Shown: piece after piece, positions 1-64,000 of the stretch
How the letters are laid out: every line of letters starts with the position of its first letter
Numbering within the stretch: the stretch's first letter is position 1
Assembly (NCBI RefSeq): GCF_037975245.1
Contig: NC_092568.1
Span: 34,254,501-34,318,500, forward strand
Length of the DNA: 64,000 nt
Origin: Apostichopus japonicus
Lineage: Eukaryota; Echinodermata; Holothuroidea; Aspidochirotida; Stichopodidae
Direction of reading: 5' to 3'
Notes under the pieces: model-generated
Told to the model about the DNA's origin: nothing
The model's database searches: none
What the model saw: the letters and a program-made list of their open reading frames with translations, nothing else
Program-made: the position numbers and the translations under genes

Positions 1-360
1 CCCCCCCCCCGACAGACTCAAATGGACTGCTGGCGACCTTTTCAGCTTTTCACTATACTTTTTACTTATTCGCTATTATTGACTATTTTATTGCGCTCTC
101 ATATACCTATTGACATTTGTCATATTCTGTTGGTGTAATTTTCCGACAAAATGGCGACGACACCTATTTATTCTCCGTTTATCTGCAAATTAGCAAGGCC
201 CGGAAAGGGTCATTTCCTGCAATCTAGGGAGTATCTTTACTCAAAATTTTTCTCTACGCTCCGCGCCAACCTGTGGTGGCGCTCCGCTTAGATAGTGTCG
301 AAAGCGCCCCTACAGACCATTCTTGCCCCCCCCCGACCAATACCCCTAGCTCTGCCACTG
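1..360. mobile_element. Right part of a hAT-type element, truncated by the window edge
   Basis: The window opens in poly-C. The sequence at 331-360 ends in TACCCCTAGCTCTGCCACTG, whose reverse complement CAGTGGCAGAGCTAGGGG is a typical hAT terminus. It contains one copy of the hairpin module (197-298). The left end lies outside the window, so no target duplication can be checked. Confidence 0.45.
197..298 (+). repeat. Hairpin module copy 1
   Basis: About 100 bases, roughly from GGCCCGGAAAGGGTCATTTCC to TCCGCTTAGATAGT, with the core GCGCCAACCTGTGGTGGCGC that can fold on itself. Six other copies share the same order and orientation. Confidence 0.7.
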
Positions 361-532
361 CCCTTACTACACTCAAAAACGTCTTTGCGAGTACACTACG
401 AGTATAATAGCTACTCTCTTAAAACACCATCGAATATACAAATTACAATGTTTTTACAGACTTTTACGTGCAATCTGAGAAATTGCAGACTTGAGACCCA
501 TATTTTAGGGCTAGGTATTCGCAGCATAAAAC

Positions 533-632
533 ACACGGGAAGTGCCGTTTCCGGCCATCTGGGGGTTTGAAATAACCCAAAATTTTCTTGTACGCTCTGC
601 GCCAACCGATGGTGGCGCTCCGCTTAGATAGT
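533..632 (+). repeat. Hairpin module copy 2
   Basis: Runs from GGGAAGTGCCGTTTCCGGCC through TTTTCTTGTACGCTCTGCGC to GCGCTCCGCTTAGATAGTC. The following 40 bases end in TTCCGCCGCGCCTG, which looks like the right end of another hAT-type element. Confidence 0.7.
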
Positions 633-679
633 CTCCACACATTAGCCCCCCCAATAATTTTTCCGTTCCGCCGCGCCTG

Positions 680-1839
680 CCCCAGATGACATTTGATCTA
701 TGCCAAAGACAAAAGGGGGCTACTTAATACTGAGCGCCCAAAACCCCATGTTTTAACTCTGCCAATTTATGTTTTATTTGTTTTGGGAAATTTGTCAAAA
801 TGTTAGCATTTCTTACAAGACCATGTTTTAGTCCTCCACACCTTTGGAACTCTTCTAACCTAATATTACCTTTCAACTCCAATATCCACAATGCAAAAAT
901 GCATTTGACCGTAGAGGATCTTTAACCTCCACCAATATCGATAGGGTGTTCTTATTCATAGTGTTCTTATTCAATTAACATGGTACACTATATGCCAAGT
1001 ACAATATCTGGCGAGACTTGTCAATGTTACCACCCTTCATACAATATGGTGTTTACAAGATGTACAGACTTTGACCTGTGTTGACCCTAGATTATTTCAG
1101 ACCTAAACCAACATCAACAAGGTTCTTCTATCTTTATGTTATATTTCAACAATGGAAATAACTATGAAGATTTTCAACGTCTGAAATATGTCTTTAATCG
1201 TTCCAAGTGAGCCAAAGTATACCAAGGACCCGATCCCCCACCCCAACTGCCCAACACCCTAAAGAAGAGTGCTATTCATTCAAAAGTATTATTCGTCACG
1301 TAGATGCTCATGTCATATCACATGTACGACCAGGTAGTACAGTTCACCTTTGACATCCCTGCAAACCTCGTTGTATTTATTAAGTATTTTAATTTATATG
1401 CAACGATGAAATTACATTGTGCACCAATATCAATTCTAGAAGTTGCTATATAAGCAGTATTATTACTGTGATTTTTAATCTTACGTCCACGGGACGCAAC
1501 ATCTGAAAAATGTTTGAGTCGGCTCAGTAAACCTTGCGTCTAGGCTGCTGTCCTCCATGAAAACCTGCACTTTAAAATACCTCTACATGCAGGAATACGA
1601 AATACGTAAATATATAATGACCATTACAATACGCTGGCTGGTGCGTGCAGTGGTATGCCTAAACATGTACAAAAACATTTAATGAAGAAACTTTTAATTA
1701 ATATACAATAACAAAATTACTGTCAAATTGCGAAGAGAGAAATTTGGCTGCAGAGCTTGTTAATTACCATATATGCAGGCATAGACGGCATACCATTGCA
1801 AAAAACTAAAGTGTATATGATAATGTTATAGGCTATGTA
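680..1839. other. Intergenic, no gene seen
   Basis: AT-rich sequence with stops in all frames. I see no conserved exon, RNA gene or element end in it. Confidence 0.6.
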
Positions 1840-2280
1840 TATGCTGTGAGTTGTCTGAAATCAAGTATAACGAGTGTCTATAGACATGTATGCCAGCATA
1901 AAAATACGGCACTAGTCAACTGATTTAAAAGAACCATTAAATGTTGCGTGCATATGCCGTGAATGTCGAAAACAAGTAAAACGATTTATAATAGACAAAA
2001 TGCCAGCATAAAAATACTGAATTAGTCAACTGATTTAAGTGAACCATTAAATGTTGCGTGCAATGGCGTGAATGTCGAAATAAAATAAAACGATTAAAGT
2101 TAGATAAAATGCTAGCATAAAAATACGGCACTTGGCAACTGATTTGAGTGAACCATTAAATGATATCCGTGCATCTGCTATGAATGTCGAATATCAAGGA
2201 AAAAGGAGTGTCTAGACATAATGCCAGCATAAAAATACTGTAGTTTTCAACTGTTTGAATTGAACCATTAAAGGAATAAC
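1840..2280. repeat. Tandem repeat, ~110-bp period, about four copies
   Basis: The string TGCCAGCATAAAAATA recurs (with small changes) at about 1892, 2001, 2110 and 2222. Each is followed by CAACTGATTT and GAACCATTAAA and, in the middle copies, GTGAATGTCGAA. Copies diverge, so the array is not young. Confidence 0.8.
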
Positions 2281-2293
2281 GAAGGCAAGGATC

Positions 2294-3256
2294 ATATTTA
2301 AAAAATATAATAAAATACCCTCCTGAAATTTGTTGTACAAACAGGGTGGTACTAAATTTCTTGTAAAACAAATAATCAGATTTTTTTCAGCATGAAACTT
2401 TTGAGATAATAGCTGTCAAAGATGACCTCGTTTTGTACAGAACAACTTTGTAAGTTGTACAAACTGTATGATGGGTCATTCCGTGTCAAATCACGGATGG
2501 ATGTTGCTGCACCCTCTCCAAAACTTCATAAATTTATTGAATGCTTGGAACACCATGAAATAAGCATATTCTGAAAATGTCAGTTGCATTGCTTCAACAT
2601 TGGCCGATTTGTCACACTTTGAAATTCCGCCATTTGTCGCCACAGCAATTAAACATCCTACTACCTTTCTATTACAGATGCATATATAGTCTATCCCATA
2701 AAAAAGGAATATAACAAGTTGGGCTACAAAAACATTGTCTTGTGGAGTAAGGTCAACTTAAAAGTGTTAAAATTTTCGATTTTGGTATTTTTCACTAAAA
2801 AATGTGCTATTTTTAGTGATATATTTCTCCTAAACCATTGATTCAGGGTACTTGATTCTTTCAGAGGTTAGTATGTCTAGTAAAAACAATATAAAATAAT
2901 GATTAAAATGCTTTCCGATAATATTGCTATTCATGCTGCGATTTAGCACGAGGAAGGGGTCTTGATGCCAATTTTTCACCAAAGTAACCATGCTAGAGCT
3001 GTAAGGGTTTCATACTTTAATTATAAGTATATAATCCTTACACCTAAGCAAATATCAGGGTATTTGCATTTTTCAATATGAATTTATGAGCTTGTAAAGT
3101 TGCTCTGATGTACAAAAGAGCTCTTCTGTAACAGCCAATAACTCAGAACGCGTCATGTTAAAAATTCTGATTATTTTTTGCAGGAAGAGATATAGTACCG
3201 GTACTACCCTGTTTGTACAACATATTTCAGGCGGGTGTTTTGCCTTATTTTGAAAT
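2294..3256. mobile_element. 0.9-kb inverted-repeat element
   Basis: The left arm CCTCCTGAAATTTGTTGTAC then AAACAGGGTGGTACTA (2319-2354) is matched in reverse complement by GTACTACCCTGTTTGTACAA then CATATTTCAGGCGGG (about 3200-3235). Weaker similarity extends outward. The interior (2360-3190) is AT-rich and has no coding frame. I see no clear target duplication, so the family is not assigned. Confidence 0.6.
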
Positions 3257-5107
3257 GAAAAATCTCAAAGTTTGGGATTTTTACAACAAACAAAAAGTTT
3301 TTGACTGTTTTGACGTTCCCTATGTCTTGAGCTTGGGTATTGTACTTCAATTCAATACTGCGCAGATTTCAATGTCATATAAACAAATACTATTTGCATT
3401 GTACTTGCCTGCTACTGCTTTAGTTCATTAAATTGATAGACTATAAAATGAAAGTCAACCAATACACACATGTAGGCTACAAAAAAAATTAAAAAAATAC
3501 ACCTAACACTATTACACACTGCACATGTACACACTGTACATGTGTGTACTGCAAACACTGTACATGTTAGCGTTTCCTATCAAGAGTTATTTATTCCACC
3601 TCATATATAGAAACAAACTTGATTATTTAGACTGCAAACGATGCATTTCTGAGCGATATTTAGACTGTAAATGAGGTCTACATGTAAATATCCCTAAACA
3701 CATTGCTCATATTACTTTTTAAAAGGTTGAAAATATAGGGGGGGGGGAGAGATTAGAAACCCCGTAGAAGTGGTGCTTTCTTCACCTGCTACATGCAAAA
3801 GTTCCCCGACTGAACTATTTCCCCCCGACTGACGATCTAAGGTGGGAGAGGTTGGGGAGTGGGCATGGTCCCCCGCAGCTCGGCTTTGTTTCAAATTAAC
3901 TTTGTGGTTTCCCCCTCTACAATACTTCTACAATAGTTATACACTTGAGATTAGCTTAGGATTTAGATTTTAAAGAAAATTTAATGATAGTTGAGACATC
4001 CCTCTTTTCCCTCTTATCAAATACAATACTCATAGAAGGATGTGAGCGATCGTTTGAAACACCGAAGGGAGAATTCAACGTATATATACTAGTGGTGTGC
4101 ACAAGTGGGTAAGAGAGCGGGTCATTGTCCAGTCGGGGATTTTTCCAATCAGTGGGAAAGAAGAATTGAACCACTCCCCCAGGTGTTCGAACCCCACCCC
4201 CGGCCACCACCCCCCCTTCAACTTCACACGAAGTATGTATATATAAGCATCACATGCCTCCAATGCACCATTTTACATCCAAATGTTTATTTCTTTTTTT
4301 TGGGGGGGGGGGGGACCCTAAACCCCCTACATGGGAATTGGCTTCAGTTTCCACAGGGCAGAAGCCGTCCTTTACAAAATCCTTGATTCGCCTCTGGCTC
4401 TCCCATAAAACTTCATGAAGCTCTGAATTAAATCAGTCGATTCAAGTTTGGATTTATTATTATTCATTAGCACATTCTTGCGTCTCTAGAGCTACTTCAC
4501 ATACACCTAACGTATAGTTTAAATATATATGTCTCAGAAAGCACCCTTTTGAGGGCTAAAAATGTGTTTCCCTACGTGGGAGTTGGATTTAATGACCTCG
4601 GAGCAGCACCCGATCCTTTCAACAAGCTTTGAATCCACACTGATCCTTCTGTCAAGGTTCACGCCCCTACAGAAATCAGTCGACGAAATTTGAACCCGTT
4701 CGAAATCCTAAGCACGCCACTGCTATTACGCCTAGACAATCTCTTTTCCTCCCCTCTGTGCATTCTTATAATTCAATTCCTCTTCAAACTGAAATAATAC
4801 GGAAGAGCAGAGAAATGGAATCGCTTAATACATTGTTCATTAGTGGGATCAGTTACCAGTTTAACTCTCAACACAAATGGTTCTCCTAAATTACCATAGT
4901 GCACCCTTGCTTTGAACCATGGATGAGTTGTATTCTGTTTCGACTTCGCACTGTCTGTCAGATTACTGCATATGCCGCGTATACTTACATCTGTTGATTT
5001 AGGTCACCGGTTTATGAAGGTAGTGAACAAGGTCTGCAGCGACTATTGTATAAATTGATTGTAAAGTATACACGCTATGCAAAGTCATGATCATCAGAAA
5101 TCTAATG
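3257..5107. other. Intergenic, old repeat debris
   Basis: No gene recognised. Poly-G/poly-C runs at 3739-3748 and 4301-4314, and ends such as AAGCACGCCACTG at about 4711-4723 and TTCGCCTCTGG at about 4387, resemble decayed hAT-type termini, but I found no partner ends. Confidence 0.5.
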
Positions 5108-5115
5108 TCGCGTTG

Positions 5116-5439
5116 CAAGGGCGTAGGAACCGGGGGGGGGGGGCTGGGGGGCGCTAGCCCCCCCCCCAGTAAAAAATGTGGAGGGGCGGAAGTATCATTC
5201 CGCCCCCCCCCCCCCGCTTCGCAAGTCAGAAAACCCCTTTTTCATTTCCAAATGAGAAAAAAATCTCATTTGGAGCACCAAATTGCATCTAAGGCCAGGT
5301 GAAAATACAAAATTATGTTTACAAAATGGAGTGGGTGTTGAAGTGTGCTATATTGCACCAAACTGCATCTGAGGCCCCTCCCCCAGGCCGTCCATCAGTC
5401 TTCAGCCCCCTCACTCAAAAGTACCTTCCTACGCCAGTG
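5116..5439. mobile_element. hAT-type MITE, family A, copy 1 (324 bp)
   Basis: Starts CAAGGGCGTAGGAACCGGGG and ends TACCTTCCTACGCCAGTG. It is flanked by a perfect 8-bp target duplication TCGCGTTG (5108-5115 and 5440-5447). It has mirrored G- and C-runs and no transposase frame. Shares its body with the copies at 29932 and 33209. An 8-bp duplication and CA...TG ends are hAT hallmarks. Confidence 0.92.
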
Positions 5440-5447
5440 TCGCGTTG

Positions 5448-7335
5448 TATCGAATAAGTTTATGTAGTCTGAATTCCAATTCCAGTCTAAATTCCAATTT
5501 GTCCGTTTAGAGAACTTGAACAGCGTTGATCGCATGCCATGTATACACTGGGTATAGGGGATATTATACAATTTTATCCGGTGAGATGTTTTAAACTAAA
5601 CAATATATATACTTCCCGGTGAAAATACTAAGGGGAGATTTTACACTGTGACATCGGCAAGGTATTGCGAGTGTATTACTGCCGTACATAGTTCAAGAAG
5701 CAGGTATGTCGTGCACAGTGGCGCTGCTAATGTCGTTGTATAGCTGTATTGCTAAGTAAAGAGTTTCGATCGTGTTTACGTTATGTGCCATCCTGTGTTA
5801 AGCCTTTATTAAGCTAAACCTTTTTATTTTAATGTAGAAACATGTGCACGTTTAACTAACATGTAGTGATGACATTTACTTTACTTTACTGATTTAAATT
5901 TGTTTACATTCGTAAAAATAGCTTGCTTTCTTCTCCACGTGGCTCGCCGTACGGAAAGGTTTTCCCTTCGTAGCTCTCTCCACCTCTCTCTCTCTCTCTC
6001 TCGATCCCTCCTCTCCGCCTCTCCTGCCCGGAAACACAATTGGAAGTTTAAGAAAACATGATTCAACTTAACATTCAAAGGTTTCAAACCCCATCAATCT
6101 CAATGAGCTTCTTACCGGTGTCGCCTTAATTTGATTATTTTCGGAAGTCGGCCAACCACCAGAGGTGGTACATCTGCGCGCGCTAAGGATTACATATAAG
6201 TTTTTCATCTACTATTAAATACTTTTAGTTCTTGTATGTTGTTTAGAGCTCTCTATTTTCAGCTGAAAGTAAGAAAGAAATGATACTTTGTTTTAAACCT
6301 CTTTTCCTTCTCAAATTCTCTCTTGTGAGTCATATTATACTTTAATGTCTAACGTCGTAACATCATATGCATGAATGGAAGTTGAGGATCTTGCGAGGTT
6401 CCTTATGCACGTCAGCAGTGTACGAAGTGAACGAAAACCCTGAAAGAACCTTCTGCAAACTGTCATATTCTAAAAGCTACGTGCATATATCTACCGTAAG
6501 CTGTAACGGACGACAAACGTGACGATTAAGCGATCGTATGCTTACAACGAAATTGGAGTTTTTTTGTTGTTGCATGTAAAGTTCTTTTAACGTTTAAAGC
6601 TTTATGCTACTGCATTGTAGACTAAAACTCGAAACCAAGACGAGTTTGGGCGTAAGCAATTTGCTTTTTTTTTTACAAGCACCGAATGAGACCATTACTT
6701 ACACACAAGTGAGCTCAATGTTACAGTTTACATAATAGTTGCTTCATATGTTTCACATTCTCGACATCATGTGAGCCTTTTGGCGTTCCATAGGCTCGAA
6801 TAGCACTTTGAACTGTTGAACTCTATCCAAACTAACAATTCACAATCAAGCTAACACTAACCAATTCATTCTCGTTCAACTGATCGAGGTGGCCAATCTT
6901 GCATGTATACCTACGCAGTTTTACTGGTGGAACACAACCTACATAGCAAATAGCAAGGTAGGTGTTCTATACAATTGCTAACAATATAGGCCTAAATGCT
7001 AACGTTGATATTTAGCCTATGTGTCTCCAAGCTAAATTGAAGGGTATAGCTGACCATGTGCAAATATATATTTCCTTGGTACGAAATGCAGAAACGTATG
7101 GGATGGTATACCGTAACATCGCGATGTTAAGAGCAACTGCATAAGTGTATCGCAGAACGCAAAGTTAGTGGAAGCACGGAAGTTACCGTGTATCACCATA
7201 AAGTTCAATGAAAAATACATTTTTCGTAGTCAATTCGTAATCGAATCTCTTTAAACAGACACATTTTGTTAGTCTCATTGTGATAAAAATATTTCATCAT
7301 TAAATGTTCTATTCAATGTTCTATTCACGTTGCAG
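5448..7335. other. Intergenic upstream region of the XDH/AOX-like gene
   Basis: No gene, and no clear element apart from a CT-rich run at 5984-6002. It probably holds the promoter and a noncoding first exon of the downstream gene, but no specific core-promoter motif stands out. Confidence 0.5.
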
Positions 7336-7352
7336 CCAAGAGTGGTTCCTTA

Positions 7353-10300
7353 ATGTCGGGGTTGAAAATGGGAGAAACCAAAGCTGAATCTGAAGTCCTT
7401 CTGTTCTATTGCAATGGGAAAAAGGTACGTCAAGTGGTTCACGTAAATTTTTTGTGACCTGAAAGTAAGGTTTTCTAAATTTCATTTATTCATTCCAGTA
7501 TAAATATAAAATTTATAAGAGGAGTCATAAAATCTGTTATTAGAGCGGCGTATCTCTTATACTTGAGTCAGTTTATTTTTTTGGATTTGCTATGTTAATG
7601 TCTTATTATTATTTGAATAGGATTGCAATTGTTTCAACCATCTTGACAATTATTTGACTATGTGAAAGTAAATCATTAGAAGTAAAAAATGGGTAATATG
7701 TAGCAGCTTTCAATTATAAGTGTGTCACATACAGACATACCCACTCACTGTTTTATTTGTTGTATGCAATAGCACATTTGATATATTAAATATTCCGGTT
7801 GCGTCATTGCTAGGTATTTTGTGACTTAGGTAGCTTATTGAATTTGTAGAAGAATGTCTGACGCCTCTGTCAAATTATAAACATTTTGTTATTTTCAAAA
7901 CCGTGAGAATCTACTTCACAAAATAGGATTGAAGAATTCCTTCGTGCTTGTACAGGTTGCCACTCGTTCAAAGCATGTTGCCTTGCCCTATGTTAATATC
8001 TTCTGGCAACAATTTAGGTAATGTGAATTGATTCATAATGTACACAGGCCTACGTGGAATTCTTCTGTTTAAGATGTTGACAATCACCCGCGGCTCCGTT
8101 TACGTGTTACAATATATAATTATGTATATTCCACTAAATATCTGAGTTATAGTTTCAAACTTAAGTTATAACTTTCCAAAGTATTTGCTTGTACACAATT
8201 CTGTGCTATGTATTTTATTTTAGCGTGATATTATTTTAGCACATTTTTCTTGTTTTGATTCCAGATTTTAGAGCCTGATCCTGACCCCAGGATGACTCTG
8301 AATACCTACCTACGATGCAAATGTATCCTTAAAACTTATACGTGCGTGCATGGTTACAACTACTTTTTCAGAGAAAGCAAGAGAATTCATTATTCATGAA
8401 CATCATGATCATCAGCGATGTACTGTTTGATGATTTGTCACGGGGTATCAATTTAGTTTTGTAATTTAACATAATTTTAAATGAACAATTAATGTGGGCC
8501 ATTGTCATATTTTACACGAGGAACATTTTTATATATTGCGGTGTATCATAAAGCTGTTTGGGGCCTCAACTATCAACCATAGAGTGTAGTTAAACACTGT
8601 GTTGTTGCGATACTAATTTGTTTAGGAGGGAAATGTCCGTATTGTTTTCTTATTCATATGTAAATTACAGTAACTGGTACGTATATTTAACATCCAGTAA
8701 CACTTTTTACATACCAATAAGCCATACACTGTGGTTACATAGTTACCAAGCAGCGGCCAGTGCTAATGCTTATGATGCTTTTATGGCCCTTTACCCTTAC
8801 TCAGTGTCTCTGCCGGGAACCAAGAAAAGCTGCGAAGAAGGAGGCTGTGGTGCTTGTACTGCAATGCTGTCATACTATGATGTCAAAGACAAGAAGATTA
8901 GGTAACTTAATTCTAACTACTACAAGATTGTCTCTAGCATCGGTTATAAGATTAGATTATCGATAGCCTGGATCCGTCATCAATCAACAACAACTGCATA
9001 TGACTTACATAAAACCTCTGAATATTATCCACAAGTCCACACACAAGGAACATCATGGACATAGAACGTCGGTTCCTTTGTTAATTCCTCTGAGCCTCTA
9101 GACCAGGGGTGGGCGACCTTTTTTAATGAAGTGGCCAGATATAAGAAGTGAAAAATTAACTGGGCCACACCTAACCAACGAACTGCTGTTAATTTCAAAC
9201 CTTTGATTCCGAGGACTTTCAAGCAATAGGTGTGTGTACTTAATCTGTATTCACAAAAACATATAATGTCAATAAAATACAGTTGATATATAATTGGGAT
9301 AATAGGCCTACCTGACAGCATCATTAGTGCCGATAAATTCTAAGCAGCTAGCTCGTTTTTTGGTGATGATGTAAAATTCATTGATTTTTTTCTTTTTTCT
9401 GAGACATCTCACGGGTCGCATAAAATCACTGGCGGGCCGCATGTGGCCGGCGGGCCGTAGGTTGCCCACCCCTGCTCTAGACCATATTTTGCACATCTCA
9501 TAGTACAAGTCATGCATGTGATAGCTTTCAACTTCGCCTTCTCACGCCAGCTTGTTATCAACTGTCCATATTGTTTTGATATCGATGGTAAATTTAATCC
9601 ATTCCACCTCTTCCATATATATTGTTGTCACACAATCCAATTGCAAGAAAAGTTATGTGCAGACTCATGACTAGTCTACATGTTGTTAACGCTGAAGGAT
9701 AAGTCAAGGGCAATGTTCTTTTATTGCAGGTACATGGCGGTTAATACTTGCCTAACACCCTTGTGTTCTGTTCACCATATGGCAGTTACAACAGTGGAAG
9801 GTATTGGGAGCACCAGGTCAAAGTTGCATCCTGTACAGGTAGGATGTCTATGTTGAGGCAAAACATGTGACCATAGTGCAAAGGAATTTTGGCACTTTTC
9901 GTTCAGAATCACATAAAATCATTTCTTGCAGTGTAATTTTTCTCATGCAAAGGAAGCAAGACCAATACACTCTACAATCTTCATTTGAAACGAATTCCCA
10001 CCCTCCTTTCTCTCTCCTTCTCTGTACCAAATATGTCTACATTCAGCAAACACAAAATGTTATCATAACATTTTAAAAAGAGCCTCTCTAATATGTTTTA
10101 TAACGTTAAATGTGGTGTTATAAAAACTTCGGCATATCGTTTTTATGAGATATTAATGTTACATTAATGTTCAACGAAATAATGTTTTGAAATAATAGCC
10201 TGAAAACGTTTTCGTGACATATTTATTACACCACAAATAACGTTATCAAAACAAAAGACGAAACGTTTTAATAACGTTTTATAAACTTTTTGTGTTGGTT

Positions 10301-10681
10301 AAAGCAGCTCTTTGGCTTTGATTTGCTTGTGGTCTTCTGATTAGTACTCAAATTTATTTTACAAATAACAAAGTAAGTGAGACACTCTTGTAGACTTTTC
10401 GACAAATGAATTTGTGTACAATTCTGTGTATTTATGAATATTGTGACATTGGTTAATTTACGCCGAATTGCGTTCTTTCCTAACAATGACAGGAGAGGAT
10501 AGCCCTAGCTCATGGTTCCCAATGTGGATTCTGTACTCCAGGATTTGTGATGTCCATGTACGCCCTACTCCGTAACAGCCCTCAGCCCACCATGGAGCAG
10601 GTAGAAGCAGCGCTTTTAGGTAACATATGCAGATGTACTGGATATCGTCCAATCCTAGAAGGATTTAAGACATTTACGAAG
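7353..10681 (+). CDS. XDH/AOX-like gene, exons 1-5: the two 2Fe-2S domains
   Basis: Exons 7353-7424, 8265-8322, 8805-8901, 9730-9838 and 10493-10681 encode residues 1-175. First (plant-ferredoxin-type) cluster: Cys53, Cys58 and Cys61 in [11 protein letters not shown], with Cys83 in NTCLTPLC. Second cluster: Cys123 and Cys126 in [10 protein letters not shown], with Cys158 and Cys160 in [12 protein letters not shown]. All eight ligands are present, and so is Gln122, which in the family contacts the molybdopterin. The clusters relay electrons from molybdenum to FAD. Exon 3 is preceded by open sequence back to about 8618, but the acceptor at 8804 and the phase match to exon 2 place the true start at 8805. 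This part is strongly conserved, which argues for a working redox chain. Confidence 0.95.
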
Positions 10682-13600
10682 GTAAGTATCCTTTAGGCAA
10701 AGTGGAATGCCAAAGTGTAATACGATCACAGAGAACCCAATTAATTGGGCAGGTATCGGCAAGATGATATTACTTACTTTGAATTTATGTAGTGCCTATA
10801 ATATACCACGTCGGGCTATGTTCAGTGGCGCTTACAGTCAAGAAATTGCTCTTGATAACCGAGCAAAAGTCTTGTGGTTTGGACCATTATTTGGATAAAT
10901 GTCATAACACTAACATTTGTGTATCAACTATGGGATATGAAGTGTCTTAGCAATATTGGTTCAATCTAATACAACTACCAGTGCGGATCAGCAATGGGTC
11001 ACTATTGTAATCCTTGTATAGTTGAATACTACGCGTTGGGATAACGTATAGTTAGTAATTCAAACCATTAGTTATACATCATTGAACCATCCTTGCCCTA
11101 ATGCACGCTTTACAACTATTGAATATTAAATTTTCTTGACGATATTGGTCCAATGGTTTCATCGCGGTTGTTGGATACTTAACGTTGGGCTTATGTTGAA
11201 TAGAATAAGCCCAACAATAAAATTGGTAATATCATATTGAACAATCGTTGGACCAATACTTGCATTCCAACTGTGGAAAACCAAATATCAGGTCATTGTT
11301 GGTGTCAGTGCCTTTCATTGGATTGGCCCAACGTTGGGCCTATTACGTGCACCATTACCACCGCCCCCCCCCCCCCCAACTTCCTTTATCAACGTTGGCC
11401 TGAATACGTTTGGGGGATACACCTGGGATATTTGTGTATAGTATTTTAGTGAAATGTGTTACCGTATTTGTAATGTGTCTGGACTGGTATTTTTTTTTCT
11501 CTGATTTCTAATGAATGAAATATGCATTGTTCATAATTGCCATTGCTCATCCAGTCATTTTTATTTAATTCCCTAACGTTAATGCCACTGTCTATTATCC
11601 GCCCTTATCATGGGTCAAAGCACTCATATTGACGGAACGAACAGTTCCTAACCATAAGCTGATAGAAACATGCTGTTAATACCGTTCATGTACTGTCAAT
11701 ATGATTGCTGGGCATTAAAAGTATAGTATAGAAAAAATGCAGTCCTATCTGCTAAGGTTGGTTGACCGATTTTAAATGTGCATGCTAATTTTAAATGTTT
11801 CCACAGAAAGAGCAAAACACAATGAAATATTGCTTAAATAAGATGTGTTATAGTCTCACAAAGAGCCATTCATTCTTTATCGTGGACTCAGACAAGCTAA
11901 AGACCATTATAACTACTTTACAACAGAAACCGTTTTCTGCTGAATCACATGGATGCAGTTAATCATTATCTTATGCACACATAAAAGCTTGATTAAAAGT
12001 TGAAAGGTTGTTAGTTTAGGTGTCTTCTTTACCTTCTTCATTACTGTCTATGCGACAGAGTGTTTAAATAAAGCAAATACATCACTTTGGAATGAAGGCT
12101 GAAGTATTGGTTTAATATCAGATTGGAAGGATACAGTATTTCAATAATTGAGAAGGTGTGCTTTTGATCGCAAAGATATTTTATGTAAGGTGCATGGAAA
12201 TATTGCATAATAGCAATTTATTCGTTTCCGAAATATAGTTCATTGCTAAACGCTTGTCCAAAGCACGCCAAAACATTCTACTTACTTGATTGTTGCACAC
12301 CCCACCCCGGCAACGTCATGCAAATGAAGCACGAATATATCGTTCCTTCCATCGATCCATCCATCCATCTATCCATTCATCTATCCATCGATCTATCAAT
12401 CGATCTATCCCTCTATATCCATCCATCCACTCTTCTATCTATCCATTGGATATCCAGATACCCAGTGCAGGGGTCCATCCTGTGGAAAAAAAACCATGGA
12501 AGGTTGAACCTTTTGTCAGTAAAGCATTATCCAATTCTGGGTAATTTAGACGTAATGGAAGAACAGAGACAACGATTGTCTTCCTCTTACTTCAACGTCC
12601 AAGAGTTTAAGACCATGTTGAAGTTGGCGCCAATACTGAGTTCGACACGGCACAGAATTTTTGATTTTCCAGTAAGGTGGGGTAACATACCCTGCGTCCC
12701 AGTACGCGTTGCCGAACGTTTTGACGTAGTGCATAACCATAGCATAAAATGATCACAATCTCTACGCAGAAGAACAACATTACCAACGTTCGTTCATCAA
12801 ATCGCTGCGCATGGAATTTAATTATTTATCCATATTTTGTTGCTGCATTATCGCAGGAAAATTTTCCTGTTATGTTACTCATACTAATGGTTTATTGAAT
12901 AGTTAAATCGCATCAACTCCTATCGCTTAAATATTACTTGAACAATTCTAATTAATGTGTGGTAAGATATAGTAAACATTTGTACATTTAGGAATTCGAT
13001 TTTCAAGTTTGTCAAATGTACATGTTAAGAACCTGCTTGAGCATCGGACGACCATGAAGAGGACTGTGGACGTCCGCAACAAAATGTAGTCGTCTCGGGC
13101 GACCGTTAGCCTGTTGAGCTTGACCAAACATTTGAAAATGCTAACTAAAATATCCGCAAGGGATTTTGCGCAATCCTTTTTGATTTCTTAGTAACAAATT
13201 TAGTTTACTGTCATAACATTGTAATGAAATTGACATTTATTTGGGCTTTTTTTTAAACGGAGGGACTATCCGTAACGTTAAATATTAAAGAATAATTGCC
13301 TTCTACTTATGTTTCAATCTATATATGATGAAGAAATACCCAGATGTTCAAAAGTGAATAAATGATAGTTAATAATGTGAAACATTTAAGAAATGTATCT
13401 TAATTGTCATTTATCTATCACAGGCATTGGAATAGTGACCTGTATTGTTTGATAAAAATTCATGTATACAATTGTGCAGCAAAGGTTTACTTTGGTCGTA
13501 AATATTTACATTATCTTTACTAACTGGTGGATATTATTTTTAGGTTGTGTAAATGTTTATGCTCTCATTACGATGAATTGGCCCTCTATCAGACTACCTG

Positions 13601-16600
13601 AACCTTTCAACACTTTAATCAAATTAGTTGACCATCATACTACCCGAAAGATGGGTTCGCCTCTTAATAATATACCATGACTACTATAAACCACATTGTT
13701 TACTTCAGGGTTGCTGCGAAACCGAACAGATTAATCTTTGGCTTTCTTCTGTTGCTAAGGACTTGACCTAAACCGTTTAAAACGCTGCCTTTCAATTAAA
13801 CATTCATGATCTAGTCTAAGTTATGTGTTTACTAGTTCTTTCAAACCTCTCCAATGTTTTAATAGCCTGCATTTCATTTTCATCAATTCAATAGATGACA
13901 AGATTCGCTTGTTTTATTTCCAGTTCTTTTACGTCTAGTGACTTAGTTGGGCATGGTCAGGGTATATCCTTTGTACTTTCAATTAAAACGTGAAAAGAAA
14001 GATATGAGCAATTATATATATTATATATGTTTAACTTCTCTTTTAGAAATGTTGTGGGGGTACCAATCAAGGAGATTGTTGCCAAGCCAATCAACTTTCA
14101 TCAGAGGAAGAAAACCTTGGGGTGAGTCTTGCTCTGTTCGATATGGCCTTAAATATGAAAAAGTGCAATTCAAATCTTCAAACACAAAGAGGAAATCATT
14201 TGATTTTGAAACACACGACAGCAAACTGTGAATGCTGTGTCCTATTTTGATCTTAGTTGGTAAAGTTGTTATAGTAAAACTCTCCAAATGAATAAGGTCA
14301 TTTGATTCTGCATTAATTTTGGATATGTTGCATGTTACTTTTGTTTTGGGTGTGGGTGGGGGGGGGGGGCATTGTAGCGCAATACGCATGCTTATGTACG
14401 TGTGATGCCTCTTATCTTGAGAGTTTTTGTGCTTTGTGCATTTCTTATTTATTAAAAAGTCTGAACAGATTGCAAGATGCATAGTCGGAATCAGTTTAAT
14501 TGGTTAATTTGGTTAATCAAAGGTAGGCTATATTCTAACTTTTTTTATGCTGTAACTAAAACGAAATATGTTTTAGACTTGTGCCAACATTTATTGTTAT
14601 TTAATATTTTCTCAAGCTTTACCAGGACAACTTCTTTTAAATTTTGATTCCATCTTTGCAGTTAACTAATAAGCTGTTTAGAACCCAGGACTGGCAAACC
14701 TACGATCCGACACAGGATGTAATATTTCCACCAGAACTACAGGTTAGCTCTTGTAATTAAGTTATGGTGTCTCTGAAGTTAAGAACAGTTACTTTCACGC
14801 AAAGGAATATGTTACTTTAATTTTAATATTTATTATACTTATACGCGTCAAACCGTTTTGTTTCGTTGTTTTTAAGAGAATATTTTTGACATTGCTTGCT
14901 ATGCTTGTTTAAGATTAAATGTATTTTGATTCAAATGCTGGTAACAAATTTCACTATTGCAATTTTTAGAACCCAACAGTACACATACGTTTCATTCAAT
15001 TGGTGTGAAAAGCGGGAACATAATATGGGAATAGTGAATATTGACACATTTTGTTCCAGTTCCAAACCGTCCTTTCGTTACATATACTACCGAAAACATT
15101 AATCAATGCATTCGTGGTAAAACTGTTACAACCCTACAAGTTATACTTTTCAACCTATGGTAAAGAATCCAGTGCAAGAAGATGTTTCAAATGTTCCTAG
15201 CCAAGAGACACATGGTTTTATGAGATACAGAAATGAGACCAGTTTTGTATTGGCTTAATTGTTCCCGTTGAAGGAAGCACACATTTTTGTCAGTCTTCTC
15301 AAAAGGTTTCCGGATATTTTGGACACTCATGGAAACATGTATTTATGCAAATTTGCATTGCACAGGTTTCCCGGAGTTGTTCTTGTGTATTCTACGTGTG
15401 ATCAGATTATCTTATGGGATGGCATATGTACCTTGGCCTAGTGTTACTTGTATGTAACACTCAATCCTATTTTCATCTCATTGCAAATTTGCACTAGATT
15501 TTGTAGATTGCCAAATTTTGAGCAAGATGAAATACATTGATTGTACGTATGGAATAATTCACAATTATAGTTATTTATGATGATATGTAACTTCCAAATG
15601 GGTAGCAAAACTCAGCCAACCGCTTACAGTCTTCCATTTTTCTTCGTAGCTGCTGGCAGAGGAAGGAACAAAGGGAGTACAACTCTCTGGTCATGAGGCT
15701 ATATGGTTCCGTCCAAACAGCCTGCAGGGTCTGTTCGATATCAAATCTACCCATCCAGAGTCGAAGATAATTGCTGGCAACACTAGCATAGGTATGTTAA
15801 AGAAATACACAATGGATTACAACAAATGTTTTGGGGTCATCAATTTTAAATACGTTGACAAAAAAAAAATTACATCAACTTTGCTTTGTTTTCCGTAGCA
15901 CACAAAACCATGCTACAAAACCATGTAGGCTGTAGATGTATTTTTATTGTAATTTTCATTCCAACACTGTACAGCAATCGTTTGTAGAAAATACGGTACA
16001 ATTTATTCTAAAATAAAATGCTTAAGAGACAATACAAAGTCTTAGAATAGCTTGTTAGTTCGTAAGTTCAGCAAATTTGATATCAACTTTAATTCGTTAC
16101 TATAGCAACAGCTTCAAGCACAACGACTGCAATAATGATTATAAGTATGTTGCTAGGTAGATAAAGTAGGAAATTTCTCATCTGTTACATATTGTCTTTT
16201 TATTTTTGTTAATATTTCTGAAGAATGCAAACGATGATATACAGGGAATTCGTTTCTCATATTAAAGGTGTGGATGTGAAGTACAAAAACTGTGACTACA
16301 CCACAATTCTTTGTGCTAGTCATATCCCAGAGTTAATTCACTTGGAGGTAGTTGACGATGGGATATTTATCGGTTCTTCTGTTACCTTCTCTAACCTGGA
16401 AACCTTCTTGCAAGAACAGATAAATAACCTTTCAGGTGAGCTAAGTACTTAATTCGCATGCATGCCGAATTAGCGAAGATTATAAAGCTATATGTTTGGT
16501 TCCGAACATGTTGTATGTCTAAGGCTTTGCTAGTGATTATCGATCAGTTTGCCAAACCATAAGTAACAATCAGAGCAGGTGATAGTAAAAAAGGCTTTGT

Positions 16601-19600
16601 TCAGTACAAAAATGGTGGGTTATTGGTCACTGGCGGAGAAACAGGGGGGGTTGGGTTTGTTTTAACCCCCCCACTTTTTGAAGAGGGGGGTTGGCCCACA
16701 CAATCAACCCCCCTAGTTTTTGCCAGTAATGTTCTGTTATAGCCTATGTTATGTGCTCCAAATGGCATAATAAATCAAATTATTATATTTGAAATTGTTA
16801 AAGTCATTTCAACCTTTTACCGGTAGGCTACATCAACAATTAACGACCGAAAACCGAGTTAGAATTGACCCATACATTATTTCTAGCCACTTTCCCCCAC
16901 CTTGCGCATTGGAACTTGTAGCTCATAGCGCTAACTTCACCCCACAACAGACATACACAAAATAACGTTTTGTTGCTGTTGAATAGCTTTGGATCTGTAT
17001 ACACTTGCCAACTTCAACGAGGTGAAGGAAGGACAAGAAAAAGAAGAAAGAGAAAAGGGGAAAAGGATGGAGTAGAAAATACGGCAAGAAAACGGGAAGA
17101 GAAAGAGGAACAGTGACAAAATTATTCGAATTTGTAAAGCAAACAGCAGATATCACATCATATCAGTGAGCATGAAAATGGCGTTCCACGATAAACAGCC
17201 TCCAAACCATGGGCGCAGATCCTGGTGAGGACTGCGGGACGCGTCCCCACCAACTTTTTCAATAGCGGGGACATGAAATACCGTGTCCCCACCAATTTGT
17301 CTTGACCAATAGCTGCATTTCAAGTTCCCCTGTATTGAACTTTGGCGCAGTTTGATCCAGCATTGTGCAAATGACATGCAGCAGTTCTCATTTTATTGTA
17401 TTTTATCCATAGTTGTTAAATATAGGACGGAAATCGCATTTGCGGCAGTCTATATAGAGGACCCCAGACCCATCGTATATACAAAAGTCTACTTGGATTA
17501 TTTGTCCCCTGATTTTCCTTCTGCAGACGCCCATGTATTTCTCCAAACTAAATTTCTAAGCCATGAGATCTAAAACTTAAGGAGGTTTAGGAGCATCATT
17601 AGGTCTGGGAAGTGTTATTTCCGGCGATCTGGGAGGTATATTTGCCCAAAAAAATCGTACGCTACGCGCGAACCCATGGTTGCGCTCCGCTTAGATAGTG
17701 TCATAGAACAGACACGCGTCCCCACCATTATCCAAGACTGATCTGCGCCCATGCTCAAAACTGTCGATGTGTGTAGTGTTCGGTTTCGGAAATATCTGGT
17801 GTATTTTTATTTCCTTCAACGAAATTTTTTAGTAGCCGTCTGAATTTTCGAAAATTCCCTAACCAACATTCTTCATCATACTTCATCATACTCGTGCAAT
17901 TTTGACCCGTCTGTTAGGGTTTGAAGGAGGTTTTTCTATATCGGTTGTCCATAGATGATATTTTGTGCAACATTATGGGTATGTTTTGAAGTGAATTTAT
18001 TCACGAGAATTGTGAATTTTCAAATTCTGAACAGTGGGGCTGACGGATATTGTGGGCCGCGATGAAGAATCACCTACAAAAGCAATGATCCACAGGATAT
18101 GTGGTGAAGTCGAACATGATGTGTGACTGGTGACAATCTTCAAAAAGGTTATAGATGAGAAAAAAAGTATTTGGAAAAAACTTGGTTCTCAGGCAAAAGT
18201 GTACATATGGTTGGTCAGTTTCAAGCCCGAGAAGTGCCATTTCCGGTGATCTGGGGGTACCAAAACCAGAAATTTGCTTGTACGCTGCGCGCTAACCTAT
18301 GGTGGCGCTCCGCTTAGATAGTAATACGCGCCCCCGGGTTAGAAAATCCTGCATACGCCCCTGGTTAAATGCAGCTTTTCAAGGCCTGGGCAGTGCCATT
18401 TACTGCAATCTGGGAGGCAATATTTGCCAAAAAATTCTTGTGCACTGCACTTCGCGCCAACTTATGGTGGCGCTCCACGTAGATAGTGAGCCAGCAGTTA
18501 TGACTTTTTATTTCATCAATGGCCTGCAACCCAGGCGCGTAGCCAAGGGGGGGGGGGGGGGGCGAAGGGGGCAGCCGCCCCCCCTTGAGCATATTTTTTA
18601 CAAAAATTTTTGAGGTTTTTATGATATCGCTAGTATTTTCAAAAGAGAAAATGCTAAGATACAACTAACAAGGCATGGGAAGTGCCATTTCCGGCGATCT
18701 GGGAGGCATTTACAGCCAAAATTTTCTTGTACGCTTCGCGCCAACTCATGGTGGCGCTACGCTTAGATAGTTTGCAATGCCGAATCTACAGTTTCGCCCC
18801 TCCCTTGGCAAATTCCTGGCTACGCGCCTGCTGCAACCCCCCCCCCCCCCCCACTTCTGACAAGAAATCTCCGCCACTGTTATTGGTGCTTTGGTAGTCA
18901 TGGGCTACGCTGTTGTTACGGCCCTTGGAACAGGAAGCGAGAACTTGAAGAAATAGCATATACAATACAATACGTAGTAACAAGTATCGGTGAAACATAA
19001 GTATAATTTCTTTCCTGAAAAGCATATAACATGGGAGCAATGAACAGGTACTTGGCCAGCGTGAGAGTCATACCAATACATACGTTTGCTGGTATAATTA
19101 AAGTTTCTTATGGTTTGTTTTTCAAAAGAATACATTATTTCTATCATTATTTTCAGAGACTAAAACAAAATCCTTCAAAACTCTTTTGGATCTTTTGGGG
19201 ATTATTTCTGGAGTTCAAATCAGAAATGTGGCTGTGAGTATATTTCTTCCTTGTTACTATCTTGTCCATTTATAGTAAACAGATTACTAGATATTAGCAA
19301 CTTTCGTTGTTTGGACCTACTCCAAGTGTCTTTGAATCTGATCTAGATCGTGAGGAAATGAAAATGTTACAACCAGTAATGAAAAACAGACTACCTCAAG
19401 CATTTTTAGTAAAATCTCTATCTCCCTAAAAGAACAATTCAGACGCCGGTAAAGGTGAAATTGGAGGACAGATTTGGTTTCTGTTCCTTCGTGTCAATGA
19501 TTTGTCCAGATCACTTTACGTTCCTCGAGCAACATTGGTAGTTTTTGTAGACTGATATAGTGCTGTACATTTGACTGCTTTTCAATGATGCATTAATCTT

Positions 19601-22600
19601 CAACTTAATTATTTTTAATGTGCTGCTTACAGTCGATTGGAGGGAATATCTTGGCAGATCGACCAAACTCTGACTTGAAACTCTTTTTCATGGTCGCTGG
19701 ATGCAGTGTAAAGCTTAACTCTTGTTCAGGTATGTACCATTTGAAGTTCTATAATGTCTTTACCATATACGATTCTTAAATGACACTTTTCCAGAGTGCT
19801 AATTAAGTTTCATTTGATTTTACAGCTTCACGAAAAGTAGCGTTCAAGGAAATGTTCTCTGAAGATGGGAAACCTGTTCTTGGAAATGATGAGGTCTTGT
19901 TGGGGATTTTGTTACCATTCAGTGAGGAGGTAAAATATAATTTTCGTATACAACTTCTCCTATACCCTGGTACACATTGTCCACCTTTCAAATAACTTAT
20001 CATCTGGCAACACACTTTTGTATTGCTTTTGTCTTTAGGCATTCATAAAAGTTGTGAACATATTGCCATTTTTAATGTTTTACAGTTCGTGAAAGCCAAA
20101 TTGGAATGAAATAATTAAGTAAATAACTCAATTGACCTCCACACACACACAAATGTGTAGAATGATGATAATTACATTTTTAAACTTGGCTGTATCAATC
20201 ATCCTGAATAATTATGGTTGTGCTAGACATTATTGAGTCCGCACTCATCTGAAATATTAATCATTCATCAACGCAGAAGCTATCGTGTTCACTCTTTACA
20301 ATGGATAAGCTATCATATTAACTCTCTGTATTGTGGGTAAGATTTCATCTGCCTTTTCAAAGTAGATATGGTATTATATGTGGTCTACAGAATAGATAAG
20401 CTATCATCTTTACTCTTTAGAATGGATAAGCTATCATGTTCACTTTCAATCCTTCCAATTTAACGAATATGCTCTCGTCTGTAATATTTCTTGTTGGTCC
20501 GAAGGTAATTTATTTCCAATCTGTATTATAAACAAGCTACCGTTTCTACCCGTAGTCCCATAAGCAATCATTGCTACGCAGAATATACTCTTACCATGGT
20601 AGTTTTCTCCTTACTCTGCAGAATGAACACTTCTCCTGCTTCAAACAGTCAACCAGGAGGGGCAATGATGTAGCCATTGTGAATGCTGCTATGAAGGTAC
20701 GATTTGAAAGCACATCGGATGTTATTGAAGAGTTGATTCTGATCTACGGTGGTTTGTCTGCCTCTATCAAACAAGCAGAAAAAACAATGACGAATTTAAA
20801 GGGAAGGTATGGTTGTTGTTTATTACATACTATATTATGATATGTTGTTATGTGTTTAAATACATGAATGTGCCCTCCTTACATGTATGTGTAAGAATTT
20901 GTAGAGGTACTGCATCTCTCCATTATAATATATTCAGGAATCAGATAATGTAATTCTAAAAGTTGTCAAAAATGTAGCTTTAGTTTGCAGGTGTCAGAGA
21001 ACAGAATAAAAGTATTTAAAAGTTGTAGATCTCATTAAAAAGTTTACTAATCAATAGAATGTCCTTCTGCTACGACGTTTTGAATACCATTATTCGGGGA
21101 GCTTGGCGGTGAAGGTCAAGCTGCGGTTTGCATTTACCTACAACAAGCTAAGATATGGATGGACAACATGATGCAAACCAGCTCTGTCATCTTGATCAAG
21201 TATTTAACAACTTTTAATTAATCTTTCTCTCTTGTAAAATGCCAAACACTTTCTCAAACTTCTTTAACTTGGAGAACACTCCCTCAACTTTGTGTTGCTA
21301 TTTTGCTCAGGAAATGGGAAGCTGATGTTGTTGATGATGCCTGTGTATGTCTACTTGATGATTTATCCCTACACTGTGGTTCGCCTGGGGAAATGGAGAA
21401 GTATAAACAATCTCTTGCTCTAAGTTTCTTCTTCAAGTTTTACTTGAAAATTGCACAACAATTATCAGATAAGGTAAACAAGTTTCAAACATTTCAATAA
21501 TAGTTGTCAAGATATTTTGATTCCTTAAAAATTAAGAATACTTTAGTACCCTAATACAATCTCAGTTATAACTAAAAGCTGTCTGTTCTTGGAATATCTA
21601 ATATTCAGAACCATAGAAAGATGCAATTTCCTCAATCAATAGTGTTTCTGTTAAGCCATTGGGCATTTTTTTTGACATCCTAGGCAAATTACAAAGTAGG
21701 ACAGAACTACAGCATGTTAGGGCCTTTAATATTAAGAAGATCGATTCCATCCCGGGGGACTTACCTTCTCTTGGTTCTTCCTACCTGTTATTCCTGCAAC
21801 TGCCTTCCTCTATCTCATAACAAAACTTGCTCCTTGCAGACATGAGAGTAATTAACGTATTATGAGTAAATTGTTACGCTAGTTTGCTTTTCTAGATTTC
21901 TTTTCACATTGCAATTGTTCTTCTCATACATTTTAAAGGTCCCAGGAGATAATCCGCCAATCCCCTCAGAATGGAAAAGTGCGGTTGGAGAAGCTGAGAA
22001 AGTTTCCTTTCAGAGCACGCAATTGTTTCAGGTATAAACATGGGTGGACTTATGTAAAGATATTTCTGATGAATAATCAACAATTTTTTTTTGTCCATAA
22101 GTCTCCTTTAGTCGGGCCATTATATCCTTACACAAAATTATACTCCTATTTACTCACGTGAAAATGCTGGATGTGAATTCTACCCGTGAAAAATGAAACA
22201 ATATGCACGTGGAAATGCCGCCAATACGCGCAACCTGCTGGCTAAAACGCACTTAAACAGTCTGAATACGCACTTCAGGTTAATAAAAAACGCACAGAAG
22301 AAACGCATATTGCATGAATAGTACATTAATACGTATATAAAACGCATAAGGAGGCACCTTTAACGCGCGTGAAACTGCTGTATGTGCGTCTACGGGTGAA
22401 AAATGAAATAATACGTACCTGAAAATTCAGTTAATAAGCACAACATACAACCTACTGGCCTAGTGTAAGATTTAATTTAACTTTTAAATAATGTAGTGGG
22501 TCATAATGCTTTAAGTTAACCTTACTGTTATCTTGGAAAGTTTTACATCGAAGTCCTGGTGTCTGGAGGGTCCATACAACAGTGTTTATTCAGAGAAGAG

Positions 22601-25600
22601 AACATGTCTAAGTAGGATTAGAGGTGAGAGTAGAGTGTGTCGGGAGGGAGGGGGGTGGGGTAACGCGTAGCGTCTACTTTATCATCAACGTCGCTGTAAC
22701 ATCATCACTGCAAAACTATATTTGATGTTTGCACACTATATATGTAGAATATTAACTAGCTTCTTTGGTGTACCACTAGGATGTTGTAGATGGACAACCC
22801 GCGATTGATCCTGTTGGAACTCCAAAACCAGTTAAGTCCTCGTTACAACATGCAACTGGAGAAGCTAGATATGTAGATGACATAGCTCCACCAAAGGGTG
22901 AGTATCTTTCTTAAACCAAAGTTACATATGTTTATTTTTTCTGAGTTCTAGTAGATGTTTCACCTCTCCAAAATAATCTTCAAACAGGAAAAGCAAGAAT
23001 GTCGATAGTAAACATTTGAAAAACCTTCTTCTAGCTGTTGCCATGGAGAGATACTACTTTAATGCAAATCGCAAGATATGTTAGACGTTTACTGTCATGT
23101 CCGTACGGTTTCTATATTGCAAATATATTTAGATGTTTGAATATATCTATATATGATTGAAGCTTCTGCTAACAAACTGTCACCACTGTGGCAATGTGGT
23201 GTGGCCGGATGTTAACACTTCTAATTTGTTGATCATGGTAATATAAGTTTTTTGATGGTTTGTGTGTAAACTATTAACTGGATATCTTCACGATGGCAAT
23301 CAAAATCTTCTCCTCCCCCCCCCCCCAACAAATAACATATGTTACTACTGGTTCTTGATAAATCGTAAAATTCGTATTAATACCTGTCACAACTCTGCCT
23401 CTTTACTTCAGATGAACTGTTTTTAGCATTTGTTCGTATCAAGTCACCACATGCGAAGATAATGTAAGTCCTTAGATACGTAATTTACTAGTCTGGTTAA
23501 ACCGTATCTATATACATCATTGGTTATTTTCGCTGATCACATAACATGTGATATGTGAAATGGTTCATTCAGGACAATAAATGTTAATGACAGCCTTCAT
23601 ATATATTTTCACAGCCGTTTTGTACCTTCCAACATGTCAGTAAGATCGTTGTTTTAAAAATTCTTACAAGACATTTTGATTACATAGTTCCAGTGATTTT
23701 TAAAGAAAGCAAGGAATGTGTTATAATGAACTGACACGAATGCACCACAAGAGATAGTATGAGTGATTTAGGGATGAAATTAACACTTGAAACCACAAAT
23801 TAATTCAAATGTAATATTGAATTTGCATGAAACAAGACTAAAACAAGAATATTCAGTACAAGTTAAGATGTCACAAAGTTTGCTTGGTTACAATCGTGTT
23901 TACTGTTTGATATCGCACTGAACCTGAGTCAGCACGGTTGTTATTAATTTAACGGGGTGCCTCGTGTTCACACTGGCTACTTTCAGCTGTATTAATCTTC
24001 ATTCAATGCAACTGAAAGTCATACCTCCCTTCCCCCACATAATTCTCATTGTGTGTGTCTGTGAATTTTCTACCCCTTACAGATCCATTGACTTTTCCGC
24101 AGCTCTGGCAATGCATGGTGTAGCCGGGGTTGTGACAGCTGATGATGTTCTTGGTACAAACTTCTTCCAATCCGTCGGAGACTTTATCTTTGCTGTAAAT
24201 GAGGTAGGTCTGATAATTAGACGGATGGTTCCTATCATTGTATACACCTGTTCCTTTCTAATAAAACACATTCTGATATGTACCTCAAAGTGAAATAACT
24301 ATATATATAACTAATAATAAATATTTACCAGTTGATCACCTGTTTTGCATGTATGTATTCCAGAGTATATAGCCTCGTTTGAACTTGGTTCGAAATAGGT
24401 TAAGATGATAGCTTTCATTATGTCCATAGGTGACCTTCCCTGGTCAACCAATCGCTGCCATCTTAGCTGTGGATGAAGAGACAGCACGAAGAGCAGTCAG
24501 ATTCGTGAAAGTGGATTACGAGAATTTGGACTTTACCCTGACAATTGAGGTAACTCAAAGAGTTAACTTTATTTAACCTACGGCAGGTGCCAAATTCTCT
24601 CAAAGATCTTAAATATTATTTTGCGGTAAGGATGAACCAATATCTTATCAGAAGATCAAAACTACTAACCCTTGAGGATTAACATATGTCAATTGTGATT
24701 TTAAAAAGAATTAAAGCCGGCTCTGGGTATGAAAGAGACACTTTTACTTCAGAATGAGAGTCTTACTGGCTGAATCTCGAATCCTTTATCCACACATTAA
24801 TGTCTCCATTGTGCAAAATGTTATTAAGCAAAGAATATGGCACCAATGATAAATCTATCAGACACTGGTAGCCTATGCGTGCTTGATAATGTTAGTTTCA
24901 GAAGAAGTGAGGTTGGAGTAACTTTCAATCATTATGTTTACAGGGATATTAAATGGTAATACTGACGAAAACCAGACCATGTGCTTCAAGTTCTAAACAA
25001 TTTAAAGACGTTTATAGAGACAGTAAAATTGGTTACAATAATGAATTTTCTTGAGGGGTGGAGGGGGGGGTCAACAAAGAGCATTTGTTTACTACATTTT
25101 TTCTTTAGATCAACATCTGTTAAGTGATAGTTGTTAATGATAATTGTTCATGCCAAAGCCCACAGAACGACTGTCATGTCATTAACACATATGGATATAA
25201 GTAACCCGGGTACGATTTTTTTCCCAAACAGCTTTGCAATTATGTAAATAGTCGCTCAAGATTGGTCGGAAAAGTAACGTCATCACCATAGAAACCTTCA
25301 CTTTGAGGTTACCAAAATGTTTGCATCCATTCGTTGCAACAAACTCACGTATTGTACCGATTCAAACAATTCCGGCTATCATGTTTACCATATATTCATT
25401 CAAAACTCGTGAACTCGGGTTGTCATGTTAATACTAGTGTTTCCATTCATCGAAAGGAATTTCTATTTCAATAGAACGGCTCACGAATCTTGGAAAACCT
25501 GAACACGAACCCAAATGGATTGTAGCGTACGTATCATAAATAAGGTCAACATGTGATTCAAGCATTAAAAGTAAAGTTAGGGCGTTAATTGTAACAAGTC

Positions 25601-28600
25601 AAACAACAAGACCAAAATTAATCTGTTCAGCGTAAGCATCATGTTTCTGTGACGTCAATTCATGTTCTGACATTTTATGACCTATGGACCTTATCATTCT
25701 TCTGACTCAGAGTATGTCTTCCAACTTCCCAGCGATGGTCATTATTGATGCTGACGTCACGAGCAATCTGATTGGCTGATAAGTCTGTAATTGCAAACCT
25801 GTTTGGGAAAAAAATTCGCAACCCGGACTCTTGCTTTAAATTCTTTGTCTTTCCTTTCCAGTTCTAGATTCCTGATAAGATACTCTTTCCGTTTCCTGAA
25901 AATAGCTGGCTCTTACAATTAAAAATTAACTCACTCGCCTAGTTTGGCACTACAGAATAATTGCAGAAAAATTTAATTATGCAGTGCTGCATTAGTCAAA
26001 GAGAAGGAGTGAAATGTGTTCAATTCAAATTAAAATTTGTAGAGGGTGTGTTATAAGGCCCTAGACGGAAGATGTAGAAATTCTGCAATTCGATACAATG
26101 TAGTTCCAAGTATGTTTTGTTTGCCCATCAGTACTATATGTCAGAGTTGTGTCTTTAAGTTGCTGATATTCACAGGAAGCCATAAGGAAGAGTAACTACT
26201 TCCCCTATGACCGAGAACTTGTCGTCGGGGACGTGGATGGGGAGTTTACCAACTCGGATCATGTGATTAATGGTGAAATGAGGATCGGAATGCAAGACCA
26301 TTTCTACATGGAAACCCAGTCAGCCCTTGTTAATCCAGGAGGGGAACATGGCGAGTTTGAAGTATTCACTGCTAATCAGAGCTTACATGAGTCTCAGGTG
26401 CTCAACTTAAAGTTATTCATGAACTTGACATGATTGTATGTCTTATCTAATACTATGCTATATGATGTTATATTTTAGAAACACCAATACGAAACAAGAA
26501 ATATCTATTTATTTTAATGAGCGAGGGTATAGAAGTAAATTTCAACTACCATTGGCGAACGTTTGGTTAAGGAGGTGTTCAAATGCAAAATGGTACAATA
26601 TTTTGCAATTTTTACAACTTTTTAGTCTGTATCGCACTTACATAGTCTAATGTGCCCTGGGCTTTGTTTTAATATTCTGTCTATAATGGTGATATTATTT
26701 AGGTTCTTGTGATATGTTACTCCTAGGTTTGTGATCAAGTGCAAGTAAATAAGCCAGTAATTAATAGATGAATCTGTCAGGTTCTAAGAATGACAAAGAC
26801 ATTTTCTTCGTGTTGATACTAATTACATGGAATAGAAAATTTACCAAATCAAGCTGCAACTTGTAATGACAAGGATGTTTTCTCGGTAGATGATTATCTC
26901 AGAGGTGCTGGGTGTTCCGTCAAATCGCGTCGTCTGTCGCAGCAAAAGGATCGGTGGTGCGTTTGGCAACAAAGGGTTGACAGCTTGCTTTCATGCCGCC
27001 AGAGCAGCCGTGGCTGCAAACAAGTCAGTTGATTATCACTTTGTCTCTGTAGAATGGACTTCTGTATATAACTAATTGAATATCTTAACATTTTGACCAT
27101 ATATACCTGCTGATCGGCGATTGTGCAGAAAACCTTTCTGATATTAGAGATATAAAAACATTAGAAACCACGATCGTAATTAATAACAAAAGTGTGTATT
27201 CGTTATGATGCTCTAAATCGACAATCACGATAGAAGGTGACAGGTATCATCAAAAATCATAAAATCCCCAACTAACACTTATTTGCTTATACGCAAATAC
27301 ACAAATTTGCAAGTTATCGATGTTCCTTTTGTGTTGTTTCTATGTTAAATATAAATGTAGCATCCCTCGCTAATTTCTCGTGCTCATCACCGTACCATAA
27401 TTCGTCAAAAGAGAAGGAAGTGGTTCAAATTGTGGCAGCAGTTCAGCTGACAGATGATATTCTGCAGCCCTCTGACATCCATGTTTGACGAGTGAACACA
27501 TGAATATTTCTGCTAATATGTAAAAATGAGAAAGTTATATCAAAATGACAGGTCCTTCAAGGAGGATGCGTCTCAACAGGCCTGGGTTGGTTTTAAAGTA
27601 CCCTAGCGCATATTCAATTTTGTTTTCTTTTGCTTAAATCTTGAATTTTTATCAAAATGTAATGTTGAAACTGTTTTCAAACGGATATGTCGTTCTATTA
27701 TGGCAAATTATAAAATAGTCTGCTAAGCCGACTCGGGTTTATTCAGTCTACTGTTTTCACATGTGAAATGTTAAAATTTTGTTACCATCACATTTCTAGT
27801 TGTCCAGTTGTACACTGGGATTTACCTAATTGCTGCAAAGTAGTTCAGAGAATAATGTTGATCTTCAGGTTCAATTGCTCTGTACGTGCTGTACTTGAGA
27901 GACACGAAGACATGATATCTACAGGTCAAAGGCCATCTTACCTTACCAACTATAAAGTGGGATTCAGCAAAGAAGGCAAGCTTCATGCTTTGGATTTGGA
28001 AGTTTATACTAACTGGGGAAGTTCTCCAATACTGAGTACAGACGTAAGTGCCACTTCTGTATATATATTTTATACAAAGGAATGAAGAATGTTTGAGTTA
28101 AAATCATATGTATAACGAACGACAAACAACAAACAGGTTCCAGTAAACCAATGTTTGTGTAACATCTTATAATAAAGACTGGTTGCCCACTATATATTTA
28201 ATGAAATAAGAAACGACTGTTTCCAATTGTAAAGTTAACTCTCACCCTTAACCTTTATCCCTCATTTGTATATCCGAAATGCTAAGACGATATAGGAATG
28301 ATGCGCTTTATTTTTGTAACAATAGTTAATCTTTATGTTCACTGATGCATGTTAGCTGTCGGCGAGCCCTGGCTCGCTTGTAGAGAAGGCTAGTTGAGTT
28401 GGCCACGAGGTGCTAGAAGTACGTTTGATTAAATATATGTAACGCACGGTTCCAGTGTTGTACATAGTACTTTTGATTAAATATATGTTACGCACAGTTT
28501 ACGGTGTTGTAGGCTACATAGTATAATTTTGTATCCTTCCGAACGCTACATTTACCGTAATCGGCCTCGCTAACATTTGCATATTTTGGTGATTCCTCCA

Positions 28601-31600
28601 CACTCTTAATTAAAGAAATCTGATGTAAGATATATTTGACCAAATAGTTGTAATGTAGTCAGCCTAGCATATTTTTGATGGAGTAAGTTTATATATTACA
28701 GATAACTTGACCTTTTCCAATTTATGAACCACAAGTTCTTTTCCAATTTTCTGCTTGTATTTGGACAGCTAATGCATGCTCTCATGGATAATGTTGACAA
28801 TGTCTACAAGTATCCAAACTTTCGAGGCAGGGCAAAGATCTGTAAAACCAACCTACCACCAGGTGTCCCAATGAGAGCAGCTGGTACAGCTTCGGGAATG
28901 GTGATACAAGAAACAATCTTGAGCCACGTAGCAGTCACCCTTGGAATCCCAGAGGAAAAAGTAACATCGCAGTCAATTCTCTACTATTTGCATTTGCAAA
29001 AAAAGTATTTGGAAATAGTCCTGCCATTGTTTATGTTGTAATTATTTTGCAGCAGCATCCACCAAGACTGACAGAATTTGATTAGCCACCTTAACACACC
29101 TTGATGGCTTTAGTAGAGACTGTATATATTTTTTCAAATGCATTCTACTGTTGGAAGATGAAAATTGGTCGTATGGTTTCTGCTTCATATCTAAATTTTG
29201 AAAGTACCAAATGCAGTTGGTTGTTTTCTTCTTAAGGAACCGCTACCGTTCCACCTCTGTCTCCTCTATATATCGCCATCATCTACGTCAACTTCCATTT
29301 GTAGTGTACCATAAATTATTTATTTCAAGTTCACTCAAATGTCTAAAGTAAATTGGTAAAAATACCTATGCATGCTACATATACCTATACAATGATTCTA
29401 ATTGTAGGCTAGGAACTGATATACTTGGTTTGAAAAGTAACGGATTTCTTCACGATAACAGGCATCTGTTATGTTATTACGACAGTAAAATTACAAATAC
29501 TTTTTATGTTATTTGCTCCATTTATTTGGTTGAAGGAGGTGTTAAATGACATGGAAATGAGCAAAAAGTGTGTATAACCTTAATGATATTCTTTATGAGG
29601 ATTTTAAATGACACATTTGCTGTTCATATATGCAGATTCGTGAACTTAACTTCTACAAACCAACTGATGTGACTCATACCTATGTGAGTCTGAAAGGCTG
29701 GACATTGGACAGGTGCTGGGAGATCTGCCTTCAAAGAAGTGATTTCTTCACAAGGAAATTAGCTGTGGAAGATTTCAATAAGTGCGATTTAATTTCGTTA
29801 TTACTTTTTTTATGACATTTTGGGGGTTCAAGTTCTTGGGACAAACATGATTTTGAGCCAATTTGTTTGGGGGCCAAATATTTTATAATTGCAATAACTG
29901 CACAACCTTCAATCGTATTGTACTGGGATTCCAAGGGCGTAGGAACCGGGGACTGGGGCGCCAGCCCCCCCCCCCCCAGTGAAAAATATGGAGAGGCGGA
30001 AGTATCATTCCGCTCCCCCCCCCCCCCGCTTCGCAAGTCAGAAAACCCCTTTTTCATTTCCAAATGAGAAAAAAATCTCATTTGGAGCACCAAATTGCAT
30101 CTGAGGCCACCTGGAAATGCCAAAACATTCCAAAGGGGTGGGGGACACCCCCTCCCCCAGGCCGGCCATCAGTCTTCAGCCCCCCCCCCACTCAAATGTA
30201 TCTTCCTACGCCACTGTGGGATTCAGTTGATGGTGTATAGCTGGTACATGTGGGGTTATATTTGTTAGGTTCATTTGGGTCCAATATGTTGTCAGACCTA
30301 TATTGGGGAAGAGTGGATCCTAAATTGTGTAGTGCAAAACATGACTTATTGGGTGGAGCTAAATAGTTTGCGTGCTCAAGTTGGACATAGCAGTAACTTA
30401 ACTGTACAATGACCGCTTTAGAACATACCCATCTGTAGGGATTTGATACCATGTATTCCTTTGTCAACTATGATATTTCATATTCTACTAAGCAATGAAC
30501 CATGGTGCCCGTTCGGCTCTTGTTGGCTTACCAAAGTTGACAGGATAACACCATGCTCTGAATGATAGGGACTCTTGCGTAGTTTGCATTGTAATGTAAG
30601 TGGTATCATAACGATGTAATGGGAGCGATGTGAAGAAAATAGACATAAATCTGTTATGCCTATTGTTCAATTAATTTCGTATTGTCATATGTTTTGTATT
30701 ATTTTCAAACATTACTTTAAATCGACAGAAAAAATCGTTGGAAGAAGAGAGGATTGTCCATTGCACCTGTAAAATACCCAATCGGAATGACAAAGTCCGT
30801 TGCAGAGGTATTTCAATCACTCTTGCTCACATTTTCCGACATTTATAGTAAAATCCACTTCGGAGACTCGGAAACAATGCTTAATCTCAGTGAAGCGGAC
30901 TTGATTGAAAAGATCTCTTAGGAGCGTTCTGATTGGTTGACGACCAGACGTGTGAAAATTAACAACTGATCGGTAGTGAAACTTAGGTTGCTGAAATGTG
31001 CAACTTTTGAATGGTACCGTACAAAGCTAATGTTAGTTCGAATATATGTATGAATAAGGGAATGTGCAGGTATTTTGCCATGAAGTGTCTGGCGGGGATT
31101 CTACAAAGGAATTCTCATTGAATTTAGAGACTGCAGTTTACGCGGTTCTAAATATGACGAATATGACAGGGCGTGTGTGGAGATCCACATTTGGTGATAG
31201 CCTTTGTGTGCAGAAGTTTTTGTCTTCTGATATTAATCTAACAATGCAGTTTTCACTAAATGTTAGTACCATCTAGTGACTTTGACTGAAAATTGAAAGA
31301 TGTGACTTTATTTTTATTAATTGAATGCTACTTATTCATTTCAATATATTGTAATAATTTTATTGTGTACTGCCAATTATGTTTCAGGGAGATCCTCCGA
31401 ACGATATAGGAAAATGTAGTGGCAAACCTCAATTAATTGCCACATTAATTTTTAATAGCCTATGAAATTGGTCTGTTTCAAACATCTTGTAGAGCTCAGC
31501 TCTGGTGCACATATATACCGACGGTGCTGTCTTGATCAGCCATGGAGGGATTGAAATGGGTCAAGGGTTGTTTACCAAGATGTTGCAGATCGCCAGCAGA

Positions 31601-33603
31601 ACTCTACGCATACCTGTAGAGAAGATCCATTGTGCAGAAACAAGTACAAACACAGTAGCAAACAATGCGGTTACTCACGGAAGCATTGGAACTGATTACA
31701 ATGGACCTGCTGTGAAGGTAACGTTAGCCTAATATGAACCAAACACACCGGTTGGTTTTTTTTTTGCTCGACCAATGGTTCTAAGTGATTAACTTTCAAT
31801 TAAATTATGAAATTGTATCATCTACATTAAGTTATAGTAAAAAATAGTATAGTTAGCCGAACAGTATTAAAAACTTTTATCAAAGATAATTGCAAAAGAC
31901 AATAATTTTATTTGTTACTTTTTGAACATATATTTAGAGTAGTCTTTATTGGTTTCTGCAGGATGCCTGTGAGACATTACTTCACCGTCTGGAACCTTAC
32001 ATGATGGAGAATCCCAAAGGATCATGGGAAAATTGGGTACAACATTTTATTTTCGCAGATTCTATGGTTACATAAATCCGTTCATGAATGTATAAAAATA
32101 TAATGCATAAGAAATAAGAAAATTGTAAATTAATGGACTTCTCGTGAGTTCAATAAAATACTGTAACAATATGATAATTACTTTTGTCAGAAACAATAGT
32201 GTAACATTTGGTAGTTAAATGTCGAATTGAGAAGTTATGCGTGTATGATCATATAGATAGTCCCTGAAAATTATATAGCGCTTGCTAAAAAGAGTGAAAC
32301 TGACTTACAGATGGAGACACCGTCCAAGCAAACTTTTATAATGAACCTTAATATTAATAATGATAACAACAATAACAATAATAATAACGAGAAATATTAG
32401 TATTTGACATGTAAGTTAGTTTCACGCTGCTTAAGCGACCACAAATGGGCTTATGATTCACATTTTCACGTAGCTTCCAATTCAACATTTTAACGCGAAT
32501 TTCAACATTTGTGGCTTAAAAGTTCCACTTTCCAGTATCAACATTACGGCACTCCTTGTTCATTTGCTTTAATTCTGATCAGATCACTGCTGCCCACGCG
32601 GATCGAGTCTGCCTATCCGCAACCGGTCACTACAAGTGAGTTAACACAGTATGTTTACATTAGATCTTCATGTAGCAGTGATACTGTTGAGCCCGTAGTT
32701 ATGCATAGGGAATCTCTTGCAAAGCTTTGTAAGGAAGCATAAATTTGATCGTTTGTCTAGAGTTAGCTAGAGCCATCGTGTTACCGTATTCATGTGCATA
32801 TGTAGCCGACCAATCACACATGGTACGTGAAATGTGGCACAATACATGTCTTTCCGTTCAAGTTAAGATTGTAAGTGGTGTTACAGCCAAAATTATTTCA
32901 TAGTTAAATACCACATTGAGTCACAGATTTTGCTAACAGCATCACGAAAATTGTTTAAATTATCATTTTCTGTAATATATTTTAATGTTTAAGGGTACCA
33001 GATGACTACTATACCCTCAATCCAGGGTTGGGTCAATTGATGGCAGCTACTTATTTCTGTTTTGGTGCTGCCGTCTCTGAAGTTGAGGTTGATTGCCTTA
33101 CTGGAGACCATCGTCTTATTAGGACCGATATCGTTATGGATGTTGGTGATAGCATTAACCCTGCAATTGACATTGGGCAGGTGAGTTGCTTAAACTACTT
33201 GACTAGATCAAGGGCGTAGGAACCGGGGGGCTGGGGGGGGCGCCAGCCCACCCCCCCCCAGTGAAAAATATGGGGGGGCGGAAGCCCCCCCCCCCACTCC
33301 GCAAGTCAGAAAACCCCTTTTTCATTCCAAATGAGAACAAAATCTCATTTGAAGCACCAAATTGCATCTAAGGCCAGGTGAAAATGCAAAATTCCCTACA
33401 AAATGGAGTGGGTGGGTTGAAGTGTGCTATATTGCACCAAATTGCATCTGAGGCCACCTGGAAATGCAAAAAAAATCAAAAGGGGAGGGGGACACCCCCT
33501 CCCCTTAGACCCCTCCCCCAGGCCGGCCATCAGTCTTCAGCCCCCCCCCCCACTCAAAAGTACCTTCCTACGCCACTGGACTAGATGGATGAAATATGAA
33601 ATA

Positions 33604-33642
<39 letters not shown>

Positions 33643-33651
33643 TATATATAT

Positions 33652-33682
<31 letters not shown>

Positions 33683-35630
33683 TTTTCCTTTCTGTGATCA
33701 TTGAATTAATGAATCTCATTCTGTGAATATCAGATAGAAGGCGCCTTCATTCAAGGTTACGGCATGTACGTTCTCGAAGATTACCGATACTCTCCAACTG
33801 GAGAGCTTTTAACTATAGGACCAGGAGGCTATAAGGTACCACTGTGTAACAATGTACCATCAATTTTCAACGTCAGCCTGTTGCACAGCGCTCCCAATCC
33901 AAGAGCCATATGTTCATCTAAGGTAAGAAATTTTTAACTCTCAAACCAGTGGATTAGTCTCTTTGGTTTGGAGTCTCTTGCTCAGTTTTTGTGTGTAGAT
34001 GTTTAAAAAAAGTTCATAACTTGCTAAGATGTTTGGTATATATGCTCATTCACTTCATTTAGTTTCCAGCAATGTTCTATATATGTAGCAATTATGTTGC
34101 ATTAACTTGAAATTTGTGAAGAGTGGTAACTAAACTTGTATTAATTGGCCAAAGGCTTAATTGTTTCTTTAACAAATTGTGTAATTGGGTGACAATGATA
34201 CTTACGAAAGATATTAATATGGGTTTTTTAATGTGGGATTTATTTTTTAAATTGATTGAATGATTATTTACTCAAGTTTTCTTTAAAATTGAATTTGAAA
34301 AATATGTGTTTCATTAGAGGAAAGCAAATGTTTATGTATCTTTCTTTCTTTCCATGATACTAGGCAGTTGGAGAGCCGCCGTTTTTACTCGCTTGTTCTG
34401 TCTTGATGGCAATTAAAAGTGCCATATCCTCGGCAAGGGCTGATGAAGGTCTGACTGGATACTTTCCAATGTTCATACCAGCAGTCCCTGACAGAATCAG
34501 ACTCGCTTGTCAAGACAAATTTACCAGAAAGGTAAATAAAAATGACAAAGATGTGAAAGATGTGAAATGACTTTCAATGTGTAAAGTTTTCCTAGGCTGG
34601 AGAATTTTCCTTCTTCCCTGATGTTGTGTGATTATCTTACGAAAAAATCTTGCATTGCAATTTCCATCTAGATATTTATTATGTGGATTCGATATCCAAA
34701 AAGTCGTTATTGTGGACACACGTTATCCGAAAACATTGGCCTCATAGGTTTCCCTTGTATGTGCATAGTAAAGAACATGAACTTACACCAACACAGAAAA
34801 GTACATGCCGAAGCAGTTTTTACAACACTGTATGTCACATAATGAAAAACAAAAACCCACACTATCATTTATGGTACCTGAGATTCTTTTTGAACCAGAC
34901 ATGTCCCACAAATGTCAGAGAATAGATCTTCAAATTCAAATCTGGTCATAATACTTTGATATAATTGATTTATATCTTTATCAAAGGAGTGTCTTATACC
35001 ATTTGCGTCAGCAACGTTGCATTTGCAGCAATAATCGGGATACATGTGAAATATAGAACACTGCATCTTTTGGAAAGCAAATTATGTTGATTTTATTTGA
35101 ATGATGCATTCATCCAGATATTTATGTGAATGTTTGTTATATTATACCCGATGAAAACTGATATAGGTATAAACCACCAGTCACCCTGGCAGCACTAAGC
35201 AAGATATTACGTTTATAACCTACAGGGTACTATTTACATGCACAAAACGCGGTGTCAACACTGTAAGAAAAGCCATAATTAAGCGGTTTTGGTGTGTGTT
35301 GGCAGCGCTATATTAGCACCAGTTTATAAGTTTATCAAGTAAATTGTACAGTATTTTGCATTACATATCAAAAGTGACTTGATTGCGTAAGACTACCAAC
35401 CTTGTTGCAAGGATTGCCAAAGATATTTTACCACAGCTCGGCAGAGTTTCCAATTTAATTATGAAGAGTGATTTTAATTTGTATATATTCATTGTCAAGT
35501 AAAAACTGTACATGTTATGCAAATTATCTTCCATCATGGCAATTGTTCTTGTCATGTTGTTTTCTAATTCTTCTTTCAGATTTCAAAGCATGGGAATGGA
35601 AGGAACCAGCAAGCGTTCATACGTCCATAG
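7353..35630 (+). CDS. Xanthine dehydrogenase/aldehyde oxidase-family molybdo-flavoenzyme, 32 exons
   Basis: Complete gene for a 1338-residue enzyme, close to the ~1330 of animal XDH/AOX. The domain order is two 2Fe-2S clusters, FAD domain, then molybdopterin domain. Family members are usually cytosolic homodimers that hydroxylate purines, aldehydes or N-heterocycles. All exons have GT-AG borders and compatible phases, and no stop interrupts the frame. The start is the ATG at 7353 in [20 protein letters not shown]; an acceptor at 7335 implies a short 5'UTR piece from 7336, so an upstream noncoding exon is likely. Fe-S ligands, Gln747 and the catalytic Glu1270 are kept. Pocket residues that define xanthine specificity are not (see findings), so the substrate is unknown and AOX-like chemistry is more likely than xanthine oxidation. 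Exon 6 and the last exon are the least certain parts. Introns contain several transposons. Confidence 0.95.
9104..9474. mobile_element. hAT-type MITE with Charlie-like ends (371 bp)
   Basis: Starts CAGGGGTGGGCGACCTTTTT and ends GGTTGCCCACCCCTG, with a perfect 8-bp duplication CTCTAGAC (9096-9103 and 9475-9482). The CAGGGGTGGGC terminus is a well-known hAT (Charlie group) form. The right subterminal part has repeated CGGGCCG/GTGGCCGG. It sits in intron 3 of the XDH/AOX-like gene. Confidence 0.92.
10030..10305. mobile_element. Short palindromic element with ACAAA...TTTGT ends
   Basis: Begins AACACAAAATGTTATCATAA and ends TTTTATAAACTTTTTGTGTT, an imperfect terminal inverted repeat. The interior is dense in AACGTTAT/ATAACGTT motifs in both orientations. 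It lies in intron 4. No target duplication is certain and the superfamily is unassigned. Confidence 0.5.
11020..11425. repeat. Cluster of AACGTTGG / CCAACGTT palindromic motifs
   Basis: Intron 5 contains AACGTTGGGC (about 11181), AGCCCAACAAT (11208), CCCAACGTTGGGCC (about 11328) and AACGTTGGCC (about 11391), with several TTGGTCCAAT-like variants. It looks like a decayed palindromic MITE. Confidence 0.45.
11807..14742 (+). CDS. XDH/AOX-like gene, exons 6 (tentative) and 7: inter-domain linker
   Basis: Exon 7 (14662-14742) is secure: it encodes [13 protein letters not shown], the conserved linker before the FAD domain. Exon 6 (11807-11881, 25 codons) is tentative. It has a good acceptor (ttccacag) and its length suits the family loop, but its donor (ATC/gtggac) is poor and only two cysteines (YCLNKMC) stand where family members usually have CC...CC. 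Exons 5 and 7 are both in phase 0, so they could also be joined directly. In that case the protein would be 25 residues shorter and lack the loop. Confidence 0.6.
12338..12440. repeat. ATCC/ATCT/ATCG microsatellite
   Basis: Degenerate CCAT/CTAT/CGAT tetranucleotide run. The open frame across it, rich in Ser-Ile-His-Pro, is a product of the repeat and not a gene. Confidence 0.85.
15650..21473 (+). CDS. XDH/AOX-like gene, exons 8-14: FAD-binding domain
   Basis: Exons 15650-15791, 16268-16435, 19157-19233, 19633-19729, 19826-19929, 20622-20806 and 21311-21473 encode residues 228-539. The segment [10 protein letters not shown] (about 266-275) matches the family FAD pyrophosphate loop, HIPEL the following strand, and [11 protein letters not shown] the end of the domain. 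The second FAD motif, normally GGNIxTASPISDL, reads [13 protein letters not shown] (359-371). The Asn and the final Ser-Asp-Leu are kept but the middle is changed. [18 protein letters not shown] stands where XDH has the RREDDIAKVTSGM segment. FAD is therefore probably bound, but whether NAD+ or oxygen is the acceptor cannot be read from this sequence. Confidence 0.92.
17208..17753. mobile_element. hAT-type element (546 bp) carrying the hairpin module
   Basis: Starts CATGGGCGCAGATCCTGG and ends GACTGATCTGCGCCCATG. Subterminal ACGCGTCCCCACCA occurs near both ends in opposite orientation. Flanks CTCCAAAC and CTCAAAAC match at 7 of 8 positions, as expected for an aged 8-bp duplication. The hairpin module lies at 17604-17702. 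Located in intron 9. Confidence 0.85.
17604..17702 (+). repeat. Hairpin module copy 3
   Basis: GGAAGTGTTATTTCCGGCGA through CGCGCGAACCCATGGTTGCG to TCCGCTTAGATAGTGTC, inside the 546-bp hAT-type element. Confidence 0.75.
18224..18322 (+). repeat. Hairpin module copy 4, beside a hAT-type right end
   Basis: GAGAAGTGCCATTTCCGGTG through GCGCTAACCTATGGTGGCGC to TCCGCTTAGATAGT. It is followed by AATACGCGCCCCCGGG and the terminus CCTGCATACGCCCCTG at about 18348-18363. I found no matching left end, so this element is partial. Confidence 0.7.
18381..18488 (+). repeat. Hairpin module copy 5
   Basis: GGCCTGGGCAGTGCCATTTA through CGCGCCAACTTATGGTGGCG to TCCACGTAGATAGTG. It lies only ~60 bases after copy 4 in the same orientation, without its own visible element ends. 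Confidence 0.7.
18532..18830. mobile_element. hAT-type MITE (299 bp) carrying the hairpin module
   Basis: Starts CAGGCGCGTAGCCAAGGGGG and ends AATTCCTGGCTACGCGCCTG. Perfect 8-bp target duplication CTGCAACC at 18524-18531 and 18831-18838. It contains hairpin module copy 6 (18672-18770). It differs from family A in its termini. Located in intron 9. Confidence 0.92.
18672..18770 (+). repeat. Hairpin module copy 6
   Basis: GCATGGGAAGTGCCATTTCC through GCGCCAACTCATGGTGGCGC to TACGCTTAGATAGT, wholly inside the 299-bp hAT-type element. Confidence 0.75.
20270..20460. repeat. Degenerate ~30-bp tandem motif
   Basis: ATGGATAAGCTATCAT-like units recur at about 20275, 20301, 20391 and 20421, each followed by a TTNACTCT-like tail. 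Located in intron 12. Confidence 0.55.
21939..35630 (+). CDS. XDH/AOX-like gene, exons 15-32: molybdopterin domain
   Basis: Exons 21939-22031, 22780-22897, 23412-23463, 24083-24203, 24430-24549, 26176-26397, 26890-27023, 27869-28043, 28769-28960, 29636-29781, 30729-30807, 31493-31717, 31962-32036, 32583-32635, 32994-33180, 33734-33922, 34364-34531 and 35580-35630. Conserved: [10 protein letters not shown] (Gln747), RIGGAFG (802-807), Arg920, GGIEMGQG (1041-1048), [27 protein letters not shown] and AVGEPP (Glu1270). Changed against bovine XDH: Glu802 to Gly810, Arg880 to Ala888, Phe914 to Ala922, Phe1009 to Met1017; Thr1010 is kept as Thr1018. The last exon (16 residues plus stop) is the same length as the human XDH tail as I recall it, but its sequence is not similar. 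Confidence 0.92.
22150..22460. repeat. Direct duplication, ~230-bp spacing
   Basis: The block CGTGAAAATGCTGGATGTG...CGTGAAAAATGAAACAATA...AACCTGCTGGC (from 22157) recurs as CGTGAAACTGCTGTATGTG...GGTGAAAAATGAAATAATA...AACCTACTGGC (from 22366). The spacer is rich in ACGCAC/ACGCAT. It lies in intron 15. Confidence 0.6.
25203..25834. mobile_element. MITE-like element with ~40-bp terminal inverted repeats
   Basis: The left end CCCGGGTACGATTTTTTTCC then CAAACAGCTTTGCAATTA is mirrored at the right by TAATTGCAAACCTGTTTGGG then AAAAAAATTCGCAACCCGG. Similarity continues inward, with AAGATTGGTCGG and AACGTCATCA facing TGACGTCACG and ATCTGATTGGC. No coding frame. Located in intron 19. Target duplication not resolved. 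Confidence 0.65.
29932..30216. mobile_element. hAT-type MITE, family A, copy 2 (285 bp)
   Basis: Starts CAAGGGCGTAGGAACCGGGG and ends TATCTTCCTACGCCACTG. Perfect 8-bp duplication TGGGATTC at 29924-29931 and 30217-30224. Same body as the copy at 5116: GCGGAAGTATCATTCCGC, then AAAACCCCTTTTTCATTTCC. It lies in intron 24 of the XDH/AOX-like gene. Confidence 0.93.
33209..33578. mobile_element. hAT-type MITE, family A, copy 3 (370 bp)
   Basis: Starts CAAGGGCGTAGGAACCGGGG and ends GTACCTTCCTACGCCACTG. Perfect 8-bp duplication GACTAGAT at 33201-33208 and 33579-33586. It is longer than the other two because it keeps both AAATTGCATCT.AGGCC segments. It lies in intron 29, only 28 bases after exon 29. 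Confidence 0.93.
33606..33684. repeat. AT dinucleotide microsatellite
   Basis: Long TA run with occasional GA/CA interruptions, 50 bases before exon 30. Mutability here could affect the splice acceptor environment. Confidence 0.9.
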
Positions 35631-35742
35631 TCAATTCTTTCGATCAATCAATCAATTTCCAATAACTATTTAGTCGTAGTATAACAATCATAGGCATGTT
35701 TAATTTCATGATTGTACACATTTGAGTCACTTTGTCTTTGCA

Positions 35743-35964
35743 GCTTTTATGTTGCTTACCTTTTTTCTGTTCCTATTTTTCATTTCATTCCAAATACTAA
35801 TAATTTCCATTAAGAAGCTCTCGAATGTGCAATCGAGAAAAGAGTCAGATCCAATTGAAATGGTCATATCATACCAGCGTTATTACCTTGTTTGTGCCAG
35901 TCTGGTAAACAAATTTGCTTACATCCTTATCGTAGCAGCCTTAATATTATTTGCAATGAAGTAA
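35743..35964 (+). other. Hydrophobic two-segment ORF behind a splice acceptor; possible alternative last exon
   Basis: A tttgtctttgcag acceptor ends at 35742 and the frame stays open to TAA at 35962-35964. The peptide has two strongly hydrophobic stretches, FMLLTFFLFLFFISFQILII and FAYILIVAALILFAM, split by a ~35-residue polar part with KKLSNVQSRKESDPIE. The frame needs an upstream exon ending in phase 1. The confirmed XDH/AOX exon ends in phase 0, and the only phase-1 join I see uses a poor donor (ATAC/gtccat at about 35622). I do not recognise the peptide. It may be a chance ORF in the 3'UTR. Confidence 0.25.
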
Positions 35965-36045
35965 TTTACTTTTTGTCATTTATAACTACTGTGAAATTAC
36001 TATATATTATAATAATGAAAAATATACACAATCTTTCGTAACTGA

Positions 36046-36051
36046 AATAAA
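36046..36051 (+). promoter_or_regulatory. Candidate polyadenylation signal for the XDH/AOX-like gene
   Basis: AATAAA about 415 bases after the proposed stop at 35628-35630, in otherwise gene-free DNA. It is the first canonical signal I noticed downstream. It also lies 82 bases after the hydrophobic ORF ending at 35964, so it could serve an alternative last exon. Confidence 0.4.
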
Positions 36052-36179
36052 ACAAAGTATATATTGTACCGTAAAACAGAAGTATTGTTAACTGTTTCTA
36101 AGTATTAATAGCATGTATTGTAAAAAGTTATGATATCAATTTCATTCCAGCATTTGGTGTTAACATTCATATGATGCTT

Positions 36180-36705
36180 TTACAGAAAGTACTAAGGATG
36201 AAATAGTCATTACATTAAAATGACACCAAAACAGGAGTACTACAACAGATGTAACATAGTAATGTTACATTGTTTTGAGAGTAAAATAGCAAAAAGTTTC
36301 ACTTTGATTTGAGCATATAGCATTCATATGAAACTTCCAAGAAACGTTATTTTCTTTATCTTCGTGAGCAGCTTTTGAACGTACTAAAAACATTAACTGA
36401 ATGTAATATAAACAGGAGAACTATCACTGCTTTACAGTAATATAAACATGTAATGTTACTTTGTGTTGGGAGTAAAATAGTACATTTTTCCACTTTTATT
36501 TGAACATTGCCTTTACATTCATATGAAACTTTCAAGAAACGTTATTTTCTTTATCGTCGTGAGCAGCTTCGGAACGTACTAAAAGATTAACTAAATGAAA
36601 TATAAACAGGAGTACTATAACTGCTTTTCAGTAACATAAACATGTAATGTATACTTTGTGTTGAGAGTAAAATAGAACATTTGTTCACTTTAATTTGAGA
36701 TTTAA
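36180..36705. repeat. Tandem repeat, ~190-bp period, about 2.7 copies
   Basis: AACAGGAGTACTA and variants recur at about 36230, 36413 and 36606. AAGAAACGTTATTTTCTTTATC, followed by CGTGAGCAGCTT, occurs at about 36341 and 36535. Each unit also contains GAGAGTAAAATAG-like sequence. Noncoding. Confidence 0.8.
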
Positions 36706-39700
36706 AAAAAAAATCAAAAGCACATTTTTGTCTTCATCCAATGTTTTGAATATTATTTTGGTCACGTTTTATTCATGGGTCATAGCATGAGGTGGCAGAT
36801 TAAATTAAAGTCAGTGGCATGAAGTGCAATCACCTTTTTCATGGTCAACTTAAAACATAGACACATATTAATTGAGTATAAAATGTCTGCTATGTGAGAA
36901 GCTACTATGCATACATAGATAAAATAACTTATAAATCCTGGAAACAAAATTAAGAGCCTTAATTTATGCTATATAGAGCAACAATCATGTACAATGCAAG
37001 TGTTGCTTGTATGTACCATCACTCAACGATGAGAATACATAGCATCTTGTTTTGGAGTGTACATTCAGATTTGGCCAAATTGCCTTCCTGAGTCAGTCAT
37101 TTTACTCTGATTCAATTAATGATGAGTTCTAAGATAGGTTTATGATTTTTGAAAACATTAACACATTAATACAAAGTGGTTCCTTCGCCTTCACCAATGT
37201 TGCATTATTAGAAGGTATTCATTGTGTTCACAGTATCTTACCTGTTTATCACAGCGATGTCAGTATGTGTAATAATATTATTCATTTGGCGTCCAACTGC
37301 AGCCTAGAAAATGTATTATTACTCCTATAATGAAAGAGTTCAGCCCAACGGTACTCATTATTGGAAACAAGAAACACCCTTTTTTATCAACCAAAAGGCA
37401 GCTGATCGAATATATGGTTTGGATTGATACATTACTATTATGAATTTCTTCTGTTTACATATCACCTCGACTATGTTATCATCAGCTGAGCATTTATATA
37501 TAATAAAAGAAGAAAAATCAGTAGCCATTTTGTGTCATTTTACCAATGTGAAAAATTACGAAAATCAACACAGCAAGGTTGCGGAGATGTACATTCAATC
37601 CTTAGCAAACGTCATAATCTACTGACGACGCAGATAATCATACCCTGTTATTTTGCTGTCCAATGAATGGCCTTGCAACTCGTTATTCACTTCAAATATT
37701 ACCTTTTTTCATCGTTCGAAATGAAAGTATCTATGGTAGTAGGGGAATGTCTGCATGGCGGAAGGACAAATAGTACATTTACAATAGAGGTACTTACGCA
37801 TTAATTGACCCATTTCGTCTACCCTTTTTTACGGGGAGGGGAGGGGGCTGGAGGGCTTTGGTGGTAATCGTAACATTTGCAATTTGTAAGTAGAGTGCAA
37901 GTACTCTAATTATAGTCATCTCTTTCGTAGAGGTCAACACCATGCTAAGCCTCAAACCCGCGAAAGCCTTGTCACCCTTTCCAAAACTCCTACTCGATTT
38001 AACTCAAAACAACAAATAACTATTTATTTGTCCTGCACACCTCCTGTACCTTTAAACCGGTGTATTGGTGTACCGAGTACCGTGCACATTTGCGACATCA
38101 TTTTAATGTGCCTTTCAACACATTAAGACATTGTGCAGTGTCTTACTGATATAAACTTTAATACAATACAGCAAGTGTATATAGATTTCATTGCAAATCA
38201 ATAGAGTTGACACATCGATGACTCATAAACGCGTTATAAGGCAAGCAATTCAACCAAATAGCATACGCCTTGCCAAGAAAGTTTGCTATGAGTTGTATGG
38301 ATTTATTGTAGGTACGTTTTGCGTTGATATATTAACACATTTGAAAATATGCTAGTAGTGAGCTGCATATGTAAATTCTAATCAGAAAGTAGTTTAATAC
38401 AAATATCTCCATAACTTTCATTTTAGATATCACCTTGACCGTCTTTTATTTATAAACTTGTCCCTTACTCTCCAAGAAACAAAACTGCAGCAAACGTTGT
38501 TTCTTAGCACTTTCTGTGATTAGCTAGCCTACTTATCTTTATTCTCTAAAACTGTTGTGTAACATCTCTTATGTATATGTATGCCCTCGCAGTGACTTCG
38601 CTATTTTCCTGATACGTAGGGTACCATCATTTATAAGAAATTATTCACTCCTGCTACATCTAAGCTTAATTAACAACTTCTCCAGCAGAATTAATAGCTG
38701 AATCCACAGAGGAACATATACCCTGTTCTTTTACTATCACGTTATTAGCTTGGAAATGTTAAAGGGATTATCAAACATTGCTAGTTATGCTAAATTGTCA
38801 TTATGGTAGCAATAAGACTTGACACGAAAAATGGAAGTTTCCTTTTTTGTTTTTATTCATGGTGACATATAGACTGACAGATGCAGCCTTAATTTAATTA
38901 AGTGTAGTACAATCAAGTGATAGCGATTCCATGGTTTGCTGCATCTTATATTCCCTTTTATAACACTACATAAATTTCTTTGTTTTGTGCCACGTCATTG
39001 CCTTAAACTGACACTACTATTCGTCACCTTTGCAAAGTTGAAAACAAAGATCATATTTTGTATTGTGCCAACGGTGAAAGACGGGACAGAGCCAAGAAAT
39101 AAATGTTTTCATATTTTATTCCTGAGGAGACAATATAATAAGGCACTTTTGAAGAATGTCTACCCACTGAATACATGCAAGGAGCGTATATCAAGCTACG
39201 TTTAACCGAGGCCTATGCAAGGTACGTTCTAAGAAAAGTTAGCTGAGACAGAACCTTGGCACGGAAACCACCAGCTTGATCAACCCCTTCGTCCCCTTCA
39301 TTAAATCTTATAGGTAACCGCCGTCATGACGGTGTTAGGTCAGGTGAATATCGCGATTCCCTATGAAAGGAAATCGCTACAACATATGATTTGCAGAGTA
39401 AAGGTTGTGTACTTTATAACCGAGCTGAAAAGAACAGTTAATACATGGTATACGTTTTAAGAAATGTTACCCAAGATTATAGAGCATGGGCACGAAAACC
39501 AAACACCTTACCTGATCCGCTTTCAAGCCCTGTCCCCTTTCATCGAGAATGTGGCCTTTGTCAAATATGTATAGCAAGTATGCCGAGAAGGCTAGATAGG
39601 ATAAAGTGATTCGACAATGGAAAGTTTAGTCTTGTGCTAGAACTTCCCTTTAACTAGAATTCTTATCTCAGATAACACGGATGTCCTTGCACCCGCTAAA

Positions 39701-40443
39701 ATTCATTCAAGAACTAAGGCACCACTCGTATCATTCTTCTTGTTATGCAAACTAAGAAGCATTGGTCTTCTGACTGGAGTCACAATAGGTCTCTACAAAG
39801 TTATGTGTATCTTTTGTACATTGTTTCGTAATAGACTTTCTGCTACGTGTGTCTATGTTACAATCAATTAAGTTACTATTACGACGGCGAAGCTTTACGA
39901 GGTAAGTCGCATTTGTGTGTTTGTACAAGTTTGTTACTTTTGCTTTATCTGTATATTTTATGTGATTGTCTGTTGTAAACAGGTATATCAGCATCTTAAA
40001 AATGTTTTACGCGGCAATATGTAACATTGCCCTCTTTTTTACATATATATTCCAATTTAAAAACGACATTATCTATCTATCTATCTATCTATCGATAAAT
40101 ATTTATGAATTTGTATGTTGGCTCAGAATGTCGGAACCAACCTTTCTTTGTGTTTTGCCGAACAAATCTGAGGTAAAGTAACCCAAAGTTCGTAAAGTAA
40201 TATATGATAGTCTTCATGTTAAAACTGAGTACTTACAGGTAATGGTCACCAAACAAGTTATTACTTTTGTCCATTAGGGCCTACACCAATCAGGGAAGAT
40301 GAAAATCGTGTCCGTCTTTGGTTTTCTTTTCCTCTGGGGAGGGGTGTTATTAACGGAAACCGCCCTTAAAATATCACTCTCTATCTTCTCAATTAACATT
40401 GACTGTGGAATGAATAAATATAATATACATATATATATATCTA

Positions 40444-40489
<46 letters not shown>

Positions 40490-40547
40490 CATAGGCGTAC
40501 CATATTAGAAATTTAATTGCATTTTCACTTTTAAATTTCATTTCTAG
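36706..40547. other. Intergenic, no gene seen
   Basis: AT-rich DNA with short chance frames only. A small TATC microsatellite lies at about 40071-40095. No conserved exon, RNA gene or element end was recognised. Confidence 0.55.
40426..40486. repeat. AT microsatellite
   Basis: TA run with CTAT interruptions, about 90 bases upstream of the secreted-peptide start exon. Confidence 0.9.
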
Positions 40548-40576
40548 GTTAAGTTGCATAGTTAATAATAGTCGCC

Positions 40577-41448
40577 ATGTTGTCACATCGCTCTCTCGCT
40601 ATTCTGGTCTTGTTTCTGGCATTAACGTCGGTGTGTTTAGCAGGTTTGTATACATTTAAAGAATTTGACGCCTGAAAAATGACCTAATACTTTGTTAAAA
40701 TGTTAACTGTTTTGAGGACCGGTATATTAATAAAATAAAGACAAAATATTTAACCGATAAACATGACCGAATTTCCTTCTGCATTAGCCCAGCTGTTTGT
40801 CAAATTCAAATTTCAAGTTTGTCTTTACAAAATGTAAGTTAAAATTGTATTTGTAGTAACCATATAAAAATCAACCTAAGAAACTTGTACATAATTTACC
40901 AATTTATTACACCCACCTTCCCATTAAGTTAGGTTAATTTATTCTGATTGAGAAAGTAACAGGGCACAGGTGGTGGAACGTGACTAGAACTACCTTTGAA
41001 CCAAAGAGAGTATGATTCATTTTCTATACCAGCTCATACCAGCTATATCAAAATTATGTATTATTATTATCTTATACGAATTAAGCTATATCGATCGTTA
41101 ATTTTACCAATCCCTACTAGCCCATTTGCCCGTCGGATTCTGGACTAGACTCTTACCTACCCCCCCCCCCCCCCCACTACACCCCTTCTTCCTCCCCATG
41201 CCTTGTCCCCACCAAAGTTTCTTTCAAATTGTTCACATTTATAGAAGACTCTTTAGTTTAAGTTGCTAATTTTAACTCAAGTTTGTAGATCTCATCACAG
41301 TTTCTTTCATGTCCTGGTAGGTAACCGATGTATGTACGCTGGTGTCATTCCTGTTGACCCTGGCATGGAATTCAGGATTCCTTCTCTTGGCCAGATATGT
41401 TCATGCAGTAGAACCGGTGGTATCCTTACCTGTAACCAAACAAGCTGA
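40577..41448 (+). CDS. Small secreted four-cysteine peptide, 64 residues, two exons
   Basis: Exons 40577-40643 and 41321-41448 join in phase 1 (donor GCAG/gtttgt, acceptor cctggtag) to a 64-codon frame with stop TGA at 41446-41448. Residues 1-22 form a textbook signal peptide, MLSHRSLAILVLFLALTSVC then LA, with predicted cleavage before Gly23. The 42-residue mature part has Cys26, Cys49, Cys51 and Cys60 in a C-x22-C-x-C-x8-C pattern, with GGILTC at the end and an N-glycosylation sequon at Asn61 (NQT). The spacing recalls the first half of a von Willebrand factor C module; that is resemblance only. The start has a good context (gtcgccATG), and an acceptor at 40546 suggests a 5'UTR exon upstream. 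The function is unknown; an extracellular peptide or modulator fits. The CACTG element begins 448 bases downstream. Confidence 0.62.
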
Positions 41449-42286
41449 AACATCATCCCCCTCATTACCATGTATGTATACGCTACACGCACTGTGTATA
41501 CAAATATTATATTTATATCGAACAGTAGACGTTAATATCTCATTGTCATTTATCTCATTTTCATTATCTCATATTAATATCTCATTATACAGTGGAATGC
41601 ACGGAGCAGTAGGATTCTATGTACGTCCGTGAGTGGTTGGGGTGGCGGTTAGATAAAAGCAAACGGAATAATCTGTACATTGTCGAAAACTGAACGCGAG
41701 CCACGGTCCCCTCCCACCGGACCCCTCTCGCTTCTTGTTTTCTTTCTATCGCGAAAACCTCCATTATTATGCCACATTTATCAAAACTTTGCCAATTCTA
41801 GTATGAGCAGAAAACCCTGTATGACAAGTTAATTTAAACTAAAAAAAAAACACCCTCTAAATTAATACGTATATATCACCAAGTCGTAATTGCCACACTG
41901 AAAAAATAAACTAGTCAATATTGCCACGGACTAACGTTAAATTAGTCTGTAACGTTAGCCAATGCACACGGACTACCAAAAATCTTCGTTTCATCGCTGC
42001 TTCTTAGTCAGTTTACACTGACTAAGGAAAATATAATCGCAGCTTAGTTGGTGGCGACGGACTAAGGTATTTTAACCCATGGACTAAGACCGATACGGAC
42101 ACCCGATTTACGCCATAATCGTAGCTTAGTCGGTGTCGACGGACTAATGTATGACGGACCACTTCGATTCAATTCAATTTGGAAACCGAGAGGCAACGGC
42201 AGCTTGCTGGACTTGGCATAGATTCATACGATCACTCTAAGCAACTTTCAACCGTAAATCACCCAAGAAGGTCTTTAGAAGAATGG

Positions 42287-45200
42287 AGGTATTAACTGCC
42301 ATCGTCGGCCTACCTGTTATTCCTTTAACTTGAAGGTAAAATTAAAGTTAATTGTTAGGCCACTGGCACTAGTACTGTATTATGGTTAGTGTAACGCTAC
42401 CGTTGTAACGCTACTGTTGTCACGCTGGCGTTTCGCAATACACAAGTGCAATGACAGTGAGTAGCCTATATATAGGCTTCTATTGGGTACTGCAGTGCAT
42501 TCTCAACACTAAAGTGTGCATTCTAAACACCAATTAACAATGTGTTATGTGTGTATTGGGCTAGATTGAACAGTGGCACATAATCTTCTAATTTATTCCC
42601 AAACAAATGCTGGAACTATAAGTCTCAATAGTTTATTTGAAGTCTACACTCATTTGGTAAAATTTCCTGTAATTTCCCATGTGAATCTAAATGGGTAGGC
42701 TTTGTGATATTGAATAAGCAAGGCTAGACCTTCAAACGTACAGTCACAGTAGGCTGAACAAATTATGTTGGCTAGTCAACGGTATTATATGTTGCGAGCA
42801 GTCAGGATGCACGCTTCAGTTCTATTTAACCTTCTCATTTATCATTTTTTAGTATTTAATTTCCGGTCACACCCAGGAAACAATTGCGACATTCCTTCAC
42901 GGTCGACTTGTTTACTGTAAGAAGTATTAACCGTTTTTTCTCAGGAAAGCTTGATAGTCTGAAGTTATTATAACATGTGCTTTTAGTATACTGCCAAAAG
43001 AGTAAGTTGTTGTATTTGCATTGATATTTTATGTAGAAGTAACGGAAAATTTAGTATGTTTAGTTTGGTCTAATTGCACGTTTTTTTTCTTCTGTCCAAT
43101 GTAGTGCAGGGTTCACTTGCACGAATTCAAATTATTCTGTTTATGTATATGTATATGCATCGATTCGTAGATTATGATGTTTTTTTGACATTTATTTGTA
43201 ATTCAAGCATATCTGTTTAGTAGCAAAGTTTAAAGGTTAAGATTAATTAGTTTTCTCTTTTTGATCCTAGATTGAATGAAACTCATTGACGTAAATAATT
43301 GATCAGATCATACAGTTTAACGCAGTTCCTAAAACTCTGGGTATTCTCTAGTCTTCGCCGGTCCATTATATACTTTAGTACTACTAGTAAGACTAAATCA
43401 AGACGACCGCAAGACAAACTTAGTGTAACAAAGTACTGATTCTCCTCTAGCCTAGGTCTAAACAGGCTTGTTATGTGAGCAAGCAAAATAACAACTAAAA
43501 ACGATTATGCCTATAAATAAGTTGGCTCAGTGCATTTCTGTTTCTAAAATTTTATATTATTAAAGATCATAAAAACAAACAAAGATTTAGCCCATGTTTT
43601 ATTATCTCTGTATTCTGGGCATTTGATTCTGGTTGCAATGGTGATGACACTCTCGTTCAAATTTTCAGCTTTATACAGTCTGCTTCAAACTTTGGGATTG
43701 TTTTTTGAGACTATAGTGGAAGCAAATCTCACATAACTTTGTGGTGACAACTTTTTTTTTGTTCTTTTTCAAATGATGAATACTTTGCTGTTTTTTTTTT
43801 CCAGCAGGAATTGAAAAGCCAAATATCTAAGTCAAGGGTGAGGTTTCCTGTGATGTACGACACCAGTGTGGAGGCAACAACAGAAGAGGAGAACTGTGTT
43901 ATATATGGCTTAAAGACATGTTTTAAGATGATATATTGGTACCCTTCGCAGAACAAAAGAGTTTATCCAAGAGTCCAAAAAGCAAAGGAACAAGTACCAT
44001 AGAGAAAAAAGATGGAAGAGTGAGTTTAATTATTGTACCCAACTGTTTAATGATATTAAAGATACTTTTCATAACCTGTTTTAAAAAAAAAACAGTCTAG
44101 TATATCATTTACGTGCAAGCTTCATAAGTTTGGTCAAATTTTCACTGATCTGTAGAGCGGGAGTCCAGAGGGTTTGGTTAGCTGGGAAGGTAACCAATTG
44201 CCTGGTACATCACAATGTTCACAATGCATTCCTGTATAAGAAACCTGACGACTGGCAAACCGACTGTGGTGGATGTGGCTGGGAGAGCAATTTAAAGTCA
44301 CCTACCCTGTAATAGCTAACCTAGATCAGCTTTCATGGTAACCACATCAAAGTAAGAACAATGTGTCATGTATGGCCCCAAGAGCAACAAATGGCCATCG
44401 CCAGTAATTATTGGTGGTGGGGTACCCCTGCCAGTGATCAACAATTGACCCCTCACGGCTGACCTAGGTCAGCTCATGAGGTAACCACTTGAAACCTACT
44501 GGAAAATGTTGGTTAGGACTTCAGATAAAAGGGATGGGCATTGCCAGTAATTTTTATTGGTGGGGTACCCCTGCCAGTAGACCCCCAATATGCCCATCCC
44601 CTCATTGACCTAGGTGAGCTCATGATTTGACCAGTTGAAACCTACAGGAAAATGATAGGTATCACTTCATATGTAAGGATGGGCATTTCCAGTATTTTAT
44701 ATTGGTGGGCCACCACTGCCAGAGTTCGCCCATCCCTTACATATAGAATCCTGTCAATCATTTTCCAGTAGTTTTCAACTGGTTAAATCATGAGCTGACC
44801 TAGATCAATGAGGGGGGGGGGGGGGCATTTTGGGGGTCTACTGGCAGGGGTACCCCACCAATAAAAATTACTGGCAATGCCCATCCCTTACATATAGTGT
44901 CCTGCCAATCATTTTACAGTAGTTTTCAACTGGTTACCTCATGAGCTAATCTAGGTCAATGGGGGATGGGCATTTTGGGGGTCTACTGGCAGGGTTACCC
45001 CACCAATGTAAATGACTAGAAATGCCCATCCCTTACATATGAAGTGATACCTATCATTTCCAGTAATTTTTCAACTGGTTATCTCATGAGCTGACCTAGG
45101 TCAATGAGGGAATGGGCATTTTGGGGGTCTACTGGCAGGGGTACCCCCCCCCCCCAATATAAATTACTGGAAATGCCCATCCCTTACATATGAAGTGATA

Positions 45201-46178
45201 CAATTTTCCAGTAGTTTTCAACTGGTTACATCATGAGCTCATCTAGGTCAATGGGAGATGGGCATTTTGGGGGTCTACTGGCAGGGGTACCCCACTAATA
45301 AAAATTACTGGCAATGCCCATCAGTTGTATCTGAAGTCCTAACCAACATTTTCCAGTAGGTTTCAAGTGGTTACCTCATGAGCTGACCTAGGTCAGCCTT
45401 GAGGGGTCAATTATAGATCACTGGCAGGGGTACCCCACCACCAATAATTACTGGCAATGGCCATTTGTTGCTCTTGGGGCCATACCTGACACATTGTACT
45501 TACTTTGATGTGTTACCATGAAAACTGATCTAGGTTAGCTATCAGGTGACTTTAAAATTGCTCTCCCAGCCACACTCACCACAGTCGGTTGCCAGTCGTC
45601 TGGTTTCATATACAGGAATGCACTGTGAACATTGTGATGTACAAGGCAATTGGTTACCTTCCCAGCTAACCAAACCCGCTGGGCTCCCGGTCTATTGGGC
45701 TCATTATTAACATGATTAACATAATTATTAAGCTTTGAAAAATAACTTGGTGTTATGCTGTTCAAAGCTAATAATTATTTGGTAAAGCTGCTATTCCTGG
45801 CTTATAATTTGAGGGACCTAGATTTAAATGTATACCTCCCAATATGTTATAAAATTTTAATGTAAATGTATGTTTATGATAATGTGAGTTATCATGTGCT
45901 ATATCTGTATCTGCGCTTACACGTATATCATATTTTCTGTTCACAGGTCAATAATGGTGCAGATTTTGGCTTCCTGAAGACAAGTGGGAGGCCATTTGTA
46001 GTTACGAGAAACACTCTTTGTTTGTGAAGACTTAACTGGTGTCGATTTGGGGTACCACTTTAAAACGAAAGTCATGAGGAACCCTTGCCCAAGATTCAAC
46101 TTTGCATTATTGTGCAGTGCTATACTTTTGCGATTCATGTTTGATCCATGAACTTGTCTTAACTTTGTTGGAATAAAA
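42287..46178 (+). other. Possible spliced transcription unit inside the CACTG element
   Basis: Signals in order: an ATG-containing segment ending at a donor ACTTGAAG/gtaaaa (about 42335); a strong acceptor tttttttttccag at 43804; a block open to TAG at 44000-44002 (66 codons, including YDTSVEATTEEENCVIYGLK); a consensus donor GAAGA/gtgagt at about 44018; an acceptor ttctgttcacag at 45946; and AATAAA at 46173-46178. The pieces do not join into one long frame, since the first segment stops before its donor. This may therefore be noncoding or decayed. I do not recognise the peptide. Confidence 0.3.
44155..45692. repeat. Foldback with ~320-bp arms and inverted internal tandem units
   Basis: Arm 44155-44470 (CGGGAGTCCAGAGGGTTTGG onward) is matched in reverse complement by about 45380-45692. 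Between them, ~190-bp units (GATGGGCATT, CTACTGGCAGGGGTACCCC, ACTGGCAATGCCCATC, GACCTAGGTCA) run one way on the left (about two units) and the opposite way on the right (about five). Similar peptides readable from each arm, such as RVWLAGKVTNCLVHHNVH, follow from nucleotide similarity and are not evidence of coding. Confidence 0.8.
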
Positions 46179-47172
46179 TCATATTTTCAGATTTTTGTTT
46201 ACAGTGATTTCTTCTCTATCTGTCGAAAGTCAGCCTTTGTAGACATCAGAAGTTTTATCAGAAATAAATACTGCCAACGTACACATTATTTGTGTTTCTT
46301 CTGCTCTCTTTTCTTTCAGTGATGCTAGTCAGTGAAACTAGTCGGGTTTAATTCTTTCAGTGATTCTAGTCAGTGCAACTAGTCAGTCGATACCGACCAA
46401 GAAAGGTTAGTCGGGAGAGGCACCATCCTGACTAATGTAAAACCTGCTATAAACTAGTCGGTGGCTCATATAAATTAGTCGGTAAAGACCGACTAATGTC
46501 ACCAATTAATGTAACTGACTAATATACATTTACCGACTAAGAAATTGTTGATCGACTAAGCTGACGGACTAAGATGACCTACTAAGAAATCCAACTGACT
46601 AAGGAATAAATTAGTCGGTATAGCAAGTGACTAAGGCTATGTTAGTCGGGAGAGGCACCAGATGGACTAACGTTATGTTAGTCGGTGAACCAATTTAAGT
46701 TTTCAGTGCATGGTCAAATTGGGTTCATGCCTTTCGACTCGAGAAATGTGACAGTTTTGTAATTCTAAAGCTTTGTGTGGGATGTCGCTTTAAACACGCA
46801 AGACTTCGCAAAGGTTATTACAGTGTCAGTATGTACCAATAGCCAGCTTTTGATCTATCTTCCGGTTTTGGCCGAGGCATTTCGTGGAAGAACAAATCTG
46901 GACAGTGCGGTATGTGACGTATCGAGACGAAATAAGTATTGTTATTTATTCAATAATTAGTTTCCTGATGAATGTCTTTGTTTTTGTTTACAGATGCGTT
47001 TGCCTCGGATTTCTGAAAATTGTAAGCTACAAAAGCAACTCAATGCGTGCTGGAAGGAACAGGCCTGCCTCTATCTATAGACGACAGCTCCATGATGAAT
47101 ATTACTAGTTAACTTTACATCATAATGTATGGCTCTATTCGTTTAAGTTTACAGGAGTTGATATCAAAAGTA

Positions 47173-47176
<4 letters not shown>

Positions 47177-47242
<66 letters not shown>
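47177..47242. repeat. AT microsatellite
   Basis: Uninterrupted TA run of about 65 bases just beyond the CACTG element. Confidence 0.9.
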
Positions 47243-47248
<6 letters not shown>

Positions 47249-47690
47249 CATTAGAAAAAACATAGAGAAATGTATGACTCATAATTGACAAATAAGGAGT
47301 ACTGTTACAGAAATATATCGGAATTTTCGGTTCCCCTGGGACCTACGTCAGCAATACTTAGCAGTGGAATGAAAAGTACAAAATGTAACACAATGGATGT
47401 ATGACGTTAGATCAGTGTGAGTGGCACTGTGGAATAAGTAGCCTACCAATTAAACAGAAACGAATAGGTATAGAACGGATTACACAAGTTTGTAGAAACT
47501 GGTACTTGTTTAGGGGTGACAAGTCTCTGTTGAGGCCGATATGAAACTTAATACGAAATATCCAATCGATTCCTTGCCGTTTGAGTTCAGTCACAGATTT
47601 GACGTTAAACACAATTCATATACATTTTAGGTTTTTTTAGAGAATGTCTATGAAGACTGAAATGCTTGGAAACGTGGAATCCTGCAAATT

Positions 47691-47770
47691 TCCGCTTAGG
47701 GTTTAATAATCACATATTCAATTCGTTATATAACGAAGTGAATTTTTGTGATTATTAAACCGTAAGTGGA
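47691..47770. repeat. 80-bp near-perfect palindrome
   Basis: TCCGCTTAGGGTTTAATAAT then CACATATTCAATTCGTTATA faces TATAACGAAGTGAATTTTTG then TGATTATTAAACCGTAAGTGGA. Only a few mismatches interrupt the ~40-bp stem, centred near 47731. It could be a tiny foldback or a hairpin RNA precursor. Confidence 0.75.
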
Positions 47771-47892
47771 ACAGAGCCGTTTTATTTACTTAATCACCCT
47801 CTTTACAAAAACATATTCAACTGTGTTCGCTCTATTTATTCACTGTGGAGAAAGTTCCATTTATAATCGTTCGATTCGTACCAAATCTTCCT

Positions 47893-48539
47893 CAAGGGCG
47901 GCGGAACCGGGGGGCACAGGGGGCACGTGCCCCCCCCCCCCACTTTTCCTCAGGTTAAAAATGTGCCCTTTTTCTACATAAAATTGAGGTGTCTCAAGTT
48001 AGAAAGAGGCTAGGGAACCAGAATGAACACTCGGGAAGGGCCGTTTCCAGCCATCTAAGGGGTTTGCAAAACCAAAAATTTTCTTGTACGCTCCGCGCCA
48101 ACCGATGGTGGCGCTCCGCTCAGATAGTCGTGCATACAACTTTGCAAATCCTGGCTAGGCCCCTGACTTTTAATAAATTTCTGTGGGTCAAACTCAAAGC
48201 TATTTCGAATGGAAAAAATTTGTTAAGATATTGACAAGTAATAAACTCTAATTCGGAAGATTCCTACATTAGCATCTAGCATGGTTTCACCTCATCTTGT
48301 CTCAAAAGAAAACTTGTTCCTTGTTTCCCAATTTGCACTTTGGATATTGCAGTGCTAGTATGCATATTTTCCTTGAGGGGGGGGGGCGTTGATGGAGTGA
48401 TGTTTATACGCAAATAAGAGAATACAATAAGAGTTATAAAGGGTAATAAATATAAGGCTGCATCAGTCTAATCGAATTTCTGCAAAGTGCCCTTGGATGT
48501 CGGTGCCCCCCCAGATTAAAAGTGCTTCCGCCGCCCTTG
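47893..48539. mobile_element. hAT-type element (647 bp) carrying the hairpin module
   Basis: Starts CAAGGGCGGCGGAACCGGGG and ends AGTGCTTCCGCCGCCCTTG. Perfect 8-bp target duplication ATCTTCCT at 47885-47892 and 48540-48547. Near each end it has G- and C-runs and GGTTAAAA/GATTAAAA. The hairpin module lies at 48029-48128. No transposase frame. Confidence 0.92.
48029..48128 (+). repeat. Hairpin module copy 7
   Basis: CTCGGGAAGGGCCGTTTCCA through GCGCCAACCGATGGTGGCGC to TCCGCTCAGATAGTC, within the 647-bp hAT-type element. It is followed by CAAATCCTGGCTAGGCCCCTG, which resembles the right end of yet another hAT-type element nested inside. Confidence 0.75.
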
Positions 48540-48547
48540 ATCTTCCT

Positions 48548-50676
48548 CCTTTAATTCTGACCATCCGGCAAGTAAAATTGCAGTCAAGCACTTCCGACAC
48601 TATATTGTTCCATGCTTCCTTGCACAATAATAGGCTTTTTGTCATTTAGCATTATTAATGGGGGATAATAAACGCCTGATAACTTGACAGTTCTATCTTT
48701 TATTCATCCTCCTCCCTTGCACTGACTCACGGAGCATACGCCTATTAAAAGCCCCATTGACTTACAAACTAAATCACAAAAGTAATGTGGTCTCCAAGTT
48801 TAGATAGCAGTTCTCACTAGCTAAACGCTACCCATCATTGGATAGCTGGCCATTCATTGCACCATTTTTTTCCGTATTATGAACGTGCTGGCGCTGCGTG
48901 CAGATATTTTGCTATGAGAGCATGAAGTTTTCGTCATGCACTTGTAAACAAACCTCTTACTTAGTAGTAAACAATTTTTGCACGCTGCTCTTGGGGCCTA
49001 AATGAGTCTAAAATTGCCTCAATTGACCCATGCACTTCTATTCATGCTAAAACACGCAAGCCATAATAAACCAGATCCTGATTGATAACATATCAAAAAG
49101 ATGTTCTCCTGCGGCTTTTTGGCACTTTGCCGAAAGGAGACTACTCCGGAGGATTGAAATAGACTCTAATAGGAGTATGCCACCCTCAGTATCACTGTGT
49201 AGCACTGAAAAACTTATAGTATCTTGTAACAGTATTGCGTGCAAATATTTTCACAAATTTTTCTACGATTATTGAGCTAAATTCAGCCAAAATATCATAG
49301 CAACCATCAATTTTTCAAAACCATATGAAGTTGCTTTTCTCACCTCATCAAAAGTACATGTTGTGCAAAGTTTGGAAGAAACAATCCAGAAATGAAGATG
49401 AACAAAACATTTCAGCAGCTTCTTTTGGTGGTCGGCTAGTGTTGCAATACCTCAATACAGGTACATGTTATGCATTGAGATGAATGAAAGCATGGCCATT
49501 ATTCTTTCTTGCGTAGTATACTCAGAATAAATATTCTCTAGATATGCAGCATTACTACATCAATTCAGATTTGATTTATGATTAGTTCAGTTTAGTTGTG
49601 TTTTTCTGCAATTTTAAGTTTTGTAAAGGTTTCTACTAGTACTATTGTAAATTCATTATGCAATAATAACCGCTGTACTAACAAATAAAACTTTTATGGA
49701 CTTCCTCAGTCAATGAAAGGTAATCACATAACAAAAAACACAACAGGCAAGAATATAGTAAACACATCTATTTATATAGCCAAATGTATTAATACATGTA
49801 ACTATTGTTCAACATATATTGATCATATACAATTCTTTTGTGATGTATTTGATGTACAAGTCCATATTTCAGAATGCATTGTATAACCATCATGATCTTC
49901 CTAGCTTTGCGTAAAACAATAACTTAGGGCCAACCTTTTCAACCGAGAAGTTGTAGATCCTGGATTTCTCGGAAGAGAAGGACATGTATTGGTATGTACC
50001 AAATTTATTAACCAAAGACCGGTGTTTTTACCAAACACATATTTTGGATTTTTCAATTCTAGGTAACAATGATGGTTGTGTGGTACATCTTCTTCCAGGT
50101 CCGGTATTGCATAACCTAGGCTAATAAGTAATACATATACCAAAGCCAAAAACTCACAAAAATGTTCAGTCGTTCTACAACATAGAGTTACCTATACTCG
50201 AGATACACAAATACCAAGACACGTCTTTGCAACTCCATTAGAAATTACCTTTACTCTTCTAGATCTACCAAAGCAAAGATCCATGATGATCTCATCTATT
50301 GAATAACCAGTACTAAAAGACACCGTAGATGTGTGGAAGCTACTTCTGGACAGGGCTCCTTGCTCTGGATAATAAAATTACCTGCTCATAGATGAGTCCA
50401 CACAAAAATACCACAAACGCAGTTTTGGTCACCACAGTCATTCCAAATATACACTGACAACTTCAGCAGGATCTGCTCTGAGATTGCTGAAGTTATCAGG
50501 GCAGATTGCTGAAGTCAAACACACCTTGTGTTTTTTTCTCAAAACACTGTAGTCTGTCTCCACAGTTTAGTTGCCCATCTTAATGCTATTGTGTCTTTGT
50601 AAGTTGCTACACATCAGGCTAGCTGATTGGCTGAAATAGATACAAATGACTGACAAATGGTATTGGAGTATTATAA
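48548..50676. other. Intergenic downstream of ZNF410
   Basis: No gene recognised. If the stop-overlapping AATAAA is not used, the 3'UTR of the minus-strand ZNF410 gene extends into this stretch. Confidence 0.45.
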
Positions 50677-50682
50677 TTTATT
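50677..50682 (-). promoter_or_regulatory. ZNF410: AATAAA overlapping the ZNF410 stop codon
   Basis: The minus-strand sequence CTGAATAAATTATAA puts a canonical polyadenylation hexamer directly on the TGA stop (50684-50682). If used, the 3'UTR would be only some tens of bases. Later signals could be used instead. Confidence 0.4.
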
Positions 50683-52127
50683 CAGTCTTGTGTATGCCAT
50701 AGACTATCTGCCATCTCTAAGCTTTGATTTACAGTCATGTCATCTGTGACCACTTCCACTGAGGACGAATGTTCTAGTTCTGACTGTAGGAAAGCATTAC
50801 AAAGAAGGCTATCTCCAGGATTGGCTGGATTGTGATGCAAAGGAGGGTTTGTGGCCATGGTCAGCGTTGTGTGCGGTTGTGACAGTACTAACACTGAGCT
50901 TGAAGAACTGCCGGAATCTTCTAAATTTGATTTGTCTTCAACAGATCTGTCATGACCAAGTCCTGCAAATGGAGTAAGATAAAATTAATAGCCTCATTGT
51001 TTGCTTTAATCTTATTGCAATTTTTTTTTGATTTTGCATAAAGATAATCTGACTTTATCCCTGACTCTTAACTGCAAGAGTAGGGTAGGTTAGGTATCAA
51101 TGTTGTAAGACTGCATGCAGTTGTTCCAGACTAAGTGTAACGTTGGTTTCAAAATGTAACAGACTTTCTCAAGACTTTAATCATCTGTATTGACATTAAA
51201 ACAAATGTCTAGCGGTTCTTCATATTTATCAAAAATATTACGACAAATGAAAATAAAAAAAGATAGCAGTTCACCTACTGAAGCATTAACTCATACAAAT
51301 TACACTGAAAGCAAAAATCACATTTCAAGACACTTTAACCAGAAAAATGTTCAAAGGCAGGAATGTCGTTGTGACGTAACTGATTCGCTTTGCGTCCAAA
51401 ATATCCAGCATAGGTGGACTACGTACCCCATAGTACACTATACAGATGCCTATTTGCCAAAGGAAGCGTTTTGCCTATCCGGATTCCTTACACTGATTTA
51501 AACCATTAATGTTTTGGTTCACTTGTTATGCCGAAAGTTGACTTATTCACAGGTTAGGAGTTATAAACTTGAAGTAGTGATGAGAAAGTCTCTAGACAAT
51601 ATTTATTTCACTTTGATTGACTTTGCTATATATACTCTACATGATTAATACTTTATAATTAGTGACACTGCATTTATGTAGGTCATGGGTCTGAAGTATT
51701 GTTACACTGTCATGGCTTGGGAGGGCTTTTTGAAAATAGGACAATGTGATAGAGGCCGTAGAAATAATGTCGGCTGTGACTTCACAAACATCTTTGTACT
51801 GTTTATAGTTGGTAAGTTGTAAGTTCCAAATGATTTCTTCTCTCAACATGTAAAGCAAATTTTGTCTGCAAATGCATGCTTTTTTATTGTATTTTTCATT
51901 GATATGACAAACCTCTAAACTGCTCTTTTAATGCCAAAATATTAATCTGTTCAAGAACAAACAGAAATATCTGCTTTAGTAGACTATTAATCCCACCAGT
52001 TATGATGAGAGCTTACCTTCCAAGACAGACTGGTTAAGAGTTAGCCTCGAGTTTTCTTGATCCTTTATGGCATCTTGTACTGATAGTGTGTTGGCGTCTG
52101 AGCTAGAAGCAAGACTATTATCAGCAC
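50682..52127 (-). CDS. ZNF410: ZNF410 orthologue, C-terminal exons (about residues 436-566)
   Basis: Exons 52127-52017 and 50962-50682 continue in phase from the finger exon (donor AAGCA/gtgaga, acceptor ttttgag; then GGAAG/gtaagc to tttgcag). They encode a Ser/Asp/Asn-rich, acidic tail with no recognised domain, including [36 protein letters not shown] and the C-terminus [10 protein letters not shown]. The tail is typical of an activator's disordered region. The TTTTGAG acceptor of the first of these is unusual, but the phases close exactly on both sides. Confidence 0.85.
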
Positions 52128-52217
52128 CTCAAAAAAGAATTAAAAAACTATTATTACATTTTTGTCTTTGTCTGACTGACCTGGCATTGCTACCATGGAT
52201 ATTAACAATCTTACAAA

Positions 52218-52310
<93 letters not shown>

Positions 52311-55300
52311 GCTTAAATTCTCAAAAGCCAGATCAGAGCAACTTGTTTGGTTTTATCTCTTTACAAATAGATCTTTTCCAACTCTGAAATATTTGAAACT
52401 GAAACATGAAATAGTTGACATCTGAAACACCATAAAGAGTTTGTCCATAATGGATTTTTCTGGTATTACATGGTGATTGTCAGTCACTACCTTTCGAACT
52501 GTTACCGTTCATACTCATAAACTTTTCTAAATAGGTCATTTACAGAGTATCATCCTCGGAGAAAACGGTCCTGTGATGGAGGTACTTATATATCAGTTAC
52601 TGATATAATCTTTAGGTGGTAGTCAACTAACATGAAACCATCCCTGCATGCACAAAGGAACTCTTCATATGGGCGTAATTGTACAATAAAACAATGTTTG
52701 CACATTTGCCGGTCAGATTCATGCTATTGTACGTAACTGGCCACTCAAAGTTTCCAGTGGAAAGCTCCTCAAAGCCTTCTTTGTTTTTGTTTAAGCACTG
52801 TTCCCAAGTTTCAAATATATTGAAATCAAGCATCTCTTGTATGCAGGCTTTGCCATAGAATCTTGAGGCTTATAACATTAAGGTATACATGTGTGGGATT
52901 CCCACTATTTCACATCACTCCCCAACGAGAAGTCTTAAATCTCTTTCACACTTACTGTGGACATGATGGCCGACAGTATCCACCCAGCTTCTACAATAAC
53001 TAAGTTTATCTTTGGGTTCACATCAAGAGCTAACATCATGAAACATTTGGGGGGGGGGGCATACTCCATGTAGAGTCTATATCCATCTGCCAGAGAGTTC
53101 TCCTGCCAATAATCAGCAGGTGAACATCTCTTTTGATATGTTATGAAACTGTTACGAATATCATTTATTACTAAGTCATGAGGTTTGTTTACAAGTGACA
53201 AAAACTTCAGGTTCATACTTCATAGTCTTGATACAGAAATTTGAAGGTGCCGTGAATGAGCAATGGTCATGGTCAGCTCTCCAGTGAATGAGTAGGGTTT
53301 TGCCAGTGAGACGATAGCGTGTAAGTCAATGGGGCAAGTCTGTGGAGTATGTTACTTTAAGAGACAAATTAAGATAAAGATCTCACTGCTTAGAGTTAGA
53401 TCAAGGACGCCCGATTCCTTCAAGCTGTTCTGGTTGGCAGGGTCTCCATCATCAACAATGCTGCACAATAGTTGCAACTTGTGCCTCTTCCTATGAGCGT
53501 TACGACTGCTGCATTGTGAAAAGAGCTTACCGCATATCTCACATTCATATGGTTTCTCTCCTGATGAAAAGAATAACAAAAAGAGACAAGTTAATATTAC
53601 TAACTTAAACAGGAGTGCTGTGAACTAAAGAAAGAAAAAAAAATTGCCAATCTTCTCACTCCACATTTACTCTACTCCTAGCATTGGTTCTGCCAAAACT
53701 ATGGACATGTGATAAATCACACCTAGAATTTAGTTCCACAATCTGAGATCATTGAACTGGTTTGGAAAGAGTTATATCCGAAACAGGATTTGAACCTGTC
53801 ACCAGTTTTACCCACAGGTCTCTATGCTCTTATCACAATGATCTGCAAGCTTTCATGGCCACAAGTGACGATGCAGGAGTTTCCATGAGGACTGACCCAT
53901 GACCCACCAGGAGCCGCGCCCCTCAGAATCGTTGTTCAAAATGCATGATAGCTAGTTGGCACTATGGAGGTCACCAAGCTAGAAACAGTGTAGATCAATT
54001 TTCTAACATCTAGAAAAAGCCAGTTACCCAATGCAAGTTTCTTTATCATCCACTTCTTGGTTGCACTCAATGGTTTGCAGACCATCACTCTAACAGATGA
54101 GATGAGAATGAAAGTCAGTGAAACCTCTGCAAGGTAGGGAAGGTTCTATACTTACACAAAACCATTCCTGGCAAAGACTTGGCTAATAAATAATAAATCT
54201 AACTTGGGGTTGAACCTGATCTTTCAGCAACAACAACAAAAAGCAGAAATTAACATTTGAATTCTGATAAATTATGCATCCATTCACAGTGAATAATTTA
54301 AGTATTAAACAGTACCACTTGTTCTATAGTAGATACGCACCATCCATCAATTTAAGAAAGAAAAAAGGGCCTAAGGGATTAACATTTGTTAAGGTGAGTT
54401 CCTTTGAAGGTAACTAACAGTGAAGTAACATGTTGGCCATGGATGACCCTTTTTTGATGATTCCAGAATATTCTGGACCAACTATGTCTTCACTTCACCA
54501 GTTTAGACCTATTATTACAAAGCTGAAAATACATTACCAGTGTGTGTTAGCCTGTGCTTCTTCAAACTTGAGTTTTCTGCAAAGCTTAAATTACAATCTG
54601 CATATGTGCACAAGTATGGCTTCTCTCCTGGAAAATGAGAATGAGAAACAAATAAATCCACTTGAATGGTTGTCATGTATCCATACCTTTCACTGTCTTG
54701 TGAATGCTTACAGGGCATCTATGTGTTTTCTTGCAGTTTGAAAATTGTGTTGGACCCCAATATCAGTTTTATTTGACTTCAATGGTCAAAATGTCATGCA
54801 TAACACACTCTAACATAAATTCCTGATAGTAAGAATGACTTGGTGAAGAGAGGATAATGGTTTGAACATTTCCAATTTCAGTCACAGAATTCAAACAAGA
54901 TAATGAATTTTCTGATAGAAAAAAAAATTGTAGAAATTTCTTCTTTCTTTCATAGCAAAGACAAATACAGTGTACAAACAATATTCATAACTAAGAGCTA
55001 GATTTTATAAAGGGAACTATGTTCCTCTGCAATGTGTATCTGAGATAAGAAAGAAACGAAATGTCAAAGTTGGAAATATTTGCAGCATTTTATTCCTTGG
55101 AAAACCACTTGCTGTCACATTACAAAAGAATCTAGCCACTGGATCATGAGATTAAAGGGCAAATTTTCATGGTTTTTGCTGATTGTCCCTCTGACTACCT
55201 TTGTTGTCTGAGAAAATGTAGCAAACAACAATATGTACATTGTAGGAGACATGTGTAGGTTTGGTGAATAGAACACCAGCATTCTGGACGAGACCAATTT

Positions 55301-58300
55301 ACTTAAAGTAGCTGCAATCTGTTTTTAATGTAAATAACTATTCATCCACCTTACGAAAATCCAAAGCTAATTAAGTTGTCACTTATTGAAGTATTATAAC
55401 CATAAGAGCTGGAAGTACTTATATTATAGGCCTACTGTAAATCTTCACAGGTTCCTAGTTTCCATCATCACTCATGGACTTACAAGGCATCAGTATGGCC
55501 TTAAAATATGCTAGAATGTCTAATAATGGTCCAGTATGTTCTACTTCTCCAAGAATTTCAACAATCATCCTCAAGTCATATTCCCTCACTGAGACATCCT
55601 ATTGTCTAACTGAACACTTTACATCTCTGATTAATGTAAAGGATCAGATATTCAGCAAATGACACTACCGTTGAAAACCATGGGAATGAAGCAGTTTTAG
55701 CTTTAATTTCTCTGATGATAATCTACAGTAGTAAAAGTCAATTCACAGGCAATGTTACTGAAAACATTTGAAACCAAATTTAAGCAAAAATGCAGCTATT
55801 GAATACAGTAGCTTAATGTTGTCTGTTCCAAAGGTATTCCACATGCTCTAGCTTTGCTTTTTTAACTTACATTGCTATTATAAGACTATGAAGAAAAAAA
55901 TTAAAAATTCATTTAGCAATACCATACATATCTGTGAAATGTACATCACTCAAAAAACAATACAAATTGTAAATCCATGGAATGAATCAGTTGTTCCCAT
56001 TTTGTGTACAGCGTTATAGAGGTTTCTGAAGTTTAGTAATTCTCATAGAATAGTAAGAATACTGAAAGCAAGATGCTTCAGTGTTCACCAAAATGACCAA
56101 ATGTTTCATGCATCTTTTCATTTGTGTAGCAATTTGCCCAGTCTGCATAGCATTTTTATTGTGATACTGGATTAATGATATTCTCTGAAATCCTCTGTAA
56201 TAATGCGGCTACTGTATAGAAATCCCTAACAACAGTATATTGCTAATTATGTGTCCAGCATAGTCTTAGTAATTGTATACATCAAAGTGACAAAGTCACA
56301 TGACATTGCTCCAACATTTTAATTAATTTCATAAAGTGTGTTGTCAAACTATAAACAAACCAACTTGATGTGTACCAGGCACTGAAAATGTACTGTGACT
56401 GTCATCTAAATTATGTTATGTGTTATGTCTATTTGTTAATGTATTTTGGTCTCTTATACCTCCTCTGAGGATACATAGAGAAAATAAACTAAACTAAAGT
56501 AAACTGGATTCCTGTGACAAACAATCTATTGTTTACGGAATTCACTTCCCCCTCTCATACTTCCTTCTTTTCATACTTCCTTGTTATGGGAAGAAGCACA
56601 ACTTTTTGTATCAATTTGAATCGGTCACTTATGACCACATGACTATAGTACTCTTATATGAAGGAAAAGAAACACTGAAGAACAATTCATGCACAACGAT
56701 CAAAAAGTGGACCGCTTCATCACATTTTGCTGCACTCTGTGCTGTATTTGTCTCAATCTGGTGATGCCATTTCATATCAGCTATTGTGAAAAATTCTTGT
56801 CTTCCAAGTTTTAGGCAATTGCTTAGTCTGCAACCAGAATGCAACAATTCAGTCAGTTTCGTTTTTCCCCACACTGATTGACAGGAATCGTACCATTCAA
56901 GTTGTGGAAACAAACCGTGTCTTATTAGACTAAACCAATAAGGGAGCGACATTGATCTCTTCATTAGTCCCAGGGGTATTTGATTATCCTAACACACAGA
57001 TTAGTGAGCAAAATATGTTGTTTTCTACATTGATGTCACTAGAGATGTTAAATAACTTGAGCCTAAGCTATTTAGACTTCACTCTTAATATCATCAATGA
57101 ATACTCAGCTTTACAGACTTTCACTGAAGACCTTACAGGCCTAACTCGGCCAAACCTAATTTACTCTTAAAAGTCTGGACTGAGATTGGTTGGTTTGTCA
57201 TTAAATTATTAATCTAATTAAAATTATTTAGCCTACAACACTTTGGATGAGAAGGACTGTTTGCCCAAGTTCAAACATTTCAAGTATGATGGGATAATTC
57301 AGAAGTCCTGTAAAAAGGGAAATTGGATGGTAACTGTTCTAGCCTTATCACATTTTGCATTGAAGCAATAACTAGCTGCTTTAAGAGTACAAATTTAATG
57401 AAATGATGTGTCATAAAATGAAGTCTTTATAAAAATTACCGGTGTGTGTCCGTATATGATTGGTTAAATTTCCTGAAGTTGTGAAGCTTTTACCACAGCC
57501 TTCCTCTGGACATTCAAAGGGTTTCACTCCATTGTGACTTCTCATATGGACATCCAAGCTCTGCACTGTGTAGAATGTTTTACTGCAAGCTTTGACTTTA
57601 CATGGGTATGGTCTGTCATTTCTGGTGAAACAAAACACTAAATAATATAAAATATAAATATAAAATATAAAATACAAAATAATATGTCTTGGAATATTAG
57701 GTGATGAGTTTTTAGGATTGCTGTCATCAGGAGAAAAATGATAAAATTATGGGTTACCTAGGGAATCGATGACGCAGAGCTCAAAATACCAGGACTGTAC
57801 GATGAATGACCAGTCAAGACATAATCATCCAGTATTTATGGGAATAAGTTTGCAGTTATGTCACTGTTGTGGGCATAATGCAACACTTGCTTTTAAAATA
57901 ATTATAGAACGATGGCACAGGAAGTACTCTTCAATTGAAATATGACAGCATGCCAAACAGGATATTTAGATATTTTATGTGGCCATTATTCCAGATAAAA
58001 ATTTTCCAAGTATGGGAAGCGTACCATCATTAATAATGACACTGTATTTGCGGTTTCGATGTCTGAGATATACCCCATATATCAATTAAAACTTGAATAC
58101 AGTCAGGAATGTTCCTTAAAGGCCAAACTGATGTTGGCCTATCAGGTTACAAACACAGAGCTAATAAGCTGAAGCAATTATGCAAAGGTCTATTCTGAGC
58201 TAGATAATCCAACTGGCCGTATGGCTTCATTGACCAAGTTACTAACAGAATGCCCAAAGCTGGAGGTTGTTTTCCTGATGTTTTTCAAAGTAACTGCGTA

Positions 58301-60463
58301 ATAATAGGTCACCATTATAACCAGGCTTTCAGTCATTCCCCGGAATCTAATGCTTACCCACTTGAACATCTCTTTCTCCCTAGGAACGGTGGGTGAAGCA
58401 ATAGTAAAAACACTGTCTCTAAATTGTGACGATTCAGCATGTTTCTTTGCCAAGGGTATGTCTTGGCATTGCAATAACTTTCAAGGATGATATCACAGGT
58501 GCATTGACAACCTTTGAACTGAATGTGTTTGCTTCACACATATGCTACATAAATTATATTACCACACGAAATCCCAAACAAAGACTAATTCACATACCAG
58601 ACAAATACCAGACAGGGCGCAGTGCTAAAACGTTCCAATGTGTGAATTAGGTAGATGCAAAGGTGCAGATGTGGAGTGGGAGACAGGCAAGAGAGGAGCG
58701 AAGAAAAGTCTTGATTCTCTCAAATAAAATTGAATAGTTCAAGCGCAAGCCAGCTCCACAATAACATGGCATGGAGAGAATCTTCAATGTCGATGGAAGC
58801 GCTCCAAGAATATTACTTGTAGGAAATTCAAACAGTTTAATATTACTAAAAAAGAGATTGACTTGGAACTTTGAAACCGTGATCCCTTTCTTACAGCAGA
58901 CACAGTAACAAACATTAAAAGTCATACAGCACAGCAAGGTTATGCAATCTACTTACGAGTGTGTTCTGACATGGTACTTAAGATGACCGGGCCAGGCAAA
59001 CCTGCGATTACAGCCATTGATTGGACATTTCAACACACGATTCCCTTTGTGAGTCTCTATGTGGTATCTGTAGTGACCGGATGACTTGAAACTTCTCCCA
59101 CATTCCTCACATTTTATTATTTTATCTGTAATTTGTAGGAGAAAAAGATGAAGACATTTGTGCACAAGGTACTGCAATATAACACTTCAACTACAGAAAT
59201 GTTCATGGTCTTTGCAATGTTTGCATATACACAAACACTAGCTGACCTGTTACCTTTAATACCAAAAAAGAGTTCTGTTGCATAATTTTGGACTCTACAG
59301 TACTTGTGATTCAAGAGTGGTTCACGTTATACATCTCTTGAAATGTCTTTCTCTAAAGGTTAAAACATGTATTTAATATTGGTCAATTTCAAACTGCCTT
59401 TGACCTCAACCATAAAGTTTAAGCTAACTTGGCTTTCTTTTATCTGATGTTGCTCATTCACCTTCCAAACAACATGATTTATTGGTATATATAAAGTGTT
59501 TAAACTTGGGCATCACAGAAACGTTTTCTACGCTAAAAGTATTTTTCACCTATTTTAAACGTCATTAATTCTAATCGGCACCCATGGGATTGAGCTATGA
59601 CATTTAAACAAGGCTATATATAGTAAGAAGGTGGACATAAAAAGTAATTTTGATTTTGTTACCTTTCAGGAATTATTTTAACTTTGCATTATTGTCAAAC
59701 TTTCAGTGCAAAAATGATATTAGAGAATAACAACATAGTGTGGGCATGTAAACATTTTAAATCACCAACCTGCTTGTTTGGGCTGTGCTGGAGTATTGTA
59801 GGTCTTGGCAATGTTTTCCTGGGTGGTATAGATCAGATTTGCTTGAGCAAAGTCTTTGAATCTCAAGAAGGATGGAAGGTTTGTTTCTGCTCCTCCTTTT
59901 GGCATATTGCCACCTCCGACCAAGAGGACTGGCATTAAACTAGATGACTGGATGCCATTTAGACCAGCTGCACCATTTTGGTTACTACTACCACCAGCGA
60001 GATTAGTGTTTGGAATATTCAGGATAAAGAGATTGGAGTTAGAATGAGCTAAATTGCTGAGAGAGTCCAGAACACCTGAATCATCGTTGCACTGAGAAGG
60101 GTCGTCCGCATATGAGACTTCCGATGCTGATGGGGGGTTTGCCCCGTCTGTCCCTTGAGGGGCGGGATTCTTGACCTGAGATGTGTTATCATCGACCATC
60201 CAGACTGCCTGAGATACCAGATTCAGATGCTCCGATGTCGGTGGGGGGTTTGCCCGTTGTGTCCCTTGAGGGGCATGATTCTTGACCTGAGATGGACTAT
60301 CATCGATCATCCAGACTGCTTGAGGTACCACCATCGATGGGCTGAGCATACAGTGAGGATCTGGTTCCTCCAAAGCAGAAGAGGGAGTGTCATTCATCAA
60401 GGCTCTAGCAATGATGCTGTCTGCTGAAAATGTGTCATCAAGGCCCTCCTCTGTAGCTGCCAT
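50682..60463 (-). CDS. ZNF410: ZNF410 orthologue, six-finger C2H2 transcription factor, 7 coding exons
   Basis: Coding exons in order: 60463-59770, 59125-58957, 57621-57440, 54627-54538, 53560-53387, 52127-52017 and 50962-50682. Phases fit throughout, giving 566 residues with no internal stop; human ZNF410 is about 478 as I recall. Fingers 2-6 match human fingers 1-5 closely, including [10 protein letters not shown], the linker [33 protein letters not shown] and [21 protein letters not shown]. The N-terminal [16 protein letters not shown] matches the conserved pre-finger segment. In mammals ZNF410 is a nuclear DNA-binding activator whose main known target is the chromatin remodeller gene CHD4. 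I infer the same class of role here; target conservation is untested. Start ATG at 60463 has A at -3 and G at +4. Confidence 0.94.
52219..52307. repeat. AT microsatellite
   Basis: TA run of nearly 90 bases in the ZNF410 intron upstream of exon 52127-52017. Confidence 0.9.
53387..59125 (-). CDS. ZNF410: ZNF410 orthologue, zinc-finger exons (residues 232-407)
   Basis: Four exons encode six C2H2 fingers. F1 is C237-x2-C240-x12-H253-x3-H257. F2 is C265-x4-C270-x12-H283-x3-H287. F3 is C295/C300/H313/H317. F4 is C325/C330/H343/H347. F5 is C355/C360/H373/H377. F6 is C385-x2-C388-x12-H401-x3-H405. F4, F5 and F6 are joined by TGEKPY linkers. F1 ([20 protein letters not shown]) has no counterpart among the five fingers of human ZNF410 as I recall it. 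The introns interrupt the linkers rather than the finger cores. Every zinc ligand is present, so DNA binding is expected. Confidence 0.95.
59770..60463 (-). CDS. ZNF410: ZNF410 orthologue, first coding exon (residues 1-231)
   Basis: This long exon encodes the low-complexity acidic/Ser-Asn-rich N-terminus and ends at donor AGCAG/gttggt. Residues 46-77 and 83-114 are a tandem duplication with a 37-residue (111-nt) period: [17 protein letters not shown] then [17 protein letters not shown], each followed by PQGT and ANPP. Residues 143-155 ([13 protein letters not shown]) and 194-220 ([20 protein letters not shown] onward) resemble the human protein upstream of its fingers. The rest is likely disordered. 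The exon also carries 5'UTR up to an acceptor at 60565-60567. Confidence 0.9.
60107..60328 (-). repeat. ZNF410: In-frame 111-bp tandem duplication within ZNF410 coding sequence
   Basis: Two copies with a 111-nt period encode residues 46-82 and 83-119. At DNA level CTTGACCTGAGAT and ATCCAGACTGC are identical in both. The period is a multiple of three, so the frame is kept. Confidence 0.85.
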
Positions 60464-60564
60464 AATGGGTCAAGGTTAGAGTGTATCCCTTCACACAAAG
60501 AAAGACAAAACAACCATGTTTCCGATAGAGTTGACCAGCCAAACGTGCATGTCAAGTACTGTAC
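60464..60564 (-). promoter_or_regulatory. ZNF410: 5'UTR portion of the ZNF410 first coding exon
   Basis: On the minus strand an acceptor (ttttccttcgcag) ends at 60565, leaving 101 bases of leader before the ATG. This implies at least one more noncoding exon and the promoter farther upstream (higher coordinates), not identified here. Confidence 0.5.
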
Positions 60565-62390
60565 CTGCGAAGGAAAATAGATTGGAAAATACCTCAATAT
60601 TTTTACTGATGGTTTCATTCTTAAAATTCATGTTGGCACTGAAGATATGATAGTTTCACATTCAGTCATTTGACTTACTGCACTCATTTAACAAATTATG
60701 CATTATATATACTCTTTAAAGTCTTAAAATGCTCAAAATTATGATTTCCATGTCAGTCTGTAGCACTGTGCAGTTGTGAAACATCACCCTCAATAACAGG
60801 CAGACCTGTATGACTATGGTATTTTCAATAAAAGTGGGGAATTCTGAGACACAATCAACAGAAACGTTGAAGCATCGTCAGTATTCTGAAATATATATTT
60901 TCTTCCTTTCTTTTCATTTATTTATTATTATATGATTATTATTATACTATTGATAACTACTAGAGACATAAAGTCAGGTAGGGCTGAGGGGGTGGTAGGA
61001 TGCATTATTTGCTGTATACATAAGACTACTTGTCTGGAATGCGTAGTGTTTTTTTCATAACTCTTTTGTCTTGCTTTTCTTGCTTTTATTTGAAAGATAT
61101 TTTGCTTTCCCTATTCTACACCCTCCGTATAGTTTAACAGATTAACAATTTTTCACTGTTCATGTTGGCGCCTTCAAGATGAACAAAATCTAACTGTACA
61201 TTGATTACTTGGCTTTGACCGTATACTGTACTGTAGATACTGGTTACCAAAACTGGTGTTCATCTTACAAAGTTGTAATTGTTCAGGGCAGTTAGTTTTG
61301 CCCTCCTCAAAGTTTCATAGACATGGTAGTTTTACCCTCCCCAAAGTTTCATAGAAATGGACATTTCTAAAATAGTGTACATAAAAATGTTTATTGAGCA
61401 TTGAACAAATGAACTGAATGATGTGATTGGTTACAATGGACTTGGGTCATAATAAGAGGGGGATGTTATGTTGTATTTTTTAATTTCTCCTCTCTTCCAA
61501 CCCACGGAGAACCGCTCTGAGGTGCAAAAGTAAAATAATTGGCAGATTGCCAGCTATGAAAACTGTGTGGTATGGACTGTGTACATAGTTGGCAATGCTT
61601 AGTGATTCTGTGTGTTTCGAAAAAGGAAATTTACATTTTCAAGAAATGGACTTCTTATTAAAAGCTGCCTATCTGACTTACCATGAAAAATGAGGTTTCA
61701 CAAAGCTAAGTTTGCCAAAAAAATATTCATTACTGGGCAGGTCCAAGCTATTTGCACTGTGACGTACGGGACATTTCAGAGACTTAAATGTGTCTAAAAG
61801 TTATAAAAAATCTATTTTCCAGAAACTTTTTCAGGTTTTCATATTTGTTATTGCTGCTACTTTATTACAAACTTATGAAGATTTCCTACACTTGCTTTGA
61901 TTAGGTCCCATCTTAATTGATGTACAGTGTGACGTACGGGACCAGAGAATTTTGTGTTTTTTTTGCTAAAGAGCAAAGCTGAAATCGCTCTGAAATTAGG
62001 AGGGCAGTGATCAAGCTGTTATAACTAGTGAATAGCCTAACCTTCCAAGGGCTAAGCTGTAACATATTAGAAAAAAATATGAAGCCATTCCAGTTCAGTG
62101 ATTACACAAATGAAAATTGTCCTGTGACGTACGGGACATGTGACGTACGGGACAATTTGTCCAAATAAAAATTGACTATGAAAACTCATATTTTTATTCC
62201 TGAATATACCATAACAAGCTGATTTCTACATAAAAACATTCATTTGGATATGTCAGAACAATGTCATTTGTAATTTAATGCCATATTTCCTTCTTTCGGG
62301 GATCGAAAGAGCAGTGACTGTGCTTGTGAGATCATTCCACTACATAAAACATGGAATGCGTAAAGTATAAATCTACTCTACACATTCATC
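60565..62390. other. Upstream flank of ZNF410; no gene seen
   Basis: Probably holds an intron, and perhaps noncoding exon(s), of the minus-strand ZNF410 gene. The only distinct structure is the TGTGACGTACGGGAC cluster at 61758-62153. Confidence 0.5.
61758..62153. repeat. Four exact copies of TGTGACGTACGGGAC
   Basis: The 15-mer occurs at 61758-61772, 61928-61942, 62123-62137 and 62139-62153, the last two almost abutting. The surrounding sequence is not repeated. It contains TGACGT, the core of CRE/ATF sites. It could be a regulatory cluster or part of an undescribed repeat. Confidence 0.6.
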
Positions 62391-63642
62391 AAATACTCAT
62401 AACATCAATTCTAGCTTTGTTAGACCACAAATGATCCAAGATGCAAGTTTTGGTGCAAAACTGTCTCGGTATATACTGTACAACACTGTATCATACTCAC
62501 CACTATTGACCCTGAAGTTGAAATATGATCCATCCCATTCAAAACATACCAAAATGTCCACAGTAACATCAACATAATGTCCATCTATGAAACTAGTACA
62601 ACAAAGAAAACTCTATAGACCTGATACTGGTTACCAGACCAAATACTCATTACATCAATTCTAGCTTTGTTAGACCACAAATGATTCAAGATGCAAGTTT
62701 TGATGCAAAACTGTTTCGGTATATATACTGTACAACACTGTATCATACTCCCCACTATTGACCCTGAAGTTGAAATATGATCCATCATATTCTACCAAAA
62801 TGTTCACAGTAACGTCCACATAATGTCCATCTATGAAACTAGTACAACAAAGAAAACTCTATAGACCTGATACTGGTTATCAGACCAAATACTCATAACA
62901 TCAATTCTAGCTTTGTTAGACCACAAATGATTCAAGATGCAAGTTTTGGTGCAAAACTGTTTCGGTATATATACTGTACAACACTGTATCATACTCCCCA
63001 CTATTGACCCTGAAGTTGAAATATGATCCATCCCATTCAAAACATATCAAAATGTCCACAGTAACGTCCACGTAATGTCCATCTATGAAACTAGTACAAC
63101 AAAGAAAACTCTATAGACCTGATACTGGTTACCAGACCAAATACTCATAGCATCAATTCTAGCTTTGTTAGAACACAAATGATTCAAGATGCAAAGTTTT
63201 GGTGCAAAATTGTTTTGGTATATACTGTACAACACTGTATCATACTCCCCACTATTGACCCTCAAGTTGAAATATGATCCATCCCATTCAAAACATATCA
63301 AAATGTCCACAGTAACGTCCACATAATGTCCATCTATGAAACTAGTACAACAAAGAAAACTCTATAGACCTAATAATGGTTACCAGACCAAATAGTCATA
63401 ACATCAATTCTAGCTTTGTTAGACCACAAATGATTCAAGATGCAAAGTTTTGGTGCAAATCTGTTTCCGGTATATACTGTACAACACTGTATCATATTCC
63501 CCACTATTAACCCTCAAGTTGAAATATGATCCATCCCATTCAAAACATATCAAAATGTCCACAGTAACGTCAATGTAATGTCCATCTATGAAACTAGTAC
63601 AACAAAGAAAACTCTATAGACCTAATACTGATTATTGAACAA
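62391..63642. repeat. Five-copy tandem array, ~250-bp period
   Basis: Units begin AAATACTCATAACATCAATT at 62391, 62641, 62887, 63139 and 63390 (periods 250, 246, 252 and 251). Each contains TGTACAACACTGTATCATA, AATATGATCCATC and CTATGAAACTAGTACAAC. Minus-strand frames of 67-79 codons recur in the units with nearly identical peptides; they reflect the repeat and need not be genes. Confidence 0.93.
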
Positions 63643-64000
63643 ACTCATGAGTGTTTGTCCTCTGCAAAAATTGGGCGAGCAAAACTCTACACTTGTAACT
63701 AAAAATCTCAATGTCTACTATCTAAGTTCAGGACACAAGAACATTGTTGCACAGTCATGATAGTCACACTTCACAATAGGCCTACGAAATGTTGAAATGC
63801 AAACTCAACATTCTTGAAGTTGTCCTCATTCAATGTCATTGTTGAATAGCATTGTAGATGATTCTGTATCCCACACACACACACAATTGACTTCCCGATA
63901 GTATATTGAACAACACCTGGGCTGTTGGTGGTCATCAGTCAATAGTTTATTTGGTGCCATGTTGTGCTCTTCAGGCATGCAGGGATTATAAGTTGCAACT
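63643..64000. other. Intergenic, no gene seen
   Basis: Unique-looking sequence after the tandem array, with a short CA run at about 63873-63885. Confidence 0.5.

Follow-up and report, generated by a model that had tools for sequence, protein, structure and literature searches.

A gene of animal type, apparently intact, encoding a xanthine oxidase-family enzyme with a replaced purine pocket

We describe an animal-type gene, apparently intact, for a molybdenum enzyme of the XDH/AOX family. It lies in the window, the whole 64,000-nucleotide stretch of Apostichopus japonicus DNA analysed. The product is probably a single-chain molybdo-flavoenzyme of the xanthine oxidase family, intact but no longer specific for purines, that acts as an AOX-type hydroxylase. 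We favour this reading because the protein was aligned residue by residue with human AOX1 and with XDH from cattle and human, and because the same four pocket sites are also replaced in 7px0, a solved aldehyde oxidase 1, probably from Drosophila. Furthermore, losses at the electron-acceptor site parallel those of human AOX1, and the pocket residues are kept by homologues annotated xdhB, together with one unannotated homologue. A further reason is experimental; according to PMC2671166, a variant of R. capsulatus XDH altered at the Glu/Arg pair moved from purine to aldehyde activity.

Gene model and integrity

Spliced alignment to bovine XDH produced a gene of 31 exons, encoding 1334 aa in an uninterrupted frame. 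The model was also checked by tblastn, and translation of the CDS gave 1334 codons with a lone stop at the terminus. Hence, the full-length, intact gene of the original prediction is confirmed as an open 31-exon model, although with 1334 aa instead of 1338. The span given earlier, 26890-30807, covers exons 21-25 only. The features are as follows.

7353..34570, + strand: whole gene (spliced alignment, tblastn check, CDS translation); seven Pfam families across the protein
8805..10681, + strand: exons 3-5, [2Fe-2S] domains with 8/8 cysteines (alignment, Pfam)
15650..21473, + strand: exons 8-14, FAD domain, 5/7 selected XDH acceptor-site residues replaced (alignment, Pfam)
26176..26397, + strand: exon 20, Gln775, counterpart of Mo-pocket Gln767 (alignment, translation)
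26890..27023, + strand: exon 21, GGAFGNKG; Gly810 (codon 26974-26976) for bovine Glu802 (alignment, translation)
28769..28960, + strand: exon 23, His887 and Ala888 (28775-28780) for bovine Glu879 and Arg880 (alignment, translation); also Asn892 (bovine His884), retained Arg920 and Ala922 (28880-28882; bovine Phe914)
30729..30807, + strand: exon 25, Met1017 (30787-30789; bovine Phe1009) and Thr1018 (alignments, translation)
31493..31717, + strand: exon 26, GGIEMGQG (Gln1047 retained); His1085 (31676-31678) for bovine Ala1078 (alignments, translation)
34364..34570, + strand: exon 31, AVGEPP with catalytic Glu1270 (34373-34375, beyond the earlier span), C-terminus and stop (alignments, translation)

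Note that the spliced aligner considered no introns other than GT...AG, could not model frameshifts and set a penalty on stops. Hence, the finding that 30 of 30 introns are GT-AG arises by construction and lends no independent support. The evidence for openness is that an unbroken model spans bovine XDH residues 3-1314 without a frameshift or in-frame stop. Its least certain piece is the first exon with the start codon; the ATG at 7353 is followed, 5 codons downstream, by a second in-frame ATG. The stop ends at 34570. Some exons, for example 2, 20 and 24, have weak splice donors. A tblastn search of the model against the window, with E up to 1, detected no second XDH/AOX copy, only the gene's own exons.

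The seven Pfam families occur in the expected order. The [2Fe-2S], FAD and Moco domains are similarly ordered and the catalytic Glu is present, as in single-chain eukaryotic members of the xanthine oxidase family. Human AOX1 and the bovine and human XDH agree at 600 columns, of which the protein retains 422. Where the available part of 7px0, mainly the Fe-S and pocket regions, shares the same identical columns, 110 of 122 are retained.

These data bear on whether the gene is a decaying or recently inactivated XDH paralogue, open by chance and with its pocket lost under relaxed selection. Loss of the four bulky pocket residues, changes in the nearby GGK, SNT and PQ motifs, and the weak donors are consistent with decay. 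Against this stand the single continuous open model, the 110 family-wide invariants, the Fe-S cysteines, and the equivalents of Arg912, Gln767, Gln1040 and Glu1261, all retained. We therefore consider a pseudogene very unlikely.

Substrate pocket

In several alignments, Gly810, Ala888, Ala922 and Met1017 align with bovine Glu802, Arg880, Phe914 and Phe1009, which upholds the residue numbers and assignments of the original prediction. The catalytic Glu1270 (bovine 1261), GGIEMGQG and all eight Fe-S cysteines are likewise present. The claim that Thr1010 is kept stands in part; it is Thr1018 in three alignments but falls in a gap in a 24-row alignment. The loop after Met1017 is one residue shorter than that of bovine XDH. 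One assignment was wrong. Gln747, proposed as a Mo-pocket residue, sits in GMQDHFYM, and the bovine Gln767 counterpart is Gln775. Other changes from the bovine enzyme are Lys771 to Glu, Gly800 to Asn, Glu879 to His887, His884 to Asn892 and Ala1078 to His1085. Judged from sequence, what stands out is the apparent shrinkage of the bulky residues at the four pocket sites, with a gain of two histidines, His887 and His1085.

The Glu802/Arg880/Phe914/Phe1009 purine pocket of XDH is thus G, A, A, M here. Since the residues that grip purine are replaced, the enzyme probably oxidises something other than xanthine. Could it still be a purine enzyme, an XDH with a different binding mode? XDH gives the best PDB scores and the highest identity, and Thr1010 is possibly retained. 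However, all four residues are lost, and mutating the Glu802 or Arg880 counterparts significantly lowers activity, according to PMC3624778. Furthermore, PMC2671166 reports that R. capsulatus XDH with Glu and Arg changed to Val and Met lost purine activity and gained aldehyde activity. We regard a purine enzyme as highly improbable. Note that the reverse swap in mouse AOX1, described in the same paper, gave an inactive enzyme and did not confer purine activity. Hence, pocket residues alone do not set the substrate, a point that tells against the AOX-type reading.

The 24-row alignment includes a prokaryotic sample (n=19) of one locus (L001) from a genome scan and 18 homologues hand-chosen from 40 listed plasmid tblastn matches. 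The genome-contig scan used peptide patterns from one protein and matched only that bacterial locus. The plasmid search matched 982 records, all below 60% identity, and 22 of the 40 listed are outside the sample. The three rows with an xdhB annotation, L002-L004, retain E, R, F and F, as does L005, which has no annotation; L005 is no independent control, because it was called XDH-like from its own residues and identity. All remaining rows have at least two departures among those of the four pocket sites that are readable in the row. Since only XDH-type rows keep E/R/F/F, a replaced pocket is the normal appearance of a non-XDH member. The precise G/A/A/M set is absent from the other 23 rows, and Arg912 is present in 24 of 24. 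At the Phe914 site, 11 of the 19 sampled prokaryotic homologues lack Phe and 9 of 19 have Ala, Val or Pro, counting rows gapped elsewhere and with the L009 residue uncertainly aligned (a CO-dehydrogenase-type loop with an insertion).

Small residues at the four sites suggest an open pocket. The AOX-type reading has a special case, a specialised hydroxylase with a new physiological substrate whose bulk would keep it out of XDH and vertebrate AOX; selection would have widened the pocket and supplied His887, Asn892 and His1085 as new functional groups. Consistent with this, the residues at the four sites add up to 400 A3, the lowest of 15 fully readable rows (next is L016, at 497), but 6 of those 15 are XDH-type with identical residues and the 9 of 24 rows gapped at bovine 880 or 1009 are omitted. 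Over 18 lining positions, the sum is 2100, compared to 2641 for bovine XDH and 2582 for human AOX1; this list follows the literature only in part, since PMC11312107 names pocket-lining Leu873, Leu648, Val1011, Phe1013 and Leu1014 and does not mention Ala1078 or Ala1079. All such sums are blind to backbone shifts and refilling. Of the 122 invariants, 12 are altered, and 5 of these (bovine 800, 898, 907, 908 and 909) are in the two segments bearing sites 802 and 914, an apparent clustering within an alignment that covers mainly the Fe-S and pocket regions. Retention over the 600 columns is 55% for bovine 900-949, yet off-pocket blocks are equally low (52% for 200-249, 54% for 400-449). The animal comparison comprises XDH, human AOX1 and 7px0 only. 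We view enlargement under selection as a tentative possibility. A little more doubtful is its fullest form, an animal molybdenum hydroxylase with four purine-holding sites emptied and two histidines added, acting on a bulky substrate beyond XDH and known AOX (e.g. a pigment, a steroid-like aldehyde or a defence compound peculiar to the lineage).

Family placement and electron acceptor

Some measures count against the AOX-type reading. Identity to bovine XDH, 604/1312 (46.0%), is slightly above that to human AOX1, 576/1319 (43.7%). None of the 25 listed NCBIfam models scored above its cut-off. The best, TIGR02969 (mammalian AOX), reached 1303.4 bits against a cut-off of 1912.3, while TIGR02963 (XDH small-subunit) came far nearer its own threshold (446.5 against 467). 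In a six-row tree, the fork order of the window protein, human AOX1 and XDH was not settled, and 7px0 formed a long branch.

The acceptor site partly resembles that of AOX. Of seven XDH residues selected for their presumed roles here, five are lost. Bovine Arg335, Trp336, Phe337, Tyr393 and Asp429 are replaced by Gly, Ile, Ile, Asp and Asn; human AOX1 has Gly, Thr, Leu, Cys and Asn. Arg427 and Asp430, lost in human AOX1, are still present. Because of this, the enzyme may be able to use NAD+.

Bovine and human XDH share with the window protein the architecture, Fe-S cysteines, examined Moco contacts, catalytic Glu and AVGEPP; they differ in having the four pocket residues and the five lost acceptor-site residues. 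Vertebrate AOX (human AOX1, mouse AOX3) is also a single chain with Glu802 and Arg880 replaced, a variable Phe1009 site (Leu in human AOX1) and several acceptor-site residues replaced. At bovine His884, human AOX1 has Lys whereas Asn occurs here. Like the window protein, 7px0 has all four purine-holding residues replaced, Phe914 included, and retains GGIEMGQG and Arg912. However, its residues are A, H or T, P and Y (at 880, His in one alignment and Thr in two others), and 165 of 417 aligned columns are identical (39.6%). Prokaryotic members lacking an xdhB annotation (PaoC, Phaeobacter and Azospirillum; L010, L007 and L016) also combine the catalytic Glu with an altered pocket, in which the Phe914 site can be Ala, Val or Pro. 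Their Moco subunit is a separate gene adjoining Fe-S or FAD subunit genes, identity is 23-25% and the residue sets differ.

According to PMC5746545, XDH-like eukaryotic AOX never conserve Glu802/Arg880, and the Phe1009-Thr1010 pair is not conserved. The window protein fits this description, although Thr itself is possibly kept. Hence, three of the four substitutions match eukaryotic AOX generally, and interpretation as novel is only partly supported. The sequence supports the redox chain and non-purine pocket of the original prediction, the chain being complete; the proposed new substrate range stays conjectural, the Glu, Arg and Phe1009 losses being typical of eukaryotic AOX. Conversely, Phe914 is conserved in vertebrate AOX and XOR, according to PMC3864932. 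Ala922 departs from this vertebrate pattern, which counts against the AOX-type reading. Literature searches on invertebrate AOX evolution, also with sea cucumber or echinoderm, found no paper matching all terms.

Proposed catalysis and implications

If the AOX-type reading is correct, Glu1270 would activate Mo-OH, which would attack an aldehyde or electron-poor ring carbon, with hydride transfer to Mo=S. Electrons would travel via both [2Fe-2S] clusters and FAD, with O2 instead of NAD+ as the final acceptor; the products would be H2O2 and either a carboxylate or a lactam. Lacking the sandwich of Phe914 and Phe1009 and the clamp of Glu and Arg, the site would hold substrates loosely and tolerate bulky or branched ones, perhaps assisted by His887 and His1085.

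AOX has arisen repeatedly and independently. If the enzyme is an ordinary AOX, it would be one more example of an AOX-type enzyme arising from XDH. If the pocket is truly emptied, it would be a candidate oxidase of unusually wide range, and nature's own experiment on which residues are dispensable in a working molybdenum hydroxylase.

A single interrupted gene

Overall, the window looks eukaryote-like, with a longest stop-to-stop frame, among those listed, of 235 residues. Introns interrupt the XDH/AOX-family gene, which was modelled by spliced alignment of bovine XDH to window positions 4001-36000. A single gene resulted, completed with an in-frame ATG and stop.

7353-34570, + strand: XDH/AOX-family gene, 31 exons, 4005 coding bases, 1334 aa

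The model contains no internal stops. Note that all 30 introns are GT-AG by construction, because the aligner permitted only such introns; frameshifts were also disallowed. The actual support is the unbroken model across bovine XDH residues 3-1314. The original prediction of an intact, full-length gene holds as an open model, but its span, 26890-30807, contains only exons 21-25. The protein has seven Pfam families (Fer2, Fer2_2, FAD_binding_5, CO_deh_flav_C, Ald_Xan_dh_C, MoCoBD_1, and MoCoBD_2). A tblastn search with the model found no second XDH/AOX copy in the window. Other features were observed.

About 29940-30200 (intron 24) and 33210-33600 (intron 29): C/G-run-rich element, one copy in each intron
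44391-45395: two neighbouring tandem arrays, 145-146-base unit
57411-57746 and 59762-60469, - strand: C2H2 zinc-finger open frames
62390-63634: tandem array with a 252-base unit, five copies (94% matches)

The intronic copies were recognised by peptides that recur in the stop-to-stop frames, for example [10 protein letters not shown]. The zinc-finger frames, downstream of the oxidase, look like one gene; its 235-residue frame carries [12 protein letters not shown] close to its start. We take these frames to resemble ZNF410 (6wmi), which was sixth among many zinc-finger matches.

Residues of the substrate pocket

Both phmmer and MAFFT alignments place Gly810, Ala888, Ala922, and Met1017 at bovine Glu802, Arg880, Phe914, and Phe1009, just as predicted. 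All eight Fe-S cysteines are present, as are equivalents of Arg912, Gln767, Gln1040, and the catalytic Glu1261. The residue observation was correct overall, with small errors: the Mo-contact glutamine is Gln775, rather than Gln747, and Thr1010 is kept in some alignments only, the loop being shorter by one residue. Further changes, in alignment to bovine XDH, are Glu879 to His887, His884 to Asn892, Ala1078 to His1085, Lys771 to Glu, and Gly800 to Asn; these positions presumably line the pocket.

Residue volumes were summed over the four sites. Among the 15 rows that could be read at every one of these sites, the window protein has the lowest sum (400); six of the 15 are XDH-type with identical residues, and nine of 24 rows were omitted for gaps. 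The second smallest (497) is L016, a homologue on a plasmid of Azospirillum argentinense whose residues at the Glu802 and Phe914 sites are Gly and Val.

Is the rebuild local? The window protein departs at 12 of 122 columns identical across bovine XDH, human XDH, human AOX1, and the part of 7px0, a solved aldehyde oxidase 1, that was compared. Five departures (bovine 800, 898, 907, 908, and 909) sit in segments bearing sites 802 and 914. Across all 600 columns on which XDH and AOX1 agree, retention is 55% at bovine 900-949, and equally low away from the pocket (52% at 200-249; 54% at 400-449), which counts against a purely local rebuild.

Comparison with aldehyde oxidases and homologues

According to PMC5746545, XDH-like AOX never conserve Glu802 or Arg880, and the Phe-Thr pair at 1009/1010, though kept in characterised XDHs, is not conserved in eukaryotic AOX. 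Three replacements out of the four match those reported for eukaryotic aldehyde oxidases. According to PMC3864932, the 1009 equivalent varies among AOX, while the Phe914 equivalent is highly conserved across all vertebrate AOX and XOR. Of the four replacements, Ala922 is on that account the one absent from vertebrate AOX. In 7px0, however, RAPG replaces the RGFG of XDH, placing Pro at the Phe914 site.

The prokaryotic set comprised 19 homologues: 18 fetched among 40 plasmid rows listed, plus L001, from genome contigs. At the 914 site these have Phe (8, with L009 uncertainly aligned), Pro (7), Tyr (2), Ala (1), and Val (1). Glu, Arg, Phe, and Phe are retained in L002-L004 (annotated xdhB) and unannotated L005; every other compared row differs at at least two of its readable sites. 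L001 (acidobacterial MAG, Candidatus Angelobacter; 3001-5529 and upstream) has one 1539-residue stop-to-stop frame whose pocket positions read T, C, F, Y, N. It joins an Fe-S-like start to an XDH/AOX-like Moco domain, resembling, on these two parts, the eukaryotic fused layout.

Identity to the window protein is 46.0% for bovine XDH (604/1312), 46.9% for human XDH parts (576/1229), 43.7% for human AOX1 (576/1319), and 39.6% for 7px0 (417 columns); AOX1 and bovine XDH share 50.7% (673/1328). A six-row tree gave no settled order for the window/AOX1/XDH fork. Among 25 NCBIfam models listed, none exceeded its cut-off: the mammalian AOX model scored highest, yet below its own, and the XDH small-subunit model came closest to its own. 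The gene is AOX-like on pocket residues, a likeness that would not in itself make it a vertebrate AOX orthologue. Together with the exon structure, the identities suggest that the host is an animal, probably an invertebrate.

Electron acceptor and substrate

Seven bovine residues were taken to represent the acceptor side. The window protein has Gly, Ile, Ile, Asp, and Asn in place of Arg335, Trp336, Phe337, Tyr393, and Asp429, and it retains Arg427 and Asp430. Human AOX1 keeps none of the seven (Gly, Thr, Leu, Cys, and Asn, then Gln and Ala, respectively). With moderate confidence, these residues suggest an O2-using oxidase.

The pocket residues make a non-purine enzyme a well supported reading. 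The predicted new substrate range is possible, but could equally be said of any AOX. What is distinctive is the small size of the replacement residues.
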